Below, piece by piece: positions 1 to 64,000 of a stretch of DNA of 64,000 nt. Where the stretch lies: positions 372,001 to 436,000 of the forward strand of contig NZ_FOYL01000004.1 in NCBI RefSeq assembly GCF_900115955.1. Reading direction: 5' to 3'. This DNA comes from Lentzea waywayandensis (GTDB taxonomy: Bacteria; Actinomycetota; Actinomycetes; Mycobacteriales; Pseudonocardiaceae). How positions within the stretch are numbered: position 1 is the first letter of the stretch; each line of letters opens with the position of its first letter. Below the pieces are notes generated by a model. That model had not been told where the DNA came from. It saw only the letters and a program-made list of their open reading frames with translations, and did no database searches. The position numbers were made by a program, and so were the translations under genes.

Positions 1-2167
1 GCGCCGTGAACTCCCGCCCGTACGCACACCAGTCGATGGTGGGCGGCTTCCCGGCATCCACGCTGCCGGCGAGCTCGGCGAAGTAACGCTGCCACCGGGG
101 CTGGTAGTAGCCACCCATGAGGCCCTCCCAGTCGCGGTTGGCGTAGTCGCGCAGCACACCGCACGCCTGCTCGGACCAGATGGTGATGATGCCGCGCGCG
201 TCGCGTTCCAGCGCGGCCTTCTCGGCGTCGGTGCTCCCCCATGAACGCGCCGAGCTCAGCCACGTGCCGAGCAGCCAGTCGCGCTGGGTGCCGAGCAGTT
301 CGTCGGTGCGCGTCATGTACGCCAGGAACTCGTCGGTCGAGGTGTCCAGCACGGCGATGTCCTTGGCGGCGTACGCCTCGGTGATCTCGACGAGCTTGGC
401 GCGCCCGCGGTCGGCGAGCACCTGCCGTGCCACGTCGACCAGGTCGTACTTGTAGGTCTCCAGCTGCCGCACCGACGAGGGTGCCTTCAGGAGCTGGCGC
501 AGAGCGGGCTCGAACGTCTCGGCCGCGTAGCGAGGCTCCTTGGGACCCCAGTTCGACGCGGACGTCATCTTCAACGACGGCAGCGCGACGAACGGGCTCT
601 CGTGAGGGCCCTCGCCGCTCTCGTGGCCGGTGGCGCGGAACGAGTACGCGGTCTTCAGCAGCGTCTTCCACGCCTCGCGCAGGTTGGGGTCGTCGACGCC
701 GTAGCGGCGCTTCGCGTAGTCGGTGATCCACGAGTCCAGGTCGACGGGGTCATCGCGCCACACCATCTCGCCGAACAGGTCCTGCACCACCGGGTTCAGG
801 TGCGTGCCCTCCATGACCATCGCGGTGCCGACGAGGTCTCCGCGCACGCCGGGTCCCGCCTTGCGGACCTCCGGCAACGTCCGGCCGGGCTCGTGCAGGT
901 TGCCGAACGTGCCGAGCCTCCCGCCGAAGTTCTGGATCGTCCCCCACGCCCACGGCGCGCCCCAGAACTCGTCCTTGCGCTTCCACCCCGGGCCGTCGTC
1001 GGCGTCGAGGTCGAGCACCAGCACCCGTCTGCGGTCGATCGCCTCGATCAGCTCGCGCATCGGGTTGTCCTGCCACGCCTGAAGCACCCAGATCGCGTCG
1101 TGGTGCGCGGCCGTCAGGGCGTCCTGCACCGCGCGGCCCGCGTCGCCGAGGTCGACGCCGCCCAACACGCCGCCCTCGTGCAGGAGGTCGTTCGAGTAGT
1201 GCGTGGTGTCGCCGAACCGGGCGCTCTGCGCCTCGTAGAACCGGGCCGCGACCTTGCCGTACAGGGCGTCGGTGGGGTCGAGCCAGTACGGCCGGGGGTG
1301 GCCGGAGTAGCCGCCCTGCGGGATCACGTGCGCGTCCGGGTTGCGCTCGGCGAACACCTTGTCCGGCACGTGGCCGGAGAACGCCGGGAACACCGGCGAG
1401 ATGCCGAGGTCGCGCATGCGGTCCACGATCCGCCTGCCCAGCTCGGCGCGTCGTTCGATCAGGTCCTGGCTCACCGGGCCCGCGTGCACACCGCCGTTGG
1501 GGTCGTAGCCGGACGTCGAGCCGTACCACTGCCACGGCTGCAGCGACGGCTGCGCGATCCACGCCCGCACCTCGGACTCGGACAGCCCGAACGACTGGAA
1601 CGTGTCGTACCAGACGGCTTCCTGGCCGACGAGCACGAGCGCGCGGTTCACGCCGCTCGCCGCGAGGTAGTCGATCTCGCGCTCCCACTCGGCCCACGTC
1701 CAGTACGGCATGGTGTAGCCGAAGACCGTGAAGTTGTAGGCGTACCGGTCGGTGAGAGTGGTGCGCCTGTTGATGGGCCTGTCAGGCGCGGGCAACGTCT
1801 CCGGCAACGCGATCCGGTCGCCGTTGGTCGACAGGTGCCCGCCCGCCACGTACTTCAGCCACCACCCGAACCCGGAGACGAGTGCGACGTCGCTCGAACC
1901 GGACAACACCACGCGTCCGTCCTCACCGCCGATGCCGAACGAGTCCGCGAGGCCCGGTCGTGCCGGGAGACGTTGGAGTTCGAACTGCGCGGCACGCTGT
2001 TCGTCACCGCCGAGCAGCCGGGTGATCGCGGCGCGGGCGGACGGCGAGTCGGTCGGCTGGTGGTCGTCCACCCTGCCCGACGACGTGACCACGACCAGGG
2101 CCGCAAGCAGCACAACGACCATGACCACGACGATGGTTCTGCGCGGCACGCCCCGACCGATCTCCAC
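1..2167 (-). CDS. Alpha-N-acetylglucosaminidase family (GH89), 3' end outside window
   Basis: About 722 codons are present and the frame is still open at the window edge, so the C-terminus is missing. The N-terminus has a short basic stretch then a Val/Leu-rich membrane or signal segment (RTIVVVMVVVLLAALVVV), implying export or membrane anchoring. The body has the look of the NAGLU/GH89 family: an N-terminal domain followed by GYTMPYWTWAEWEREIDYL, YWLDPTDALYG, and WKRKDEFWGAPWAWGTIQNF. Family members hydrolyse terminal alpha-linked GlcNAc. The start is uncertain: GTG at 2167 has GGAG only 3 nt upstream, and another in-frame GTG lies at 2176. It is divergent from the lysozyme-like/PLL gene across a gap carrying phased TGCA repeats. 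Family call is confident; substrate is inferred. Confidence 0.85.
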   Translation of the reverse strand, partial: MEIGRGVPRRTIVVVMVVVLLAALVVVTSSGRVDDHQPTDSPSARAAITRLLGGDEQRAAQFELQRLPARPGLADSFGIGGEDGRVVLSGSSDVALVSGFGWWLKYVAGGHLSTNGDRIALPETLPAPDRPINRRTTLTDRYAYNFTVFGYTMPYWTWAEWEREIDYLAASGVNRALVLVGQEAVWYDTFQSFGLSESEVRAWIAQPSLQPWQWYGSTSGYDPNGGVHAGPVSQDLIERRAELGRRIVDRMRDLGISPVFPAFSGHVPDKVFAERNPDAHVIPQGGYSGHPRPYWLDPTDALYGKVAARFYEAQSARFGDTTHYSNDLLHEGGVLGGVDLGDAGRAVQDALTAAHHDAIWVLQAWQDNPMRELIEAIDRRRVLVLDLDADDGPGWKRKDEFWGAPWAWGTIQNFGGRLGTFGNLHEPGRTLPEVRKAGPGVRGDLVGTAMVMEGTHLNPVVQDLFGEMVWRDDPVDLDSWITDYAKRRYGVDDPNLREAWKTLLKTAYSFRATGHESGEGPHESPFVALPSLKMTSASNWGPKEPRYAAETFEPALRQLLKAPSSVRQLETYKYDLVDVARQVLADRGRAKLVEITEAYAAKDIAVLDTSTDEFLAYMTRTDELLGTQRDWLLGTWLSSARSWGSTDAEKAALERDARGIITIWSEQACGVLRDYANRDWEGLMGGYYQPRWQRYFAELAGSVDAGKPPTIDWCAYGREFTA

Positions 2168-2247
2168 GCTCTCCACATCGCGCGCGCCTGGTGCCGCATT
2201 ACGCAGATCAGCGAATTTCCAGGGTTTCACACTTGCGCCGCATTCGT

Positions 2248-2287
2248 CTGCAAATGCGCTGCAGACAACCTTGCAGAGGTTCTGCAG
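2248..2287. promoter_or_regulatory. Four helically phased TGCA repeats upstream of PLL gene 1
   Basis: The 184-nt gap between the divergent GH89 and lysozyme-like genes contains TGCA(G/A) cores starting at 2249, 2260, 2272 and 2283, so the spacing is 11, 12 and 11 bp. The last core lies 69 bp before the ATG at 2352. The same motif with exact 11-bp spacing precedes the paralogous gene at 8599. Direct repeats at one-helical-turn spacing are what OmpR/PhoP-type winged-helix regulators bind; that regulator class is inference. Confidence 0.6.
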
Positions 2288-2351
2288 GCGTGGGCACAAC
2301 ACTTCGCATCATTGGTTCTTCCGGCAACGGAATTCTTGGGGGACAAGGACG

Positions 2352-3956
2352 ATGAGCAAGAAATTCGCCGCGCACGTCACAGCGGCGCTGGCCGCACTGC
2401 TGGTCGGCACGGGAACGGCATCCGCGGCGCCGAGCGACCTCTCACCGCAGCAGGTCATGGCCGAGTTCCCGGCGATGCCCTGCGTCGCGGGCGGCCCGAC
2501 CGCGGAGGACTCCGCACAGGCCGCCGCGCTCAACGCCCTGCTGACCGCCAAGATGCGCGGCAGCATGACGGCGTACAACACCTCGTGCGCCCGCGCCGTC
2601 GTGCAGGCGACCATGGCGCGGGGACTGCCGCTCCGAGCCGCCACGATCGCGCTCGCCACCACGATCGTCGAGACCGGCAACGCCAACCTCGACGGCGGTG
2701 ACCGGGATTCGATCGGCCTGTTCCAGCAGCGCCCCAGCATGGGCTGGGGCACCAGGGAACAATGCCTCGACCCCGTGTACGCGACCAACAAGTTCCTCGA
2801 CTACATGGTCACGAACGTGCCGAACTGGCAGACCAGGCCGGTCGGCGACGTGGCCCAGGCGGTACAGCGGTCCGGGTACCCCGAGCGCTACCAGCCCCAG
2901 GCCAACGATGCCGCGATCATCGCCGAAGCGCTGGTGCGCACGAACGAGTCAGCCTCGGTGGTGGTCGAAGCCAACGGTGCGATGCAGGTCTTCAACCGCG
3001 ACCGCAACACCGGTCTGCTCGCCACGAACTGGCAGAACGGACCCGGCCAGAACTGGGCCGGCTGGCACACCCCGCTGAACGTCCCCATGGCCGGCACGCC
3101 GTCGGCGTTGCTCGACCACCAGGGTCAGATGATCACGTTCTCCCGCCGCGGCGACGGACACCTCGTCCAGATGGCGCAGGACGGCCCCGACGGCGAGATC
3201 AAGACCTGGTGGGACCTCGGCGGCGACTTCGCCGGTGACCCCGTCGCGATCAAGCAGCCCAACGGAAACAAGGTCGTTTTCCTCCGCGGCACGGATGGCC
3301 AGCTCTGGCACAAGTGGCAGAACACCCCGGACGGCGAGTTCCAGCCGTCCGCGCTCGTGCACCCCGACCTGGGCGTCGTCACCGGCAGGCCGTCCGTTCT
3401 CGTCGACGAGAACAACCTGCTCACCGTGTTCACCGTGCGCTCGGACGGTCACCTGATCATGGCCGCCCAGCCCAGCAAGACCGCGGCCTGGGTGCAGTGG
3501 GACCTCGGCGGTGACTTCGCGGGCGACCCCGCTGTGGTCCGCACCGCCGACGGCAAGTTCGTCGTCTTCGTCCGCGGCACCGACGGCAAGCTCTGGGTCA
3601 AGTGGCAGAACGAGAAGGGCGGGATCTTCCCCGCCTCCGCACTCGTCAACCCCGGCTTCGGCCAGATCACCGGCGCACCCGCGGCCGTGATCAACCCCGA
3701 CGGCCTCGTCCAGGTCTTCGCACGCCGCGCCGACGGACACCTCGCCAGCGCCTGGCAGAGCAGCACGAGCGGCGGCGTCTACCAGGGCTTCGACGACATC
3801 GGCGGCAACCTCGCCAGCGACCCCGCCGTCGGCATGATGTCCAGCGGAGCCAAGGCGGTCTTCGCACGCTCCGCCGACGGCTCGATCATCACCACCTGGC
3901 AGCCCAAGCCGGGCGATCCCTTCAACCGCGCCTGGTCCTACCTGATCAGCAACTGA
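2352..3956 (+). CDS. Secreted lysozyme-like enzyme with seven-blade PLL-like propeller
   Basis: 534 aa. A signal peptide ends near residue 25 (LLVGTGTASAA|PSD). Residues about 30-195 resemble the actinobacterial lysozyme-like (transglycosylase-related) domain, with a probable catalytic Glu in IVETGN followed by DSIGLFQQRPSMGWGTREQ. Residues about 200-534 form seven repeats of about 47 aa (motifs such as VVFLRGTDGQLWHKWQN and ADGHL) like the Photorhabdus PLL/fucolectin seven-blade propeller. The likely role is cleavage of peptidoglycan or a related glycan with lectin-mediated targeting outside the cell. The ATG at 2352 follows GGACAAGGAC and directly precedes the signal peptide; the open frame extends upstream but codes nothing credible. 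Its paralogue at 8599 carries a different catalytic head. Confidence 0.75.
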   Translation: MSKKFAAHVTAALAALLVGTGTASAAPSDLSPQQVMAEFPAMPCVAGGPTAEDSAQAAALNALLTAKMRGSMTAYNTSCARAVVQATMARGLPLRAATIALATTIVETGNANLDGGDRDSIGLFQQRPSMGWGTREQCLDPVYATNKFLDYMVTNVPNWQTRPVGDVAQAVQRSGYPERYQPQANDAAIIAEALVRTNESASVVVEANGAMQVFNRDRNTGLLATNWQNGPGQNWAGWHTPLNVPMAGTPSALLDHQGQMITFSRRGDGHLVQMAQDGPDGEIKTWWDLGGDFAGDPVAIKQPNGNKVVFLRGTDGQLWHKWQNTPDGEFQPSALVHPDLGVVTGRPSVLVDENNLLTVFTVRSDGHLIMAAQPSKTAAWVQWDLGGDFAGDPAVVRTADGKFVVFVRGTDGKLWVKWQNEKGGIFPASALVNPGFGQITGAPAAVINPDGLVQVFARRADGHLASAWQSSTSGGVYQGFDDIGGNLASDPAVGMMSSGAKAVFARSADGSIITTWQPKPGDPFNRAWSYLISN

Positions 3957-3969
3957 TCCGAACGAGAGA

Positions 3970-4002
3970 ACACCGCGGGCCGGTCTGACCGGCCCGCGGT
4001 GT
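3970..4002. terminator. Bidirectional intrinsic terminator
   Basis: A 15-bp perfect GC-rich stem (3970-3984 with 3988-4002) and 3-nt loop sit between two convergent genes, with flanking gaga/tctc extending the pairing. The right-hand side runs into TCTTCTC. It is placed to end transcription from both sides. Confidence 0.85.
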
Positions 4003-4013
4003 CTTCTCGGCAA

Positions 4014-6263
4014 TCAGTCCGAAGCGGACACCTGGGACCGTCGCCGACCGGCAACTGCCAGGTACAGGGCGTGCATCAACCCCAACGCCAGGGCACCGAC
4101 CAGCAACTTCCAGCCGAACCCGAGCCCCGGCGGCGAGAAGGTGAGGTCCACGGTGGACTCACCCGACGAGGCGGGGAGGTCGAGCTGGATCAACCCGGCG
4201 GGGCCCTGCTCCACCTTCACGTCCTTGCCGTCCACAGTGGCCGTCCACCCCGGCCACGCGAGCGCGGCGAACAGCGCCTTTCCGGACCCGCGGTAGGTGA
4301 CCCGCTCGCCCTCGAACCCGGTGGAGGCGGCGGAGACCACCTGCACGCCCGGTGACGCGTACGACAACCGCGATCCCGCGAACGGCAGGGGCGCGTCGCG
4401 CTTCAACACCGTGACCACGGAGTTGCGCTCCTGCACCGACCACCCGGCGGGGAGGCGCTCAGGCCCGTTCTCCTTGACGTACCCGTTCGCGACCACGACG
4501 GTCTGCAGCCGGACGGCGTCGGCCAGCGGCGTGGAGAACGATCCGGCGTTCTTCCACAGCGCGTTGTAGGCGGCGGGGCAGGTGCCGCCGAAGTAGTTCA
4601 TGCAGAACGTCTCGGAGAACGCGGAGTACCCGAGCCCGGTGTAGGAGTTGAGCGCGTCCACGCCCGCGATCTCCCACTGCGAGCCGAACAGCGCGTGCTG
4701 CCACGAGGTCTCGGGCGAGACGCCGCCGGAGTTCTTCTCGAGCACCCCGAGGTCCGCCACCAGCAGGGTGTTGCCCTGGTACCGGTCGTCGAAGTTCTTC
4801 TTCATCTCCGCCACGTTGTGCGGGAAGTTCCACGGGTTGACGTTGAGGTTGCCCCGGTAGTGCGCGACCTGCAGCCCCAGCGTGGCGGCCGTGCCGAAGA
4901 CGAGCACCAGCGCGACCAGCCTGGGCTTGGAGCGGGCCGCGTAGAGCACGGCGCCCAGCAGCACCAGCACCACGACCGCCGCCAGCCCGTGCCAGCGCCA
5001 CGCCGTCGGCGTCGAGGCCACGGACAAGTAGAAGCCGAGGCCGACGAGGACGCCGGTCAGCACCGCGCGGACCCGCCACGCCGACGTCTGGAAGCCCCTG
5101 GTCAGCAGCAGCGCGACGACCACCGACAGCGGCAGGTAGACGTACTCGAGCAGGCGCGCGGGCCAGCGGAACAGCCACAGGTTCGACGGGCCGATGAGCA
5201 GCAGCAGGTAGATGCCCGCGAACACGTAGAGGCCGAGGTAGTCGCGCCAGCGGTCGCGCAGCACCGACCAGGCGAGCCACGGCACCAGCGGCACCACGAA
5301 CCACGCCAGGTAGGTGATCGGGAAGCTGATCCAGCTGCCGGTCCAGGTGTTGAACTGCGCCTGGAACGTGGGGGCGCTCATGCCGAGCAGGTCGGCGAGG
5401 TTCGGCACCAGGAAGCCGTCGTTGCGGATCGAGTTGTCGGTGCGCCAGGTGACGGCGGCGCTGCCGAGCAGCGGGAAGAACACGACCAGCGACGAGGCGC
5501 CGACGAGGCCGCCGGTGACGACCAGGTGGCCGAGCTTGCGCCAGTTCTTGCGCACGGCGAGTTCGAGCGCGACGCCGAGCAGGATGAAGACGACACCGAG
5601 CGCGCCGTAGGGGTTGCCGACGGTCATCGCCAGGTAGCCGAAGACGAGCAGCCAGATCGGGTTCGACTTGCCGGTCGCGAAGCGGCGGGCGGCCCACCAG
5701 ACCCAGGGCAGCCAGGCGAACGCCATCAGGCCGGCGACCCAGGCCGAAGCGTCGAAGAAGAGCGTGTAGCCGGAGAACGGCAGGGCGGTCGCGACGACGG
5801 CTGCGGCACCGCGGTTGGCGCCGTACTCCCTGGCCAGCAGGTACACGCCGACGGCGAGCAGGACGAGGAACTCGGTCTTCACGAACGTCGCGGCCACGGC
5901 GACGTCCGGCAGCAGCGAGACGATCACGTAGTTGCCCAGCGACACCGGGTTCCACAGGCCGAGCATGGCCTCGCTGGCGTAGTTGCCGCCCATCCAGCTC
6001 TCGGGCATCAGCGTGGGCCAGTCGCCCTGCCGCAGCAGCTCACCGATGCGGTACCAGTGCGGGAGGAACGCGGCGGCCGAGTCGTCCCAGTAGTAGAAGA
6101 TCCGGTTGCGGATCAGCGGCAGTTGGGCGACGATCGCCACGAACGCGACGATCCCCGTGACGGTGAGAACACCTGACCAGCGACTCCGTGACCCCGGCCG
6201 CACGCCCTCTCCCGGGTCGGCCGACCCGGGACGATCAGCGGCTCTGGGTTCCGTGAGAGTCAC
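4014..6263 (-). CDS. Large multi-pass membrane protein, YfhO/GT-C-like
   Basis: 749 aa from GTG at 6263, which has AGGA 8 nt upstream; the TTG at 6269 is too close to that site. The first 40 residues are cytoplasmic, then about 12 hydrophobic segments run to residue ~500, followed by an extracytoplasmic region and a last membrane segment before a basic tail (AVAGRRRSQVSASD). The first loop contains YYWDDSAAAFLP and MGGNYASEAMLG. This architecture resembles YfhO-family or GT-C polyprenyl-linked glycosyltransferases that decorate surface polymers. It is divergent from a family 2 glycosyltransferase, which could make its lipid-linked sugar donor. Donor and acceptor cannot be told from sequence. 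Confidence 0.6.
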   Translation of the reverse strand: MTLTEPRAADRPGSADPGEGVRPGSRSRWSGVLTVTGIVAFVAIVAQLPLIRNRIFYYWDDSAAAFLPHWYRIGELLRQGDWPTLMPESWMGGNYASEAMLGLWNPVSLGNYVIVSLLPDVAVAATFVKTEFLVLLAVGVYLLAREYGANRGAAAVVATALPFSGYTLFFDASAWVAGLMAFAWLPWVWWAARRFATGKSNPIWLLVFGYLAMTVGNPYGALGVVFILLGVALELAVRKNWRKLGHLVVTGGLVGASSLVVFFPLLGSAAVTWRTDNSIRNDGFLVPNLADLLGMSAPTFQAQFNTWTGSWISFPITYLAWFVVPLVPWLAWSVLRDRWRDYLGLYVFAGIYLLLLIGPSNLWLFRWPARLLEYVYLPLSVVVALLLTRGFQTSAWRVRAVLTGVLVGLGFYLSVASTPTAWRWHGLAAVVVLVLLGAVLYAARSKPRLVALVLVFGTAATLGLQVAHYRGNLNVNPWNFPHNVAEMKKNFDDRYQGNTLLVADLGVLEKNSGGVSPETSWQHALFGSQWEIAGVDALNSYTGLGYSAFSETFCMNYFGGTCPAAYNALWKNAGSFSTPLADAVRLQTVVVANGYVKENGPERLPAGWSVQERNSVVTVLKRDAPLPFAGSRLSYASPGVQVVSAASTGFEGERVTYRGSGKALFAALAWPGWTATVDGKDVKVEQGPAGLIQLDLPASSGESTVDLTFSPPGLGFGWKLLVGALALGLMHALYLAVAGRRRSQVSASD

Positions 6264-6394
6264 AATCAAGATCCTTTCAGGTGCGGCACCGCTCCGGGCA
6301 TGCCCGAGCCAATCGGCATTCTGGGGTCACGTTAAAGTTGCTCGCCGTTACGGTCGTGTAAGACCGCCCGGACACAGTCTGCCAGGGAGAAAAC

Positions 6395-7141
6395 GTGGGA
6401 ACACCAGAGCCCACCGATCGGCTCGAGCTCAGCTACGTCATCCCCGCGTACAACAGCTCAGACGCGATCGAGGCCACGCTCAAGGAGCTGGGTGACCGGC
6501 TCCAGGGAACCCATTCCGAGATCCTCGTGGTGGAGAACGGGTCGACCGACGGCTCGCCGGAACTGCTCGCCAAGCTGGAGCACGACTGGCAGTTCGATGG
6601 GGTCGAGCTGCGCGTGCTGACCTCGGAGAAGGGTCTCGGCCACGCGCTGAAGAAGGGCATCGGCTCCTCGCGGGGCTCGTCGGTCGTGCTGAGCGCGGAC
6701 GACCTGCCGTTCGGGTTCGACGACCTGGACGAGGCGCAGAAGATCGGTCTGAACAAGCACAAGGTCATCATCGGTTCGAAGGCCCACCCGAAGTCGGACA
6801 TGGACCGCACGCTGCTGCGCGCGGTGCTGAGCACCGGCTTCCTGGTCCTTCGCTGGCTGATCCTCGGCATGAAGACCCGCGACCCGCAGGGCACCTTCGT
6901 GCTCGACGGCACGTGGGCGCGCGGTGTGGTCGGCAAGCTCACGGCGCCCGGCTTCCTGCTCACGACGGAGCTGGTCTACCTCGCCGAACTCGAGGGCAAC
7001 CACCCCGTCGAGGTCCCGGTGAAGCTGCGCCGCATCCACTCCGGCGCGGGCAGCACCATCCGCGTGTTCCACGACGCGTACACGATGGGCATCGGCCTGT
7101 TCAAGATCCGCAAGCTCCACCGCAGGACACACGGTCGCTGA
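6395..7141 (+). CDS. Family 2 glycosyltransferase, DPM1-like
   Basis: 248 aa from GTG at 6395 behind AGGGAG. The GT2 fold is clear: an N-terminal SYVIPAYNSSDAIEATL strand, VVENGSTDGSPELL, and an Asp-containing SADDLPFGF in the place of the metal-binding DXD. After residue 140 come FLVLRWLILGMKTRDPQGTF and a basic C-terminus, as in dolichyl/polyprenyl-phosphate mannose synthase relatives. No transmembrane domain follows. It probably transfers a sugar from a nucleotide donor to polyprenyl phosphate. Divergence from the YfhO/GT-C-like gene suggests a donor-plus-transferase pair; this is inference. Confidence 0.8.
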   Translation: MGTPEPTDRLELSYVIPAYNSSDAIEATLKELGDRLQGTHSEILVVENGSTDGSPELLAKLEHDWQFDGVELRVLTSEKGLGHALKKGIGSSRGSSVVLSADDLPFGFDDLDEAQKIGLNKHKVIIGSKAHPKSDMDRTLLRAVLSTGFLVLRWLILGMKTRDPQGTFVLDGTWARGVVGKLTAPGFLLTTELVYLAELEGNHPVEVPVKLRRIHSGAGSTIRVFHDAYTMGIGLFKIRKLHRRTHGR

Positions 7142-7167
7142 CGCGCCATCTGAGCTGGTCATGCACC

Positions 7168-7207
7168 ACAACGCGCACGTGCCGATTCACCGGCGCGTGC
7201 GCGTTGT
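7168..7207 (+). terminator. Hairpin terminator after the GT2 gene
   Basis: A 17-bp arm at 7168-7184 (acaacgcgcacgtgccg) pairs with 7191-7207 with one G-T wobble and a 6-nt loop. It lies 27 nt past the glycosyltransferase stop and is followed by a mixed cgttgtcg tract. The 154-nt gap shows nothing else beyond the ribosome-binding site of the next gene. Confidence 0.75.
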
Positions 7208-7295
7208 CGTTGTCGACGCGTAGCTCGGAACACCGCCGGCCTGCGCCGCCGGGCTGGCTATCCTCAGGCGACTGCCGAAGACCAGGAGGTGGCGA

Positions 7296-8468
7296 GTGCG
7301 TCAGATGATCGTCGTCGGGGGCGGGATCGTAGGGCTCTCGGTCGCCCGTGAACTGGCGCTGCGCGGCAACGCGGTCACCGTCCTCGAGAAGGAGGCCGGC
7401 TGGGCCGAGCACCAGACCGGTCACAACAGCGGCGTCCTGCATGCCGGTCTGTACTACAAGCCGGGTTCGCTGAAGGCCCGCATGTCGGTGGCGGGCAACG
7501 CGTCCATGGCCAGGTACGCCGAGGACAACGGCATCCCGATCGACATCTGCGGCAAGCTCGTCGTGGCCACCAGCGCCGAGGAGATCCCCCGCCTGCACGC
7601 ACTCGCCTCCCGCGCGGAGGCGAACGGCGTACCGGCCAAGCTGATCACCGCGGCCGAGGCGCGCGACTACGAGCCCGAAGTCTCGTGCGTCGCCGCGCTG
7701 CGCGTCGAGAGCACGGGCATCATCGACTTCCCCGCCGTCTGCGCGTCGCTCGTCCGCGGCCTCGGCGACCACGACCTGCGCCTGCGGTCACCGGCCCTGG
7801 CCATCCGCACCCGCGGCGACCGGGTCGAGGTGGCGACCCCTCAGGGCGTGGTCAGCGGCGACGCCCTGGTCAACTGCGCGGGCCTGCACAGCGATCGCGT
7901 CGCCCGGCTGGCCGGACTCCGGCCGGCCGCGACGATCGTCCCGTTCCGCGGCGAGTACTACGAACTGCGCCCCGAACGCAGGAACCTGGTGCGCGGCCTG
8001 ATCTACCCGGTCCCCGACCCCGCGCTGCCGTTCCTCGGCGTCCACCTGACCCGCATGATCGACGGCAGCGTGCACGCCGGCCCCAACGCCGTGCTGGCGC
8101 TGCGCCGCGAGGGCTACCGGTGGCGTGACTTCTCCCTCGGCGACGTGGCCGACATCGCCCGCTTCTCCGGCACGTGGAAGCTGGCCCGCCGGTTCGCGAG
8201 GACCGGTGTCGACGAGGTGCTGAGGTCGTTGTCCCGCAAGCGTTTCGCGGCCAGCCTCGCCCGGCTCGTGCCCGCCGTCGGTGAGGCCGACCTGGTGCGC
8301 GCCAAGGCGGGCGTGCGGGCGCAGGCCATGCTGCCGGACGGCTCACTGGTCGACGACTTCCTCATCGAGTCCGCACCGCGCCAGATCCACGTCCTGAACG
8401 CGCCGTCCCCCGCCGCCACGGGTGCGCTGGAGATCGCGAAGCACGTCGCCGACCTGATTCGGAAGTGA
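7296..8468 (+). CDS. lhgO: L-2-hydroxyglutarate oxidase
   Basis: 390 aa, a DAO-family FAD-dependent oxidoreductase. GTG at 7296 follows an AGGAGGTGG site. The Rossmann dinucleotide-binding motif is at residues 5-20 (VVGGGIVGLSVARELALRG), followed by the LhgO-specific TGHNSGVLHAGLYYKPGS and, near residue 200, NCAGLHSDRVARLAG. The C-terminus has HVLNAPSPAATGALEIA. It oxidises L-2-hydroxyglutarate to 2-oxoglutarate, repairing a side product of central metabolism or feeding electrons to the respiratory chain. It is transcribed alone, with about 130 nt to the next gene. Length and motif order match the family. Confidence 0.92.
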   Translation: MRQMIVVGGGIVGLSVARELALRGNAVTVLEKEAGWAEHQTGHNSGVLHAGLYYKPGSLKARMSVAGNASMARYAEDNGIPIDICGKLVVATSAEEIPRLHALASRAEANGVPAKLITAAEARDYEPEVSCVAALRVESTGIIDFPAVCASLVRGLGDHDLRLRSPALAIRTRGDRVEVATPQGVVSGDALVNCAGLHSDRVARLAGLRPAATIVPFRGEYYELRPERRNLVRGLIYPVPDPALPFLGVHLTRMIDGSVHAGPNAVLALRREGYRWRDFSLGDVADIARFSGTWKLARRFARTGVDEVLRSLSRKRFAASLARLVPAVGEADLVRAKAGVRAQAMLPDGSLVDDFLIESAPRQIHVLNAPSPAATGALEIAKHVADLIRK

Positions 8469-8499
8469 CGTGTAGAGCCTGTGGGAGTCGTCTCCAGAC

Positions 8500-8530
8500 G
8501 GCTTGCAGATGGCTTGCAGAAGGCTTGCAG
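8500..8530. promoter_or_regulatory. Three perfect 11-bp direct repeats upstream of PLL gene 2
   Basis: GGCTTGCAG occurs at 8500-8508, 8511-8519 and 8522-8530, exactly 11 bp apart; the last TGCA core is 73 bp before the ATG at 8599. The same core and spacing precede the paralogue at 2352. This suggests a common activator or repressor binding one face of the helix. Confidence 0.7.
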
Positions 8531-8598
8531 CCGTAGCCCGGATCGTTTGTCCTGCCGGACGGAGAGTCCAGCGGAACGAACTCGATGGGGGCTACGAG

Positions 8599-10149
8599 AT
8601 GAACGTCCGAACCACCGTGGTGGCGACCACAGCGATCTTCGCGGCGATGCTGGGGGCGCAGGCACCAGCCGCCACCGCGGCGGAGCAGGGCAACGACCTG
8701 CAGATCCTTCTGGCCTGCAGCTCGTACGCGACGAACAAACCGGTGACACGCAGCGAGGTGATCAACAGAGCCCAGTCGTGGATCGACGCGGGGGTCACCT
8801 ACAACCAGGGCGGCTGCTACGGCAACCAGTACGGCGAGTACCGCATGGACTGCTCGGGGATGACGTCCATGGCGTGGGGGCTCAGCTTCTCGCACACCAC
8901 CTACACGCTCGACCAGGTCTCGCACGTCATCCCGCGCTCCGAGCTCAAGCCCGGTGACGCGCTGAACAAGTACGACGAGCACGTCGCGATCTTCGCGGGG
9001 TGGGCGGACGCGGCGCGAACGCAGCCGATCATGCTGAACCACGGCGGCGATCCGGTCTACGCGCACCGCACCGTCTGGTCGGCCGAGTTCGCGGCCCGCT
9101 TCACGCCGATCCGCTACGACAACATCGTCGACGACGTCGTGACGGGGAACGAAGCTCCGTCCGTGGTGGTGGAGGGCAACGGGGCGATGCAGGCCTTCGC
9201 CCGCGACACCAACACCGGCAAGCTCGTCACCTCGTGGCAGTCGGCCGCCGGCTCCAACTGGAGCGGCTGGACGAACCTGCCCACCAACGCGGTCGGCACG
9301 CCGTCCGCGCACCTGGACCACCTCGGCCAGATGAACGTCTTCACCCGCCGCGACGACGGCCACCTGATCCACCTGTGGCAGGACGGCCCGGATGGTGCCA
9401 TCGACCGCGGTGCCGACCTCGGCGGTGACTTCTCCGGCGATCCGGTCGTGATCACCAAGTCGGACAACACGAAGGTCGTGTTCATCCGCGGCACGGACGG
9501 CCGGCTGTGGCACAAGTGGCAGACCACGCCCAGTAGCGCGTTCAGCGCCTCCGCCCTGGTCCGCAGCGACTTCGGCACGATCATCGGCAAGCCATCCGCC
9601 CAGGTCGACGCCCAGGGAAGGCTGACCGTCTTCGCCGTCCGCTCCGACAACCACCTGATCAACGCGTGGCAGACCGAGCCCGGCGGCGAGTTCACCATCG
9701 CCGACCTCGGCGGGGCGTTCGCCGGTGACCCCGTCGCGATCACCAAGTCGGACAACACGAAGGTCGTGTTCATCCGCGGCACGGACGGCCGGCTGTGGCA
9801 CAAGTGGCAGACCACCCCCGGTAGCGCGTTCAGCGCCTCCGCCCTGGTCCGCGACGACTTCGGGCAGGTCCTCGGCGCACCCGCCGTCCAGGTCTCCAAC
9901 GACGCCATCCAGGTGTTCGCCCGCCGCGCCGACGGCCACCTGATCACCGCCTGGCAGTACTCCTCGGGCGGCGCCTTCACCGGCGTCGACGACATCGGCG
10001 GCAACCTCAGCACCGACCCCGTCATCAGCAGGCAGGCCAACGGCACCAAGGCCGCCTACGCCCGCTTCACCGACGGCTCGATCATGACCACCTGGCAGAA
10101 CACCGCCAATGACGCGTTCCGCAAGACCTGGTCCTACCTCAGCAAGTGA
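8599..10149 (+). CDS. Secreted NlpC/P60-like peptidase with seven-blade PLL-like propeller
   Basis: 516 aa. A signal peptide ends at about residue 28 (LGAQAPAATAA|EQG). Residues about 45-180 look like an NlpC/P60-type cysteine peptidase: the Cys of YRMDCSGMTSMAW as nucleophile and the His of YDEHVAIFAGW as base. Such domains cut peptide stems of peptidoglycan. Residues about 190-516 are seven repeats of about 47 aa, closely related to those of the protein at 2352. ATG at 8599 directly precedes the signal peptide; the frame extends upstream through the regulatory repeats and is not coding there. With its paralogue it forms a pair joining different wall-cleaving heads to one sugar-binding propeller. 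Family assignment of the head is by motif only. Confidence 0.75.
   Translation: MNVRTTVVATTAIFAAMLGAQAPAATAAEQGNDLQILLACSSYATNKPVTRSEVINRAQSWIDAGVTYNQGGCYGNQYGEYRMDCSGMTSMAWGLSFSHTTYTLDQVSHVIPRSELKPGDALNKYDEHVAIFAGWADAARTQPIMLNHGGDPVYAHRTVWSAEFAARFTPIRYDNIVDDVVTGNEAPSVVVEGNGAMQAFARDTNTGKLVTSWQSAAGSNWSGWTNLPTNAVGTPSAHLDHLGQMNVFTRRDDGHLIHLWQDGPDGAIDRGADLGGDFSGDPVVITKSDNTKVVFIRGTDGRLWHKWQTTPSSAFSASALVRSDFGTIIGKPSAQVDAQGRLTVFAVRSDNHLINAWQTEPGGEFTIADLGGAFAGDPVAITKSDNTKVVFIRGTDGRLWHKWQTTPGSAFSASALVRDDFGQVLGAPAVQVSNDAIQVFARRADGHLITAWQYSSGGAFTGVDDIGGNLSTDPVISRQANGTKAAYARFTDGSIMTTWQNTANDAFRKTWSYLSK
9451..9863 (+). repeat. Near-identical blade duplication inside the PLL propeller
   Basis: Bases 9451-9575 and 9739-9863 are almost identical (offset 288 bp, 96 codons), covering blades 3 and 5 (ITKSDNTKVVFIRGTDG...). 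Other blades differ much more at DNA level. This points to recent unequal exchange or gene conversion within the gene. Confidence 0.8.
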
Positions 10150-10154
10150 GAACG

Positions 10155-10195
10155 ACGACAAGCGGCCGGCGCTGGGGGTGCCGGCCGCTTGTCGT
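10155..10195. terminator. Bidirectional terminator hairpin
   Basis: A 16-bp perfect stem (acgacaagcggccggc at 10155-10170 with 10180-10195) and 9-nt loop lie between the convergent PLL gene and the LuxC-like gene. Confidence 0.85.
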
Positions 10196-10205
10196 GTGTG
10201 GACTG

Positions 10206-11432
10206 TCAGCTTTGGACGGTCACCAGGCGGGTGAACTCCGCGGGCAGGTTGAAGCCGTCCCAGTGGTCGGAGAACGTCAGCGCGTTGCCGAACGGCACGA
10301 TGCGGTCGATGCCGCGCCCGGCCAGTTCGTGCGCCAGCGTCTCCAGCTCCTCCTGCGAGAAGCCGAACACCGACAGCGTCTGGTCCTTGCGCTGCACCAT
10401 GGGCACCAGCGCGGACAGCGTCGGCAGCGTGGCGAACGGGAAGGTGCCCGCGCCCAGCCACTCGCGCGGCACGTCCGCCGCCGCCGTCAGCTCCAAGGTG
10501 GCCACCGCGTTGCCGTCGAACGAGATGGACTTCGCGTGGCCGTCCGCCGCGACACCGTAGGCGGAGACGCGCTTCTGCACGGCCATCGCGGGTTCGACGA
10601 CGTGGTTCTTGGCTTCGAGCACGGCGGTCAGCTCGGCCCGGAACTCGGTCCGCGCCTGCTGGCCCGCGACCTCGTCACCGACCCAGAACAGGGCGCGCGG
10701 CGACGAGCAGGCGGCCTGGTCGAACCAGTACGAGTCGTTGTAGAAACCGACGGCCACTTCGCGCTTCTTCTCCGGCGTCGCGGAAACCCAGCCGTCGACG
10801 GAGATCAGGGCGAACGAGGCGCGGTCGGGGAACGTGACGTCGCGCGCGTGCGGCGCGAGCGGCATCTTGCGCACCTCGTTGACGGCGCGGTCACCGCCCC
10901 AGATGACGCGCAGGTCGCACGCCGCGGACAGGGCGGCGGTGACCTTGTCGTCGCGGTCGTAGGTGACCATGACCTGGGTCTGCGCGACGGCCGGGTGGGC
11001 GTCCTTCAGCGCGTCGTTCAGCGCCTCGACGACGGCCTCCGCCGCACCCGCCGAACGCGGCGAGATGCGCACGACGTTGCTGTTGCCCGCCAACGCGGAC
11101 AGCGCCCACGAGTACACGAAGATCGTGTCGACGTTGGCCGGCGGGATGTGGAAGACGAGACCGCGGCCGAAGCGCAGCACGCCCTGCGGGGTCTCCAGCT
11201 GGCGCAGCACCTTGTTGATCTCGCCGCGGCGCAGGAAGAAGCCGAGCGACGCGAGCTCCGGGTAGCGGCGGGCCATCTGCGGGGCGAGCAGCTTGCGCGC
11301 GAACTTCACCAGGAAGTCGACGATCCGCTCGTCGCCGACCTTCAGCCGGCCGTCGGTGGGCTCGCCGGAGATGCTCGCGAGGAGCTCGTCGACCGAGGAG
11401 ACGTCAGATCCTGCCGGGAAACGGCGCTTCAT
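10206..11432 (-). CDS. LuxC-like acyl-protein/acyl-CoA reductase
   Basis: 408 aa. It matches the LuxC family (acyl reductase of the lux fatty-acid reductase complex), which reduces an acyl thioester to an aldehyde with NADPH. Visible features are an aldehyde-dehydrogenase-like fold, HIPPANVDTIFVYSWALSALAGN as nucleotide-binding region, and a candidate acylated Cys in DQAACSSPRALFW near residue 240, the place of the LuxC active cysteine. It is the last gene of a six-gene minus-strand operon, overlapping the LuxE-like gene by 4 bp. No luciferase genes (luxAB) or LuxD lie nearby, so bioluminescence is not implied. The aldehyde's chain and fate are unknown. Confidence 0.85.
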   Translation of the reverse strand: MKRRFPAGSDVSSVDELLASISGEPTDGRLKVGDERIVDFLVKFARKLLAPQMARRYPELASLGFFLRRGEINKVLRQLETPQGVLRFGRGLVFHIPPANVDTIFVYSWALSALAGNSNVVRISPRSAGAAEAVVEALNDALKDAHPAVAQTQVMVTYDRDDKVTAALSAACDLRVIWGGDRAVNEVRKMPLAPHARDVTFPDRASFALISVDGWVSATPEKKREVAVGFYNDSYWFDQAACSSPRALFWVGDEVAGQQARTEFRAELTAVLEAKNHVVEPAMAVQKRVSAYGVAADGHAKSISFDGNAVATLELTAAADVPREWLGAGTFPFATLPTLSALVPMVQRKDQTLSVFGFSQEELETLAHELAGRGIDRIVPFGNALTFSDHWDGFNLPAEFTRLVTVQS

Positions 11433-12484
11433 GAGGCCACAGCTCCAGAGAAGGTGTCCGAACAGCCGCGCGCCTCGGCCCGCGGAAGCCTGCCGAGCAC
11501 GGAGAACCGCTTGCCCGGCCAGTCGCCGTCGTCGATGCCGTGCACCACACCGAGGTCCTCGGTCAGCAGCACGTGGCCCGGGTAGCTGCGGGGCAGCGTC
11601 GAGACGACCTCGATGACACCGGGAACGCCGACGGGCTGTTCCTCCCAGGTCTCCGGGTTGCGGATGATCACGTCCGCGAAGTCCGGGCAGTACAACGAGT
11701 TCCCGGAGCGGCCTTCGAGGAAGACCGTGCCGATCTGCTCGATCATCCCGTAGTAGTTGTAGATCTGGGTCAGACCCGTGTCCTGCGCGAAGCGCTTGCG
11801 GAACTCCGCGTTGTCGACCGCGATGTCGATCAGCTTCTTCCAGCCACCGGAGTGGATCAGGATGCCGTTCGACAGGTCGAGCTTGTGCTCACGCGCGACC
11901 TCGTAGAGGTACTGCCACACCATGAAGGTGAAGCCGAAGATCAGGAACGGCTCCGAGCCGTGCTTGGCGAGGAACTCCTTGACCGCCTCGACGTCCGGCT
12001 GGTCGTTCTCGTCCAGCGCGTAGACGTGACTGCGGCCGAACGTCGCCATGCCCAGCACGCCGGCGCCACGAGCGGAGAACGAGCGGCGGTTCTTGATGAT
12101 GCTGATGGTGTCGACCATCAGCATCGGCAGCCGCTTGCCGCCGAGCACCTCCTGCAGCGTCGCGCCGAGCTGGCGGGTCTGCACCGCGGCGGCGTCCTTG
12201 TCCAGGTAGATCCGCGAGGCGCCACCGCCGGTCGTGCCGGACGACGTGAGCACCTTGAAGACCTCGGAGTCCGGAATGGACTTGAGCTCGTGCGTCTTGA
12301 ACATGCGCACCGGCAGCCACGGCAGGTCGTTCAGCGACCCGAACTGCTCGCCGGACTTGATGCCGAGCGACGACAGGATCCGGTCGTACTGCTCGGAGTT
12401 CGCGCGGTGGTGCTCGGTCAGCTCGGTCAGTTCGGCCAGCAGCGCGGTCTCGCGCTCGGCCTGATTGCGCCCGAAGACGCTCAT
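11429..12484 (-). CDS. LuxE-like acyl-protein synthetase
   Basis: 351 aa, LuxE/PaaK superfamily. LuxE activates a fatty acid as acyl-AMP, loads it on its own C-terminal Cys and hands it to LuxC. Here the ATP-binding LTSSGTTGGGASRIYLD is at about residues 80-95, and YNYYGMIEQIG near residue 245. The C-terminus reads RAEARGCSDTFSGAVAS, putting a Cys exactly 10 residues from the end, where LuxE carries its acyl group. It overlaps both neighbours by 4 bp, so translation is coupled. Intact catalytic residues argue for an active enzyme. The acyl donor could be free acid or the operon's ACP. Confidence 0.85.
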   Translation of the reverse strand: MSVFGRNQAERETALLAELTELTEHHRANSEQYDRILSSLGIKSGEQFGSLNDLPWLPVRMFKTHELKSIPDSEVFKVLTSSGTTGGGASRIYLDKDAAAVQTRQLGATLQEVLGGKRLPMLMVDTISIIKNRRSFSARGAGVLGMATFGRSHVYALDENDQPDVEAVKEFLAKHGSEPFLIFGFTFMVWQYLYEVAREHKLDLSNGILIHSGGWKKLIDIAVDNAEFRKRFAQDTGLTQIYNYYGMIEQIGTVFLEGRSGNSLYCPDFADVIIRNPETWEEQPVGVPGVIEVVSTLPRSYPGHVLLTEDLGVVHGIDDGDWPGKRFSVLGRLPRAEARGCSDTFSGAVAS

Positions 12485-13854
12485 ACCTGTGCCTCCAGTG
12501 ACCGGTAGTCGATCTTGCCGCTGGGCAGTTGCGGGAAACCCTCGGCCGGACGCACGTCGAAGCCCGTGACGTGCAGGTGCAGCGTCTCGGACAGCAACTT
12601 CGCGGCCTGCTTGCAGGTGTCCTTCTCGGCCCCGTCGAGGAAGACGACGACCTTGTCGCCCGCGGGCACGGCGGCGGCCGCGCCGAAGCCCTTCACGATC
12701 TGCTCCAGGTCGTCCAGGTTGACCCGGTTGCCGAACACCTTGCCGATTCGCTTGAGCCGGCCGGTGATGTAGAGGAACCCGTCGGCGTCGAGGTAACCGA
12801 GGTCGCCGGTGACGAGCACGCCGCCGGTCTCGTCGCCGAGAGCGAGCTCGGCTTCGGACTCGGCGTAGCCCATCATCACGTTCGGCCCGCGGTACACCAC
12901 CTCACCGGCAACACCGGCCTCGGCGATTTCGTTCCCGGCCTCGTCGCGGATCGCGAACGTGCCGCCGGGAAGCGCGGGACCTGCGGAACCGACCTTCTCG
13001 GCGAGCCGCTCGGACGGCACGGTGGCCATCCGCGGCGCGGCCTCGGTCTGGCCGTACATCACGAACATCTGCCCGCCGGCGGCGCGCATCTTGTCGTTGA
13101 ACTCGCTGATCAGGTCGCTGCGGAGCTTGCCGCCGGCCTGCGTCAGCGTGCGCAGCGTCGGGTACTTGGCCGGGTCGAACCGCAGCCTGCGCAGCATCTC
13201 GTAGTGGTACGGGACACCTGCGAGCGACGTCACGCCGTACCGCGTGACCGCGTCCCAGAACGGCCGCGCCACCACGCCGGAGCCCTCCAGCAGCACCGTC
13301 GCGCCCTGGCGCAGGTGGCTGTTGAGCACGGACATGCCGTAGCTGTAGTGCAGCGGCAGGCTGGTCGGCGCGACCTCGTTCTCGTCGATGCCCAGCACCT
13401 CGGCGATCGCGTCGGCGTTCGCGAGGATCGCCGAGCGGGACAGCCGCACGAACTTGGGGTTACCGGTCGAGCCGCTGGTCGGCAGCATCACCGCCAGGTC
13501 GGGGTGCGGGGCGACGCCGTCCGCGTCCTCGCGCACCCAGTCCGGCGAGTACCCCGGCGCGGGTTCGTCGTCGATGCCCAGCACGGCCGCGGGGCGGAAG
13601 CGGGCGACGAGCCCGTCCAGCACCTCGCGGTCCTGCGCCGGGTCGAGCAGCGCGACCGCGCGGCCCGCCTCGAACGCACCCAGGTACCGCAGCACGCTCG
13701 TCAGGTCCAGGCCGACCCGGAGGAACAGCACCCCGGACGGCAGATCGGCGAGTTCCTTCGCCGCCTCGGACACGCGACCGGCGAGCTCGGCACCGCCGAG
13801 CAGCTCACCGGTCGCGGCGTCACGCAGGCGGGCCTGAGCGTGCAGCAGCGTCAC
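12481..13854 (-). CDS. AMP-binding acyl ligase, short form
   Basis: 457 aa, ANL adenylating superfamily. Core motifs are in order: PTSGSTGNPK (P-loop), MYGQTEAAPR, TGDLGYLD, RLKRIGKVFGNRVNLDDLE, and PSGKIDYR with the C-terminal catalytic Lys. The N-terminal domain is about 60 aa shorter than in typical acyl-CoA synthetases. It should activate a carboxylic acid as acyl-AMP and load the ACP of this operon (fatty acyl-ACP ligase role) or CoA. It overlaps LuxE-like and the reductase gene by 4 bp on each side. Two adenylating enzymes in one operon suggest two acids, or activation at two stages. Confidence 0.85.
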   Translation of the reverse strand: MTLLHAQARLRDAATGELLGGAELAGRVSEAAKELADLPSGVLFLRVGLDLTSVLRYLGAFEAGRAVALLDPAQDREVLDGLVARFRPAAVLGIDDEPAPGYSPDWVREDADGVAPHPDLAVMLPTSGSTGNPKFVRLSRSAILANADAIAEVLGIDENEVAPTSLPLHYSYGMSVLNSHLRQGATVLLEGSGVVARPFWDAVTRYGVTSLAGVPYHYEMLRRLRFDPAKYPTLRTLTQAGGKLRSDLISEFNDKMRAAGGQMFVMYGQTEAAPRMATVPSERLAEKVGSAGPALPGGTFAIRDEAGNEIAEAGVAGEVVYRGPNVMMGYAESEAELALGDETGGVLVTGDLGYLDADGFLYITGRLKRIGKVFGNRVNLDDLEQIVKGFGAAAAVPAGDKVVVFLDGAEKDTCKQAAKLLSETLHLHVTGFDVRPAEGFPQLPSGKIDYRSLEAQV

Positions 13855-14585
13855 AGCACCAAACCTCCGTCGATCCCGAGCACCTGACCGGTGACGAACG
13901 AGGCGTCGTCACTGCTCAGGAATCGGATCACCTTGGCCACTTCTTCCGGCGTGCCGAGCCGGCCGAGGGCGGTGTCGCCCTTCACCCGCTCCAGCACCTC
14001 GTCGGACTGCTCGGAGATCAGGTCGGTCTGGATCACGCCGGGCGCGACCGCGTTGACCCTGATCCCGTACCGGCCGAGCTCCTTCGCCGCGGACTTCGCC
14101 GCCGCGACCAGCGCCGCCTTGGACGCCGCGTAGACCATCTGACCCGCGTTGCCGCGTTCGCCGACGATCGAGCCGATCAGCACGATCGAGCCGGTGCGCT
14201 TGCGCATCATGGCCCGCGCCGCCGCCTGCACGGAGTTGATCGTGCCGGCGACGTTCGTGGTCAGCGTCTTGTTCACGTGCTCGTCGGTGAGCATGCCGAT
14301 GAGGCCGCCCTCCAGCACGCCCGCGCTGGCCACGAGCACGTCGATGCGCCCGTGCTCCTTCGCGATCGCCTTGAAGACGTCCTTGATCGCGGCGGAGTCG
14401 GCGACGTCGAGCGCCACGCCGTGGACGCGTTCGCCCAGCTCGGCAGCACGCTTCTCGGTGGTCTCGCGGTCGCGGCCGGTGATGACGACGGTGGCGCCCG
14501 CCTCGGCCAGCGCCGCGGCGGTGGCGAAGCCGATGCCGCGCGTGCCGCCGGTGACGACCGCTACCTTGCCGGCGAAATCACTCAC
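13851..14585 (-). CDS. SDR family 3-oxoacyl-ACP reductase-like (FabG type)
   Basis: 244 aa, the usual FabG length. The NADP-binding GGTRGIGFATAAAL is at residues 12-25, the catalytic Ser in VLIGSIVGE, and YAASK near residue 150; VNAVAPGVIQTD and a C-terminal GQVLGIDGG complete the classical SDR pattern. It likely reduces a 3-oxoacyl group on the neighbouring ACP to the 3-hydroxy form, which is the kind of acyl chain LpxA-like enzymes accept. Its start overlaps the ACP gene's end by 8 bp. Confidence 0.88.
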   Translation of the reverse strand: MSDFAGKVAVVTGGTRGIGFATAAALAEAGATVVITGRDRETTEKRAAELGERVHGVALDVADSAAIKDVFKAIAKEHGRIDVLVASAGVLEGGLIGMLTDEHVNKTLTTNVAGTINSVQAAARAMMRKRTGSIVLIGSIVGERGNAGQMVYAASKAALVAAAKSAAKELGRYGIRVNAVAPGVIQTDLISEQSDEVLERVKGDTALGRLGTPEEVAKVIRFLSSDDASFVTGQVLGIDGGLVL

Positions 14586-14817
14586 CCGCGCCGAAGCCCT
14601 TCAGCATGTCGACGGCGACCTTGAAGCTGCTCATGTCGATGACCTGCTCGGTCTCGAACTGGACGTCGAACTCGTCCTCGATGGCGGCGACGAGCGCCAT
14701 GTGGCCGACCGAGTCCCACTCATCGATGTCGCGGTACTTCAGGTTCTCGACGTCAACCGAGTCGTCGAGCTGGAGGGCGTCCACGAAGACACCACGAAGA
14801 CGGTCGTTCAGGGACAT
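14578..14817 (-). CDS. Acyl carrier protein
   Basis: 79 aa, acidic, with the phosphopantetheine site Ser36 in EWDSVGHMALV. Helix II and III sequences (VAAIEDEFDVQFETEQVIDM) are typical of stand-alone ACPs from specialised pathways rather than the housekeeping fatty-acid ACP. It carries acyl chains for the ketoreductase and ligase encoded next to it and possibly for the LpxA-like transferase. The gap to the upstream acyltransferase gene is 31 nt. Confidence 0.92.
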   Translation of the reverse strand: MSLNDRLRGVFVDALQLDDSVDVENLKYRDIDEWDSVGHMALVAAIEDEFDVQFETEQVIDMSSFKVAVDMLKGFGAGE

Positions 14818-14848
14818 CGTTCTCTCGTTCTCTCGGACGGTCTGGGTC

Positions 14849-15547
14849 TCAGTGCTCGTTCGAACGCTCGGTCCACGCCTTGAGCAGCGCGGCGAGCTCC
14901 TCCGGCAGGCCGGCGGGAACCTCCGCCTCCTTGCCGGTCAGGAAACCGGTGAGAGCGGCGATCGCGTCCTCGTCGCAGCCGCGCCGCGACAGGCCGATGA
15001 CGTTGACGCCGGTCGTGCGGGCCGGGTTGCCCAGCGTGATGGTGAACGCACCGACCTCCTTGCGGATGGCCGAGCCGAGCCCGATCATCGCGCCGGGGCC
15101 GATCTGGACGCCCTGGTGCACGACGGTGCCGAGGCCGATGTTGGAGCCGCTCCACACGTGGCAGTGGCCGGCGATCTGCACGGCGCTCGTGATCACGACG
15201 CTGTTGTCGATCGTGCAGTCGTGCGCGACGTGCGCGCGGCCCATCACGTAGTTGTCGCTGCCCAGCGTCGTGGCGTGGCTGACGCCCTGGTTGATCGTGA
15301 CGAACTCGCGGATGCGGTTGCGGTCGCCGATCACCACGCCGGGGCCGTCGTTCTCGCCGTCCCAGCCGGCCAGGTGCGGCGCGCTCAGGTACTCGGCGGG
15401 GCCGCCGATGCTGACGTGCGGGCCGATGAAGTTGCCGTCACCGATCCGGGCGGGCCCGGCGATGATCGTGTACGGCCCGATCACGTTGTCGTCGCCGATC
15501 TCGACGTCCTTGCCGATGATCGCGGTCTCGTGAATGCGGTTCGCCAC
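14849..15547 (-). CDS. LpxA-like left-handed beta-helix acyltransferase
   Basis: 232 aa of hexapeptide repeats ([LIV]-G-x4) from residue 3 on: IHETAIIGKDVEIGDDNVIGP, and so on. It keeps the LpxA signature RAHVAHDCTIDNSVVI, whose second His matches the catalytic His125 of E. coli LpxA. LpxA moves a 3-hydroxyacyl chain from ACP to UDP-GlcNAc for lipid A, which Gram-positive bacteria do not make, so the acceptor here must be different, for example a nucleotide sugar for a surface glycolipid (inference). The C-terminal 40 residues replace LpxA's helical tail. First gene of the ACP/LuxCE operon. Confidence 0.82.
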   Translation of the reverse strand: MANRIHETAIIGKDVEIGDDNVIGPYTIIAGPARIGDGNFIGPHVSIGGPAEYLSAPHLAGWDGENDGPGVVIGDRNRIREFVTINQGVSHATTLGSDNYVMGRAHVAHDCTIDNSVVITSAVQIAGHCHVWSGSNIGLGTVVHQGVQIGPGAMIGLGSAIRKEVGAFTITLGNPARTTGVNVIGLSRRGCDEDAIAALTGFLTGKEAEVPAGLPEELAALLKAWTERSNEH

Positions 15548-15551
15548 TGAT

Positions 15552-15648
15552 CCCTGTCCTGCCCGTGAGTTGATGTGTAACCCACGTCACCAGGGCACTT
15601 CCACCCGACGGGGCCGGTAGGCCACTCTACTTCACGGGCAGAACAGGG
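15552..15648. promoter_or_regulatory. 17-bp inverted repeat spanning the leader of the acyl operon
   Basis: CCCTGTCCTGCCCGTGA at 15552-15568 is the inverse of 15632-15648 with 16 of 17 matches and 63 nt between. The pair fills the 110-nt gap between the ceramidase stop and the LpxA-like start. It could be two operator half-sites bridged by DNA looping, or an RNA stem sequestering the start region. Nothing in the spacer looks coding. Confidence 0.55.
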
Positions 15649-15657
15649 CCTGAGCGG

Positions 15658-17025
15658 CTAGGAGTTGAGCAGGCTGAGACTCGCGTCCATCACGATTCGT
15701 TCAGTGGTACCGGCGGCGGGCACCGCGGTGTCCGAGAACTTCAGCGGGCCCGGCCACGCGTAGGAGACGCAGTAGCTGCCGAGCCCCGCGATGACGTTGT
15801 CGCCCTGGTTCCACCCCGCCTCGTAGCCGCCGTGCAGGTTGCCGCCGGAGCGCAGCGTGTCGTTGTCCGCGACGTAGCCCTCGCACTCGTTGGCGTATCC
15901 CATGACCCAGAGGTTTCCGGGGAACGCCGCGTGGAGGTTCACGTCGTAGGCCGACACCGGCTCGTGGGCGAGAGCGAGGATGCTCAGGCCGCCGAACCGC
16001 CAGCGCTGGATCGGCATCGGCATCGAGGTGGGCAGTTCGCCCGCGTCGATCAGCTTCACCATCATCGCGGCGTGCCGCCGGTTCGGGTCCGTCTGCGGCA
16101 TCACCTTGAGCCGGAGCTTGTACTTCGCGCGGACCGCGGCCCGCACGTCCGGATCGGCGGTGTCGGTGTGGAACGGCAGGTCGACCTCGGTCATCGCCGT
16201 GCTGATGGGTCCCGTGACGGCGTCGAAGTCGTCGCCGAGGACGTCGAGGACCGCCTGGCCGAGGACCGTGCCCAGTTCCTCGGTGGTGGCCGGGACGTGC
16301 GGGTCGTTCGCCTCCTGGTCGCCGCACGCGCCCTGGACGAACAGCGCGGGCACGCCCAGCTCGTTCTCGACGAGCTCGGAGGCGACGGCCGGGAACTCGC
16401 TGTCGAACACCTCGTCGTTGCCGCGCGAGACCGGGTGGCACGCCGCTCCGAAGACCACGGCGAACAGGTCACCGCCGGTCGTGTCGAGGCGTAGCACCGG
16501 CACGGTGTCGAGCACGGCGAAGTCGTCCGCCACCCGGTTGTGGCCGATCTTGGCCTCGCCCTCGGCGTAGGACAGCGTGACGTCGGTGCGCTCCAGGTCC
16601 AGCGTGTCGCGGACCAGCTGCACCAGCGCGTCGGTGATCAGCCACGTCGTGCCGTTGACCGCGTCGATGTCGGCCTGGGTCAGGCCCATCATCACCTGCG
16701 GGCTCGGCTTGGTGTCCCCGTACAACGGGCCCGAGTGCGTGTGGCTCGCCAGCAGCATCAGGTCGTCCGCGGCGACCAGTCCCTCGCTGACGAGGGTCCC
16801 CCTGATCGCCTGGTTGACGTCCCTCGGGATGCTGATGAGATCCGCGCGCAGCAGGACCTTCGGCGCACCACCGTCCCAGAGCACGAGGCACTGGGCACGT
16901 AACCGGCGGGCGATCGCGCCGTGGTTGCCGCGCGGGCTCCACCCGTACCCGCCCATCCACAGACTCGGATAGGGCGGGTGCACCGGCGTGATGTCGACTT
17001 CGCCGACCGCTGCTTCAAAAGACAT
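15658..17025 (-). CDS. Neutral/alkaline ceramidase-like hydrolase
   Basis: 455 aa. ATG at 17025 follows GGGGGTAG. It resembles the N-terminal catalytic domain of the neutral/alkaline non-lysosomal ceramidase family: VGEVDITPVHPPYPSLWMGGY, LLASHTHSGP (zinc-binding His pair), GAACHPVS, QGACGDQEANDP, and MGYANECEGYVADN. It lacks the family's C-terminal beta domain and has no signal peptide, so it is probably cytoplasmic. Ceramidases split N-acyl amides; many bacterial homologues act on unknown amides or esters. It sits 110 nt upstream of the ACP/LuxCE operon on the same strand, so a linked lipid substrate is possible. Confidence 0.8.
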   Translation of the reverse strand: MSFEAAVGEVDITPVHPPYPSLWMGGYGWSPRGNHGAIARRLRAQCLVLWDGGAPKVLLRADLISIPRDVNQAIRGTLVSEGLVAADDLMLLASHTHSGPLYGDTKPSPQVMMGLTQADIDAVNGTTWLITDALVQLVRDTLDLERTDVTLSYAEGEAKIGHNRVADDFAVLDTVPVLRLDTTGGDLFAVVFGAACHPVSRGNDEVFDSEFPAVASELVENELGVPALFVQGACGDQEANDPHVPATTEELGTVLGQAVLDVLGDDFDAVTGPISTAMTEVDLPFHTDTADPDVRAAVRAKYKLRLKVMPQTDPNRRHAAMMVKLIDAGELPTSMPMPIQRWRFGGLSILALAHEPVSAYDVNLHAAFPGNLWVMGYANECEGYVADNDTLRSGGNLHGGYEAGWNQGDNVIAGLGSYCVSYAWPGPLKFSDTAVPAAGTTERIVMDASLSLLNS

Positions 17026-17120
17026 GACAACTACCCCCTGCTTGCCGACACCACACCCCCATGTGGGTTCTGCAATGAGGACGCCGTCAGGCCCGGCGAA
17101 ATACAGGTTTTGGGAAAGTT

Positions 17121-18368
17121 CTACCTGAGAACTTCCAGACCGCCCATGAACGGACGCATCGCTTCGGGGACGACGACGGAGCCGTCGGCCTGCTGGTGGT
17201 TCTCCAGGATCGCCACGATCCACCGGGTGGTGGCCAGCGTGCCGTTGAGCGTGGCCGCGATCTGCGACTTGCCGTTCTCGTCGCGGTAGCGGACGTTGAG
17301 GCGGCGCGCCTGGAACGTGGTGCAGTTCGACGTCGAGGTCAGCTCGCGGTACTTCTGCTGCGTCGGCACCCACGCCTCGCAGTCGAACTTGCGGTGCGCC
17401 GACGTGCCGAGGTCACCCGTCGCCGTGTCGATGACGCGGTAGGGCACCTCGATCTTGGCGAGCATCTCCTCTTCCCACCCGAGCAGCCTGGCGTGCTCCG
17501 CCTCGGCGTCCTCGGGCTTCACGTAGGAGAACATCTCGACCTTGTTGAACTGGTGCACGCGGATGATGCCGCGGGTGTCCTTGCCGTACGACCCGGCCTC
17601 GCGGCGGTAGCACGACGACCAGCCCGCGTACCGGCGTTCCCCGTCGAGGATCTCGTCGGCGTGGTAGCCGGCGAGCGGCACCTCCGACGTGCCGACGAGG
17701 TACAGGTCGTCCGCGGGCAGGTGGTAGATCTCGCTCGAGTGCGCGCCGAGGAACCCGGTGCCCGCCATGATCTCCGGCCGCACCAGCGTGGGCGTGATCA
17801 TGAGCTCGAACCCGTTGGCCGTGGCCTGCGCCGCCGCCATGTTGAGCAGCGCGATCTCCAGCTGGGCGCCGACGCCCTTGAGGAAGTAGAACCGCGAGCC
17901 GCCGACCTTCGCGCCGCGCTCCATGTCGATCGCGCCGAGCTTGGTGCCCAGATCGAGGTGGTCCTGCGGCTCGAAGTCGAACACGCGCGGCTCACCGACG
18001 GTCTTGACGACCACGAAGTCGTCCTCGCCGCCGACCGGCGCGTCCGGGTGCACCAGGTTCGGGATCCTGGCCAGGAGCTCCTGGACCTCGTCGTTGGTGG
18101 CGTGCTGCTCGGCCTCGGCGGCCTTGACCTCGGCGGCCAGGTCCTTCGCCTTGGTGAGCAGGGCGGCGCGCTCGTCGCCCTTGGCCTTGCCGACCTCCTT
18201 GCCGAGCACCTTCTGCTCGGCGCGCAGGGTGTCCGCGCGGGAGATGGCGGTCCGCCGGCGCTCGTCAGCGGACAGCAGGCTGTCGACGACGCCCTCGTCC
18301 TCGCCACGAGCACGCTGCGACGCGCGCACTGTCTCCGGGTTCTCGCGCAACACCTTGAGGTCAATCAC
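17121..18368 (-). CDS. serS: Seryl-tRNA synthetase
   Basis: 415 aa, class II synthetase that charges tRNA-Ser. The N-terminal arm is a long antiparallel coiled coil (residues about 25-100). Motif 2 is at [27 protein letters not shown], with TSEVPLAG before it and motif 3 in the C-terminal [21 protein letters not shown] at 18368 is chosen because a TACCCT box lies exactly 7 nt upstream with no Shine-Dalgarno, the usual actinobacterial leaderless layout; the in-frame codons further upstream overlap that promoter. Confidence 0.97.
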
Positions 18369-18375
18369 CCTGAAA

Positions 18376-18381
18376 AGGGTA
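18376..18381 (-). promoter_or_regulatory. -10 box of leaderless serS promoter
   Basis: TACCCT on the minus strand, 7 nt before the GTG start. The same arrangement (TAnnnT, 6-8 nt, GTG/ATG) is seen before pheA (25876-25881), the response regulator (27118-27123), cydA (34274-34279), the SWIM gene (42391-42396), the 43672 gene (43659-43664), the 48409 gene (48416-48421), arcA (50106-50111), ferritin (51446-51451), the cytoplasmic GDPD (58424-58429) and the P450 (58492-58497). Confidence 0.65.
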
Positions 18382-18436
18382 GACCCCACCTGATCCGCAC
18401 TTCATCCGGATATCGAGGTCAGGAGGCAACGCGCGG

Positions 18437-18838
18437 GTGTGCGGCGGCGTCCAGACCTATGTGATGCGCGAGCGCAAGGGAAACGGATCGGCCTTCACAC
18501 TGTTCGCGGGACTCGCTCTGATCGCCGCGGGTGCGCTTTCGTTCCCGGAGGCGTACCAGAACGCCGTCGACGGCTTGCCCGGCAACTACAGCGTGCGGGA
18601 CAGCGCGTTGGCCACTGACGTCGCCGTGGCCACGCGATCCGACCTGGACCCGGCCCCGAGTGAGGCCGAGTTCGGCGACACCGTCGAGGTGGTCAATGCC
18701 GACGACCGGGTGTTCGAGTCCGAAGGCCGGGGCCCGCTGGTGCTCGTGCCGCCGATCCTGCTCGGGGTGGCGGGTCTGGTCACCTCCGCAGTGGGGCTCC
18801 GGCGACTCCGCGAACGAAAAGGACCCGGCGCCACGTGA
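18437..18838 (+). CDS. Small two-TM membrane protein, unknown function
   Basis: 133 aa from GTG at 18437, 10 nt after AGGAGG. Hydrophobic segments lie near residues 20-38 and 100-120, flanking an acidic extracytoplasmic loop (LDPAPSEAEFGDTVEVVNADD). The C-terminus is basic (RRLRERKG). I do not recognise a family. It is divergent from serS and its 3' end lies 28 nt before a MITE-like element. Confidence 0.6.
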   Translation: MCGGVQTYVMRERKGNGSAFTLFAGLALIAAGALSFPEAYQNAVDGLPGNYSVRDSALATDVAVATRSDLDPAPSEAEFGDTVEVVNADDRVFESEGRGPLVLVPPILLGVAGLVTSAVGLRRLRERKGPGAT

Positions 18839-18865
18839 GCACCGGGTCCCTCGGCAAAGCGGGTA

Positions 18866-19031
18866 CTGGTGGCGCGACCCAGAAAGTTGGCTGGGTAATT
18901 CACGCTCAGCAGGGCACCTCGCGGCGCCGCCCCCACGCCCCCGTACGTCCGTACGAGGACGTGGGGGCGGCGCCGCGATGCACCCGTCTGACCGCGAATT
19001 CGCCCGGCAACTTTCTGGGCCACACCACTAG
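18866..19031. mobile_element. MITE-like element, long form with internal palindrome
   Basis: A 166-bp non-coding element with 24-bp terminal inverted repeats (18866-18889 and 19008-19031, 20 of 24 matching; core CCCAGAAAGTTG). A second copy, inverted and lacking the centre, is at 53740-53842. The centre of this copy (18919-18978) is a 19-bp perfect inverted repeat, TCGCGGCGCCGCCCCCACG and its complement, around a 22-nt loop. The right end finishes in CTAG, and that TAG (minus strand) is the stop codon of the DUF350 gene. No transposase is present, so it would need one in trans. Confidence 0.8.
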
Positions 19032-19477
19032 ATGATCGCGACAGCCACCACGAGGCCGAGCGCGACGTGCGCCGAGGCCACGACGACGGAGGCCGGGGCG
19101 AAGCGGTCCGACTCGATCAGCGAGCCGATGTCCAGACGGGTCACCCACTCCAGCAACCGGACGGCCGCCACCTGCACGACGATGCCGAGAAGGCCGTAGA
19201 TCAGGGAGGAGAGCAGGCCCTCGTCGAGCTTGCCTGCCGAGCTGTAGATGGCGACGACGACGATCAGCGCCATCGACACGAGGCCGGAGGCGGTCACGAT
19301 GACTGCGTTCGGGGCTCCGTTGCGGACGAGGGCGGACAGCTTGCCCGGCGTCGTCCAGTCGATCGCGTAGAAGCCGAACACCATGAGGATCAGACCGACG
19401 ACGGCGTACAGCGCGATCGCGCCGATGCCCCGGCCGATCGCCGAGCCGAAGCCGGGGTCCAACGCGAGCTCGTACAT
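19028..19477 (-). CDS. DUF350 (YjfL-type) membrane protein
   Basis: 149 aa, four hydrophobic segments in two similar halves (residues about 15-40, 58-80, 88-108, 126-149), the pattern of DUF350. In Enterobacteria YjfL is encoded with the GspS-like ATP-grasp YjfC and the DUF1190 protein YjfM; the same three-gene set appears here in order YgiB/YjfM-like, GspS-like, DUF350, with 21 nt before this start. Function is unknown, but the set is thought to be membrane-associated. The stop codon lies inside the terminal repeat of a MITE-like element, so the insertion may have changed the 3' end. Confidence 0.85.
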   Translation of the reverse strand: MYELALDPGFGSAIGRGIGAIALYAVVGLILMVFGFYAIDWTTPGKLSALVRNGAPNAVIVTASGLVSMALIVVVAIYSSAGKLDEGLLSSLIYGLLGIVVQVAAVRLLEWVTRLDIGSLIESDRFAPASVVVASAHVALGLVVAVAII

Positions 19478-19498
19478 GTGCTGTTCCCTTTCGGAGTC

Positions 19499-20662
19499 TT
19501 ACTCAACAATTCGATGCGGCACGAACGCCGCGCCATCGTCGGTCACCAGACCGACCGTTTCCCGGATGCCGAGGCCTGCCGACGTGTCGCCCACGACCCA
19601 GGCGCCCAACGCGGGGCGGTAGCCGTCGAACTCCGGAAGCGGATCGAACAGCTGGTAGACGAAGCCTTCTTTGCCGTACACGCCGCCGGTCTGCGTCTCG
19701 TAGCCAGGAGCGACGATCTGGATGTTCGACCCCTCGCGGCCGAGCAGCGGCTTGCGCACGTACTCGGTGAGCATGCCGGGGTCGTTCAGGAAGGCGGGGA
19801 GCAGGTTGGGGTGGCCGGGGTACATCTCCCACAGGACCGCGAGCAGCGCCTTGTTGGAGAGCAGCATCTTCCACAACGGCTCGACCCACAGCGTGCCGGG
19901 CAGCGACTCGACGGCGTGGCGGCCGAACTGCTCCTCGACCACCCACTCCCACGGGTAGAGCTTGAAGACCGTGCCCATCGGGGCCTCTTCGAGGTCGACG
20001 AACCGGTTGAGCAGCGTGTCCCAGCCGACCTCCTCGATCGCGAGGCCCACGGTGTTCAGACCGGCCTCTGCGGCGGTCTCCTGCAGGCAGGCGATCGTGA
20101 GGTGGTCCTCACCGGACGGGTCGGCGCCCGACCAGGTGAAGTGCAGTTCACCGGAGGGCAGCTTGGCGCCGATCTCCGTCCACCGCTCGACCAGGCGCTC
20201 GTGCAGCGAGTTCCACTGGTCGTCGTCCGGGAAGACGTCTTCCTTCCAGTGCCACTGGATGTATCCGGCTTCCAGCAGTGACGTGGGGGTGTCCGCGTTG
20301 TACTCGAGCAGCTTCGCGGGACCCGAGCCGTCGTAGCGCAGGTCGAAGCGGCCGTAGACGTGCGGGTCGCGGCGGCGCCACGACTCGGCGATGTGCGGCC
20401 ACACCCACTCGGGGATGCCGAAGTCGCGGTACCGCTCGGTGAGCACCACGTTGTCCACCGCGTCGAGGCACATGGAGTGGAGCAGCTCGACGTCGGCTTC
20501 GAGCGAGAGGATGTCGCTCATCTCGAACACGTAGTGCACCGACTCGTCCCAGTACGGACGGTCGGTGCCGTTCGCGTACTTCGCGGGCAGGCCGAACACC
20601 AACCCCTGGTCCGAGACCGTCCGCTGCCAGTTCGGCCGCGGCTGCGAGGTTTCACGACGCAA
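19499..20662 (-). CDS. Glutathionylspermidine-synthase-family ATP-grasp ligase (YgiC/YjfC-like)
   Basis: 387 aa. It matches the synthetase domain of GspS without the amidase domain. Motifs include LRYDGSGPAKLLEYNADTPT, LHFTWSGADPSGEDHLT, FKLYPWEWVVEE, and near the C-terminus LLGREGSNIQIV and YVYQ-like FVYQLF. The family forms an amide bond using ATP; YgiC/YjfC substrates are not established. TTG at 20662 follows GGAGG by about 9 nt, and the gap to the upstream YgiB-like stop is 6 nt, so the genes are co-translated. Actinobacteria make mycothiol rather than glutathione, so true glutathionylspermidine synthesis is unlikely. Confidence 0.88.
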   Translation of the reverse strand: MRRETSQPRPNWQRTVSDQGLVFGLPAKYANGTDRPYWDESVHYVFEMSDILSLEADVELLHSMCLDAVDNVVLTERYRDFGIPEWVWPHIAESWRRRDPHVYGRFDLRYDGSGPAKLLEYNADTPTSLLEAGYIQWHWKEDVFPDDDQWNSLHERLVERWTEIGAKLPSGELHFTWSGADPSGEDHLTIACLQETAAEAGLNTVGLAIEEVGWDTLLNRFVDLEEAPMGTVFKLYPWEWVVEEQFGRHAVESLPGTLWVEPLWKMLLSNKALLAVLWEMYPGHPNLLPAFLNDPGMLTEYVRKPLLGREGSNIQIVAPGYETQTGGVYGKEGFVYQLFDPLPEFDGYRPALGAWVVGDTSAGLGIRETVGLVTDDGAAFVPHRIVE

Positions 20663-20668
20663 CTGTGC

Positions 20669-21334
20669 TCAGCCTCCGCTGCTGGAGGAGCCGCTGCTGA
20701 CGCCGAAGCCACCGCGCTGCACCGACGTGCCCGACTTGGTGCTGACGTTCGCACCCTTCGGGATCGTGTAGCTGCCGCCGGTCACCTTCTGGCCGACCGC
20801 GCCCGAGCCGCCGTAGTTGTAGCGGTACGAACTGCCGCCGATGTAGATGAAGCCGCCGCTCGAGTACCCGCCGTGGCTGCTGTAGTACGACTGGTCGCAG
20901 TAGTCGTCGTCGACGATCACGTTGTTCGAGTCGGTGCACTGCGCCGTGACGTTCTTGGGGCTGGCGGCCGCGTACCAGATCGCGACCAGCGCGATCACGC
21001 CCACGGTCACGCCACCGCCGATGAGCAGGCGCTTGCGCGTCTTGCGCTTCTTCTCGAAGGCGGCGGACTCGGCGGCGAACCGCTCCTGCTGCGCCTTCAA
21101 CGCGGCGGCGCGAGCGCGTTGCTCGGCGACCGTCGCCTGGCGCGGCTTCGTCATGCCGGCCTGCTGCTGGCGCACCTTGCCCTTGGCAGGCGGCTGCTGC
21201 GCCGGCTGGTTCGAGCCGGGCTGCGGTGCCGCCGGCTGGTACGGCGGCGGCTGTTGCGGCTGGCCGGGCTGTCCCGACTGCGGCCCAGGCTGGGGCGTCG
21301 GCTGGCCAGGTCCTGGCAGGTTGTTGTCAGTCAT
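20669..21334 (-). CDS. YgiB/DUF1190-like membrane-anchored protein
   Basis: 221 aa from ATG at 21334 with GGGAG upstream. Residues 1-55 are Pro/Gln/Gly-rich; 60-90 are a charged Ala-rich helix; one membrane span follows at about 92-112 (LLIGGGVTVGVIALVAIWYAAA). The outside part has CTDSNNVIVDDDYC, then a Gly/Ser/Tyr-rich tail ending RGGFGVSSGSSSSGG, like the RGGFG tail of YgiB/YjfM. It may be the acceptor or partner of the ATP-grasp enzyme encoded next. First gene of the operon. Confidence 0.72.
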   Translation of the reverse strand: MTDNNLPGPGQPTPQPGPQSGQPGQPQQPPPYQPAAPQPGSNQPAQQPPAKGKVRQQQAGMTKPRQATVAEQRARAAALKAQQERFAAESAAFEKKRKTRKRLLIGGGVTVGVIALVAIWYAAASPKNVTAQCTDSNNVIVDDDYCDQSYYSSHGGYSSGGFIYIGGSSYRYNYGGSGAVGQKVTGGSYTIPKGANVSTKSGTSVQRGGFGVSSGSSSSGG

Positions 21335-21457
21335 CACCACTCCCGCGGGCAAGGTACCTAGCGAGACAGCTGAAACATGGCCAATTCAGTGACGAGTGTC
21401 CTAATAGCAACACTCGACCCAACCCGGCGCACAGCCGTCTCACACGGCACGGGCATC

Positions 21458-22549
21458 ATGGTTGAGATGTCTCCGAGCGCCGGTTGGTTGAGTCGATCTG
21501 GTCACATCCGCGACACGCGGCTTGTGATGGTCGGCGCTTTCGTGGGCGCGTTCGGCTTGTTGATGTTGTCCGCGTTCACGTCCGTGCTGGCAGGAGGCCC
21601 GCTCGGTACCAAACGCGAGCTCGTCAACGCCGCGTACCAGGCCGTCGCGGGCGAATGCCTCAACTGGGAGAAACCGGACCTGTCGGACGCGCAGAAGGTC
21701 GACTGCGCAGCCGCGCACAAGTTCGAGGTCAGCGGAACGGCCGACATCACCGCCGCGTACCCGAAGGAAGCGCCGTTCCCGAGCGGCGAGGCCTGGGAGA
21801 AGATCGCGCAGGACAACTGCGCGCAGGCGTCGACCACCTACATGGCCGGCAAGCTCGACCCGAAGGGCAAGTACGGCGTCAGCACGCTGAACCCGGACGA
21901 GAGCCGCTGGTCGAGCGGCTACCGCCAGCTCAGGTGCGGCCTTCAGGTCACCGCTCCCTCCGGCGCCGCCCTGCCGTCGTTCGGCAGCGCGAAGACCCAG
22001 GACCAGTCGAACGTCTACGACCCCGGCGTCTGCGTCGCGCTCGCCGAGAACAACACGGTCGGTGACCCGATCGAGTGCGCCAAGCCGCACGCGTTCGAGA
22101 TCGTCGGCGTCGTGCAACACCCCGAGGGCGCGTTCGTGGCACCCGAGCAGCAGGACACCGTGATGTCCGAGAAGTGCGCCGCGATAGCCGCCGAGTACAC
22201 CGGCGGCGCCGACCTGAAGGCCAAGAACCTGCTCATCACCTGGGACACGCGTGCAGAGGAGAGCTGGGCCGTCGGCTCGCGCAAGGCCAACTGCAAGATC
22301 GGCGCCGTCCCCCAGGGCGAGAAGCTCGTGGCGTGGGAGGGCACCGTCCGCAACCCCAACGGCGCGCCGCTGACCACCGCGAACCCGCCGCAGACCACCT
22401 CGGTCAAGGCCCAGGACGAGCCCACCGGCGCCCCGCTGCACTCCGAGTCCGGCCAGCCGCCCTCGGGCGAGTCCGGCAAGCCCACGGACTCCGGCAAGCC
22501 CGACAAGCCGTCCTCCACCGCACCGCCTTCGAGCACTGAGAACCGATGA
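21458..22549 (+). CDS. Septum_form-domain membrane protein
   Basis: About 363 aa from ATG at 21458 (ATG at 21467 is possible; an earlier ATG at 21377 gives a poor leader). One membrane span at about residues 25-45 (MVGAFVGAFGLLMLSAFTSVL), then two repeats of an extracytoplasmic domain with paired Cys (GECLNWEKPDLSDAQKVDCAAAHKFEV and GVCVALAENNTVGDPIECAKPHAFEIVG), as in the actinobacterial Septum_form family. The last 50 residues are Pro/Ser/Gly-rich. A role in septation is suggested only by the family name. The stop overlaps the next gene's ATG. Confidence 0.78.
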   Translation: MVEMSPSAGWLSRSGHIRDTRLVMVGAFVGAFGLLMLSAFTSVLAGGPLGTKRELVNAAYQAVAGECLNWEKPDLSDAQKVDCAAAHKFEVSGTADITAAYPKEAPFPSGEAWEKIAQDNCAQASTTYMAGKLDPKGKYGVSTLNPDESRWSSGYRQLRCGLQVTAPSGAALPSFGSAKTQDQSNVYDPGVCVALAENNTVGDPIECAKPHAFEIVGVVQHPEGAFVAPEQQDTVMSEKCAAIAAEYTGGADLKAKNLLITWDTRAEESWAVGSRKANCKIGAVPQGEKLVAWEGTVRNPNGAPLTTANPPQTTSVKAQDEPTGAPLHSESGQPPSGESGKPTDSGKPDKPSSTAPPSSTENR

Positions 22550-22896
22550 CCGTCGAGATGACCCGCGCTCGTTTCGACGAGCTGGTCGAAGAGGCCCTGG
22601 ACCTGGTCCCGCCCGACTTCATGCACGCGATGAACAACGTCGTGGTGCTGGTCGAGGACCGAAACCCCGAGGAGCCGTCACTGCTCGGGCTCTACCAGGG
22701 CATCGCCCTGACCGAGCGCAACTCCGACTACGGCGGCGCGCTGCCCGACCACATCTTCATCTACCGCGAGGCGATCCTCGACATCTGCGACACCGAGGAC
22801 GACGTGATCGAAGAAGTGATCATCACCGTCGTGCACGAGATCGCGCACCACTTCGGGGTGGACGACGCGAAGCTGCACGAGCTGGGCTGGGGCTGA
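22546..22896 (+). CDS. Metallopeptidase-fold protein (zincin-like)
   Basis: 116 aa, small zincin family. The zinc motif HEIAHHFGVDD is at about residues 97-107 (HExxHxxGxxD), with no signal peptide, so it acts in the cytoplasm. The family is conserved in actinobacteria; its substrate is unknown. It overlaps the Septum_form gene by 4 bp (ATGA), so the two are translationally coupled. Confidence 0.85.
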   Translation: MTVEMTRARFDELVEEALDLVPPDFMHAMNNVVVLVEDRNPEEPSLLGLYQGIALTERNSDYGGALPDHIFIYREAILDICDTEDDVIEEVIITVVHEIAHHFGVDDAKLHELGWG

Positions 22897-22920
22897 CGGC
22901 TCGGGACACGAGCGTCTGAG

Positions 22921-23523
22921 TCACGACTGGTGGAGTGCCCGCTCGATCGCCCGGCGTGCCCGCCCGACCGCCGCCTGGTCGTGCTGCAACTGCATGGCCG
23001 CGTTCAACGCGAGCCCCGCGGCCAGGATCTCGAACAACGCCTGGTCGACGTCGAACCCGCCGGCCAGCTCGCCGCCCTCCACGGCCGCGACCAGGTCCGC
23101 CTTCAGCTGTCCCTGCCAGCGCGACCACACCTGCGCCACCGCGTCCCGCACCGCGCCGGGCCTGCCGTCGTACTCGCTCAGCGCCGCGGTCATCAGGCAG
23201 CCGCCGGGCAGCAACGGTTCCGCCAGGTAGTCCACGGAGTTCGCGCACACCACGCGCAGCCGCCGCAGGCCGGGCGGTTCGGTCAGCGCCGGTTCGACCA
23301 CGCGGTGCCAGAAGTCGACGAACGCCTTGTCGAGCGTGTCGATCTGCAGGGTCTCCTTGGTGCCGAAGTGCTTGTGCACCCCGGACTTGCTCATCTCCAA
23401 CTCCTCGGCGAGGCGGCCGATGGTGATGCCGTCGAGCCCTTCCTCGGAGGCGATCTCGGCGGCGCGGCTCAGGATCCGGCCTCGGGTGAGGAGCGCGTCG
23501 GCTGCGGAGCGTCGCGGGGACAT
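22921..23523 (-). CDS. TetR-family repressor
   Basis: 200 aa. The N-terminal helix-turn-helix spans about residues 15-60 (ILSRAAEIASEEGLDGITIGRLAEELEMSKSGVHKHFGTKE). The C-terminal ligand domain resembles the TetR_C group of solvent- or lipid-sensing repressors. It is divergent from a metallo-beta-lactamase-fold gene, and the 86-nt gap holds two overlapping inverted repeats, so it most likely represses both genes. The ligand is unknown. Confidence 0.9.
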   Translation of the reverse strand: MSPRRSAADALLTRGRILSRAAEIASEEGLDGITIGRLAEELEMSKSGVHKHFGTKETLQIDTLDKAFVDFWHRVVEPALTEPPGLRRLRVVCANSVDYLAEPLLPGGCLMTAALSEYDGRPGAVRDAVAQVWSRWQGQLKADLVAAVEGGELAGGFDVDQALFEILAAGLALNAAMQLQHDQAAVGRARRAIERALHQS

Positions 23524-23531
23524 GTGACGAG

Positions 23532-23568
23532 AATAGCGTACGCACGTTCGCTATTGATTTGGCGAACG
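23532..23568. promoter_or_regulatory. Overlapping inverted repeats, candidate TetR operator
   Basis: AATAGCG at 23532-23538 pairs with CGCTATT at 23549-23555, and CGTTCGC at 23545-23551 pairs with GCGAACG at 23562-23568. The two palindromes overlap in the middle of the divergent promoter region between the TetR gene and the MBL-fold gene. Confidence 0.6.
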
Positions 23569-23609
23569 CTCGTACTCTAAGTTCGGCTCACCGACGCGAG
23601 GAGTGCGAG

Positions 23610-24392
23610 ATGCGAGTGCGACGACTGGGCTGGGCCGGCGTTGAGATCGAGGCCGGCGGGGCGCGGCTGGTGATCGACTACGTGCAGGACCTGTCACCGC
23701 TGTTCACCGGCTGGCGGCCAGGCATCGGACTGACCCAGGCGAGCGGGAAGGTCACCGCCGCGCTGGTCACCCACCTGCACCGCGACCACACCGACGCGAC
23801 GGCGCTCGCCGAGGTGCTGACGCCGGGAGCGCCGGTTCTTCGCCCGGCACCCGGCCACGGCGACGACGTGGACAACGTGACGACGTTGCTGAGCGAGCAC
23901 GAACTGGCCGAGCACCGGCTGGCCGCCGAGGTGGTGGACACCTGGTCCGCACGCGAGATCGGACCGTTCCGCGTCACCGCCGTCCCGTCCGTCGACGGGC
24001 TGGGCGATCCCCAGCTGAACTGGGTGGTGGAGACGGACGGGCAGCGCGTCTTCCACGGCGGCGACACGATGTTCCACGGCTGGTGGTGGCTGGTGGCGCG
24101 CCGGTTCAGCCCGTTCGACGCGGCGTTCCTGCCGGCCAACGGCGCGGTCGTGAACGCACCGCACCTCCAGCCGCCGAGCCCGGTGCTCGCCGCGATGGAC
24201 CCGTTCCAGGCCGCCGCCGCGGCGACGATCCTCGGCGCCCGGCACGCCGTGCCGATGCATTACGAGCAGGAGCAGCCCGTGAAGCTGCCTGGTTACGTCG
24301 AGGTCGCCGACCCGGAGGGTGAGTTCCGCGAGCACGCGGGGCAACGCGCGCACGTGCTCGCAGTCGGGGAGTGGCTCGACCTGAGCTACTGA
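23610..24392 (+). CDS. Metallo-beta-lactamase-fold hydrolase, UlaG-like
   Basis: 260 aa from ATG at 23610, 6 nt after GAGGAG. The zinc ligands appear in VTHLHRDHTDATAL (HxHxDH), a Gly-Gly-Asp in FHGGDTMFHGWWW, and HAVPMHYEQ near residue 220. This is the MBL superfamily branch related to UlaG and similar lactonases or phosphodiesterases. Its substrate is unknown; control by the adjacent TetR protein is likely. It ends 7 nt inside the convergent phosphatase gene. Confidence 0.8.
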   Translation: MRVRRLGWAGVEIEAGGARLVIDYVQDLSPLFTGWRPGIGLTQASGKVTAALVTHLHRDHTDATALAEVLTPGAPVLRPAPGHGDDVDNVTTLLSEHELAEHRLAAEVVDTWSAREIGPFRVTAVPSVDGLGDPQLNWVVETDGQRVFHGGDTMFHGWWWLVARRFSPFDAAFLPANGAVVNAPHLQPPSPVLAAMDPFQAAAAATILGARHAVPMHYEQEQPVKLPGYVEVADPEGEFREHAGQRAHVLAVGEWLDLSY

Positions 24393-24982
24393 ACCTCGAC
24401 GCCCGCCCACGACCGGCACGCCCAGCCGTCACCGTCGGACTCCAGCACCACGACGCCGGTGTTCGGCAGCAGGTTCTCGGCCAGCTCCACCGGCACGTTC
24501 GACGCCAGTGCCAGCGCGCCCATCCGCCCGGCGCCGCCGTGCGTCACGACCATGACGGTGCCGTCGGTCCGGATCGACTCGACCGCGCCCAGGAACCGGT
24601 CCAGCACCTGCTGCCCGGTCTCGCCGCCGCCGGGAAACGCCACGTCGAGCGTGCCTTCGGCCCACTTGATGACGGTTTCCAGGTAGGTCCGGTAGGCCTC
24701 GGTGTCGTTGCGGCCCTCCAGCGAGCCGACCTGGATCTCCTCGACGCCCTGGAGGATCTGGACAGGCAGGCCGAAGCGTTCGGCGGTGGGTGCGGCGGTC
24801 TGCTGGGCGCGCAGGCCGATGCTCGCGTAGACCGCGACGATCTCTTCGGCGGCGAGGCCGTCGGCCAGTTCGCGGGCCTGCTTGCGGCCCAGTTCGGTGA
24901 GCGGGGGTCCCGGCATGGCCGTGTCCAGCCTGCGTTCGATGTTCGACGCCGTCTCACCGTGCCTGACCAGCAGCAACCTCAC
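24386..24982 (-). CDS. Histidine phosphatase family protein
   Basis: 198 aa. The catalytic LLLVRHGETASN is at the N-terminus; the second His is in MVVTHGGAGR near residue 145, and the acid/base Glu is likely in SLEGRNDTE. Such proteins are cofactor-independent mutase-like phosphatases acting on small phosphoesters. Four bases overlap the end of pheA, so it is co-transcribed with that gene. Substrate not predictable. Confidence 0.88.
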   Translation of the reverse strand: MRLLLVRHGETASNIERRLDTAMPGPPLTELGRKQARELADGLAAEEIVAVYASIGLRAQQTAAPTAERFGLPVQILQGVEEIQVGSLEGRNDTEAYRTYLETVIKWAEGTLDVAFPGGGETGQQVLDRFLGAVESIRTDGTVMVVTHGGAGRMGALALASNVPVELAENLLPNTGVVVLESDGDGWACRSWAGVEVQ

Positions 24983-25869
24983 CCGCGCTCGCCCTTTCTG
25001 ACAGCATCGACCCAGGAGGCGGCTGCGGCGAACTCGGCGTTGTGAGCCTCGACGGGCCCCTGGTCGGCCTTCGGGAAGGACCCGAGGAACCGGATCTCGC
25101 GCGAGTGTCGGTGCAGCGCGGCCAGCGCGTCACCGATCCTCGGCTCTGCGATGTGCCCCTCGACGTCGATGTAGAAGCGGTACGTCCCCAGTTTGCCCTT
25201 TTGAGGGCGTGATTCGAGGCCGGTGAGATTGATGCCACGCAACGCCAGCTCGGTGAGCAGCTCGGACAGCACGCCCACGCGGTTCGGGGTGGTCACGACG
25301 ACGCTCGTGCGGTCTGCGCCGGTCGGCTCAGGCAGCTGACCTGGACGGTGGAGCAGCAGGAACCTCGTCCGTGCGTCGGGCACGTCCAGGATGTCCGTGG
25401 CGTACTCGTCCAGCTTGTAGTGGTTCACGGCGACAGGAGCAGACACGGCGGCGTCGAACTCACCGCGCTCCACGGCGGCAGCGGCGGCTGCGGTCGACGA
25501 GGTGGCGATCGAGGTGACGCCGGGCAGCGAGGCGGCGATCCACTCGCGGACCTGGGCCAGCGCGTGCGGGTGCGACGCGATGGTGCGGATCTCGGCGGTG
25601 CCCGGACGCACCAGGACGCTGAACCGGACGTCCAGCACCGTCTCGGCCACCGCGACGACCGGTTCGTCGCGCACGAGAGCGTCCAGCGTCGCCGGCACGG
25701 CGCCCTCGACGGAGTTCTCGATCGGCACGCACGCGAAGTCGGTCGCCCCCTCGCGCAACGCGGCGAAGGCGAGGGGGATGGTCTCGACGGGGACGAGCTC
25801 ACCCTCGAACCGCATCGCGGCCTGCTCGGTGAAGGTCCCCTGTGGTCCGAAGTACGCAATGCGAGGCAC
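24979..25869 (-). CDS. pheA: Prephenate dehydratase
   Basis: 296 aa, the monofunctional form. It converts prephenate to phenylpyruvate in phenylalanine synthesis. The N-terminus (RIAYFGPQGTFTEQAAMRF) and VPIENSVEGAVPATLD and ATSSTAAAAAA mark the catalytic domain; an ACT domain from about residue 190 (VVVTTPNRVGVLSELL ... GINLTGLESRP) gives phenylalanine feedback. GTG at 25869 has TACTGT 6 nt upstream (leaderless); GTG at 25875 is the alternative. The histidine phosphatase gene follows with 4-bp overlap. Confidence 0.95.
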   Translation of the reverse strand: MPRIAYFGPQGTFTEQAAMRFEGELVPVETIPLAFAALREGATDFACVPIENSVEGAVPATLDALVRDEPVVAVAETVLDVRFSVLVRPGTAEIRTIASHPHALAQVREWIAASLPGVTSIATSSTAAAAAAVERGEFDAAVSAPVAVNHYKLDEYATDILDVPDARTRFLLLHRPGQLPEPTGADRTSVVVTTPNRVGVLSELLTELALRGINLTGLESRPQKGKLGTYRFYIDVEGHIAEPRIGDALAALHRHSREIRFLGSFPKADQGPVEAHNAEFAAAASWVDAVRKGERG

Positions 25870-25956
25870 CCGCACACAGTAGAGGCGCGAATCACGCCTG
25901 TGTCGGGGGCCAATCCTGGGTTCCGCCGGGACCGTTCGAACTGGAATGCTTGGGGC

Positions 25957-26523
25957 GTGCCCGCTCTAGCGCCAGAACTCGTGTTGTGCGCGGTCGACGA
26001 ACCGATGGCGAACGCCTGGCTCGCCGTCGCGGACGGCCGCGCCGGGGTGCGAGTGCATCGCGGGTCCGTTCTGGACATCCACGCGCAGGCCATCGTCAGC
26101 CCGGCGAACTCGCAGGGCTGGATGCGCGGTGGCATCGACGCCGTCTACGCCACGGCGTTCCCGCAGGTCGAGAACAACGTCCGCAGCGCGGTCCTCGCGC
26201 TGCACGGCGGCGAGCTCCCCGTGGGCGAGGCGCAGATCGTGGCGACCGGCGAGACCGAACCGGCCTGGCTCATCAGCGCCCCGACGATGCGCCGGCCCGG
26301 CGAGCGGCTGCCGGTCGACACCGTCCACCCGTACCTGGCCGCACGCGCGGTGCTGATGCTCTGGCTGGCAGGACGCCTGGAGGACGGCACGCCGGTGCGC
26401 GACGCCGTCCACACCATCGCGATGCCGGGACTCGGCACCGGGGTGGGAGGCGTCGCGCCGTCCACGTGCGCCCATCAGGTCGCCGCCGCGTGGGACGAGG
26501 CGTTCAACCCGCTGCACGTCTGA
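25957..26523 (+). CDS. Macro-domain protein
   Basis: 188 aa from GTG at 25957. The macro fold is indicated by VHRGSVLDIHAQAIVSPANSQGWMRGGIDAVYATAFP (the ADP-ribose loop with N and GG) and IAMPGLGTGVGGVAPSTCAHQVAAAW. Macro domains bind or hydrolyse ADP-ribose esters and related nucleotides. It is divergent from pheA with an 87-nt gap and apparently monocistronic. No fused partner domain is present. Its specific role cannot be read from sequence. Confidence 0.85.
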   Translation: MPALAPELVLCAVDEPMANAWLAVADGRAGVRVHRGSVLDIHAQAIVSPANSQGWMRGGIDAVYATAFPQVENNVRSAVLALHGGELPVGEAQIVATGETEPAWLISAPTMRRPGERLPVDTVHPYLAARAVLMLWLAGRLEDGTPVRDAVHTIAMPGLGTGVGGVAPSTCAHQVAAAWDEAFNPLHV

Positions 26524-26532
26524 GCACCTAGC

Positions 26533-26576
26533 TTGTGCACAACCCTGTGGACAGAGCTGTGGACACCTGTGGACTA
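26533..26576. other. Cluster of DnaA-box-like 9-mers
   Basis: The 50-nt gap holds TTGTGCACAA (26533-26542) and three TGTGGAC-type 9-mers at 26546, 26558 and 26568 (TGTGGACAG, TGTGGACAC, TGTGGACTA), each one mismatch from the inverse of the actinobacterial DnaA box TTGTCCACA. The last overlaps the stop of the GNAT gene. A similar, better cluster is at 56667-56714. No dnaA or dnaN is near, so this is not oriC. Confidence 0.5.
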
Positions 26577-27068
26577 CTGCCGTGGCGCGACCCATCGCTC
26601 CAGGTCGATCTCGTCTGTGATGGGGATGCCGAACTCCCCAACCGCCGGGATCTCCGGCTTCAGCTTGCGCGCCTCGCGGACCGCGTCCGGTCTCAAGGCC
26701 GCCAGCTTGAACCCGCGGCGCTGGTAGAAGCGGACCGCGTCGAGGTTGTCGTTGGTGGTCGTGAGGCGCACCCGGTTGCAGCCGAGCGTGCGTGCCTGGC
26801 GAACCGCGGCGTCGACCAGCGCGGTGCCGACGCCGCGGCCTCGCCGCAGCGCGTCGATCGTGACGATCTCCAGCTGGTGGTTCGTCACCGCATAGGTCAG
26901 CAGACCCAGCACCTGACCCTGCTTCTCCACGAGGAAGCCCGGCAGACTCGCCGGGAAGAACACCTCGCCGTGCGCGACGGCGGTGTGTGCTCCCCATAGC
27001 TCGAGAACCAGTCGGGCGACAACTATGCGATCTGCTTCCTCGACCGGTCGTACCGAGCCTTCTGCCAT
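26574..27068 (-). CDS. GNAT-family N-acetyltransferase
   Basis: 164 aa from ATG at 27068. Acetyl-CoA binding motif A is ALRRGRGVGTALVDAAVRQA at about residues 80-99, followed by NDNLDAVRFYQRRGFKL. Cytoplasmic, transfers an acetyl group to an unknown amine. It is divergent from the response regulator gene with 61 nt between. An upstream GTG at 27095 is possible but would overlap the likely promoter. Confidence 0.85.
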   Translation of the reverse strand: MAEGSVRPVEEADRIVVARLVLELWGAHTAVAHGEVFFPASLPGFLVEKQGQVLGLLTYAVTNHQLEIVTIDALRRGRGVGTALVDAAVRQARTLGCNRVRLTTTNDNLDAVRFYQRRGFKLAALRPDAVREARKLKPEIPAVGEFGIPITDEIDLERWVAPRQ

Positions 27069-27129
27069 GACAAGAACTGTGCCAATTTGAGTCACACTCA
27101 GGAACAGCCATTCGACGTACGGTGGATTC

Positions 27130-27747
27130 GTGCCAGTGCGAGTTTTGTTGGTTGACGATCACGAAGTAGTGCGCAGAGGACTGCGCGAGATGCTGGACGA
27201 CGAGGCGGACATCTCGGTCATCGCCGAGGCAGGTTCTGTCACCGAGGCCGTGACTCGAGCAGGAGCGAACCCGCCCGATGTGGCAGTCGTGGACGTTCAA
27301 CTGCCCGACGGCAGCGGCGTCGACCTCTGCCGGACGCTTCGGGACCTTGGCATTCGTTGCCTGGTGCTGACCGCATTCGACGACGAAGAAGCGCTCGTCG
27401 GCGCGATCATGGCCGGGGCGTCGGGCTACCTGCTCAAGCAGGTTCGCGGCCAGGACGTCGTCACGGCCGTGCGCGAGGTCGCGGCTGGACGGTCCCTTCT
27501 GGACCCCGCGACCACCAGCCGGGTACTCGAACGGATGCGCAATCCGGCCCCGGTCGGCCTCACCGACCAGGAACAGCGCGTGCTCGAACTCATCGGTGAG
27601 GGCCTCACCAACCGCCAAATCGGTGAACGGCTCTTCCTCGCGGAGAAGACCGTCAAGAACTACGTGACGTCCGTGCTCTCCAAACTCGGCATGGAACGCC
27701 GGACGCAAGCCGCCGCATGGGTGGCTAAACGGGGACGGACCAGGTGA
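27130..27747 (+). CDS. NarL/FixJ-type response regulator
   Basis: 205 aa. The receiver domain has DD at 9-10, phospho-acceptor Asp55 in VVDVQLPDGSG, and Lys in GYLLKQVRG; the LuxR-type helix-turn-helix is at about 145-200 (LTDQEQRVLELIGEGLTNRQIGERLFLAEKTVKNYVTSVLSKLGM). It closely resembles DevR/DosR-type regulators. GTG at 27130 has TACGGT 6 nt upstream (leaderless). Its last 23 bases overlap the convergent sensor kinase gene, its probable partner. Confidence 0.9.
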   Translation: MPVRVLLVDDHEVVRRGLREMLDDEADISVIAEAGSVTEAVTRAGANPPDVAVVDVQLPDGSGVDLCRTLRDLGIRCLVLTAFDDEEALVGAIMAGASGYLLKQVRGQDVVTAVREVAAGRSLLDPATTSRVLERMRNPAPVGLTDQEQRVLELIGEGLTNRQIGERLFLAEKTVKNYVTSVLSKLGMERRTQAAAWVAKRGRTR

Positions 27748-28831
27748 GCGTCGTCCCGTTCGGCGAACTCACCACGCGGAAATCACCACTCGCGGCCTTC
27801 GCCCGTTCGGCGAGGTGCCGCAGCCCGCGCTGAGTCACGCCGGACGGGATGCCGCACCCGTTGTCAGCGACGCGCAGCAGCAGGTGCTTCTCATCGCGCC
27901 GTACGTCGATCTGGACGTGCGTCGCGCCTGAGTGCCGCACGACGTTCGACAACGCCTCACGCAACGCCGCCCGCGCGTCGTCGGCGTGCTTGCGCGGCAC
28001 GTTCGCCAGGTCGCCGGCCACGTGCAGGCGCGGCGGGAAGCCGAGCAGCTCGCCGGCCGTGCGGACCTCGGCCTTGATCGAGTCGTGCAGGTCGGCGGAG
28101 TCGGCGGGGTCGGTGTTGCGCAGCTTGCGGACGGTCGCGCGGACCTCGGCGATCGTCTCGTCGACCAGGTCGACCGCCTCCTCGATGCGGGCGCGCTGCG
28201 AAGCGTCGAGCTTCTTGCCCAGGCGCCGTTGCAGGAGGCTGATCTGCACGCCGGCGCCGTAGAGCCGTTGGATGATCACATCGTGCAGGTCGCGGGCGAT
28301 CCGTTCGCGTTCCTCGTAGACCGCGACGCGCTGCCGTGCCGTGAAGCCCTCGGACAGCACGACGGCGAGGCCTGCCTGCGCCGCGAACGCCGTCAGCACG
28401 TCCACCGTCTCCTGTGTGAACGGCGGTTTGTCCCTACGGCGATACACGGCCAGAGCACCGATCTTGCGGTCCGAGGTGCCGAACGGCGCCACGGCGAACG
28501 GCCCGTAGTTCCGCAACGCCTGCGGCACGTACGGGGCCGTGCGCGGGTCGTTCGCGACGTCGTCGGCCATCAGCGGAACACCGGTGCGCGCGGCCTTCGC
28601 GGCGGCACTGCGCGGGCTCAGGGTCGCGACGATCGGCTCACCGCTGGACGCCTCGACGGTCAGCGTGCCGTCGTCGTCCTCCGTGGCGAGCATGGCCAGG
28701 CCGAGGTCGGCGTCCGCGATCTCCGCGGCCGCCTTCACCACGAGCCCCAGCACGTTCTCCGGGTCTTCCAGCGCCGCCGACGTGATCTCGGTGGACGCGA
28801 CGAGCACGCGCCGCGCCAGAGAGGGGTCCAT
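27725..28831 (-). CDS. GAF-domain sensor histidine kinase
   Basis: 368 aa. A GAF domain covers about residues 20-165, then HisKA_3 with the phospho-His in ERERIARDLHDVIIQRLYG and a HATPase_c domain (REALSNVVRHSGAT, VADNGCGIPSGV). No membrane segment. It is organised like DevS/DosS but with a single GAF domain; gas or redox sensing is possible, and its place next to cydAB-cydDC fits a respiratory signal (inference). It ends within the response regulator gene and starts 5 nt after the cydDC stop, so it is probably co-transcribed with the cyd genes. Confidence 0.9.
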   Translation of the reverse strand: MDPSLARRVLVASTEITSAALEDPENVLGLVVKAAAEIADADLGLAMLATEDDDGTLTVEASSGEPIVATLSPRSAAAKAARTGVPLMADDVANDPRTAPYVPQALRNYGPFAVAPFGTSDRKIGALAVYRRRDKPPFTQETVDVLTAFAAQAGLAVVLSEGFTARQRVAVYEERERIARDLHDVIIQRLYGAGVQISLLQRRLGKKLDASQRARIEEAVDLVDETIAEVRATVRKLRNTDPADSADLHDSIKAEVRTAGELLGFPPRLHVAGDLANVPRKHADDARAALREALSNVVRHSGATHVQIDVRRDEKHLLLRVADNGCGIPSGVTQRGLRHLAERAKAASGDFRVVSSPNGTTLTWSVPV

Positions 28832-28836
28832 GGTCC

Positions 28837-31830
28837 TCAACGGTATGCGGGCGTGCCGAGGTCCAGCACCAGGTCCGCCCTCGCCGCCTCGTCCGGGCGG
28901 TGCGTGATGTGCAGGACCGTCCTGCCGTCCTGCCTGAGCTGCCGCAACAGCCTGCGCGCGGTCGGTTCGTCCAGGTGTGCCGTGGGCTCGTCGAGCAACA
29001 CCACGTCGGCGTCGTGCAGCAGCGCTCGTGCCAACGCCAGCCGTTGCGCCTCGCCGCCCGACACCTGGTCCGGCCTGATCACCATGTCGAGCCGGTCCAC
29101 CCACTCCGGCAGGCACGCCGTGCGCAGCGCCTCGCGGAGAGCCTCGTCGTCGTGTTGTCCCGACATGCGCAGGTTCTCCCTCACGGTCGTACTGACCAGC
29201 ATCGGCTCCTGCGGGCACCAGGTCGCCCTGGGCAGCTCGACGATGCCGCGTTCGGGCGGCAGGAAGCCCAGGAGCAGCGCGAACAGCGTCGACTTGCCGC
29301 TGCCCGACGGTCCGACGATCGCCACGTGGGTGCCGGGCTCGATGTTGAGGTGCAGATCTTTCAGCGTCGGCTCGGTCGCGCCGGGCCAGCGGACGTCGAC
29401 GTTCTCCAGCCGGATCCGCTTGCCCCGCGGCTGCTCGGGGCGTTCCGGCGCGTCGAACTGAAGCCGAGCGCTCGCTTCTCGCAACGCCCTGCGCTGCTGC
29501 GCCGCCAACGGCAGCGCGGCCAGCGGTTCGGCGAGGGCGAGCGGCACCAGACCGAGCACCGGGTTGCCCGTGGTGGCGCACACGAGGGCCGCCACGCCGG
29601 TCGCGAGCAGGACGATCGCCGTGGCCGCGCCCGTGCCGAACGCTTGCCGGCGGGTCTGTCCCGCGAGCTCGACGTCCTCGGCGTGCAGCTGGGCCAGCAG
29701 GCGGTGGTGGGCGTCGTGCGCGATGAGGTCCGGTGCGGCGACGAGAGCGTTGATGGTCTCGCGGGCGACTTTGCGGCGCCCCCTGGCGAGCTTCGTGCTG
29801 GCCCGCCGCTCGGTCCAGACGGCGACGGCGGGCGCCGTGAGTCCGGCCACGAGCAGCAGACCGCCCAGCGTCAGCGCGGCCACCGGGTCGATGAACGCGA
29901 ACAGGACCGTGGTCGCGATGCCCGCGCCGATCGCCACGATCGGCGGCACCAGCACGCGCGGCACCAGGTCGCGAACGGTGTCGACGTCCTCGACGAGCCG
30001 TTGCAACCCGTCGCGGCGCTGTGTCCGCACGAGCCGCAACCACAGCTCAGCACGGAGCTTGTTCGCGAGACGGAACGTCTCGTCGTGGGTGACCAGACGC
30101 TCGAGGTACCGCAGTACGCCCTTGCTCAGTGCGAACGTCCGCACGCCCACGACCAGCACCGTCAGTGTCAGGATCGGTGGCATCTCGGCGGCGCGGGCGA
30201 TCAGGTGGGCCGCCAGCGCGGTCAGCGCGATGCCCGCGACGGCCGCGAGGATGCCCAGCCCGGCGCCCTTCCACGGAATCGGCAGGCGCTTCGGCCGTTC
30301 CTGCTGTGTCTCCTCGGTGACGACCTTGGCGAACGTCTCGTCGTCGGTCGCCTCCTTCTCGCGGTGCGAGGCGAGGACGACGGCGGCCGTGTCGCTGGCT
30401 CTCTTGATCGCTTTGTCGACTTTGCGACTTGTCACCGGGTCGAGGTGCGCGGTCGGTTCGTCGAGCAGCAGCACCGTCGCGCCGTGGCGAACCCTCAGCA
30501 GGGCGCGCGCGACTGCGACGCGTTGGCGTTCACCCGTCGAGAGGTCGGTGATCTGACGGTCGAGCAGATGCACGGCCGCGACCTCGTCCGCGACCTGCTC
30601 GATGTCCTCGGCGCCGGGAACGGTGAGCTCCAGCTCGGCGCGCGGGGTGGCGGCGGCGAACGCGGGCTTCTGCGGCACGTAGGCGATGTCGCCGGCGACG
30701 AACGCGGTGCCGTCCGTCGGCTCCAGAAAGCCCAGCAACACCTGGAACGTCGTCGACTTGCCCTCCCCGCTCGCGCCTTCAAGTCGATAAATCTCCCCCG
30801 GCCGCACATCGAAGCTGATGCCGTCCGGAGCGAAACCGCCTCGGCGCAGCACGCGCAGGTTGTCGACGTGGACCGAACCGCCGGGCAGCCGCGGCCTGGC
30901 CTTGTCCTCGTGGTCCACGACCTCGGCGACTCGCCGGACCGCTTCCAGACCGTCCTCGCTGGCGTGGTGGGCGGCACCGGCGGCGCGCAACGGCAGGTAG
31001 CACTCGGGCGCCAGGATCAGCACGACCAGCGCGGTCATCAACGTCATGTCGCCGTGCACGAGCCGGACGCCGACGCCGACCGCGATCAGCGCCACCGACA
31101 ACGACGCGGCGATCTCCAGCACCAGCGCCGACAGGAACGCGATCCGGAGCGTGCCCATCGTGGCCTTGCGGTGCTGCTCACCGATCTGCCGGACCGCGCC
31201 CGCCTGCTGCTTGGCCCGGCCGAAGACGGTCAGCACCGGGAGGGCGCGGAGCAGTTCGAGGAGTTGGGCGCTCAGCAGCTCGGTGACGTCGGCGGCCTTG
31301 CGGACGCGCTTCTCGGTGTACCAGCCGATCAACGCGGCGAAGACCGGGATCAACGGCACGGTCACCGCGATCAGCACCGCCGACGGCCAGTCGGTGAAGA
31401 GGATCCACGCACCGGCCAGCGGCGGCACGATCACGGCCGTGACCAGCGCGGGGAGGTAGCGGGTGAAGTAGGCGTCGAGCGCGTCGAGACCCTTGGTCGC
31501 GAGGACCGACAGCTCGGCCGTGCCGCGGTCGGCGATCCAGCCGGGACCGCGTTCGAACGACTTGGCCAGCAGCTGGGTCCGCAACTCTTCCTTGGCACCG
31601 GCGGCGGCGCGGGCGGCGGCGGACTCCGTCGCCCACGACAGACCCGCACGCGCCAGGATCGCCACGGCCAGCAGCGGAAGACCTTCGCGGGTCGTGATCA
31701 CCGACGCCAGCGCGACGGCCTGGGCGACGAGCGCCAGGGCGTTGAGGAACGCCAGCGCGCCCACCCCGACGAGGGCGCGTCTGGCGTTCCTGGAGAGCTG
31801 GGGCAGAGCTCCCAGCGGGCCTCGCTTCAT
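28837..31830 (-). CDS. cydDC: Fused CydD-CydC ABC exporter
   Basis: 997 aa; two ABC exporter halves in one polypeptide. First half: six membrane helices to about residue 320, Walker A GASGEGKST, signature LSTGERQR, Walker B TVLLLDEPTAHLD. Second half: membrane helices from about 550, Walker A GPSGSGKST, signature VSGGEAQR, Walker B DVVLLDEPTAHLD. CydDC exports thiols or binds haem to allow assembly of cytochrome bd. In E. coli it is two genes; a fusion is known in Streptomyces. ATG at 31830 overlaps the cydB stop (TGATG). Confidence 0.92.
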   Translation of the reverse strand: MKRGPLGALPQLSRNARRALVGVGALAFLNALALVAQAVALASVITTREGLPLLAVAILARAGLSWATESAAARAAAGAKEELRTQLLAKSFERGPGWIADRGTAELSVLATKGLDALDAYFTRYLPALVTAVIVPPLAGAWILFTDWPSAVLIAVTVPLIPVFAALIGWYTEKRVRKAADVTELLSAQLLELLRALPVLTVFGRAKQQAGAVRQIGEQHRKATMGTLRIAFLSALVLEIAASLSVALIAVGVGVRLVHGDMTLMTALVVLILAPECYLPLRAAGAAHHASEDGLEAVRRVAEVVDHEDKARPRLPGGSVHVDNLRVLRRGGFAPDGISFDVRPGEIYRLEGASGEGKSTTFQVLLGFLEPTDGTAFVAGDIAYVPQKPAFAAATPRAELELTVPGAEDIEQVADEVAAVHLLDRQITDLSTGERQRVAVARALLRVRHGATVLLLDEPTAHLDPVTSRKVDKAIKRASDTAAVVLASHREKEATDDETFAKVVTEETQQERPKRLPIPWKGAGLGILAAVAGIALTALAAHLIARAAEMPPILTLTVLVVGVRTFALSKGVLRYLERLVTHDETFRLANKLRAELWLRLVRTQRRDGLQRLVEDVDTVRDLVPRVLVPPIVAIGAGIATTVLFAFIDPVAALTLGGLLLVAGLTAPAVAVWTERRASTKLARGRRKVARETINALVAAPDLIAHDAHHRLLAQLHAEDVELAGQTRRQAFGTGAATAIVLLATGVAALVCATTGNPVLGLVPLALAEPLAALPLAAQQRRALREASARLQFDAPERPEQPRGKRIRLENVDVRWPGATEPTLKDLHLNIEPGTHVAIVGPSGSGKSTLFALLLGFLPPERGIVELPRATWCPQEPMLVSTTVRENLRMSGQHDDEALREALRTACLPEWVDRLDMVIRPDQVSGGEAQRLALARALLHDADVVLLDEPTAHLDEPTARRLLRQLRQDGRTVLHITHRPDEAARADLVLDLGTPAYR

Positions 31831-32801
31831 CAGTGCGCTGCCGGGATGTGCTGAACGCCGATACGCTTGCGGAACACCCAGTAGGTCCAGCCCTGGTAGA
31901 TCAGCACGGCCGGCGTGCCGAACGCCGCCACCCACGTCATCACGGTGAGCGTGTACGGGCTCGACGCCGCACCTGCGACGGTGAGCGTGTACGCCGGATC
32001 CAAAGTGGACGGCAGGACGTTGGGGTAGAGCGACGCGAACAACACGGTGACGGTCGCGGCGACGGCGAGGCCCATGAACGCGAACGACTGTCCTTCGCGT
32101 CCCACCCAGAGCCGCCACAACGCGAGCCCGGCGAACAGGAGCACCGGAAGCGCCCACACCCCCGCGACGTAGAGCAGAAGCGCGACCAGCGGCAGCAAAG
32201 CGACCGGTGCCATCCGCAACGCCATGAGTCGCGCACGTTCGCGGATCTCACCCTCGGTCTTGAGCGCCAAGAAGATCGCACCGTGCACGAGCGCGTAACC
32301 CGCGATCGCGAGCGCGCCGAGGATCGTCTCCCACTTGATCGCCGCGAACGGCGAGCCGACCCGGTCACCGGCGGCGTCGATCGGCAGGCCCGTGACGGTC
32401 GTGGCGATGATGAGGCCGACGCCGAGCGCGGCCACCCACGACCCGACGAAGATCACCGTGTCCCAGACCTTCCGCCAGCGCGCCGAATCCACCTTGCCGC
32501 GGTACTCGAACGCGACGCCCCGGCCGATCAGGGCCAGCAGGAAGAGGGTGAGTGGCAGGTACGCGGCGCTGAAGAGCGCCGCATACCAGCCGGGAAATGC
32601 CGCGAACGTGGCACCGCCCGCGACGAGGAGCCACACCTCGTTGCCGTCCCACACCGGCCCGATGGTGTTGATCATGACCCGGCGTTCGGTGTTGTCGCGC
32701 CCGAGGAAGGGAAGCAGCATGCCGACACCGAAGTCGAAGCCTTCGAGGAACAGGTAGCCCAGCCAGAGCAGGGCGATCACGCAGAACCAGAGCGTCTCCA
32801 C
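31830..32801 (-). CDS. cydB: Cytochrome bd oxidase subunit II
   Basis: 323 aa from GTG at 32801 behind GGGGAG. Eight to nine membrane helices; the N-terminal LLWLGYLFLEGFDFGVGMLLP and PVWDGNEVWLLVAGGATFAAFP are typical of CydB. It pairs with CydA to form the high-affinity quinol oxidase. The gap to cydA is 10 nt, and it is coupled to cydDC. Confidence 0.95.
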   Translation of the reverse strand: METLWFCVIALLWLGYLFLEGFDFGVGMLLPFLGRDNTERRVMINTIGPVWDGNEVWLLVAGGATFAAFPGWYAALFSAAYLPLTLFLLALIGRGVAFEYRGKVDSARWRKVWDTVIFVGSWVAALGVGLIIATTVTGLPIDAAGDRVGSPFAAIKWETILGALAIAGYALVHGAIFLALKTEGEIRERARLMALRMAPVALLPLVALLLYVAGVWALPVLLFAGLALWRLWVGREGQSFAFMGLAVAATVTVLFASLYPNVLPSTLDPAYTLTVAGAASSPYTLTVMTWVAAFGTPAVLIYQGWTYWVFRKRIGVQHIPAAH

Positions 32802-32811
32802 AGCTTCTCCC

Positions 32812-34266
32812 CTAGTACGCGAACGCCAGCGCGCCGTCGTCGGTTTTCCCGGGCATGACCCCGGCGACGCCACCGCGGACGTACTTGCGGATGAGGTAGA
32901 CCTCGACACAGGCCAGCGCGCCGTACACCGCCGTGAGCGCGATCAGCGAGGTGAGGATCTCGCCGGGCGTCGACGCCGAGACCGCCTGGGCGGTGAACAT
33001 CCAGACACCGTCCACACCGGACGGGTTGGGCACCACCACGAACGGCTGCCGCCCCATCTCGGTGAAGATCCAGCCGAAGCTGTTGGCGAGGAACGGCGTC
33101 GCGATGCCGGCGAGTGCGGTGATCGGGAACCACCTCCCCCGCGGAACGCGACCGCCCCGCGTGAGCCACAGCATCACGAGGCCCAGTCCGGCCGAGATCG
33201 CGCCGAACCCGATCATCAGACGGAAACCCCAGTAGGTCACGGGAAGCGCGGGCACGTAGTCGATCGGCTTACCGCTGAGCTCGCCGAGTCGCTCGTCGAC
33301 CGGGTAGTTGGTGCCGTACTTCTCCTGGTACATCGGGACGAGGTCCTGGATGCCCTTGACCTCGCTGCTGAAGTCGTTGTGCGCCAAGAAGCTCAGCAGT
33401 GCGGGCACCGTGATGCTCTTGACGTTCTCGCAGTCGGGCCTGGTGACGTCGCCGATCGCGAAGATCGAGAACGCGGCGGGTTCCTCGGTGTGGCACAGGG
33501 CTTCCGCGGCAGCCATCTTCATCGGCTGCTGCTGGAACATCAGCTTGCCCTGGACGTCGCCGCTGATCGCGAGGACCGCGAACGCCACGACACCCACCCA
33601 GGTGCCGAGCTTGAGCGAGCTGCGCCAGACGCCGGTCTCGTCCGACTTCTTCCACAGGTGCCAGGCGCCGATGCCGACGAGGAACGTCGCGGCGACCGCG
33701 AACGCGCCGGCGATGGTGTGCGGGAAGGCGGCCAGCGTCGTGTTGTTCGTCAGCACGGCCCAGATCGAGGTGAGGCGCGGACGCCCCTCGTCCAGCACGA
33801 TGCCGACGGGGTGCTGCATCCACGAGTTGGCGGCGAGGATGAAGTACGCGCTGGCCATCGTCGCGAGGCTGAACGCCCAGGCGCAGGCGAGGTGGACCTT
33901 CTTCGGCAGCTTGTCCCAGCCGAAGATCCACAGACCGAGGAACGTCGACTCGACGAAGAAGGCGACGAGGCCCTCCATCGCGAGCGGAGCACCGAACACG
34001 TCACCGACGAACCGCGAGTAGGCGCTCCAGGCCATGCCGAACTGGAACTCCTGCACGATGCCCGTCACGACACCCATGGCGAAGTTGATCAGGAGGAGCT
34101 TCCCCCAGAACTTCGTCATCTTGTAGTAGCGCTCGTTGCCCGTGCGCACCCACGCGGTCTGCATCGCTGCCACCAGCAGCGACAGGCCGATCGTCAGCGG
34201 CACCATCAGGAAGTGATAGACGGTGGTGATGCCGAACTGCCACCGCGCGAGTTCGAGTACGTCCAC
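32812..34266 (-). CDS. cydA: Cytochrome bd oxidase subunit I
   Basis: 484 aa. It carries the haem ligands: His near residue 19 (YHFLMVPLTIGL), the His of a later helix (FPHTIAGAFA) and Met in the VQGKLMFQQQPMKMAAAEAL segment. The Q loop between helices 6 and 7 is short, the S-class pattern of actinobacteria. It reduces oxygen with menaquinol at low oxygen. GTG at 34266 has TACGCT 7 nt upstream, suggesting a leaderless transcript. First gene of cydA-cydB-cydDC-sensor kinase. Confidence 0.96.
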   Translation of the reverse strand: MDVLELARWQFGITTVYHFLMVPLTIGLSLLVAAMQTAWVRTGNERYYKMTKFWGKLLLINFAMGVVTGIVQEFQFGMAWSAYSRFVGDVFGAPLAMEGLVAFFVESTFLGLWIFGWDKLPKKVHLACAWAFSLATMASAYFILAANSWMQHPVGIVLDEGRPRLTSIWAVLTNNTTLAAFPHTIAGAFAVAATFLVGIGAWHLWKKSDETGVWRSSLKLGTWVGVVAFAVLAISGDVQGKLMFQQQPMKMAAAEALCHTEEPAAFSIFAIGDVTRPDCENVKSITVPALLSFLAHNDFSSEVKGIQDLVPMYQEKYGTNYPVDERLGELSGKPIDYVPALPVTYWGFRLMIGFGAISAGLGLVMLWLTRGGRVPRGRWFPITALAGIATPFLANSFGWIFTEMGRQPFVVVPNPSGVDGVWMFTAQAVSASTPGEILTSLIALTAVYGALACVEVYLIRKYVRGGVAGVMPGKTDDGALAFAY

Positions 34267-34390
34267 GTCGACGAGCGTATGTGCCGATCATGGCGGCTAT
34301 CAGGTACGACGGTCCCGTCCATGCTCGGGACCAAGGTCCCGTGCGGGAAGTCACGCCTTTCGGGTGACATGCGTCGGTTACGATGATTTC
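34267..34390. promoter_or_regulatory. Divergent cydA/manganese-exporter promoter region
   Basis: No gene is seen. It contains the cydA -10 TACGCT (34274-34279, minus) and a perfect inverted repeat GGTCCCG (34311-34317) with CGGGACC (34326-34332), partly repeated at 34335. A Rex-type TTGTGAA-N4-TTCACAA site is not visible. The repeat is a candidate operator for cydA. Confidence 0.4.
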
Positions 34391-34535
34391 GCCAGAGGGG
34401 AGTAGTTCCCGCCGGAGTACGTTGCCGGTGGCGTGGTGATCGACATACTGATCCGCCTTCGAGTGGATCCGGTCCCACACCCGATGCCTTTGTCGGGCGA
34501 ACGAGACCTCCGGCCGGGTTGCAGCACACCCGGTC
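34391..34535 (+). ncRNA. yybP-ykoY manganese riboswitch
   Basis: The leader of the UPF0016 gene carries the hallmarks: GGGGAGTAGTTCCC (loop L1, 34397-34410), ATCGACATACTGAT (34439-34452), and CCTTTGTCGGGCGAACGAGACCT later in the leader (34487-34509; key parts CCTTTG and GAGACC). It is followed by a small hairpin (CCGGGT/ACCCGG, 34514-34532) that may be the expression platform. This class binds Mn2+ and commonly controls UPF0016/MntP exporters, as here. Confidence 0.85.
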
Positions 34536-34586
34536 GGGGTCTGTTGCGCCTCCGTCCGGGTTCGTATTCGGACGTGGAGGAACCTC

Positions 34587-35177
34587 GTGGCCACATCACT
34601 GCTCGCGTTCATCACCGCCTTCGCGGTGGTGTTCCTCGTCGAGCTCCCGGACAAGACCATGGTCGCGACCCTGGTGCTGACCACGCGCTACCGCGCCTGG
34701 CCGGTCTTCGTCGGCGTCGTCGCGGCCTTCGCCGTGCAGAGCGTGGTGGCCGCCGCGTTCGGTTCGGTCATCACCCTGCTCCCCGATCGGCTGGTGGCCG
34801 GAGTCGTGGCCCTGCTGTTCGGCATCGGCGCGTTCATGCTCCTCAAGGAGGGCTTCTCGCGGGACTCCGAGTCCGCCGACGAGGCCGGGACGCAGACCGT
34901 CGTGCCGTTCTGGCGCGCGGCCCTGACGTCGTTCGGCGTGCTGTTCGCGGCCGAGTGGGGCGACGCCTCCCAGCTCGCGACCGCCGGCATCACCGCCCGC
35001 TACGGCGCACCGCTGGCCGTCGGCCTGGGCGCCTGGCTGGCGTTGGTCACCGTGGCCGGACTGGCCGTGCTGGTGGGACGCAAGCTCGCCGGGCGGTTGC
35101 CGACCCACTGGATCCAGCGGGTGGCTGGGGTGATCTTCGCGGTGTTCGGCGTGATCGCGTTGACGCAGGTGTTCTAG
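34587..35177 (+). CDS. UPF0016/Gdt1-type manganese exporter
   Basis: 196 aa, six membrane helices in two inverted halves, each with the family's acidic motif: ELPDKT in helix 1 (Pro replaces the usual Gly) and EWGDASQ near residue 130. A charged linker (RDSESADEAG) separates the halves. Relatives export Mn2+ (MneA, MntX) or Ca2+/Mn2+. GTG at 34587 follows GGAGG. The upstream yybP-ykoY riboswitch strongly supports manganese as substrate and signal. Confidence 0.9.
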   Translation: MATSLLAFITAFAVVFLVELPDKTMVATLVLTTRYRAWPVFVGVVAAFAVQSVVAAAFGSVITLLPDRLVAGVVALLFGIGAFMLLKEGFSRDSESADEAGTQTVVPFWRAALTSFGVLFAAEWGDASQLATAGITARYGAPLAVGLGAWLALVTVAGLAVLVGRKLAGRLPTHWIQRVAGVIFAVFGVIALTQVF

Positions 35178-35180
35178 GCG

Positions 35181-35630
35181 CTACCAGACCGGTCGCAGGC
35201 CTGGCTGGTCCTCGCCGTGGACGTGCCGCAGATACGCGGTGAGGCCCTGCTTGATGGTGGCGACGGTGTCTTCACCGATCGCCTCGGCCATCTCGCCTTC
35301 GAGGTCCGACCACAGGTTGTCCGCGAACTTCAGGTAGTCGCGGCCCTTCGTGGTCAGCGTGACGTACTGGGCGCGCTTGTCCGTCGGGTGCGGCTCCCTC
35401 AGGACGTAACCCCACTCGTCGAGCTCGTTGACGATCTTCGCGGCCGCCTGCTTCGTAACGCCGAGGTGCTGTCCGATGTCGACGGTCGTCGCGCGCCTCT
35501 CCTTGAGGAACCGGAAGACGTAACCGTGGGCGGGCCTGAGCGGTTCGAGGCCGATCTGCCTCAGGCGGTCGTGGAACTGGTCGCCCATGGCGCGGTACGT
35601 CATCGCCAGCAGCATCGGCACCGGTTCCAT
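35181..35630 (-). CDS. MarR-family regulator
   Basis: 149 aa with a winged helix-turn-helix at about residues 35-105 (TTVDIGQHLGVTKQAAAKIVNELDEWGYVLREPHPTDKRAQYVTLT). It is divergent from a cupin gene; two copies of an imperfect palindrome lie in the shared promoter, so autoregulation and control of the cupin are likely. Its 3' end is 3 nt from the manganese exporter stop. Ligand unknown. Confidence 0.9.
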   Translation of the reverse strand: MEPVPMLLAMTYRAMGDQFHDRLRQIGLEPLRPAHGYVFRFLKERRATTVDIGQHLGVTKQAAAKIVNELDEWGYVLREPHPTDKRAQYVTLTTKGRDYLKFADNLWSDLEGEMAEAIGEDTVATIKQGLTAYLRHVHGEDQPGLRPVW

Positions 35631-35649
35631 CTTGCTTCCCCGTTTTAGG

Positions 35650-35698
35650 TAGACAACCTGGTTGACCTTATTCTAAGGTTAGACAACTTGGTTGACTA
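35650..35698. promoter_or_regulatory. Paired MarR operator sites around a -10 box
   Basis: TAGACAACCTGGTTGACC (35650-35667) and TAGACAACTTGGTTGACTA (35680-35698) are imperfect palindromes 30 bp apart, about three helical turns, with a TATTCT -10-like box between them (35669-35674). Both lie between the divergent MarR and cupin genes. Confidence 0.75.
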
Positions 35699-35712
35699 CT
35701 TTGGAGGTTGTC

Positions 35713-36063
35713 TTGCTGGTCACGGGGGATTCCGCGGAGCTGCACGAGTTCGGCGGGTTCGAGTTCAGGTCGCTGGCCGTGCCGTCGCGCGGCAGTTCGG
35801 AGATCGCGCTGTGGACCGTCGACGTGCCGGAAGGCGGCGACGGGACGCCTCACCGGGCGTCGAAGGAGGAGGTGTTCTACGTGCTGTCCGGGACGGTGAC
35901 GATCCAGGGGCAGACCGCCGGCGTCGGCGACGCGATCGTGGTGCCGCCGAACACCGAGCTGGCGCTGACCGGCGGGCCGGCGCGGGTGCTGGTGGCCACG
36001 TCGGTGGGCATCCAGGGCACGCTGGCGAACGGGCAGACGATCACGCCGCCCTGGTCGGTCTAG
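35713..36063 (+). CDS. Cupin-domain protein
   Basis: 116 aa from TTG at 35713, 5 nt after GGAGG. A single cupin: PHRASKEEVFYVLSGTVTIQG (motif 1, with one His and two Glu as metal ligands) and GDAIVVPPNTELAL (motif 2). Usually such small cupins bind a metal and a small ligand. It is divergent from and probably controlled by the MarR gene. Its last 4 bases overlap the small acidic gene. Confidence 0.8.
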   Translation: MLVTGDSAELHEFGGFEFRSLAVPSRGSSEIALWTVDVPEGGDGTPHRASKEEVFYVLSGTVTIQGQTAGVGDAIVVPPNTELALTGGPARVLVATSVGIQGTLANGQTITPPWSV

Positions 36064-36248
36064 CCGGCTGGGGAGCTTTCCTCACGAGGAGGCTCCGGAG
36101 TCGTGTCCGGGACCTCTTCGCGCAGCTCGCGGGCGATCTTCTTGGCGTCGTCGATGAGTTCCTGGGACTCGTCGAGGCGGCTCTCGTCAGGCGGGGTGAG
36201 GCCGTCTTCGTCCGGCTTCGTGAGGCGGTCTTCGTCCGGTGTGGTCAC
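36060..36248 (-). CDS. Small acidic protein at the end of the MoxR/DUF5682 operon
   Basis: 62 aa from GTG at 36248, overlapping the DUF5682 stop in GTGA. The sequence is Asp/Glu/Pro-rich with a degenerate repeat (PDEDRL, PDEDGL, PDESRL) then a helical segment (SQELIDDAKKIARELREEV) and a Pro/Glu tail. It is too small and charged to be an enzyme. The 4-bp coupling and continued coding-like codon use support it as real. A regulatory or scaffolding role in the system is a guess. Confidence 0.6.
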   Translation of the reverse strand: MTTPDEDRLTKPDEDGLTPPDESRLDESQELIDDAKKIARELREEVPDTTPEPPREESSPAG

Positions 36249-38410
36249 GGCTCTGGGATCGGCGGATCCGATGATCGTGAAACTCCGGCCATGAGGCCGC
36301 GGACGTGCGCGGCCAGGCGTTCGGCTATCTCCAGGTCCCACTCGTCGTCGGAGGCCGGTTGAGGTGTCTCGCCCGCGACGACGCGTTCGCCGAGCAGGCG
36401 GCGCTCGGCGGGCGTGAAGTCGGTGATGGCCCGGCGGAGCAGCGGGAGGGCGTCGTCGAACGCCTCCCCGCGCAGGCCGCTGAGCCATTCGTCGATGAGG
36501 CCGAAGAGGCGCGGGTCGGCGGCCAGTAGCGTGGCCGAGCCGCGGAGGAAGCCGGCCACGAAGGCGCTGGCGACGTTCCGGTGCAGGCGGGCTGCCACGT
36601 CGTCGCTCGTCAGTTCTCCCGCTTCCCAGAGCAGGCGGGTGGCTCTGCCCGTCGGGAGGCCGTGGGCCTCTGCTTTGACCAGGGCGTGCAGGGCTCGCCA
36701 CCAGGTCTTCTGGTGTTCGTCGTCGGCGGCCAGGCGGGTGGCCTCGTGGGCGCCGTCCACCACCTGGAGGGCGTGTTCCGCTGTTTCGTCGTCGACGTTG
36801 CGGCAGGCGAGCGGGAGGCCGACGGCTCCTCGGGTGAGGAGGCCGTGCAGGGCCACGCGCAGGAGTTCCGGATCGGTGCCCCGGACCGATCCGTAGCGGA
36901 CCGTCCTGGCCAGGTCCGGGAGGGCGGCGAGCAGTTCGAGGGCGTCGGTGGCCATGGCGGCGCAGCGGTCCAGGGCGTTGCGCGCCTCGGCCACGGCCGC
37001 CGGGAGCTCGCAGCCCACGGACCTGGTGAGGGTCGCGGCGGCGTCGGCCACCCGTTTGGCGTCCTTGGCGGCCTGGGTGAGGACGTTCTCCGCTGCCGTG
37101 TGGACGGTGGTGCCGTGGCGGGCGGCAACGGCCACGGACACCGCGAAGATCGGGTCCCAGCGCAGTTGCCACACCTCGGCGAAGGTGCCGAGCGAGTTGG
37201 AGCGGTCCGGCTTGCCCCACGGGACGCCGAGGACTTCCAGACGTTGCAGGAGTTTCGAGCGCTCGCGGTCGGTGTCCTTGCGGAGGTCCAGCTTGAGCTG
37301 CTTGGGCTGGACGTCCGCGGGGAGGCGGAGTTTGCGTTGCAGGCGCTGGAGATCCGCGGCCAGAGGTGAGCGCGGAACGGCTTCGCCCACCTCGCCGAGG
37401 CGTTCGCCGACGACGAGCTTGCGGTGGACCAGCTGGAGCGGGACCTCGTCGCCGCCGCAGAGGACCGCCAGCGCCGCCTCGTTCACCTCGCTCAGACCGG
37501 CCGAAGGGCGATCACGCAGTGCGGCAAGGGTTTCCGCCAGCCGGACGGCTTCCACCGCGCTCGCGGTCGAGGCCGGGAGGTCTTCCGCGCGGAGCACGGC
37601 CGCGGCCTTGGCGAACCAGCGCGGGACCACGTCGGCCTGATGCTGCCAGAGGTGCGCGTACCAGCCCGGGGAGTCGACTCCAGCGCCGTAGCCCGACTCG
37701 GCGGCCAGCTGGCCGTGGCTCCACGGGACCCAGGTGCCGGAGATCTTGCGGCGGCGCAGGCCTTTGAGCAGTGCGGTGTCGGCGGCGACGGTCGGCTTGG
37801 TGAGCAGCGCCGGGACGTGCCACGCGCCGCAGACGACGACTATCGAGCCGTCTGTGTCCTTGCGCGCCTTGCGGATCGTCTGACGCATGAACGCTTCTCG
37901 GCGCAGAGTGCGTTCGCCTACTTCGTCTTCGAACTCCTTGCGCACGGCGACCATGGCCTCGGCGATGGCGTCCGCGAGGTCGAGCGGGTCCGACGCGCTG
38001 TGCTCAACCACGTCCTCCCACCAGCGTTCCGGGTCGTCGAAGCCCGCTGCCTGCGCGAGCAGGCCGATGGGGTCGACGTTGCCGCTCGGACCGTCGTCGC
38101 CGATCGACGCCGCCGCGGGCAGGTCGAAGAAGCGTGCGGTGGTGTTGTTCTCGGCCGCGTAGAGGAGGGCCTGCCACTCCGGGGAGAACTCCGCGAACGG
38201 CCAGAAGGCGGCGTTCTCGGGTTCCGTCTCGTCGTGCAGCAGAATCGCGACCGGCGGGGTGAGGGCGTGAACGTGTTCGAGGAGCGCGTCCGCCTCGGGT
38301 GGCCCTTCGATCAGGATGAGCGCCGGGCGCGTCTGTTCCAGCGCTCGCTTGACCATCCTGGCCGAGCCGGGACCGTGGTGCCGGATGCCCAGCAGGACTG
38401 GGTCAGTCAC
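36245..38410 (-). CDS. DUF5682-family protein
   Basis: 721 aa. It opens with LLGIRHHGPGSARMVKRAL and LILIEGPPEADALL, the conserved start of DUF5682, and has VVCGAWHVPALL near residue 220. The remainder is mostly helical and Ala/Leu-rich with no transmembrane segment. Members are encoded with a MoxR ATPase, DUF5691, SWIM and vWA proteins in many actinobacteria. The pattern of conserved Glu and His residues recalls TraB/haem-handling folds, but its function is unestablished. It overlaps the MoxR gene by 8 bp. Confidence 0.82.
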   Translation of the reverse strand: MTDPVLLGIRHHGPGSARMVKRALEQTRPALILIEGPPEADALLEHVHALTPPVAILLHDETEPENAAFWPFAEFSPEWQALLYAAENNTTARFFDLPAAASIGDDGPSGNVDPIGLLAQAAGFDDPERWWEDVVEHSASDPLDLADAIAEAMVAVRKEFEDEVGERTLRREAFMRQTIRKARKDTDGSIVVVCGAWHVPALLTKPTVAADTALLKGLRRRKISGTWVPWSHGQLAAESGYGAGVDSPGWYAHLWQHQADVVPRWFAKAAAVLRAEDLPASTASAVEAVRLAETLAALRDRPSAGLSEVNEAALAVLCGGDEVPLQLVHRKLVVGERLGEVGEAVPRSPLAADLQRLQRKLRLPADVQPKQLKLDLRKDTDRERSKLLQRLEVLGVPWGKPDRSNSLGTFAEVWQLRWDPIFAVSVAVAARHGTTVHTAAENVLTQAAKDAKRVADAAATLTRSVGCELPAAVAEARNALDRCAAMATDALELLAALPDLARTVRYGSVRGTDPELLRVALHGLLTRGAVGLPLACRNVDDETAEHALQVVDGAHEATRLAADDEHQKTWWRALHALVKAEAHGLPTGRATRLLWEAGELTSDDVAARLHRNVASAFVAGFLRGSATLLAADPRLFGLIDEWLSGLRGEAFDDALPLLRRAITDFTPAERRLLGERVVAGETPQPASDDEWDLEIAERLAAHVRGLMAGVSRSSDPPIPEP

Positions 38411-39488
38411 CGCTGACGTCCAGGCAGGCCCGGTAGAGGTCGCGCCACTCGGCGCGTTCCTTCAGCACCGTCTCCAGGTACTCCTGCCAGACCGTCGCGT
38501 CCGACACGCGGTCCTTGATCACGGACCCGATCAGGCCGCTGGCGAGCTCGTCCGCGCCCAGCGTGCCGTCGCCGAAGTGGCCGGCGAGCGCCATGCCGTT
38601 CGCGATGACCGAGATCGCCTCCGCCGTGGACAGGCTGCCGCTCGGCTTCTTCAGCTGCGTGCGACCGTCCACAGTGGATCCGTTGCGCAGCTCGCGGAAG
38701 ATCCGCACGACGCGGCGCACCTCGTCCAGCGCGGGCGGTTCGGCGGGCAGCTGGAGCGCCTTGCCGAGCTGCTGGGACCTGGTGAGGACGATCTCGACCT
38801 CGGCGTCCTCGGTCGCGGGCGGCGGCAGCACGACGGTGTTGAAGCGCCGCGCGAGCGCCGACGACATCTGGTTGACGCCCCGGTCGCGGTCGTTGGCCGT
38901 CGCGATGACCGTGAAGCCCGGCACGGCCTGGATCTGCGTGTTGAGCTCCGGCACCGGCAGCGACTTCTCGCTCAGCACCGTGATGAACGAGTCCTGCACC
39001 TCGGACGGCATGCGGGTCAGCTCTTCGACCCGGACGACCGTGCCCAGCTGCATGCCGCGCATGACCGGGCTCGGCACGATGGCGTTCTCGCTCGGGCCCT
39101 CGGCGATCAGGCGGGCGTAGTTCCAGCCGTAGCGGACCTGGTCCTCGCTCGTGCCGGCCGTTCCCTGGACCACCAGCGTCGAGTCGCCGCTGATCGCCGC
39201 CGCGAGGTGCTCGGACAGCCACGACTTCGCCGTGCCCGGCACACCGACGAGCAGCAACGCCCGGTCCGTGACCAGCGTGCCCACCGCGACCTCGACCAAC
39301 CTGCGCGCACCCACGTACTTCGGCGAGATCACGGTGCCGTCGGGCAGCGTGCCGCCCAGGACGTAGGTGACCACGGCCTGCGGGGACAGCCGCCAGTTGG
39401 GCGGCCGCTGCCGGTCGTCCTGGGCCGCGACGGCTTCCAGCTCGGCGGCGTACTGCTGTTCGGCCGTCGGCCTGAGCACGGCGGTCAC
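38403..39488 (-). CDS. MoxR-family AAA+ ATPase
   Basis: 361 aa. Walker A GVPGTAKSW at about residues 82-90, Walker B-like TVVRVEELTRMPSEVQ, sensor 1 in VIATANDRDRGVNQM and an Arg finger region in LARRFNTVVLP. MoxR ATPases act as chaperones that remodel partners, often together with vWA proteins. Here it is the energy source of the SWIM/DUF5691/DUF5682 set. GTG at 39488 overlaps the DUF5691 stop in GTGA, and its own stop lies inside the DUF5682 start. Confidence 0.9.
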   Translation of the reverse strand: MTAVLRPTAEQQYAAELEAVAAQDDRQRPPNWRLSPQAVVTYVLGGTLPDGTVISPKYVGARRLVEVAVGTLVTDRALLLVGVPGTAKSWLSEHLAAAISGDSTLVVQGTAGTSEDQVRYGWNYARLIAEGPSENAIVPSPVMRGMQLGTVVRVEELTRMPSEVQDSFITVLSEKSLPVPELNTQIQAVPGFTVIATANDRDRGVNQMSSALARRFNTVVLPPPATEDAEVEIVLTRSQQLGKALQLPAEPPALDEVRRVVRIFRELRNGSTVDGRTQLKKPSGSLSTAEAISVIANGMALAGHFGDGTLGADELASGLIGSVIKDRVSDATVWQEYLETVLKERAEWRDLYRACLDVSGD

Positions 39489-40912
39489 TGGGCCTCCTGA
39501 GGCGGTGCGGGTGCGAACGATTCACGCAGTCGGATGCGGAGGCGGAGAACCTCCAGTTCCAGGGAGTTCTCCGGCCAGCGACGAGTCAGAGCCTCCCAGC
39601 TGGCGCCGAGCAGGTCCGCGTTGCCCCGCGCCAGCAGCACGGCCGGCGGCCGTCCCGCCCGCCAGCGCGGGTCGGGCAGAGCGGCATAGCGGTGCAGGAG
39701 CGCGCGGGTGGTCTCGGGCGACCACGGCGCCGGGAGCTGGGCGCACGCGTGGTCGAGGAGGTCGTAGTGCCAGTTCTTCGACACGGCGACGACCGCCTGC
39801 TCGGCGACCTCGGCGGGCAACGCCGCGAGCATCTCGAGCTGCTCCATGCCGGTCAGCGTCTCGGCGGCGGCAACGGCCCAGGGACGCGGATCCCGTGCCG
39901 CGGCGAGCTGGTCGGCGACACCTCTGAGCAGCGCGGCGGCCCACGGACCCCGTCTGAGCATGCCGGCGGCCTTGGCGTCGTCGGCCTTGAGAGTCGTGGT
40001 CCAGTACGACGGCGGAACACTCGCGGCCGCGGCCCGGATCCGCCCCGCCACCCCCTTCTCGGAACCGTCACGCATGAGGTCGCGCTGTTCTTCGGCGTCG
40101 GGCTGCCCGGTCCAGAGCTCGTCCGGCCGGACGTCGAGCCCATCCGGGGTCAGCCGGAGGCCGCGGCGCAGGCGACGTGCCGCGCGGGCGGCGAGTCGCG
40201 AGGCCGGCAGCTTGCGAAGCAGGTGGAGGGCCTCGTCGTGGACGGCGGCCGCCTTGTCGTCGAGGGCGGCTTCCAGCAGCTCTTCGTCCTGCGGGCCCAG
40301 GCCGGTCTCGAGGGCGCTGATGAGCACCTGGCGGTCGGCCGAGCGGCGGGAGGCCTCGAACTCCTCCGCGATGAACGCGCCGACCGCTCGCGGGTCGGCC
40401 TTGCGCTTGCGGCGCAGGGCACGGACCCGTTGGGCGCTGGGAAGGTCGAGGATCTCCTGGAGCGGGACCTCGTCCACGAGCGGTGCGGCGCCACTCGCCC
40501 AGGACCAGCCGGGGCGGGTGCCGGCGAGCCAGCGGCCGCGCGTGCCCAGGACCTCGACCACCGCCGCTCTGAGCCCGGGGCGGGCGGTGCCGAGGGCGAG
40601 CAGGGCGGGAAGCATGCGGTGCTCGGCCACGACGTTGTTGGCCTTGGCCAGGGCACACCACTCGGTGAGCAGGACCTCGTCGTCGACGCTCATGATCGCG
40701 TCCAGGACCGCTCGGACGGCCGGTCTGGGGAGGGCGGCGGACTCGGGCGGGGCCAGCGGCAACGGGTCGGCGGTGGCCTCCTGCGGGAGGGTGGCGCCGA
40801 ACGCGGCCACGCCCAGGGCGGCGCAGTCGGACAGCAGGGCTGCCGGGTCGCCGCCGCCTCTCGTGGTGCCGATGAGGAGGTCTTGGACGGTCTGGGACCA
40901 CTCGGCCTTCAC
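39485..40912 (-). CDS. DUF5691-family protein
   Basis: 475 aa from GTG at 40912 (KAEWSQTVQDLLIGTTRGG). Mostly alpha-helical and likely a solenoid (HEAT-like helical pairs such as LLEAALDDKAAAVHDEALHLLRKLPASRLA). No catalytic motif is visible. The open frame continues upstream into a 33-bp minisatellite, giving an Ala/Gly/Phe repeat that I regard as non-coding because the family begins at the chosen start. It belongs to the MoxR-linked operon between the SWIM gene and the ATPase gene. Confidence 0.8.
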   Translation of the reverse strand: MKAEWSQTVQDLLIGTTRGGGDPAALLSDCAALGVAAFGATLPQEATADPLPLAPPESAALPRPAVRAVLDAIMSVDDEVLLTEWCALAKANNVVAEHRMLPALLALGTARPGLRAAVVEVLGTRGRWLAGTRPGWSWASGAAPLVDEVPLQEILDLPSAQRVRALRRKRKADPRAVGAFIAEEFEASRRSADRQVLISALETGLGPQDEELLEAALDDKAAAVHDEALHLLRKLPASRLAARAARRLRRGLRLTPDGLDVRPDELWTGQPDAEEQRDLMRDGSEKGVAGRIRAAAASVPPSYWTTTLKADDAKAAGMLRRGPWAAALLRGVADQLAAARDPRPWAVAAAETLTGMEQLEMLAALPAEVAEQAVVAVSKNWHYDLLDHACAQLPAPWSPETTRALLHRYAALPDPRWRAGRPPAVLLARGNADLLGASWEALTRRWPENSLELEVLRLRIRLRESFAPAPPQEAQ

Positions 40913-40969
40913 GCCGCCGCCTTCGTGGTGCTGTGGGGGTGTGCGGGTGGGGCGTGGTGCGGACGCGCG

Positions 40970-41200
40970 GAGGGCAGGGCTGAAGCCTGCTGTGGAGGCG
41001 CGGGCAGCACGACCGAAGCCTGCCGTGAACACAGGGGCGGCACGACCCAAGCCTGCCGTGAACGCACGGGCAGCACGACCCAAGCCTGCCGTGAACGCAC
41101 GGGCAGCACGACCCAAGCCTCCCGTGAACGCACGGGCGGCACGACCGAAGCCCGGCGGGAACGAACGAGCGGCACGACCAGAGCCTCGCGAGAACGAACA
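40970..41200. repeat. 33-bp minisatellite, seven units
   Basis: Units share the anchor AGCC at 40984, 41017, 41050, 41083, 41116, 41149 and 41182, exactly 33 bp apart, with the consensus core GCACGACCCAAGCCTGCCGT and CGTGAACGCACGGGC. It lies in the 307-nt gap between the SWIM and DUF5691 genes. 33 bp is 11 codons, so all frames stay open. No spacers of unique sequence separate the units, so it is not a CRISPR array. Confidence 0.9.
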
Positions 41201-41219
41201 GCCTGCCGGGGTGCGATGG

Positions 41220-42383
41220 TCACGCGACCACCTCCAGGGCGCCGTCCACCGCGATCGCTCCCAGGCGGAGCGCGTGGCCGTCCCAGAGGCCCCAGGCGTC
41301 GAACGGCGTGCCGCCGGTCAGTGCCAGAGCCATGTCCAGGCCCGTGTCGTCGCGGACCGGCAACGCCTGGCCGGAGGCGTCGACCAAAGAGGCGCCGTGC
41401 AGGCGGACGGTGGCGCAGCCGAGCGGGAACAGGCGTTGCCACGGGTCGGCCATCAGCATCGGTTCCAGCGACGCCAAGGACGCGCGCCACGACACGGGCG
41501 CCGGGACCGGGTCGGGGGCTCGGGAACCTTCCAACTCGCCCAGGGCCACTCGGTCCGAGGCGGGGTACGGGTGGACCAGGGCCGTGGACTCCAGGCCGTG
41601 GGGCAGCAGCGGTACGGGGGCTCCGACGGCGGAGTGGCGGATTGCCACCGCCCAGCGGCCCGTCTGGCGGCCCCAGCACCACTGGCGGATGGTGCGGACC
41701 CGGCCGTCGTCTGTTTCCAGGCGCAGCAGGGCTACCCAGCGGTCGGAGATTCCCGGAGAGGCCTTCACCGTCTCCTCGGGCACGGTGACGCCCAGACGGG
41801 TGCGTGGCTGCACGAAGCACAGCAGGTGCAGGCCGCCCAGACGGTCGGCCACGTCGGCGGTCCAGCGGGGGCCCGAGCGCGCGACGATCTCCTGGATCTC
41901 GGCCACCGCGGCCGCTACGCCGGGGACCTGGGCGTCGATCATGCGGGCGGTGAACGCCTGCCACCACGAGGCCGGGCGGCCAGGCAGGGAGGCGATGCCG
42001 GCCGAGGCGACGTCGAGGAGCCAGTCGCGCAGGCCGTCGATGCCCGAGGACATCGCGGACGCGCGGTTCGCCGCCGTCTTCTCGCGGGCACGCGAACGGC
42101 GGGCCACGGCCTCGGGTGAGGAGTCGAGCTCACGGGCCGCACGCCGCTGGGTCCACTCCTCCACCCAGTCGGGCGGCAACGCGTCCGGGATGTCGAGTTC
42201 CTGCAGGCTCACGGCGTGCTTGCAGGGGAACTTGCGGGACGGGCAGGTGCACTTGGCCGAGCCCGCTGCCAGGTCGACGCACACGCGGTACGGCAGGGAG
42301 CCGGAGCCCGTGTAGAGGCCCCACAGCACCGGCAGGGCCTTGCCCAGGCCCTGCCAGCGCATCGGAACGGCTCGTGTCCTCAC
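41220..42383 (-). CDS. SWIM zinc-finger protein
   Basis: 387 aa from GTG at 42383, with TACTTT 7 nt upstream (leaderless). The SWIM motif is at about residues 38-62: CTCPSRKFPCKHAVSL (CxCx6-CxH). The rest (about 300 aa) has mixed strands and helices, with Trp-rich patches (WCWGRQTGRWAVAI). SWIM domains bind DNA or proteins. It is the first gene of the operon SWIM, DUF5691, MoxR, DUF5682, small acidic protein, with a 307-nt minisatellite gap before the second gene. Confidence 0.88.
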   Translation of the reverse strand: MRTRAVPMRWQGLGKALPVLWGLYTGSGSLPYRVCVDLAAGSAKCTCPSRKFPCKHAVSLQELDIPDALPPDWVEEWTQRRAARELDSSPEAVARRSRAREKTAANRASAMSSGIDGLRDWLLDVASAGIASLPGRPASWWQAFTARMIDAQVPGVAAAVAEIQEIVARSGPRWTADVADRLGGLHLLCFVQPRTRLGVTVPEETVKASPGISDRWVALLRLETDDGRVRTIRQWCWGRQTGRWAVAIRHSAVGAPVPLLPHGLESTALVHPYPASDRVALGELEGSRAPDPVPAPVSWRASLASLEPMLMADPWQRLFPLGCATVRLHGASLVDASGQALPVRDDTGLDMALALTGGTPFDAWGLWDGHALRLGAIAVDGALEVVA

Positions 42384-42417
42384 AGGAACCAAAGTAGCGA
42401 GGACCCCCGACAGAAAA

Positions 42418-43590
42418 TCAGGCCGGACCGCGACGGGCCCACGTCCACGCGTAGGCCGGGTCCTCACAGGCCTCCGCGGCCTCGCCCAACTCCAAGGGGC
42501 GGAACGTGTCCACCATGACCGCGGTCTCGTCGAAGTAGTCCAGTCCCAGCGAGGCCTCGACGGCGCCGGGCTGCGGGCCGTGCGTGCATCCGGACGGGTG
42601 CAGCGACATCGAACCGATGCCGATGCCCGAGCCCTTGCGCGCCTCGTAGTTGCCGCCGACGTAGAACATCAGCTCGTCCGAGTCGACGTTCGCGTGGTTG
42701 TACGGCACCGGCACGGCCAGCGGGTGGTAGTCGACCTTGCGCGGGCAGAACGAGCACACGACGAAGTTCGGGCCCTCGAACGTCTGGTGCACGGGCGGCG
42801 GCTGGTGCACGCGGCCGGTGATCGGCTCGAAGTCGCGGATGTTGAACGCCCACGGGTACAGGTGGCCGTCCCAGCCGACGACGTCGAACGGGTGGTTCGC
42901 GTAGGTGAACTTCGTGAGTCCCGCACGGTGCCGCACGAGCACGTCGACATCGGTGCCCTCGACGAGCAACGGCTCGGAGGGCCCGCGGATGTCCCGCTCG
43001 CAGTACGGCGAGTGCTCCAGGAACTGGCCGGCCTTCGACAGGTACCGCTTGGGCGGTCCGATGTGCCCGGTCGCCTCCAGCACGAGCAACGACATCGGCG
43101 ACGAGGGCACGACCCGGTAGGTGCACGAAGTCGGGATCACGACGTAGTCGCCGTCGCCGACCTCGATAGCTCCGTAGATCGTCTCGATGACGCCAGAACC
43201 GCCCTGCACGTACAGCAGCTCGTCACCGAAAGCGTTGCGGTACAACGGAGAAGGCGCGGAAGCGACCACGAAACCAATGGTCACGTCCGGGTTCCCGAAC
43301 AGCTTCCGGCGCCCGGTGACGGCGTCCACGTCATCAGAAGCCCAGGTCAGGTCCGTGGTCTTGAAGTGGCGGGGCTTCAGTGGCAGGTTCGGCGCGGCAC
43401 CCCCGCGCTCGTCCTTCACCGTCTCCGCGTTCACGATCGCCGTGGGCAGGTACCGGTGGTAGAGCAGCGCCGAATCGGCCGAGAACCCCTCGACCCCCAT
43501 GAGCTCTTCCGCGTAGAGCCCACCGTCCGGTTTGCGGAACTGGGTGTGGCGCTTTCGGGGGATCTCTCCCACCTGGCGGTAGTAGGCCAT
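42418..43590 (-). CDS. hmgA: Homogentisate 1,2-dioxygenase
   Basis: 390 aa. It opens the ring of homogentisate to maleylacetoacetate in tyrosine/phenylalanine breakdown. The Fe ligands are seen as His and Glu in PYNHANVDSDELMFY and a later His in LHPSGCTHGPQPGA. ATG at 43590 follows GGAGA by about 7 nt. It is divergent from the fahA operon, and a possible IclR operator overlaps its -10 region. Confidence 0.96.
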   Translation of the reverse strand: MAYYRQVGEIPRKRHTQFRKPDGGLYAEELMGVEGFSADSALLYHRYLPTAIVNAETVKDERGGAAPNLPLKPRHFKTTDLTWASDDVDAVTGRRKLFGNPDVTIGFVVASAPSPLYRNAFGDELLYVQGGSGVIETIYGAIEVGDGDYVVIPTSCTYRVVPSSPMSLLVLEATGHIGPPKRYLSKAGQFLEHSPYCERDIRGPSEPLLVEGTDVDVLVRHRAGLTKFTYANHPFDVVGWDGHLYPWAFNIRDFEPITGRVHQPPPVHQTFEGPNFVVCSFCPRKVDYHPLAVPVPYNHANVDSDELMFYVGGNYEARKGSGIGIGSMSLHPSGCTHGPQPGAVEASLGLDYFDETAVMVDTFRPLELGEAAEACEDPAYAWTWARRGPA

Positions 43591-43616
43591 GAGTGCTCTC
43601 CGGGTCCTTCCAAGGC

Positions 43617-43631
43617 GTTCGACTATCGGAC
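43617..43631. promoter_or_regulatory. Candidate IclR operator
   Basis: GTTCGACTATCGGAC is an inverted repeat (GTYCGA-N3-TCGRAC, one mismatch) in the 81-nt divergent promoter between hmgA and the fahA operon, overlapping a GATAGT -10-like hexamer for hmgA. The IclR-type regulator is encoded in the fahA operon. Confidence 0.5.
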
Positions 43632-43671
43632 ATCTTTGTTCAGTTGGCGGTACACGGCTAGCGTGTCAGCC

Positions 43672-44531
43672 GTGTCAAGCGCTGTCGAACTCCGTGCGCC
43701 CGGTCCGCGCGGTACTCCGCCCCTGCTCGCGAGGCTTGTGGACGATGCCGCGTTGTTCCCTCCGGGGAACGCGTCGATGCCCGACGCGGTGCGCGGTCAC
43801 CTCGACGGACGCGTCGGCGAGTGGGCTGGCGTCATGGGCCTCTTCCTCTGTCCTGCCTCCCGTCTCGCCGAGCTGATCACCGAACTGATCAAGGTCAAGC
43901 CGGCCAAACCGATAGCACTGAGCCTCGTGATCGACACCGGCCTCGGCGGCGTGCCGAAGGCCGTCTCGATCGTCGAGAGCCGAAGCGAGCTCCTGGCACT
44001 GCGCATGGTCGAGATGCCCGCACCGTCCGATGTGGACGAGGTGTGGCTCGAGCGCGTGTCCGAGTTCGTGCCCGAGGACGTCATCCGCGTGGTGGAACCC
44101 CGCCGCGGCGGTGCCGAATGGCTCGACGGCGTCCGCCGGGTCATCGAGCACGGCAGCTGGCCCAAGCTGCGTTGTGGCGGCCTGAGCCAGGAGAACTTCC
44201 CGAAGGTCGAGGAGGTCGCGGACTTCCTGAGCGTCGTGAGCGGCGGTGGCGTCGCGTTCAAGGCGACGGCGGGCCTGCACAAGGCCGTCCGCTACACCGA
44301 CGAGCAGGGCTTCACCCACCACGGCTTCCTGAACCTCCTCGTGGCCACCGCGCGCTCCCTGAGCGGCCGCGACGTCCGCGAGGCGCTCGCGAGCACCGAC
44401 GCCGAGGCGCTCACCGCCGAGGCCAAGGCGCTCAGCGACCAGGCGGCGCACGCCGTCCGCGGCGTGTTCGCGAGCTACGGCTCGTGCTCGCTGGCCGAAC
44501 CCGTCGCCGACCTTGAGGGGCTTGGACTTCT

Positions 44532-44535
<4 letters not shown>
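43672..44535 (+). CDS. Conserved protein of unknown function in the homogentisate cluster
   Basis: 287 aa from GTG at 43672, with TAGCGT 7 nt upstream (leaderless; GTG at 43663 is the alternative). Conserved-looking stretches are DDAALFPPGNASMPDAV near the N-terminus, KLRCGGLSQENFPKVEEV and FKATAGLHKAVRY; the strand/helix pattern would suit a TIM barrel. I recognise it only as an uncharacterised family. It overlaps fahA by 4 bp. The cluster lacks a recognisable maleylacetoacetate isomerase, so this protein is a candidate for that step (inference). Confidence 0.75.
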
Positions 44536-45691
<1,156 letters not shown>

Positions 45692-45695
<4 letters not shown>

Positions 45696-46327
45696 TGGTC
45701 GGAGCGACGAAGGAGAGCTCGCTGACCCTGGAAAGGGGTCTGGCGCTGCTCCAGGCGGTCGCTGAGGCGGAGTCCGAGGCACCGTCGATCTCGGAGCTCG
45801 CCACGGCCATCGGCGCGTCCAGAGCGGCCGTGTACCGGCTTCTCGTGCCACTCCAGGCGCGCGGTCTCGTGCGCCGGGAGGGCTCGAAGGTCCGGCTCGG
45901 CCTCGGCGTGCTGCGCCTCGCCTCCAACGTCCTCCCCCAGCTGCGCATGGCGGCCAACCCGGCGCTGCGCGAACTTGCCGAGAAGGTCGGCGCCACCGCG
46001 CACCTCACCGTCGCGGACGGCACCGAGGCCCAGGCCGTCGCAGTCGTGGAACCGTCGTGGACCGCTTTCCACGTGGCGTACCGGGTGGGTTCCCGCCACC
46101 CGGTGCACCGCGGGGCGGCCGGCCGGGCGATCTCCACGCCCAGCGAGATCTGGGTCGTCTCCGCGGGCGAGCTCCAGCCGAACGCTTTCGGCGTCGCGGC
46201 CCCGGTGCGCGGAGTGCCCGGCCTCAGGGCGTCGGTCGGCGTGGTGGCACTGGAAAAGCTCGACGCGGACGTCGTCGGACCGCACGTCGTGCGCGCGGCC
46301 GAAGAAGTGGCGGCAGCACTCAAATGA
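45692..46327 (+). CDS. IclR-family regulator
   Basis: 211 aa. An N-terminal winged helix (LERGLALLQAVAEAESEAPSISELATAIGASRAAVYRLLVPLQARG) is followed by a shortened effector domain (about 140 aa) ending in VALEKLDADVVGPHVVRAAEEV. Short IclR proteins of this kind regulate aromatic catabolism. Likely controls hmgA and the fahA operon in response to homogentisate or an upstream intermediate. Its start overlaps the fahA stop, and its stop overlaps the vWA gene's ATG. Confidence 0.88.
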
Positions 46328-47466
46328 CCGAAGAGCGGCTACGGCGCTGGCGGTTGCTCCTGGGCCCGAGCGCGGAGGACGTGTCCGAGCTGGGCGAGGA
46401 CGACCAACGGCGTGATGGCGCGCTCACAGGTCTCTACGGCGGTGGCGGCGACAGGGGCGCGGGCCTCGGCGCCAGCTCCCCGCAGCTGCACCGCTGGCTC
46501 GGCGACGTCCGCAAGTACTTCCCCACCTCCGTCGTGCAGGTGATGCAACGGGACGCGGTCGAGAAGCTGGGTCTCAAACAGCTGCTGCTCGAACCCGAAC
46601 TGCTTCAGTCGGTCGAGCCGGACGTGAACCTCGTCAGCACCCTGCTGCAACTCTCCCGCGCCATCCCCGCCCGCACCCGCGACACCGCGAAAGCCGTGGT
46701 GCGCAAGGTGGTCGAGGACATCGAGAAGCGTCTGCAGGATCGGCTCGTCGAGGCCGTCCGGGGCGCGGTCGACAGGTCGCGGCGCACCAGAAGGCCGCAG
46801 CTGCAGGACGTCGACTGGGCGACGACGATCAAGGCGAACCTCAAGAACTACCAGCCGCGGCACAAGACCGTGATCGTCGAGGAACTGATCGGCCACCGCC
46901 GGCGCAGCCGGACCGCGGCGATGCGGGACGTGATCCTGCTCGTCGACCAGTCCGGTTCGATGGCGGAATCCCTGGTGCACGCGGCGGTTCTGGGTTCGGC
47001 GCTCGCGAGCATCCGGTCGATCTCGACGAAGCTCGTCGTCTTCGACACCGAGGTCGCCGACCTGACCGAGCAGCTCAGCGACCCGGTCGACCTGCTGTTC
47101 AGCGCCCAGCTCGGCGGCGGCACGGACATCAACCGCGCGGTCGCCTACGCGCAGACCCAGGTCCGCAGGCCCACCGACACGGTGATCGTGATCATCAGCG
47201 ACCTCTACGAGGGCGGGTCGGAGACCGAGTTGCAGCGCCGGGTCCGCGAACTGGTCGCGAGCGGCGTCACGGTCGTGAACCTGCTGGCGCTCAGCGATTC
47301 CGGCACGCCCGCCTACGACCACGAGCTGGCCGCGAAGCTGCACGCCCTGGGCGCGCCCGCGTTCGCCTGCACGCCGGACAAGTTCCCCGAGCTGATGGCG
47401 GCCGCGCTGCGCAAGGACGACCTCACCCAGTGGGCCGAGGCCGAGGGCATCGCGACGGGCCGTTAG
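46324..47466 (+). CDS. vWA-domain (CoxE-like) protein
   Basis: 380 aa. The N-terminal half is helical and rich in basic residues. The vWA domain starts near residue 200 with an intact metal-ion-dependent adhesion site: DQSGSMAES (DxSxS), GGGTDINRAV (Thr) and ISDLYEGG (Asp). Such proteins partner MoxR ATPases. In related genomes it is usually beside the DUF5682, MoxR, DUF5691 and SWIM genes; here it sits about 4 kb away on the opposite strand, coupled by ATGA to the IclR gene of the homogentisate operon. Confidence 0.88.
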   Translation: MTEERLRRWRLLLGPSAEDVSELGEDDQRRDGALTGLYGGGGDRGAGLGASSPQLHRWLGDVRKYFPTSVVQVMQRDAVEKLGLKQLLLEPELLQSVEPDVNLVSTLLQLSRAIPARTRDTAKAVVRKVVEDIEKRLQDRLVEAVRGAVDRSRRTRRPQLQDVDWATTIKANLKNYQPRHKTVIVEELIGHRRRSRTAAMRDVILLVDQSGSMAESLVHAAVLGSALASIRSISTKLVVFDTEVADLTEQLSDPVDLLFSAQLGGGTDINRAVAYAQTQVRRPTDTVIVIISDLYEGGSETELQRRVRELVASGVTVVNLLALSDSGTPAYDHELAAKLHALGAPAFACTPDKFPELMAAALRKDDLTQWAEAEGIATGR

Positions 47467-47936
47467 CGGTCGATGACCCGGCCACGTGTGACGAACGCAA
47501 GGCCGCGTGTCATCACGACGACGCGTCCGCGTTCGTCCGGACCGGCGATCCACACCCGTCCGGTGTGCCGCACCAGCACCCGCGCCCGTTCGGGAAGCTC
47601 CGGCAGCCGCAGGTTCTTCTCCGAGTCCTCGACCCGCAGGTAGGCGGAGCGTCCGATGCGCCGCCCCGCCACGAAGTTCACCGACACCGGACGCCACGGG
47701 AACTTCTCGATCAGGGCGAGGGTTCCGCGCCGTGTCAGGAAGTGCCGCAGGCCGGGCGCGGCCAGTTCGAGCACCACCGGCACGGACAGCACGGTGAGCC
47801 AGATCCAGCCGATCACGAGCACGACGCCGAGCACCGCGAGGGCGAAGAAGATGTGACCGACCGCGCGCCGGTCTGCCCGCGCGAGGCAGGTGTCGCTCCA
47901 CGCCGTGGTCACGTGCACGCCCATAGACATAGCCAT
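47463..47936 (-). CDS. Small two-TM membrane protein, paralogue A
   Basis: 157 aa. A hydrophobic hairpin (residues about 28-55) precedes a basic, strand-rich domain ending RVWIAGPDERGRVVVMTRGLAFVTRGRVIDR. It is similar to its neighbour at 47945 in order and C-terminal motif, and the gap between them is 8 nt. No named family recognised. It overlaps the convergent vWA gene by 4 bp. Confidence 0.72.
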   Translation of the reverse strand: MAMSMGVHVTTAWSDTCLARADRRAVGHIFFALAVLGVVLVIGWIWLTVLSVPVVLELAAPGLRHFLTRRGTLALIEKFPWRPVSVNFVAGRRIGRSAYLRVEDSEKNLRLPELPERARVLVRHTGRVWIAGPDERGRVVVMTRGLAFVTRGRVIDR

Positions 47937-47944
47937 CTAGATGA

Positions 47945-48409
47945 TCATCGAAACACGCGGGCGGTGATGAGCCGCGGAACTCCCCTGAATGTCACAACGG
48001 TGTTCCCCGCGGCGTCCGGCGGCACGAACCACACGCGGCGGTGCCGGGCGATCCGTCCGCGCAGCAACGGACCCACTCTCACGGTCAGCAACAGCGGTGG
48101 TGACCCCAGCACCACCAACCGGCCGCCCTCCCACTGGGCCTGCGCGAAGATCCACGGCTCCCCTTCCGGCAAACGCACCGGGCGTCGTCGCGTGACCGTC
48201 CAGAGAACGGCCGCGGCGAAGAACAACAACACCAGCGCCACCGGTGAGGACCAGGACCACACGAGCACCAGGACGAACTGGAGCGCGAAGGCCGCACCGG
48301 CAACCACAGTCCACATCAGTGCACGGCGGCTCGCCCGGTCGACACAGTGCCGGGTCCACCGATCGTCGAGTGCCGTCACCTCGGTGGACGGCTTGTTGGG
48401 CACGACCAC
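47945..48409 (-). CDS. Small two-TM membrane protein, paralogue B
   Basis: 154 aa from GTG at 48409, with TACGGT 6 nt upstream (leaderless). Two hydrophobic segments near residues 32-72, then a strand-rich domain with RVWFVPPDAAGNTVVTFRG at the end, matching RVWIAGPDERGRVVVMTRG of the next gene. The two are a tandem duplicate pair and co-transcribed. Function unknown. Divergent from an iron-regulated DUF2470 gene. Confidence 0.72.
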   Translation of the reverse strand: MVVPNKPSTEVTALDDRWTRHCVDRASRRALMWTVVAGAAFALQFVLVLVWSWSSPVALVLLFFAAAVLWTVTRRRPVRLPEGEPWIFAQAQWEGGRLVVLGSPPLLLTVRVGPLLRGRIARHRRVWFVPPDAAGNTVVTFRGVPRLITARVFR

Positions 48410-48453
48410 CCGTCCACCGTACAGGTGACGCTTCCCATGACGAGCCGAGCTAA

Positions 48454-48469
48454 GTTAGGCTTGCCTAAC
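48454..48469 (+). promoter_or_regulatory. IdeR/DmdR iron box
   Basis: GTTAGGCTTGCCTAAC is a perfect palindrome matching the core of the actinobacterial iron box (TTAGGTTAGGCTAACCTAA type). It lies 18 nt before the start of the DUF2470 gene and would repress it in iron-rich cells. Confidence 0.85.
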
Positions 48470-48487
48470 CTTCGAGGAGGTGCAGCG

Positions 48488-49252
48488 GTGACCGACACCC
48501 AGACCAAGCGCCCGCCGGCGCCGCACGCCGCAGAGCGCGCCCGCACGATCGCGGCCCGGCACGGCTCCGCCGCACTGCTTCCTCAGTCCGGTTCCCGCAC
48601 CAGCCCGTTGTTCCACCACGTGCACCCGTGCGGCTCCACGATCCTGTTGCTGCCCGACGAACACCCGCTGGTCGGGCAGTTGTGGCAGACCCCGCGGGCC
48701 GAGGTGACGGCGATGCTGGAGATCGCCGACCATGCGCCGGTGCCGTTGCGCGAACCCGTCCGCGGCCTGCTGTGGCTCACGGGGTGGGTCACCGCGCTGG
48801 ACGGCAAGGAGGCGCGCGACGAGATCCTCGCGGTCGCCGACGTGCGCCCGGACCACCGGTTGCTCGACGCGGGTCACGGCGCCTCGGTGCTGCGGCTCAC
48901 ACCCGCGTCGATGGTGATCGCGGACGCCGAGGGCACGTCGTCGATCAGGCCGGAGCAGTTCACGAGCGCGGCGCCGGATCCGTTCTGCGGCAACGAGGAC
49001 AACTGGCTGCGGCACCTGGAGGCCGCGCACAGCGACGTCGTCGACCAGCTCGCCCGCCATCTGCCGGAGGAGCTGCGCGCCGGCAACGTCCGGCCGCTCG
49101 GGCTCGACCGGTTCGGGCTGCGGCTGCGGGTCGAGGCGGAGTGCGACGACCACGACGTGCGGATCGCGTTCTCCAAGCCGGTCAGCACTCCACAGGAACT
49201 CGCCGCCGAACTGAGGCGGTTGATGGGCTGCCCGTTCCTGTCCCAGAGGTAG
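48488..49252 (+). CDS. DUF2470-domain protein, iron-regulated
   Basis: 254 aa from GTG at 48488 with AGGAGG. The N-terminal half has a pyridoxamine-oxidase/HugZ-like split-barrel look (LFHHVHPCGSTILLLPDEHPL); DUF2470 occupies about residues 175-250 (LRHLEAAHSDVVDQLARHL ... PQELAAELRRLM). HugZ/DUF2470 relatives bind haem and help recover iron. The iron box right before it supports a role in iron or haem use. Confidence 0.82.
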   Translation: MTDTQTKRPPAPHAAERARTIAARHGSAALLPQSGSRTSPLFHHVHPCGSTILLLPDEHPLVGQLWQTPRAEVTAMLEIADHAPVPLREPVRGLLWLTGWVTALDGKEARDEILAVADVRPDHRLLDAGHGASVLRLTPASMVIADAEGTSSIRPEQFTSAAPDPFCGNEDNWLRHLEAAHSDVVDQLARHLPEELRAGNVRPLGLDRFGLRLRVEAECDDHDVRIAFSKPVSTPQELAAELRRLMGCPFLSQR

Positions 49253-49262
49253 CGTCTCGCTG

Positions 49263-50024
49263 GTGACCTTGATTCCCGCCGAAGAGAAGCGCGGTTACCA
49301 GCTCGAACTGCTGATCGTCTTCAGCATGACGCTCGGGCTGTCCGGGCTGCGCAGCCTCGTGCGGCTGATCGACAGCCTGCTCCAGCCGACGCCGCTCAAC
49401 CAGCAGTCCGTCGCGATCAACGTCCCGCAGGCGCGCGCGGACCTGCTGGACCTCGTGGCGCAGCTGCTCGGCGTGCTCCAGCTCGCCGCGTGGGGCGGCA
49501 TCGGGCTGTACCTGTTGTGGCGCACGGGAATCAAGCTGCGCGTCATCGGTCTCGACGGCACCCGCAAGCTCGCAGACTCGCTCGGCGCGCTGGGACTCGC
49601 CGCGATCATCGGCATTCCCGGTTTGGGGCTCTACTTCGCCGCCTGGGCGCTCGGGCTGAACCTCGCCGTCCAGCCGTCCACTTTGGACAACCAGTGGTGG
49701 ATGAGCGTGGCGCTGATCCTCGCGGCCGCCGGCAACGCGTGGGCGGAGGAGGTGCTCGTCGTCGGGTACCTGATCACGCGGCTGCAGCAGCTCGGCTGGC
49801 GGCAGTACACGGCGCTGTTCGCGGCGGCCGTGCTGCGCGGTTCCTACCACCTCTACCAGGGCTTCGGCGGGTTCGTCGGCAACGTGGTCATGGGCCTGGT
49901 GTTCGGCTTCTACTGGCAGCGGACCAAACGGTTGTGGCCGTTGGTCATCGCCCACACCATCCTCGACGTCGTCGCGTTCATCGGCTACACAATGTTGCGC
50001 GGCAAAGTGAGCTGGTTGCCGTAA
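49263..50024 (+). CDS. CPBP-family intramembrane protease
   Basis: 253 aa from GTG at 49263. About seven membrane helices; the Abi/CPBP active-site residues are NAWAEEVLVVGYLI (Glu-Glu), LRGSYHLYQG (His) and IAHTILD (His/Asp). Relatives process prenyl proteins, bacteriocin precursors or membrane regulators. It is 10 nt after the DUF2470 gene, so the two may be co-transcribed under iron control. Substrate unknown. Confidence 0.88.
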   Translation: MTLIPAEEKRGYQLELLIVFSMTLGLSGLRSLVRLIDSLLQPTPLNQQSVAINVPQARADLLDLVAQLLGVLQLAAWGGIGLYLLWRTGIKLRVIGLDGTRKLADSLGALGLAAIIGIPGLGLYFAAWALGLNLAVQPSTLDNQWWMSVALILAAAGNAWAEEVLVVGYLITRLQQLGWRQYTALFAAAVLRGSYHLYQGFGGFVGNVVMGLVFGFYWQRTKRLWPLVIAHTILDVVAFIGYTMLRGKVSWLP

Positions 50025-50117
50025 CGATTCCACGGTAGATTCCATAATTTACCGCCATTCGTTGCGATTTTCAGCTCTCCGGCGGCGATTTGTGCTGTTC
50101 AGGGTTACGCTCGTCCG

Positions 50118-51359
50118 GTGACTGCGCACACGATCGCTGAGACCGAAGCACTTCCGGACGCCGCGCCCCGCGTGGACAGCGAGGTCGGCCCGTTGCGCAC
50201 GGTGCTGCTGCACCGGCCGGGCAACGAGCTCAAGAGGCTCACCCCGCGCAACAACGACCAGCTGCTGTTCGACGGCGTGCCGTGGGTCGGCAGGGCCCAG
50301 GAGGAGCACGACGCGTTCGCCGCGACGCTGACCTCGAAGGGCGTCGAGGTCCTGCTGCTGGCCGACGTGCTGGTGCAGGCCCTGGAGGACAACCGGGCGC
50401 GCATCGCGGGCATCCACAGCGCCGTCAACGAGCGCCGCCTGGGCATCGACCTGGCCGACGCGCTGCGCAGCCACCTCACGTCGCTCGACGCGCCGCAGCT
50501 CGCGCAGGTGCTGATGACCGGCATGACGTTCGAGGAGATGCCGGCCGCCGAGGGCGCGTCGCTGGTGCGCAAGATGCACCTGCCGATCGACTTCGCCGTC
50601 GACCCGCTGCCGAACCTGCTCTTCACCCGCGACTCGTCGGTCTGGGTCGGCGACCGCGTGGCCATCACGTCGCTCGCGCTGCCCGCCCGCGACCGCGAGA
50701 CGACGCTGACCGACCTGATCTACGCCTACCACCCGCGGTTCCGCCGCACGGGCCGCGCGTACGGCGCGCACTCGGCGCCGCTGGAAGGTGGCGACGTGCT
50801 GCTGCTCGCGCCGGGCGTGATCGCCATCGGCGTCGGCGAGCGCACCACCCCGGCGGGCGCGGAGTCGTTCGCCCGCTCCGCTCTCGCGGACGGCCTCGCG
50901 CACACGGTGCTGGCGGTGCCGATCGAGCAGGAACGCGCCACCATGCACCTCGACACCGTCTGCACGATGGTCGACCGCGACGCCGTGGTGATGTACCCGG
51001 CGATCCGCCACACGCTGACGGCCTACCCGTTGCGCGCCGACGGCGACGGTGGCGTGCGCGTGGACGGTCCCGTGCCGTTCCTGGAGGCGGCGGCCGAGGC
51101 GATGGGCATCGAACGACTGCGCGTGATCGACACGGGCCTCGACATCGTCACCGCCGAGCGCGAGCAGTGGGACGACGGCAACAACACCCTCGCGGTGGCT
51201 CCCGGCCTCGTCGTGGCGTACGAGCGCAACGTCGAGACGAACGAGCGCCTCGAAGAGGCGGGCGTCGAGGTGCTGCGGATCGCCGGTTCGGAGCTGGGCT
51301 CCGGCCGCGGCGGCCCCCGCTGCATGTCGTGCCCGATCGACCGCGCGCCATTGGTGTGA
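50118..51359 (+). CDS. arcA: Arginine deiminase
   Basis: 413 aa. It hydrolyses arginine to citrulline and ammonia. Conserved elements are [19 protein letters not shown], the catalytic [19 protein letters not shown], and the nucleophile Cys in [12 protein letters not shown] near the C-terminus. GTG at 50118 has TACGCT 6 nt upstream. No arcB or arcC follows, so the complete arginine-fermentation operon is absent locally. It may serve acid or nitrogen stress. Confidence 0.93.
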
Positions 51360-51362
51360 TCA

Positions 51363-51411
51363 TTAGGAATGCCTAACCTTTGTTTGGATCACCTTTCCAA
51401 ACAAAGGTTAG
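51363..51411 (+). promoter_or_regulatory. Iron box plus 16-bp inverted repeat upstream of ferritin
   Basis: TTAGGAATGCCTAA at 51364-51377 is an iron-box-like palindrome. Overlapping it, CTAACCTTTGTTTGGA (51373-51388) pairs perfectly with 51396-51411 around a 7-nt loop, followed by CTTTTCC. The hairpin could end arcA transcription, and the iron box could let IdeR/DmdR activate ferritin as in mycobacterial bfrB. Confidence 0.75.
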
Positions 51412-51458
51412 CTTTTCCTGGAATGCGGCCGTCCCCGTTTTGGGTTAACGTACTCCGC

Positions 51459-52019
51459 ATGGCCTCGAACGTGAAGAAGATTGCCCCGAAGAAGTCGAAG
51501 TTCCACGAGCTCCTGCAGGCCCAGGTCGGCAACGAGTTCTCCGCTTCGCAGCAGTACATCGCGCTCGCCGTGTGGTTCGACAACGAGGACCTCCCGCGCC
51601 TCGGGTCGCACTTCTACAAGCAGGCTCTCGAAGAGCGCAACCACGCGATGATGATCGTGCAGTTCCTCATGGACAACGACATCGCGGTCGCCATTCCTGG
51701 CGTCGACACGCCGTTCAACGAGTTCAAGTCGCCGCGTGACCTCGTCGACCTGGCCCTGCGCCAGGAGCAGCAGGTCACCGACCAGATCGTGGGCCTGGCC
51801 AAGGCCGCCCGCGAGGAGGGCGACTACATCGGCGAGCAGTTCATGCAGTGGTTCCTGAAGGAGCAGGTCGAGGAGGTCTCCTCGATGAAGACGCTGCTCA
51901 CGATCATGGACCGCGCGGACGGCAACATGTTCTACGTGGAGACGTTCCTGACCCGCGAAAGCGTCGGCGACGAGGGTGGCGACTCGGGCGCCCCGACCGC
52001 GGCCGGCGGCAAGCTCTGA
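51459..52019 (+). CDS. Ferritin
   Basis: 186 aa. The ferroxidase ligands are visible: Glu in GNEFSASQQYIAL, Glu-x2-His in QALEERNHAMMIVQFL, Glu in RQEQQVTDQIV, and the last helix (QFMQWFLKEQVEEVSSM). It stores iron as a 24-mer. ATG at 51459 has TAACGT 7 nt upstream (leaderless), about 80 nt after the iron box, so induction by iron-loaded regulator is likely. The C-terminal 20 residues are Gly/Asp-rich. Confidence 0.93.
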   Translation: MASNVKKIAPKKSKFHELLQAQVGNEFSASQQYIALAVWFDNEDLPRLGSHFYKQALEERNHAMMIVQFLMDNDIAVAIPGVDTPFNEFKSPRDLVDLALRQEQQVTDQIVGLAKAAREEGDYIGEQFMQWFLKEQVEEVSSMKTLLTIMDRADGNMFYVETFLTRESVGDEGGDSGAPTAAGGKL

Positions 52020-52050
52020 CTTTTTCTTCGCACGCTTGAGTGCCTGATCC

Positions 52051-52088
52051 AAAGGACCGCCTCACCTAATCGGGTGAGGCGGTCCTTT
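52051..52088. terminator. Bidirectional terminator after ferritin
   Basis: AAAGGACCGCCTCACC (52051-52066) pairs perfectly with 52073-52088 (16 bp, 6-nt loop TAATCG). A/T runs flank it on both sides. It also touches the stop codon of the convergent sigma-factor gene. Confidence 0.9.
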
Positions 52089-53221
52089 CAGTTGTTGAGA
52101 CGGGCCGCCTGCCGCGTCAGGTATTCCCGCTCGGCGAGGTTCGACGCTTTCTCCGCCGCTTCGACGTAGAGCTTCGCGGCCGTTCGCAGACTGCCGTCGC
52201 GCTCGTGGAGGTATGCGGCCACGGCCGAGTAGCGGGGCAGTGAGTCGTCCAGTTCCGCCAACGCTTTCAGCCCTGCGCGCGGTCCGTCGGCCTCGCCCAC
52301 GGCCACCGCGCGGTTGAGCCGGACGACGGGACTGTCGGTGAGCTGGAGGAGTTCGTCGTACCACTCGACGATCTGGACCCAGTCGGTCTCCTCGGCCACC
52401 GGCGCGTCCGCGTGCAGCGCCGCGATGGCCGCCTGCGCCTGGAACTCCCCCAGCCGGTCCTGCGCGAGCGCTGCCTGCAGGATCTCGACGCCCTCGGCGA
52501 TCAACCTCGTGTCCCACCTGCTCCGGTCCTGCTCGGCGAGCGGCACCAGGCTGCCGTTGCTCGCCGTCCGAGACGCGCGACGGGCGTGGTGCAGGAGCAT
52601 GAGCGCGAGCAGCCCCGCGACCTCGGGGTGGTCGATCACCGCCGAGAGCTGACGCGTGAGCCGGATCGCCTCGGCGGCCAGGTCGATGTCGCCGGAGTAG
52701 CCCTCGTTGAAGACCAGGTAGAGCACGCGCAGCACGGTGGCGACGTCGCCGGGCTGGTCGAACCGCACGTCGCCGACCGTCTTCTTGGCCCGGCTGATGC
52801 GCTGGGCCATCGTGGCCTCCGGCACCAGGTAGGCCTGGGCGATCTGGCGGGTGGTCAGGCCGCCGACGGCCCTGAGCGTGAGCGCGACGGCCGACGACGG
52901 CGTGAGCGACGGGTGCGCGCACAGGAAGTAGAGCTGCAACGTGTCGTCGGTGTCCGACGCCGGGCCCTGCTCAGGTTCCGCGTCGATCACGTCCTCACGC
53001 CTGCGCCGAGCCGTTGCCGCCCTCGTCGCGTCGAGGAACTTGCGCCAGGCCGCCGTGACGAGCCAGCCCTTCGGATCTCGCGGCGGATCGTCCGGCCACA
53101 CGCGGACGGCCTCCACCAGCGCGTCCTGCACGGCGTCCTCGGCCGCCGCGAAGTCGGCTCCGCGGCGGACGAGGATACCGAGCACGGCCGGCAGGAGGCT
53201 CCTGAGCAGCGCCTCGTCCAC
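52088..53221 (-). CDS. ECF42-like RNA polymerase sigma factor
   Basis: 377 aa. Sigma regions 2 and 4 occupy about residues 5-160 (LLPAVLGILVRRGADFAAAEDAVQDALVEAVRVWPDDPPRDPKGWLVTAAWRK; region 4 includes VGGLTTRQIAQAYLVPEATMAQRISRAKK). The C-terminal 200 residues form a helical extension (DUF6596/TPR-like), the mark of ECF42. These work with DGPF proteins rather than classical anti-sigma factors; a DGPF gene lies 3 nt upstream, in the same operon. Confidence 0.9.
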   Translation of the reverse strand: MDEALLRSLLPAVLGILVRRGADFAAAEDAVQDALVEAVRVWPDDPPRDPKGWLVTAAWRKFLDATRAATARRRREDVIDAEPEQGPASDTDDTLQLYFLCAHPSLTPSSAVALTLRAVGGLTTRQIAQAYLVPEATMAQRISRAKKTVGDVRFDQPGDVATVLRVLYLVFNEGYSGDIDLAAEAIRLTRQLSAVIDHPEVAGLLALMLLHHARRASRTASNGSLVPLAEQDRSRWDTRLIAEGVEILQAALAQDRLGEFQAQAAIAALHADAPVAEETDWVQIVEWYDELLQLTDSPVVRLNRAVAVGEADGPRAGLKALAELDDSLPRYSAVAAYLHERDGSLRTAAKLYVEAAEKASNLAEREYLTRQAARLNN

Positions 53222-53224
53222 TTC

Positions 53225-53632
53225 TCACTCCGTGATCGTCGGCGCGTGACCGTAGAACGGGCGGATCTCCAGCCACTCGTGGATCGGCTTGCCGTCCTTG
53301 CCCGGCGCCGCCGACAGCTCCGCCGCGAGCTCGAGCGCCCGCTCGTAGCTGTCGGTGTCGATGATCATCCAGCCGGCGATGAGGTCCTTCGTCTCCGCGA
53401 ACGGACCGTCGGTGACCGGAGGCCGGCCCTCGCCGTCGTACCGGACCCAGGTGCCCTCCTGCGCGAGTGCCCGCTCGTCGACGAACTCACCGGTGGTCCT
53501 GAGCCGGTCCGCGAAGTCGTTCATGTACTTCACGTGCGCGGTGATCTCGTCCTGCGTCCACTGGTCCATCGGCACGTCGTTCACCGCCGCAGGGGCGCCG
53601 CGGTAGTGCTTGAGCAGCAGGTACTTCGCCAT
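53225..53632 (-). CDS. YCII-related DGPF protein, partner of ECF42 sigma
   Basis: 135 aa. The DGPF signature is seen as VTDGPFAETKDLIAGWMIID near residue 80, in the YciI fold. DGPF proteins are co-encoded with ECF42 sigma factors and thought to relay a signal. It precedes the sigma gene with a 3-nt gap. No other partner is visible. Confidence 0.9.
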   Translation of the reverse strand: MAKYLLLKHYRGAPAAVNDVPMDQWTQDEITAHVKYMNDFADRLRTTGEFVDERALAQEGTWVRYDGEGRPPVTDGPFAETKDLIAGWMIIDTDSYERALELAAELSAAPGKDGKPIHEWLEIRPFYGHAPTITE

Positions 53633-53739
53633 CTCGGGTGTCTCCCTCGGTGCTGGTGCGACCCATCCTGGTCACTTCCACCGCGGGGACGGAGCCGAAA
53701 CGCGGATCTCGACATCGCCGGCTGAAGATCTTCTCGGCC

Positions 53740-53842
53740 AGTGGCGTGGCCCAGAACGTTGCCGGGCGAATTCGCGGTCAGACGGGTGCATCGTGCCCTG
53801 CTGAGCGTGAATCACCCAGTCGGCGTTCTGGGTCGCGCCACT
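53740..53842. mobile_element. MITE-like element, short form (same family as 18866)
   Basis: 103 bp with imperfect terminal inverted repeats (AGTGGCGTGGCCCAGAACG at left; inverse of AGTGGCGCGACCCAGAACG at right). Its reverse complement matches the element at 18866-19031 along both flanks (e.g. ATTCACGCTCAGCAGGGCAC and TGCACCCGTCTGACCGCGAA), but lacks the 60-bp central palindrome. It runs into a second element at CTAG (53841-53844). No coding capacity. Confidence 0.85.
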
Positions 53843-54008
53843 AGGGCCTGTATCGAGGTCTGGTTCGATGAGAGTCGCGCTTGAGGTGGTTCCTGGTGGT
53901 GCGGCCGAATGGCCCGCATACCGGTGTTGTATGTGGGTCGTTCGGCCGTGCCGCCAGGGGCCGCCTCGGGCCCGGCTGTCGCGGACCAGACTTCGATACA
54001 GGCCCTAG
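53841..54008. mobile_element. Second MITE-like element, different family
   Basis: 168 bp bounded by CTAG on both sides. The 24-bp ends (53841-53864, 53985-54008) match inversely at 23 of 24 positions; core GGCCTGTATCGA. Inside is a nested imperfect palindrome (GCGGCCGAA ... TTCGGCCG). A CTAG target duplication fits the IS5-type YTAR preference; the parent element is not in the window. The right CTAG supplies the stop codon of the lipoprotein gene (cta at 54005-54007). Confidence 0.85.
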
Positions 54009-54598
54009 TTGTGGCACTCCTGGTCCTTGAGCGCGAGGTACGCCGCCCAGAGAGTCTTCTTCTCCTTGTCCACTCCGAAGACGAACGTCGCTGCCGGGTT
54101 GTTGTCGGCATCGGCGGCCCAGGTGTAGTTCGGGCCGACCGGCCTGAGGTTGGTGTACTCGGCCTTCAGCTTCTCCTCGGTCGCCCCGATGCCGACGCCG
54201 TCCGACGTCATCTCCGGGGTGAACGTGATGGAGGCGACGCCGAGCTTCTTGGAGATCGCCACGCCCTGATCGGTGCCGAGGATCTTGTGGCTCGTGCACG
54301 CGGAGTCCGGATGACTCCCCAGGTCAGGAGTGATCAGTTTGGTGTCGAGGGCCTGCTGGAGCGTCATGCCGAGCTTGAGCGGGCCGTAGCCGAACGAACC
54401 GATCACCGGCTTGGCCGGTGGTGGCGGCTGGTTGGTCACGGTCTGCGTCACGACTGTGGTGACCACCGCGGCCGGCGGCGTCGCCGTGCTGGACGACGTG
54501 GACGTGGCGGTGGCGTCTGGCGCGGGCGTCGGCGTGGACGTGCACGCGGACAGACCGAGAGCGGTGGCGATGACCACCAGAACAATGGAACGCTTCAT
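54005..54598 (-). CDS. Lipoprotein with sigma-linked extracytoplasmic domain
   Basis: 197 aa from ATG at 54598 behind GGGGGAAAAG. A lipobox LSAC ends the signal at about residue 19, followed by a Thr/Ala/Pro-rich linker. The folded domain (about 85-197; YGPLKLGMTLQQALDT ... FGVDKEKKTLWAAYLALK) resembles the C-terminal domain of the sigma-linked membrane protein at 54898. The stop codon lies in the terminal CTAG of the MITE-like element. A 14-codon ORF and a hairpin precede it. Confidence 0.7.
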   Translation of the reverse strand: MKRSIVLVVIATALGLSACTSTPTPAPDATATSTSSSTATPPAAVVTTVVTQTVTNQPPPPAKPVIGSFGYGPLKLGMTLQQALDTKLITPDLGSHPDSACTSHKILGTDQGVAISKKLGVASITFTPEMTSDGVGIGATEEKLKAEYTNLRPVGPNYTWAADADNNPAATFVFGVDKEKKTLWAAYLALKDQECHN

Positions 54599-54635
54599 TT
54601 TCTTTTCCCCCAGGAAAATTGTTCTTGCGCAGGTG

Positions 54636-54670
54636 CCGTGCCCGCCCCACCCCCAGCGGGGCGGGCACGG
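54636..54670 (-). terminator. GC-rich hairpin between leader ORF and lipoprotein gene
   Basis: CCGTGCCCGCCCC (54636-54648) pairs with 54658-54670 perfectly (13 bp, 9-nt loop). Read on the minus strand it comes after the leader ORF and 38 nt before the lipoprotein start. No long T-run follows, so it may attenuate rather than end transcription, or it may protect or process the mRNA. Confidence 0.55.
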
Positions 54671-54684
54671 CGGTTCGGTGAGAC

Positions 54685-54729
54685 TCAGAGAACTGCCATG
54701 GCGCAATCGACGTTGCCAGAGTTTTTCAT
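54685..54729 (-). CDS. 14-codon leader ORF upstream of the lipoprotein
   Basis: Encodes MKNSGNVDCAMAVL and stop. Its upstream site, CCTGGGGGAATCGAA, is nearly the same as that of the lipoprotein gene (CCTGGGGGAAAAGAAA), including the distance to ATG. A strong hairpin lies between. This is the layout of a leader peptide or of a tiny gene in tandem; too short to be certain. Confidence 0.45.
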   Translation of the reverse strand: MKNSGNVDCAMAVL

Positions 54730-54845
54730 TTCGATTCCCCCAGGTTTTTCTTGAGACACGACATAAGACGCCGGAATCACCTGATGGTTGCGAAGTAGTT
54801 CGTCACGGAAAAGTCACGGCACCGCCATCCGGAAATGGTTGCGCC
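54730..54845. other. Spacer between leader ORF and sigma-operon terminator
   Basis: Contains the leader ORF's ribosome-binding site (54731-54745) and presumably the promoter of the lipoprotein transcript (minus strand). No gene or repeat is seen. Confidence 0.4.
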
Positions 54846-54882
54846 GAAGTCCCGCCGCACCCCCAATGAGCGGCGGGACTTC
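54846..54882 (-). terminator. Terminator of the SigE-family operon
   Basis: GAAGTCCCGCCGC (54846-54858) pairs perfectly with 54870-54882 (13 bp, 11-nt loop), 15 nt past the stop of the membrane partner gene. Confidence 0.7.
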
Positions 54883-54897
54883 AACAAGCTCGAATTG

Positions 54898-55707
54898 TCA
54901 GACGCCCGCGCAGTCGTTCGCATTCAGCCGCATGAACACGGTGGTCACCGTGCTGCCGTCGCTCTCGAAGATGTACGACCAGGCCGGTGTCGCGTTCATT
55001 TCCACGACCACGTTGGAACCGCTCTGCGTGGCATTCGCATAGGCGGTCTTGACGTCGGTGACCTTCGAGCCGACGCCGACGTTCTTGGGCGTCTTGGCGA
55101 AGCTCGCCAGCGTGATCCGCACGATTCCCCGCGCCGGCGAGATGATCACGGCGTTGCTGTCGGGCACCGACTTCGTCGCGTACGCCTTGCACCTGTTCTC
55201 GGGGTCGGCCGGGGTGCTCGGCTCGACCAGCGAGCCGGTCGCGAGCGCGTCGCCCTCGGACATCCCCAGCGAGAGCGATCCGTACCGGCCGGGCTGCGCC
55301 TCCGGTGTGGGCGGCGCCGGTGGAGGATCCGACTTCGGGTCGCTCCTGGTCCCGGTGCCGGGGGTGTCGGGATTGCCGCCGTTGGAGCTCGGCGGCGGGT
55401 TCGTCGTCACGATCACCGTCGAGGTGAACGTGCTGACCGACGTCTGGGGCGTAGTCGTCGAAGTGGTCGGGGTGGCCGTCGTCAGGTACGCGCTGACCGT
55501 GTCGTCCGACCTGGCCTTGCCCAGCTGGGCCAGCCCGATCCCGGCACCGACCAGGACGGCCACGGCGAACGCCCCGGTGATGGCGGCACGGCGGCGGCGA
55601 AGGCGGGCGGCACCGCGCACCACGGTCTCGGCGGCGACGGGTGGGGAGTGCACGTCGAGCCGATCATCGCTGAAGAGCTTGCGCAGCTGATCATCCAGTT
55701 CGTCCAC
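54898..55707 (-). CDS. Membrane-anchored partner of SigE-family sigma (possible anti-sigma)
   Basis: 269 aa. A cytoplasmic N-terminus of about 45 residues (MDELDDQLRKLFSDDRLDVH) could contact sigma; one membrane span at about 45-62 (AFAVAVLVGAGIGLAQLG); a Thr/Pro-rich linker; and a folded external domain (about 140-269; GRYGSLSLGMSEGDALATG ... FMRLNANDC). The external domain resembles that of the lipoprotein at 54005. No ZAS zinc motif is visible, so anti-sigma function is inferred from topology. It overlaps the sigma gene by 17 bp. Confidence 0.72.
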   Translation of the reverse strand: MDELDDQLRKLFSDDRLDVHSPPVAAETVVRGAARLRRRRAAITGAFAVAVLVGAGIGLAQLGKARSDDTVSAYLTTATPTTSTTTPQTSVSTFTSTVIVTTNPPPSSNGGNPDTPGTGTRSDPKSDPPPAPPTPEAQPGRYGSLSLGMSEGDALATGSLVEPSTPADPENRCKAYATKSVPDSNAVIISPARGIVRITLASFAKTPKNVGVGSKVTDVKTAYANATQSGSNVVVEMNATPAWSYIFESDGSTVTTVFMRLNANDCAGV

Positions 55708-56248
55708 CGGTCACTCCTTCCTTCGCCAAGCGTGTTCGCAGGCTCGCCATGGCCTTGCTGCTCTGACTCTTCACCGTGCCGCACGAGATTCCGAGCGCGT
55801 CCGCGATCTCGGCCTCGGAGAGGTTCTCGTAGTACCGCAGCACGACCACCGCGCGCTGCCGTGGCGGCAGGTCGCGCAGTGCCTGCCAGAGCGGTTCGTT
55901 CTCGAGCCGGCTCAGCTCGGGAGCCACGGCTCCGCTGTCGGGGAAGTCCGCCACGAGGCTCTCCCGGCGACGTCTGCGCCAGATGCTGATGTGCGTGTTC
56001 GCCATCGCCCTGCGGACGTACGCGAGCGGGTCGTCACCCTTGCGCTGCACGGCGGCCCAGCGCGAACCGACCTTCTCCAGCACGGCCTGCACCAGGTCGG
56101 CCGAGTCGTGCGGGTTTCCGGTCAGTGCGTGCCCGTAGCGCAGAAGTCCGGGCATGGACATGCGGACGAACTCAGCGAAGTCCCCCACGGCTTCCGCTCT
56201 TCCCCCGCCGCGCTCGGCGGCTGTCCCCAGTTGCAGCACCGCCGTCAC
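55691..56248 (-). CDS. SigE-family RNA polymerase sigma factor
   Basis: 185 aa from GTG at 56248 behind GGAGGGGG. Region 2 is FAEFVRMSMPGLLRYGHALTGNPHDSADLVQAVLEKVGSRW, with the SigE-type opening; region 4 is LPPRQRAVVVLRYYENLSEAEIADALGISCGTVKSQSSKAMASL. It directs RNA polymerase to an extracytoplasmic stress regulon and is coupled to its membrane partner. An upstream extension of the frame has no family support. Confidence 0.9.
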   Translation of the reverse strand: MTAVLQLGTAAERGGGRAEAVGDFAEFVRMSMPGLLRYGHALTGNPHDSADLVQAVLEKVGSRWAAVQRKGDDPLAYVRRAMANTHISIWRRRRRESLVADFPDSGAVAPELSRLENEPLWQALRDLPPRQRAVVVLRYYENLSEAEIADALGISCGTVKSQSSKAMASLRTRLAKEGVTGGRTG

Positions 56249-56327
56249 GGCACACCCCCTCCCCCGAAGCAGCACACTGGCTTCGAGGGATGCACGCCTG
56301 GGCGGGCCGGACGGTTGCCACACTAAA

Positions 56328-56666
56328 TCACAGAACGGCAACGGCTTCCGGCAGAACGAACGAACCGTCCCGTTCGCTGGGGAACTCGTGCACCTCGGTC
56401 ACCGCGGCGACCGGAATCGGCCCGTAGACGTGCGGGAACCACAGCGGCGAATCCGCCACCGCCTCCCACCGGACGGGGACGCCCAGCAGCTTCGGGTCGA
56501 CCACGAGCAGGAGCAGCCCGCTCTGCCCGGGGAAGAACTTGCCGGCCGTCACGTGCACGACGCCCCGGTCGGAGCAGTGCACGAACTCCTCACCCTCGGC
56601 GGGCGGGATCGACCCGGCCGACTGAGCAGCAGCCCAGTCGGCCGTCGTGATGATGTGCAGCAGCAC
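56328..56666 (-). CDS. DUF952-family protein
   Basis: 112 aa from GTG at 56666. Typical DUF952: LLHIITTADWAAAQ, EGEEFVHCSDRG and WFPHVYGPIPVAAV. The family is related to glutathione-S-transferase-like or 2-oxoglutarate folds but is uncharacterised. A perfect DnaA box TTATCCACA lies immediately upstream of the start codon, where bound protein would block expression. Confidence 0.88.
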   Translation of the reverse strand: MLLHIITTADWAAAQSAGSIPPAEGEEFVHCSDRGVVHVTAGKFFPGQSGLLLLVVDPKLLGVPVRWEAVADSPLWFPHVYGPIPVAAVTEVHEFPSERDGSFVLPEAVAVL

Positions 56667-56714
56667 TTATCCACAGCTCCCTGTGCACAACTATGTGGAC
56701 AACCCTGTGGACTA
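56667..56714. other. Cluster of DnaA boxes
   Basis: TTATCCACA at 56667-56675, TGTGCACAA at 56682, TGTGGACAA at 56694 (inverse of the perfect actinobacterial box TTGTCCACA) and TGTGGACTA at 56706; the last three are 12 bp apart. The cluster fills the gap between DUF952 and DUF5926 genes. A weaker cluster is at 26533-26576. Confidence 0.65.
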
Positions 56715-57647
56715 CCGCAGGGTGATCTGGCGGCCACGCAGGCCGTCACGGGCACGGCGCTCGGCGTCGCTCAGCGGCTCGTCGATGGCCAGGGCCTCCA
56801 GCAAGCGCTTGCCCAACGCCTCGGCCGGGTCGGCCCACTCGCGGGCGTGCATCTCGCGGTCGAGGTCCCAGACCGGCACGAGCAGGCCGTGCGCGCGGAA
56901 CGAACCGGCGTAGCGGGAGCCCTCGCCGAGGTCGAGCTCGCCGCGGGCGACCAGGCGGGCCATCGCGGGCAGCAACTTCTCCTCGGGCTCCGGGCGGACC
57001 CAGCGCAGGTGCGCCTTGTCGCCCGCGTCGACCCAGTAGGCGGCCTTCACACCGGGAGCGTCGAGGCGCTCGGTCGGCAGGATCGCCGCGTTCGCCCGCT
57101 CCAGGGACAGCGCGACGTCGCCGGTCGGCTCGGTGCCCTCGGGCATCCACCACACGAAGTCGGTGTGCAGCACCGGCGTGATGTCGGCGTCCGTGTCGAG
57201 CAGGTCCTGCAGACGGCCGGGGTTGTCGCCGTTGTCCGGACCGACGACCGGCAGCACGTCACCGGTCTTCGCCTGCTGCGCCCACTGCAGCGCCCGCGCC
57301 AGGTCGCGGCTGATGTCGCCGGAGCGCGTCTGCACCTGAAGGCCGACGAACGGCACGTCGTCGCCGCGGATCAGGCCGGCGGCGGCCATCGGCAGCACGG
57401 TGGCGAGCGTGACCTCGCGGCCGTCCTTGACGGGCAGCTTCACGATCGCCGACGGCACGAACTCGCGCAGCGCGATCAGCTCGCACTCGGCGGCGAGGCC
57501 CTCGAACGGCCGGGACACGATGACGTCCGTCGCGCCGCCGGGTGCGCCGTGGCAGGCCTTGTAGCGCTTGCCGGACCCGCACGGGCAGGGCTGCTTCGGG
57601 TTGATCCCGTCCTTCGGTGCGTCCTTGACCGCGGTCCGCTTGGCCAC
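56712..57647 (-). CDS. DUF5926 protein with N-terminal SEC-C zinc motif
   Basis: 311 aa. The SEC-C motif lies at residues 20-34 (PCPCGSGKRYKACHG, C-x-C-x8-C-H zinc ligands), as in the SecA tail. The rest (REFVPSAIVKLPVKDGREVTLATVLP ... ARDGLRGRQITLR) is the DUF5926 body common in actinobacteria; no enzyme motif is visible. The stop overlaps the DnaA-box cluster. Soluble protein, function unknown. Confidence 0.85.
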   Translation of the reverse strand: MAKRTAVKDAPKDGINPKQPCPCGSGKRYKACHGAPGGATDVIVSRPFEGLAAECELIALREFVPSAIVKLPVKDGREVTLATVLPMAAAGLIRGDDVPFVGLQVQTRSGDISRDLARALQWAQQAKTGDVLPVVGPDNGDNPGRLQDLLDTDADITPVLHTDFVWWMPEGTEPTGDVALSLERANAAILPTERLDAPGVKAAYWVDAGDKAHLRWVRPEPEEKLLPAMARLVARGELDLGEGSRYAGSFRAHGLLVPVWDLDREMHAREWADPAEALGKRLLEALAIDEPLSDAERRARDGLRGRQITLR

Positions 57648-57674
57648 CTTGGCCCTCCTCGTGCTCAGGCTTGT

Positions 57675-58415
57675 CTAGGTCGCCAAATTAGCCGTCAGCA
57701 GGCGGCGGGTGTTCGCCGGGGCATTGGTCGCGAGGTAACGGACCCCCAGGTCACGGCACAGCGCGACGTCCTCGGCGTTGTCCACCGTCCACACGTACGT
57801 CTCGTGACCGGCGCGCCTCGCCCGATCGACGTAGCCGGGGTCGTTGCGCAGCAGATGCAGGCCAGGCCCGGTGTAGTCGGCGAACGACGGCAACGCGCCG
57901 CTGCGGTACCGGCCGAGGCGGTCGAGCAGCAGCACCGTGCGGATGTCCGGCGCCTGCTCGCGGAACGCCCTCACCGCGGTCGGCGAGAACGACATCATGA
58001 CGATCTGGTCGCCGAGCCCGTGCTTCTTCAACGCCTCGGCGAGCTTGCGTTCGACCTCGTTGCGATACCGGACCGGGTGCTTGGTCTCGACGAAGAGCTG
58101 CACGTTCTTGCCCTTGACCAGCTCCAGCAGCTCGTCCAGCACCAGCAGCCCGGCCGGCTGCCCGTGGCGGTGCCAGCTGCCGTAGTCGAACTTCCGCAGC
58201 TCTTCGAGCGAGAGCGCGCTGACCGTGCCACGGCCGTTCGACGTACGGGCGAGCGTGCGGTCGTGCACACACACGATCTCGCCGTCCTTCGACAGGCGGA
58301 TGTCGCACTCGAGCCCGTCCGCACCCTCTTTGAGCGCGAGCTCGTAGGCCCCGATCGTGTGCTCGGGACGGTCGGTGGACGCGCCGCGGTGCGCGACGAT
58401 CGCAGGCTGCTGCAC
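57675..58415 (-). CDS. Cytoplasmic glycerophosphodiester phosphodiesterase
   Basis: 246 aa from GTG at 58415, with TATCGT 8 nt upstream; ATG at 58454 is an alternative lacking a ribosome site. The GDPD motifs are AHRGASTDRPEHTIGAYELAL (HR), GLECDIRLSKDGEIVCVHD (catalytic Glu/Asp/His) and FVETKHP. It cleaves glycerophosphodiesters to glycerol-3-phosphate and an alcohol. No signal peptide. Divergent from the P450 gene. Confidence 0.92.
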   Translation of the reverse strand: MQQPAIVAHRGASTDRPEHTIGAYELALKEGADGLECDIRLSKDGEIVCVHDRTLARTSNGRGTVSALSLEELRKFDYGSWHRHGQPAGLLVLDELLELVKGKNVQLFVETKHPVRYRNEVERKLAEALKKHGLGDQIVMMSFSPTAVRAFREQAPDIRTVLLLDRLGRYRSGALPSFADYTGPGLHLLRNDPGYVDRARRAGHETYVWTVDNAEDVALCRDLGVRYLATNAPANTRRLLTANLAT

Positions 58416-58505
58416 AAGACCAAACGATAGTTCCTGCGCAACAATTTGAGTCATCAATCAAATGGACGTGGACGAAACGCCGATCGCGACTTACCGTCCC
58501 GCCTT

Positions 58506-59693
58506 GTGACGTTCGACCAGCGTGATCCCGCGTTCATCGCCGACCCGTACCCGGCCTTCGCCGCCCTCCGCGAAGCCGGTGAGGTGCATCACCACGAGCA
58601 GATGGGCGTCGCCGTCGCGGTCTCGCACGCGGCCTGTTCCGCAGTCCTGCGGCACCGCTCGCTGGGCCGGATCTGGTCGGACGTGAAGCCGGTCGAGCAG
58701 TTCATGGCCTTCAACCTCCTGCACCGCAACTCGCTGCTGGAGAACGAGCCGCCCACGCACACCCGCCTGCGCCGCCTGGTCGCCGCCGCGTTCGGCCGCG
58801 GACACGTCGAGCGGCTGCGCCCGTGGGTCGCCGACCTGGCCGACCGGCTCACCGACGAACTGGTCGCCAAGATCAAGGACCAGGGTCAGGCCGACCTGCT
58901 CGCGCACGTCGCCGCGCCCCTGCCGGTCGAGGTGATCGCCGAGCTGCTCGGCGTCCCGCAGCAGGACCGCTACCTGCTCCAGCCGTGGTCGAACGCCATC
59001 GTGAAGATGTACGAGTACGGCCTGCCCGCCGACCAGCAGGCCCTGGCCGAACGCGCCGCCACCGAGTTCGTCGCCTACCTGCGCGAGCTGATCGCGTTGC
59101 GCCGCAAGACCCCTGGCGCCGACCTCGTCTCCGACCTGGTCGCCGTCACCGACACGGACGGCGCCAGACTCACCGAGGACGAACTCGTCGCCACCGCCGT
59201 GCTCCTGCTGATGGCGGGCCACGAGGCCACGGTCAACGTGATCGGCAACGGCGTCTACGCCCTGATGCAGCACCGCTCGCAGTGGGAACGCCTCAGCCCC
59301 GAACTGATGCCCACGGCCGTAGAGGAGCTCATCCGCTACGACTCGCCGTTGCAGCTCTTCGAACGCACCGCCACCGAACGCGTGGAGATCGCCGGCCACG
59401 TCATCCAGCCCGGCGAGAAGATCGCCGCCCTGCTCGGCGCGGCCGCCCGCGACCCGCTGGTCTTCGAGAACCCGGACGTACTCGACATCGGCCGTGAGAA
59501 GAACCAGCACCTCGGCTTCGGCATGGGCATCCACTACTGCCTGGGCGCTCCGCTGGCCCGCATCGAGGTGGAGGCGGCGCTGTCCGCGTTGCACCGCAAG
59601 CTTCCCGGCGCGGTGCTGGCCGAGGAACCCAACCGCCGCGCCGAGTTCGTGATCCGCGGCCTGCACTCACTGCCACTCGGCAACGGAGCGTGA
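58506..59693 (+). CDS. Cytochrome P450
   Basis: 395 aa from GTG at 58506, with TACCGT 8 nt upstream. I-helix MAGHEATVNVIG, EELIRYDSPLQ (ExxR), and the haem loop FGMGIHYCLGAPLARIE with the thiolate Cys near residue 350. It is a soluble bacterial type that needs ferredoxin partners, none of which are nearby. No neighbouring biosynthetic genes point to a substrate. Confidence 0.95.
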   Translation: MTFDQRDPAFIADPYPAFAALREAGEVHHHEQMGVAVAVSHAACSAVLRHRSLGRIWSDVKPVEQFMAFNLLHRNSLLENEPPTHTRLRRLVAAAFGRGHVERLRPWVADLADRLTDELVAKIKDQGQADLLAHVAAPLPVEVIAELLGVPQQDRYLLQPWSNAIVKMYEYGLPADQQALAERAATEFVAYLRELIALRRKTPGADLVSDLVAVTDTDGARLTEDELVATAVLLLMAGHEATVNVIGNGVYALMQHRSQWERLSPELMPTAVEELIRYDSPLQLFERTATERVEIAGHVIQPGEKIAALLGAAARDPLVFENPDVLDIGREKNQHLGFGMGIHYCLGAPLARIEVEAALSALHRKLPGAVLAEEPNRRAEFVIRGLHSLPLGNGA

Positions 59694-59902
59694 CCGTCCG
59701 ACCCGAGCACTTCGGCAGGTACATCGGCCTTGAATGAGTCAGTGGGCGGGCCGTTCTCGGTTCGCGTGCCTACTCTGACGATTCGGCCCCGCTCGACCGT
59801 TGATCGTCGCACCAACTCTCCCGCCCGGCCGCCACCCGTCCATTCGGACGCCGGCGCACGGTGCGGGGGCCGCAGCAGGCGTCCCCGCGCACTGGAGAGA
59901 CC
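59694..59902. other. Promoter gap before the SpaA-like gene
   Basis: 209 nt without a gene. A TACTCT -10-like box lies about 130 nt before the start, then a long GC-rich leader with GGAGAGACC before ATG at 59903. No repeat or operator is obvious. Confidence 0.4.
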
Positions 59903-61576
59903 ATGCGCAGACGTTTGATGATCGCGAGCGCCGCAGTCTCCGCCTTCGTTCTCGGCCTGCTCGGTCCCGCCGGCGTCGCCGTCGCGGGACCGGTCGGCAC
60001 CGCCGCGGGCTTCGAGGACGACGACGCCAACCTCGCTCCACAGGCACCGATCAACTTCGACTGGAACAGCTTCTCGCCCGCCACCTGGACCGGCGCCGCG
60101 GGCGTCAGAACCGCGAGCAAGGTGACCTCCGGCTGGACCTTCACCGGTCTGGAGGACCGGCAGGCGACCACCACCGACTCCGGTTTCGCCGGTGGTACCA
60201 AGCAGGACAACGTCTGCCCGACCGTGGGCACGCAGAAGGCGTCCAACAAGGACGATCTCAAGCGGATCTACGTCGCGAGCAAGACCGTTGGCAGCAACGT
60301 GTTCCTGACGCTCGCGTGGGTGCGCATCCCGCAGAACACCACGTCCTCGTCGGCGCACGTCGCGTTCGAGTTCAACAAGGGCACCACGTCCTGTGGCGCG
60401 TCCGGGCTCGTGCAGCGCACCGCGGGCGACATGCTGATCGTCTACGACTTCGAGGGCGGCGGCACACCGGTGCTGAAGCTGTCCCGCTGGATCTCCTCGG
60501 GTGCGTGCGAGGTCGGCAGCAACTCGGCGCCCTGCTGGGGCGTCGCCACCACGCTGTCCAGTGGCGTGGCCGAGGCCCAGGTCAACTCGGCGTCGACCGC
60601 CCAGGACACCGTCGCACCGGCGACCGAGACGCTCGGGCTGCAGGAGTTCGGCGAGGCCGGCATCAACCTGACCGCCGCCGGCGTCTTCGCACCCGGTGTC
60701 TGCGAGGGCTTCGGCAAGGCCTACGCCGTCAGCCGCAGCTCCGGCCAGTCGTCGACCGCGCAGATGAAGGACCTGGTCGGGCCGGGCAACGTCAACATCC
60801 GCAACTGCGGTTCCGTCGCCGTCACCAAGCTCGGCAGCGACGGCGGCAGCCAGGCCGGCGCCGTCTTCACGCTGTACTCCGGCACCGGAACCGGCGGCAC
60901 GGTGATCGGCACCTGCACCGTGCAGGCGAGCGGCGCGTGCACCCCGCTGTTCGCCGACCTTCCCGTCGGCACCTACACCCTGGACGAGACGACGGTTCCG
61001 GCCGGATACGACAAGGATCCGACCCTGCCGTTCACGTTCAGCGTCGCGGCCGGGGAGAGCAAGTCGCTGACGTTCACCGACCCGGCACGACCGGCGACCG
61101 TGAACGTGCAGAAGAAGGACGACGCCAACGCACCCGTGCCCGGCGCGGTCTTCACGCTCTCCCAGGGCGCCACCGTGATCGGCACGTGCACGACCGACGC
61201 GGCCGGCGTGTGCCAGCCGCCGTTCACGAACCTGCCGGCCGGCACGTACACGATCGACGAGACGACCACCCCGACCGGCTACGCGAAGGACGCGTCACTG
61301 CCGCTGACCTTCAGCGTCGCCCGCGGCGAGACGAAGAACCTCAGCTTCACGAACCCGAGGACCTTCAAGGTGATCGTGCTCGTCTGCCGCGAGGCCGACA
61401 GCAAGCTGTACCCGAGCCCGGTCACGATCGACGGTCAGGCCGCGGGCAGCACCCTGTCCTCGGCGCAGGCGTCGGCAGCCGGGTTGGGCGAAGCGGCACT
61501 GTGCGGCATCGCGACCGGTCAGCGCGGCGGTCTGCTCACCGGCGACCACTCCGCCGATCCGATCGGGATCGGCTAA
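59903..61576 (+). CDS. Secreted SpaA/Cna-B-like surface protein
   Basis: 557 aa. A signal peptide ends at about residue 30 (LLGPAGVAVAG|PVG). Residues 30-300 form a strand-rich adhesin-like domain with several Cys. Two prealbumin-like (SpaA/Cna-B) domains follow near 305-400 and 400-485, with possible isopeptide residues Lys in VAVTKLGSD and VQKKDD and Glu in LDETTVPAGYDK and IDETTTPTGYAK. There is no LPXTG or C-terminal membrane helix, so it is probably released or held non-covalently. Convergent with a secreted GDPD, overlapping by 4 bp. Confidence 0.78.
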   Translation: MRRRLMIASAAVSAFVLGLLGPAGVAVAGPVGTAAGFEDDDANLAPQAPINFDWNSFSPATWTGAAGVRTASKVTSGWTFTGLEDRQATTTDSGFAGGTKQDNVCPTVGTQKASNKDDLKRIYVASKTVGSNVFLTLAWVRIPQNTTSSSAHVAFEFNKGTTSCGASGLVQRTAGDMLIVYDFEGGGTPVLKLSRWISSGACEVGSNSAPCWGVATTLSSGVAEAQVNSASTAQDTVAPATETLGLQEFGEAGINLTAAGVFAPGVCEGFGKAYAVSRSSGQSSTAQMKDLVGPGNVNIRNCGSVAVTKLGSDGGSQAGAVFTLYSGTGTGGTVIGTCTVQASGACTPLFADLPVGTYTLDETTVPAGYDKDPTLPFTFSVAAGESKSLTFTDPARPATVNVQKKDDANAPVPGAVFTLSQGATVIGTCTTDAAGVCQPPFTNLPAGTYTIDETTTPTGYAKDASLPLTFSVARGETKNLSFTNPRTFKVIVLVCREADSKLYPSPVTIDGQAAGSTLSSAQASAAGLGEAALCGIATGQRGGLLTGDHSADPIGIG

Positions 61577-62541
61577 CGCCGCGGATAACGCTTGGGCAGC
61601 TTGAACCCGCGCTCCTTCAGCACCTTCCGCAGGCGATCCGGGTAGTCGGTGATCAGGCCGTCGACCCCGGTGTCGATCACCTCGTGCATCCGTGACTCCT
61701 CATCCACGGTCCACGGGATGACGGCGAGGCCCTGTCCGTGGGCTTCGGTGACCAGTGCCTTCGTGGTCATCGTGTGCACCGGGGACAGGGCCTTCGCGCC
61801 GAAGCTCTTCACCGCTTTCGCCACGCTGCCGCCGAAGTCGGCGAGTTCGAGGCCGCCCGTCCACGGCGAGCCCGGCCGCAGGAACTCCGGCTGCGTCAGC
61901 GCCACCAGCGGGATGCGCGGCTCGACCTCGCGCAGCCGCATCAACGTGCCCCAGTCGAAGGACTGGACGGTCACGTTCGACAGGAAGCCCGAGCGGCGGA
62001 TCTCCCGGACGGCGCGCTGCACGAACTGCTCGCGCGGCGCGGTCTCGTGCGGGGCGGCGGCCTCGACCTTGGTCTCGATGTTGAAGCGGATGCCCCACGC
62101 GCGGTGCTTGCGCGCCAGGTCGAACAACTCGTCCAGCGTGGGCATGCGAGCGCCCGGCGAGAGTTCCTGATCGGGGTACTGCGACCACCTCGTGCTGCCG
62201 CAGTCCAGCGTCCTCACCTGGGCGAACGTCAGGTCCTTCACGTACTTGCCGGCGTAGGGGAACTCGGGATCGCCGGGGAACGCGGGCTTCGTGTCCAGGC
62301 ACTTCGCCGGGTTCGTCTTGCGGTCGTGGGTGATGACCTCACGACCGTCCCTGGTGATCTGGAGGTCGAGCTCCAGGGTCGTCACGCCGAGTTCGAGCGC
62401 CTTGCCGAACGCCTTGAGCGTGCTCTCCACGGTCAGGCCGATGCCGCCGCGGTGTGCCTGGAGGTCGAACTCCCTGTGGTGCGCCTGGGCGACGCCAGGG
62501 GTGGCCATTGCGATCACCAGAGCCCCGATGAGTGTCCGCAT
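61573..62541 (-). CDS. Secreted glycerophosphodiester phosphodiesterase
   Basis: 322 aa. A signal peptide ends near residue 20 (MATPGVAQA|HHR). GDPD motifs are LQAHRGGIGLTVESTLKAF, LELDLQITRDGREVITHD and RFNIETKVEA, with VQSFDWGTLMRL further on. It hydrolyses glycerophosphodiesters from lipids or teichoic acid outside the cell. Compared with the cytoplasmic GDPD at 57675 it is longer and has its own GGIG variant. Last 4 bases overlap the SpaA-like gene. Confidence 0.9.
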   Translation of the reverse strand: MRTLIGALVIAMATPGVAQAHHREFDLQAHRGGIGLTVESTLKAFGKALELGVTTLELDLQITRDGREVITHDRKTNPAKCLDTKPAFPGDPEFPYAGKYVKDLTFAQVRTLDCGSTRWSQYPDQELSPGARMPTLDELFDLARKHRAWGIRFNIETKVEAAAPHETAPREQFVQRAVREIRRSGFLSNVTVQSFDWGTLMRLREVEPRIPLVALTQPEFLRPGSPWTGGLELADFGGSVAKAVKSFGAKALSPVHTMTTKALVTEAHGQGLAVIPWTVDEESRMHEVIDTGVDGLITDYPDRLRKVLKERGFKLPKRYPRR

Positions 62542-62608
62542 TCACCCAACCTGGCACGCCGGGAAGCACCCCGGCAGGTCCAGCAGGGCGAACGTCGGTT
62601 GAACAGAG

Positions 62609-63514
62609 TCAGCGGGGCGAGCCGGACGCGCGGACCGACCGCAGCGGCGGTTCAGGGGCGTCCTTGACCTCGACGACGCGCATCAGCCGGACGGACGCGG
62701 CGTCCACCGGCAGCAGCAGCGTGGTGATCCGCCGGACGACCAGCGCCGTCGTCACCGCGACACCGGCGAGCACGAAGTCGGCGAGCGCGTGCAGCAGCAC
62801 GCCGTCCGCGAGCGCCTGGGTGCTGTCCCGGAACGACCACAGGACCGCGATCACGAACATCAGCCCCGAGCCGACCCACAGCCCCCACCACCAGCGCAGG
62901 AGCTTCGACGGACGGGGACGTTCGCCGGCGGGCCTGCGGGCCACGGCGTGTTCGAGCTCGGCCAGCACGGAGCCGGGCACCACGAGGTTCATGCCGGGCA
63001 CGACCAGCCCGATCAACGCGGCCCGATCGGAACGCGACGGCCCGTAGCCCACGAGCGTCGCGGCCACGTTCCGCGCGCGCCGCACCCACAGCAGCGTGAG
63101 GATCAACGCCAACGCGCAGCCGGTGATCGCGATCGCCGACGAGGACACCACCAGGGCGTCCGACGCGCTGACCACGCCCGGCGACAGCGCGCCGTACCGG
63201 CTCATCGCGACCAGCACGTAGCGCCAGATCTCGGAGAACGCTCCCCACAGGGCGACGAAGCCGAGCAGCCAGAGCGAGTTCTGCGCGGTGCGGCCCAGCC
63301 GGCGCACGCCGTCGACCGAGTCGGCCTGCTCGACCGTGCCGGGCACGGCCGTGGGCCAGCGCCACGCCAGCAGCGGGAAACCCCAGCGCGGCGGGACCGG
63401 GTAGTTCGGCGGACCGCCGTAGGACAGCCGCTGCGACCGGTTCTGCGGTTGCGGGTAGGCGCCGGGTGGCGGAGTCGCCACCCAGTCCACGCGCATCGGC
63501 TGCAGCGGCTGCAC
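62609..63514 (-). CDS. DUF4328 membrane protein
   Basis: 301 aa from GTG at 63514, 2 nt after the rhodanese stop. A Pro-rich N-terminus (residues 1-45) is followed by about six membrane helices; DUF4328 core motifs are RYVLVAMSRYGALSPG, VRRARNVAATLVGYGPSRS and VVPGMNLVVPGSVLAELEHA. Function unknown. Probably co-transcribed with the rhodanese gene. Confidence 0.82.
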   Translation of the reverse strand: MQPLQPMRVDWVATPPPGAYPQPQNRSQRLSYGGPPNYPVPPRWGFPLLAWRWPTAVPGTVEQADSVDGVRRLGRTAQNSLWLLGFVALWGAFSEIWRYVLVAMSRYGALSPGVVSASDALVVSSSAIAITGCALALILTLLWVRRARNVAATLVGYGPSRSDRAALIGLVVPGMNLVVPGSVLAELEHAVARRPAGERPRPSKLLRWWWGLWVGSGLMFVIAVLWSFRDSTQALADGVLLHALADFVLAGVAVTTALVVRRITTLLLPVDAASVRLMRVVEVKDAPEPPLRSVRASGSPR

Positions 63515-63516
63515 GA

Positions 63517-63855
63517 TCAGATGACCTCGGGCGCCATGCCGTCGGCGCCGCCCTCGAGAGGACGACCGGCGGCCTCCCAGTGCTGCATGCCACCCTCGAC
63601 GTTGACGGCCTCCCAGCCGTTGTCGTTGAGGTACTGGGTCACCCGGGCCGAACGGCCACCGGCGCGGCACACGACGTAGAGCTGCACGTCGTTCGGCACC
63701 TCTTCGAGACGGGCACCGATCTCGCTCATCGGGACGTGCAGCGCGCCGGGCGCGTGGCCGGCGTCCCACTCGTCCTGCTCGCGCACGTCCAGCAGTACGG
63801 CGCCCTCGGGCAGCTGTGCCGGAACGTCGGCGATCTCCACGCTTGGAACAGTCAC
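63517..63855 (-). CDS. Rhodanese-domain protein
   Basis: 112 aa from GTG at 63855. A single rhodanese domain with the active Cys in LYVVCRAGGRSARVTQYL and LLDVREQDEWDAGHAPGALHVP. It moves sulfane sulfur between thiols, and is cytoplasmic. First gene of a two-gene operon with the DUF4328 gene. Confidence 0.92.
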   Translation of the reverse strand: MTVPSVEIADVPAQLPEGAVLLDVREQDEWDAGHAPGALHVPMSEIGARLEEVPNDVQLYVVCRAGGRSARVTQYLNDNGWEAVNVEGGMQHWEAAGRPLEGGADGMAPEVI

Positions 63856-63913
63856 GTCGTAGATGTTGCCATGCCGGAGGTTGCACGGACGTGAACCTCC
63901 GGCATGGCACACC

Positions 63914-64000
63914 TCAGACCCCCTCCGCGATGATGGGCCCGAGCCTGGAGAACTGCTCGTCGGTCAGCGGCAGCGTCGGACGCCTCGTGACGTCAGGGTT
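63914..64000 (-). CDS. 3' end of an unidentified gene (starts outside window)
   Basis: 28 sense codons in frame end NPDVTRRPTLPLTDEQFSRL... IIAEGV at TGA (63914-63916). Frame composition is that of coding DNA here. The fragment is too short to name. Confidence 0.6.
   Translation of the reverse strand, partial: NPDVTRRPTLPLTDEQFSRLGPIIAEGV

Follow-up and report, generated by a model that had tools for sequence, protein, structure and literature searches.

On balance, we consider that a six-gene operon of Lentzea waywayandensis assembles a short hydroxyacyl group on an acyl carrier protein (ACP) of its own and then attaches it to an amino sugar. The gene set, its conservation, its co-occurrence with amino-sugar genes and its catalytic residues were observed directly. 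A similar five-gene kit is already published, and the new element is the link to LpxA and GnnA/GnnB in Gram-positives; titles and abstracts retrieved from an open-access library yielded no report on the cassette in actinobacteria.

In the window, i.e. the whole stretch of 64,000 nucleotides that was analyzed, the open reading frames placed the six genes on the minus strand (15547-10206). The LpxA-like acyltransferase gene (14849..15547, 232 aa) was separated by a 31-bp gap from the ACP gene (14578..14817, 79 aa). The genes of an SDR/FabG-like reductase (13851..14585, 244 aa), an AMP-forming acid ligase (12481..13854, 457 aa), a LuxE-type acyl-protein synthetase (11429..12484, 351 aa) and a LuxC-type acyl-thioester reductase (10206..11432, 408 aa) followed with successive overlaps of 8, 4, 4 and 4 bp. 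Coordinates and alignments thus bore out the description in the initial annotation: six minus-strand genes, five junctions of which four overlap by 4-8 bp, and intact catalytic residues. A promoter and terminator scan, made with a sigma-70 consensus ill-suited to the host, found nothing, and a tRNA scan found no tRNA. The host is a soil actinobacterium.

The cassette proteins were assigned by family profiles and structures. LuxC scored 105.7 bits against PF05893 (cut-off 21), LuxE 153.5 against PF04443 (cut-off 24.9), the ligase 144.6 against PF00501 (cut-off 29.9) and the SDR 216.9 against PF13561 (cut-off 27). Both LuxE and LuxC matched solved structures (E 1.9e-15 and 1.2e-4). The sequence match of the ACP was weak (PF00550 18.9, below the cut-off of 20.8); its ortholog at locus L036 cleared the cut-off with 22.5, and the ACP structure model matched E. 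coli butyryl-ACP with TM 0.82/0.85 and E 1.2e-3. When the window and 80 further loci were aligned, LuxE C341, LuxC C242 and the ACP attachment site S36 were each identical in 81 of 81 sequences, as were the WDS motif of the ACP and K447 of the ligase, while Tyr152 and Lys156 of the SDR were found in 78 of 78.

These 80 named loci were collected via LuxE, with L036-L049 left out of the counts. We observed that the cassette is a conserved set common to many actinobacteria: the order ACP, SDR, AMP ligase, LuxE, LuxC was intact in 77 of 80 loci. A Deinococcus plasmid (L148) also carried the five gene types adjacent and in the same order. The LpxA-like gene stood directly before the ACP gene in 53 of 80 loci; the search for the gene order that the initial annotation had called for returned a conserved set.

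The cassette was found beside amino-sugar genes. In all but one of the 80 loci (79), a sugar aminotransferase lay no more than 10 kb away, compared to a chance expectation of about 0.01 per 21-kb stretch (the GnnB-type query had 5 matches in 10.15 Mb). This count argues against a role in secondary metabolism or aldehyde signalling with no tie to glycans, a reading that we regard as very improbable even if the LuxE and LuxC families are named after aldehyde synthesis. A GnnA-like gene accompanied 52 of the 53 ACP-adjoining LpxA-like genes (51 or 52 depending on the identity threshold, which shifts locus counts by 1-2) compared to 8 of 27 loci otherwise (p 3e-11, shared ancestry ignored). For PseB the respective counts were 0 of 53 and 13 of 27 (p 6e-8, shared ancestry likewise ignored).

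In the own genome, GnnA- and GnnB-like genes lie within an arabinogalactan locus outside the window, some 10.5-12.7 kb away from the operon as measured at LuxC (in window numbering, about -1258 to -314 for the GnnA-like Gfo/Idh dehydrogenase and about -2454 to -1270 for the GnnB-like DegT transaminase). The closest PDB entries to the GnnA-like protein were 7bvj/7bvk (E 3.2e-28), which we take to be GnnA of A. ferrooxidans; for two GnnA-like orthologs NF040723 was the best family, with scores of 189 and 140, below the cut-off of 450. The GnnB-like protein scored 398 bits against PF01041, its top PDB matches being perosamine synthetases, which act at C4, with WbpE lower down. The scores under the cut-off and the C4 enzymes speak against the GnnA and GnnB roles proposed here. 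These neighbours and the aminotransferase co-occurrence imply that the ACP-bound acyl group would be handed to an amino sugar by the LpxA-like enzyme, in agreement with the earlier proposal.

Three further genes of the window might serve the same pathway. The L-2-hydroxyglutarate oxidase LhgO (7296..8468, plus strand; NF008726 522.9 bits, cut-off 299) is a tentative candidate for a helper recycling 2-hydroxyglutarate from a GnnA-type dehydrogenase; of the 60 loci with a GnnA-like gene, 15 (14 or 15 depending on the threshold) had LhgO at a distance of 10 kb or less, compared to 0 of 20 loci without one (Fisher p 0.017, shared ancestry ignored). A GT2 glycosyltransferase (6395..7141, plus strand; PF00535 52.4 bits), which has the GnnA-like gene on one side and the operon on the other, may move the sugar onto a lipid carrier, and a YfhO-like polytopic membrane protein (4014..6269, minus strand; PF09586 30.8 bits, cut-off 28.5, a short match at the C-terminal end) may be a surface glycosyltransferase; both roles are tentative. 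A gene of the luciferase family PF00296 adjoins glf outside the window. It was taken as unrelated to the operon since a look-alike, judged by eye, stands beside GnnA/GnnB without the cassette in L153.

The left-handed beta-helix and the catalytic His motif, taken together as the mark of LpxA, were both found in the first operon protein by sequence and structure comparison. It scored 73.2 bits against the hexapeptide family PF00132 (cut-off 27), and its best NCBIfam match was LpxA PRK05289 with 175.5, below the cut-off of 226 (TIGR01852 gave 155.7, under the equivalog cut-off of 231). The match to PDB LpxA had E 3.4e-35; the protein also matched 8e62, a diacetamido-2,3-dideoxy sugar N-acetyltransferase. 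H109 was conserved in 54 of 54 copies adjoining the ACP gene. The fold model ranked LpxA entries first (TM about 0.5, mean pLDDT 64); at this modest confidence it contributes little beyond the sequence match. Lipid A synthesis was ruled out, as LpxC and LpxB had no matches in the own genome, and the expectation that lipid A is absent was upheld.

An LpxA relative could, on the other hand, put a medium-chain 3-hydroxyacyl group, made by FAS or by the SDR, from ACP onto a sugar to give a lipid-like sugar, with LuxE and LuxC making a fatty aldehyde for another use. LpxA is indeed the closest solved family, the SDR scored best against the 3-oxoacyl-ACP reductase model in the NCBIfam comparison, and a Met at the ruler position permits C10 in P. 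aeruginosa LpxA. The corresponding chain-length position, which we take to align with E. coli LpxA Gly173, was bulky in the operon copies (Met in 48 and Leu in 6 of 54). However, profile scans of genes from a chosen part of the neighbourhood picked up no ketosynthase, dehydratase or thioesterase; a chain-building FAS was ruled out on the lack of a ketosynthase there. Moreover, none of the 13 of 80 loci with PseB had an ACP-adjoining LpxA-like gene, and the ligase was nearest to small-acid ligases: its top PDB matches were oxalyl-CoA synthetase, NRPS and oxalate-CoA ligase, followed by 2-succinylbenzoate-CoA ligase. We consider the medium-chain product unlikely. The proposal of the initial annotation that the operon builds a 3-hydroxyacyl chain was not supported, as the scanned genes included no ketosynthase or dehydratase and the chain-length position is bulky.

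For the short hydroxyacyl group that we favor, we infer the substrates, step order, product, acceptor and destination as follows. LuxE would take a small acid, probably a dicarboxylic one, and convert a carboxylate on it to an acyl-AMP and then to an acyl-enzyme thioester, which LuxC would reduce to an aldehyde and the SDR further to an alcohol. The AMP ligase would activate the remaining carboxylate and load the hydroxyacid onto the ACP. The GnnA- and GnnB-like enzymes would turn UDP-GlcNAc into UDP-GlcNAc3N, and the LpxA-like enzyme would transfer the acyl group from the ACP to its 3-amino group. The acylated sugar would then pass to a lipid carrier and to the cell wall, possibly to arabinogalactan. 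The likeliest acyl group is dihydroxybutanoyl (tetronyl-type) or 4-hydroxybutanoyl. The initial annotation had LuxE and LuxC reduce another acyl group; it is simpler that the acid loaded by the ligase is the one that they, together with the SDR, have prepared.

Genomes of the genus bear on whether the cassette and the LpxA-like enzyme work together. Among 24 genomes, GnnA-, GnnB- and LpxA-like genes co-occurred in an identical set of 17, and LuxE and ACP occurred in the same 12, all inside the 17. In the five genomes that kept GnnA/GnnB/LpxA-like genes without the cassette (regions fetched for all five, genes listed for two), the LpxA-like enzyme can therefore use another donor; the three copies aligned from such genomes likewise had Met at the chain-length position. 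There may thus be two separate reactions, the LpxA-like enzyme acylating GlcNAc3N from a housekeeping donor while the cassette product goes to another sugar via another transferase. Copies near the cassette and off the ACP gene in L088, L091 and L107 speak for such a separation. The position of the LpxA-like gene immediately before the ACP gene in most loci speaks against it, as does the tree, where 55 operon copies were separated from five off-operon copies with support 100/99 under a long-branch warning. We judge two reactions rather unlikely. Further observations count against the favored pathway: of the 12 genomes with the cassette, three had about 8-9 kb between LuxC and the LpxA-like gene, a different gene occupied the position of the latter in L064, and three Amycolatopsis loci were without the SDR.

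Compared to known systems, the operon LuxC and LuxE are like the bioluminescence LuxC-LuxE pair (7xc6), with the catalytic cysteines aligned. Unlike the bioluminescence fatty acid reductase, they scored far under the NCBIfam equivalog cut-offs (43.9 vs 750 and 63.4 vs 550). Reading frames and family profiles found neither luxAB nor luxD among the six genes, as the initial annotation had stated for luciferase, and light production was ruled out.

The claim of an undescribed pathway did not hold. The cassette of five genes has already been published for flagellar glycosylation islands of Aeromonas (excerpts of PMC7874193) and for Enterobacteriaceae (excerpts of PMC4875605). By its partial description, the Aeromonas cassette has the same five gene types in the same listed order beside amino-sugar genes. 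It goes with pse genes in a Gram-negative, whereas the Lentzea cassette goes with GnnA/GnnB/LpxA-like genes in a wall locus of an actinobacterium; a PseB-linked form was also present in 13 of our 80 loci. For Aeromonas AH-3, which has both the cassette and pse genes, a pseudaminic derivative of 376.14 Da and an unidentified moiety of 102 Da are described (excerpts of PMC7874193). Our computed masses, 376.148 for dihydroxybutanoyl on Pse and 102.03 for C4H6O3, make the 376.14 Da sugar compatible with a dihydroxybutanoyl group; both masses are also compatible with isobaric groups, e.g. O-methylglyceroyl.

The same masses bear on a 3-hydroxybutanoyl product, for which the ligase would load acetoacetate or hydroxybutyrate, the FabG-like SDR would reduce it on the ACP, and LuxE/LuxC would serve another need. 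Such groups are frequent on bacterial amino sugars (excerpts of PMC8074265), and the SDR is FabG-like. Nevertheless, LuxE and LuxC were present in 80 of 80 loci (selected by LuxE) while the SDR was missing in 3, all Amycolatopsis, and the computed 360.153 does not match the 376.14 Da sugar; we find this product quite improbable. 

Returning to the dihydroxybutanoyl-like group, we suggest, tentatively, that the Lux-type cassette works as a portable 'acyl swap' module: a small diacid would be reduced and then presented on the ACP of the module. Among Gram-positive actinobacteria this module may have been joined to a GnnA/GnnB/LpxA branch lacking lipid A, with the LpxA relative N-acylating UDP-GlcNAc3N with such a group for the arabinogalactan wall; it could also stand behind the sugar of 376 Da in Aeromonas and, perhaps, behind the moiety of 102 Da. 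The Aeromonas flagellin masses of 376 and 102 Da thereby become directly testable.

The perosamine of V. cholerae O1 bears a tetronate acyl group, which is assigned to VC0248-VC0252 (excerpts of PMC3441752), and RfbN, placed in the tetronate pathway, has a LuxE domain (excerpts of PMC4772473). By these partial descriptions, a LuxE-type protein belongs there to a set for an acid that N-acylates an amino sugar, as proposed here. We take VC0248-VC0252 to be rfbK-rfbO (wbeK-wbeO), and the set presumably also holds an ACP, an AMP ligase, a LuxC part and a hexapeptide transferase. LuxE and LuxC are presumably fused there and accompanied by an iron-type alcohol dehydrogenase, whereas the Lentzea operon is set apart, by description, by separate LuxE and LuxC, an SDR and a different sugar. 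In our reading, the Aeromonas, Enterobacteriaceae and V. cholerae sets would function like the Lentzea operon.

The GnnA-GnnB-LpxA branch makes lipid A with GlcN3N in Leptospira. The same is described for Acidithiobacillus in excerpts of PMC8036547. Lentzea shares with this branch the Gfo/Idh dehydrogenase, the DegT transaminase and the LpxA-like acyltransferase. Unlike the lipid A branch, it lacks LpxC/LpxB and has its own ACP and acyl-making cassette, and the acyl group is probably short.

The six minus-strand genes reported in the initial annotation (window 10206-15547, encoding an LpxA-like enzyme, an ACP, an SDR, an AMP ligase, LuxE and LuxC) were found at those positions, with 31 bp between the first two genes and the others overlapping by 8, 4, 4 and 4 bp, and family searches returned the same gene families. 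The ACP had a weak Pfam match (18.9 bits, cut-off 20.8); an ortholog at locus L036 reached 22.5 bits against the same cut-off of 20.8, and a structure model of the ACP resembled E. coli ACP in a fold comparison. The proposed catalytic residues held up in an alignment of the window sequence with loci retrieved via LuxE: the LuxE and LuxC cysteines and the ACP serine were invariant in 81 of 81 sequences, and the LpxA-like histidine in 54 of 54. A neutral-ceramidase-like protein (window 15658-17073; PF04734 22.3 bits, cut-off 32.1), encoded between serS and the operon, occurred among the compared loci only in some from Lentzea.

PF04443 was present in 23 of 60 genomes, own genome counted, and its matches fell into two kinds: orthologs with the AMP ligase and LuxC adjoining (15 genomes), and a distant LuxE/LuxC pair, with matches of about 20-48% over short or long stretches. 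Such a pair lies elsewhere in the own genome (L050, G000:C23:552261-554533) among GNAT, SDR, sub-threshold AMP-binding and tetrapyrrole-methylase genes, and similar pairs were found in further genomes of the genus. A LuxE-alignment profile search of genome contigs gave at least 557 confirmed stretches. The 80 loci retained carry names in their titles that we take to be all actinobacterial (36 Amycolatopsis); all counts on them are conditional on LuxE, and the loci are related by ancestry and not independent. The order ACP-SDR-AMP ligase-LuxE-LuxC was unbroken in 77 loci, the SDR being missing from L112, L117 and L122. The LpxA-like gene directly preceded the ACP in 53 of 80 loci.

The genes nearby divided along the same line. 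A GnnA-like gene (dehydrogenase proposed for UDP-GlcNAc3N) lay within 10 kb at 52 of these 53 loci compared to 8 of the 27 others (Fisher p 3e-11), and PseB, of the pseudaminic acid pathway, at 0 of 53 compared to 13 of 27 (p 6e-8), both values ignoring shared ancestry. Since the neighbors split in this way, the cassette accompanies no fewer than two sugar pathways, one with GnnA/GnnB/LpxA-like enzymes and one with PseB/PseC/PseG/cytidylyltransferase. For example, PseB of locus L130 scored 486.9 with its NCBIfam model (cut-off 407.75), with PseC and PseG under their cut-offs. A sugar aminotransferase of any of three types was within 10 kb at 79 of 80 loci (the exception, L105, is on a contig of 18.6 kb), and a PF03706 membrane protein occurred at 57 of 80, in 44 of the 80 on the same strand 1.5-3.5 kb past the LuxE start. 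At two loci (L036:13048-18032, L037:3370-8330) genes for a LegB-like dehydratase, DegT, a hexapeptide acetyltransferase, GT4 and PF03706 adjoin the cassette, which suggests a second amino sugar within the same glycan. In Amycolatopsis echigonensis (L064:5913-6983) an ATP-grasp-like open frame, judged by eye, occupies the LpxA-like slot, followed by a HAD-like frame.

In the own genome the GnnB-like aminotransferase (G000:C22:369546-370730) and GnnA-like (G000:C22:370742-371686) genes fall shortly outside the left edge of the window. Leftward from this pair come genes for a PF03706 protein, Glf and GlfT2, then for a GT2 and an ABC-2 permease, and because of these genes we read the region as an arabinogalactan locus. 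The pair is separated from the operon by genes for LhgO, a YfhO-like membrane protein (window 4014-6269) and, beside the latter, a GT2 enzyme (6395-7141). YfhO-like and GT2 pairs decorate glycans in Firmicutes, and these two neighbors resemble such pairs. Two DUF346-repeat proteins are also encoded here (1752-3956 and 8503-10149). LhgO was within 10 kb at 15 of 60 loci with GnnA-like compared to 0 of 20 without (p 0.017, again ignoring shared ancestry). As WbpB/WlbA-type dehydrogenases regain NAD+ through 2-oxoglutarate reduction, LhgO may restore 2-oxoglutarate, a role not mentioned in the accessible part of PMC8040287.

Within the genus, LpxA-like, GnnB-like and GnnA-like genes shared an identical set of 17 of 24 genomes, and LuxE and ACP an identical set of 12, all inside the 17. 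GnnA/GnnB and an LpxA-like copy are therefore present in five genomes that lack the cassette (gene content listed for two, L151 and L153), so the sugar branch is separable from the acyl cassette, which leaves room for an LpxA-like enzyme using another donor. A tree built from 60 LpxA-like rows placed 55 operon copies and five off-operon copies on opposite sides of a branch supported at 100/99, although the tool warned that placements are unsure because of long branches.

The AMP ligase had small-acid ligases and an NRPS as its closest solved relatives, and all 54 LpxA-like sequences had Met or Leu at the chain-length position; together these sequence features point to a short acyl group. Met at this position of P. 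aeruginosa LpxA gives C10. The copies aligned from cassette-free genomes also have Met, so the position cannot separate the two kinds. In luminous bacteria LuxE and LuxC convert a carboxylate to an aldehyde, and the V. cholerae tetronate route uses an alcohol dehydrogenase. A coherent path for the operon would be like that route except for an SDR in place of the alcohol dehydrogenase: a diacid would be reduced to a semialdehyde, the SDR would yield a hydroxyacid, and this would be loaded as hydroxyacyl-ACP and transferred to give an N-acyl sugar. Which acyl group is made, which position of the sugar accepts it and that the product goes to the wall are our inferences. According to the accessible parts of the sources, the V. 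cholerae O1 antigen carries tetronate on the perosamine amino group, with synthesis assigned to VC0248-VC0252 by putative function (PMC3441752), and RfbN, assigned to that pathway, contains a LuxE domain (PMC4772473).

In Aeromonas group II islands, pse genes accompany ACP, 3-oxoacyl-ACP reductase, AMP synthetase, luxE and luxC, and group II strain AH-3 carries a pseudaminic derivative of 376.14 Da as well as a 102 Da moiety without assignment (PMC7874193, in the part available). Replacing one acetyl of Pse5Ac7Ac (computed mass 316.127) gives 376.148 with dihydroxybutanoyl, to which O-methylglyceroyl is isobaric, and 360.153 with hydroxybutanoyl; C4H6O3 is 102.032. The AH-3 masses thus hint at a dihydroxybutanoyl-type group. 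For AH-1, the available text of PMC4691044 reports a single pseudaminic-type sugar of 403 Da, and one figure legend has a '376 Da sugar'.

The pathway had initially been called undescribed, but the five-gene cassette is already in print, called fatty-acid related in the portions seen of both accounts (PMC7874193; PMC4875605). Further copies are found on plasmids from Deinococcus (L148), Ponticoccus (L149, LuxC set apart) and Rhizobium (L150, in rearranged form alongside a DegT gene and one annotated as LpxA). Since the literature searched held no description of its GnnA/GnnB/LpxA-like form in actinobacteria, we count that form as a new variant of a known five-gene cassette.
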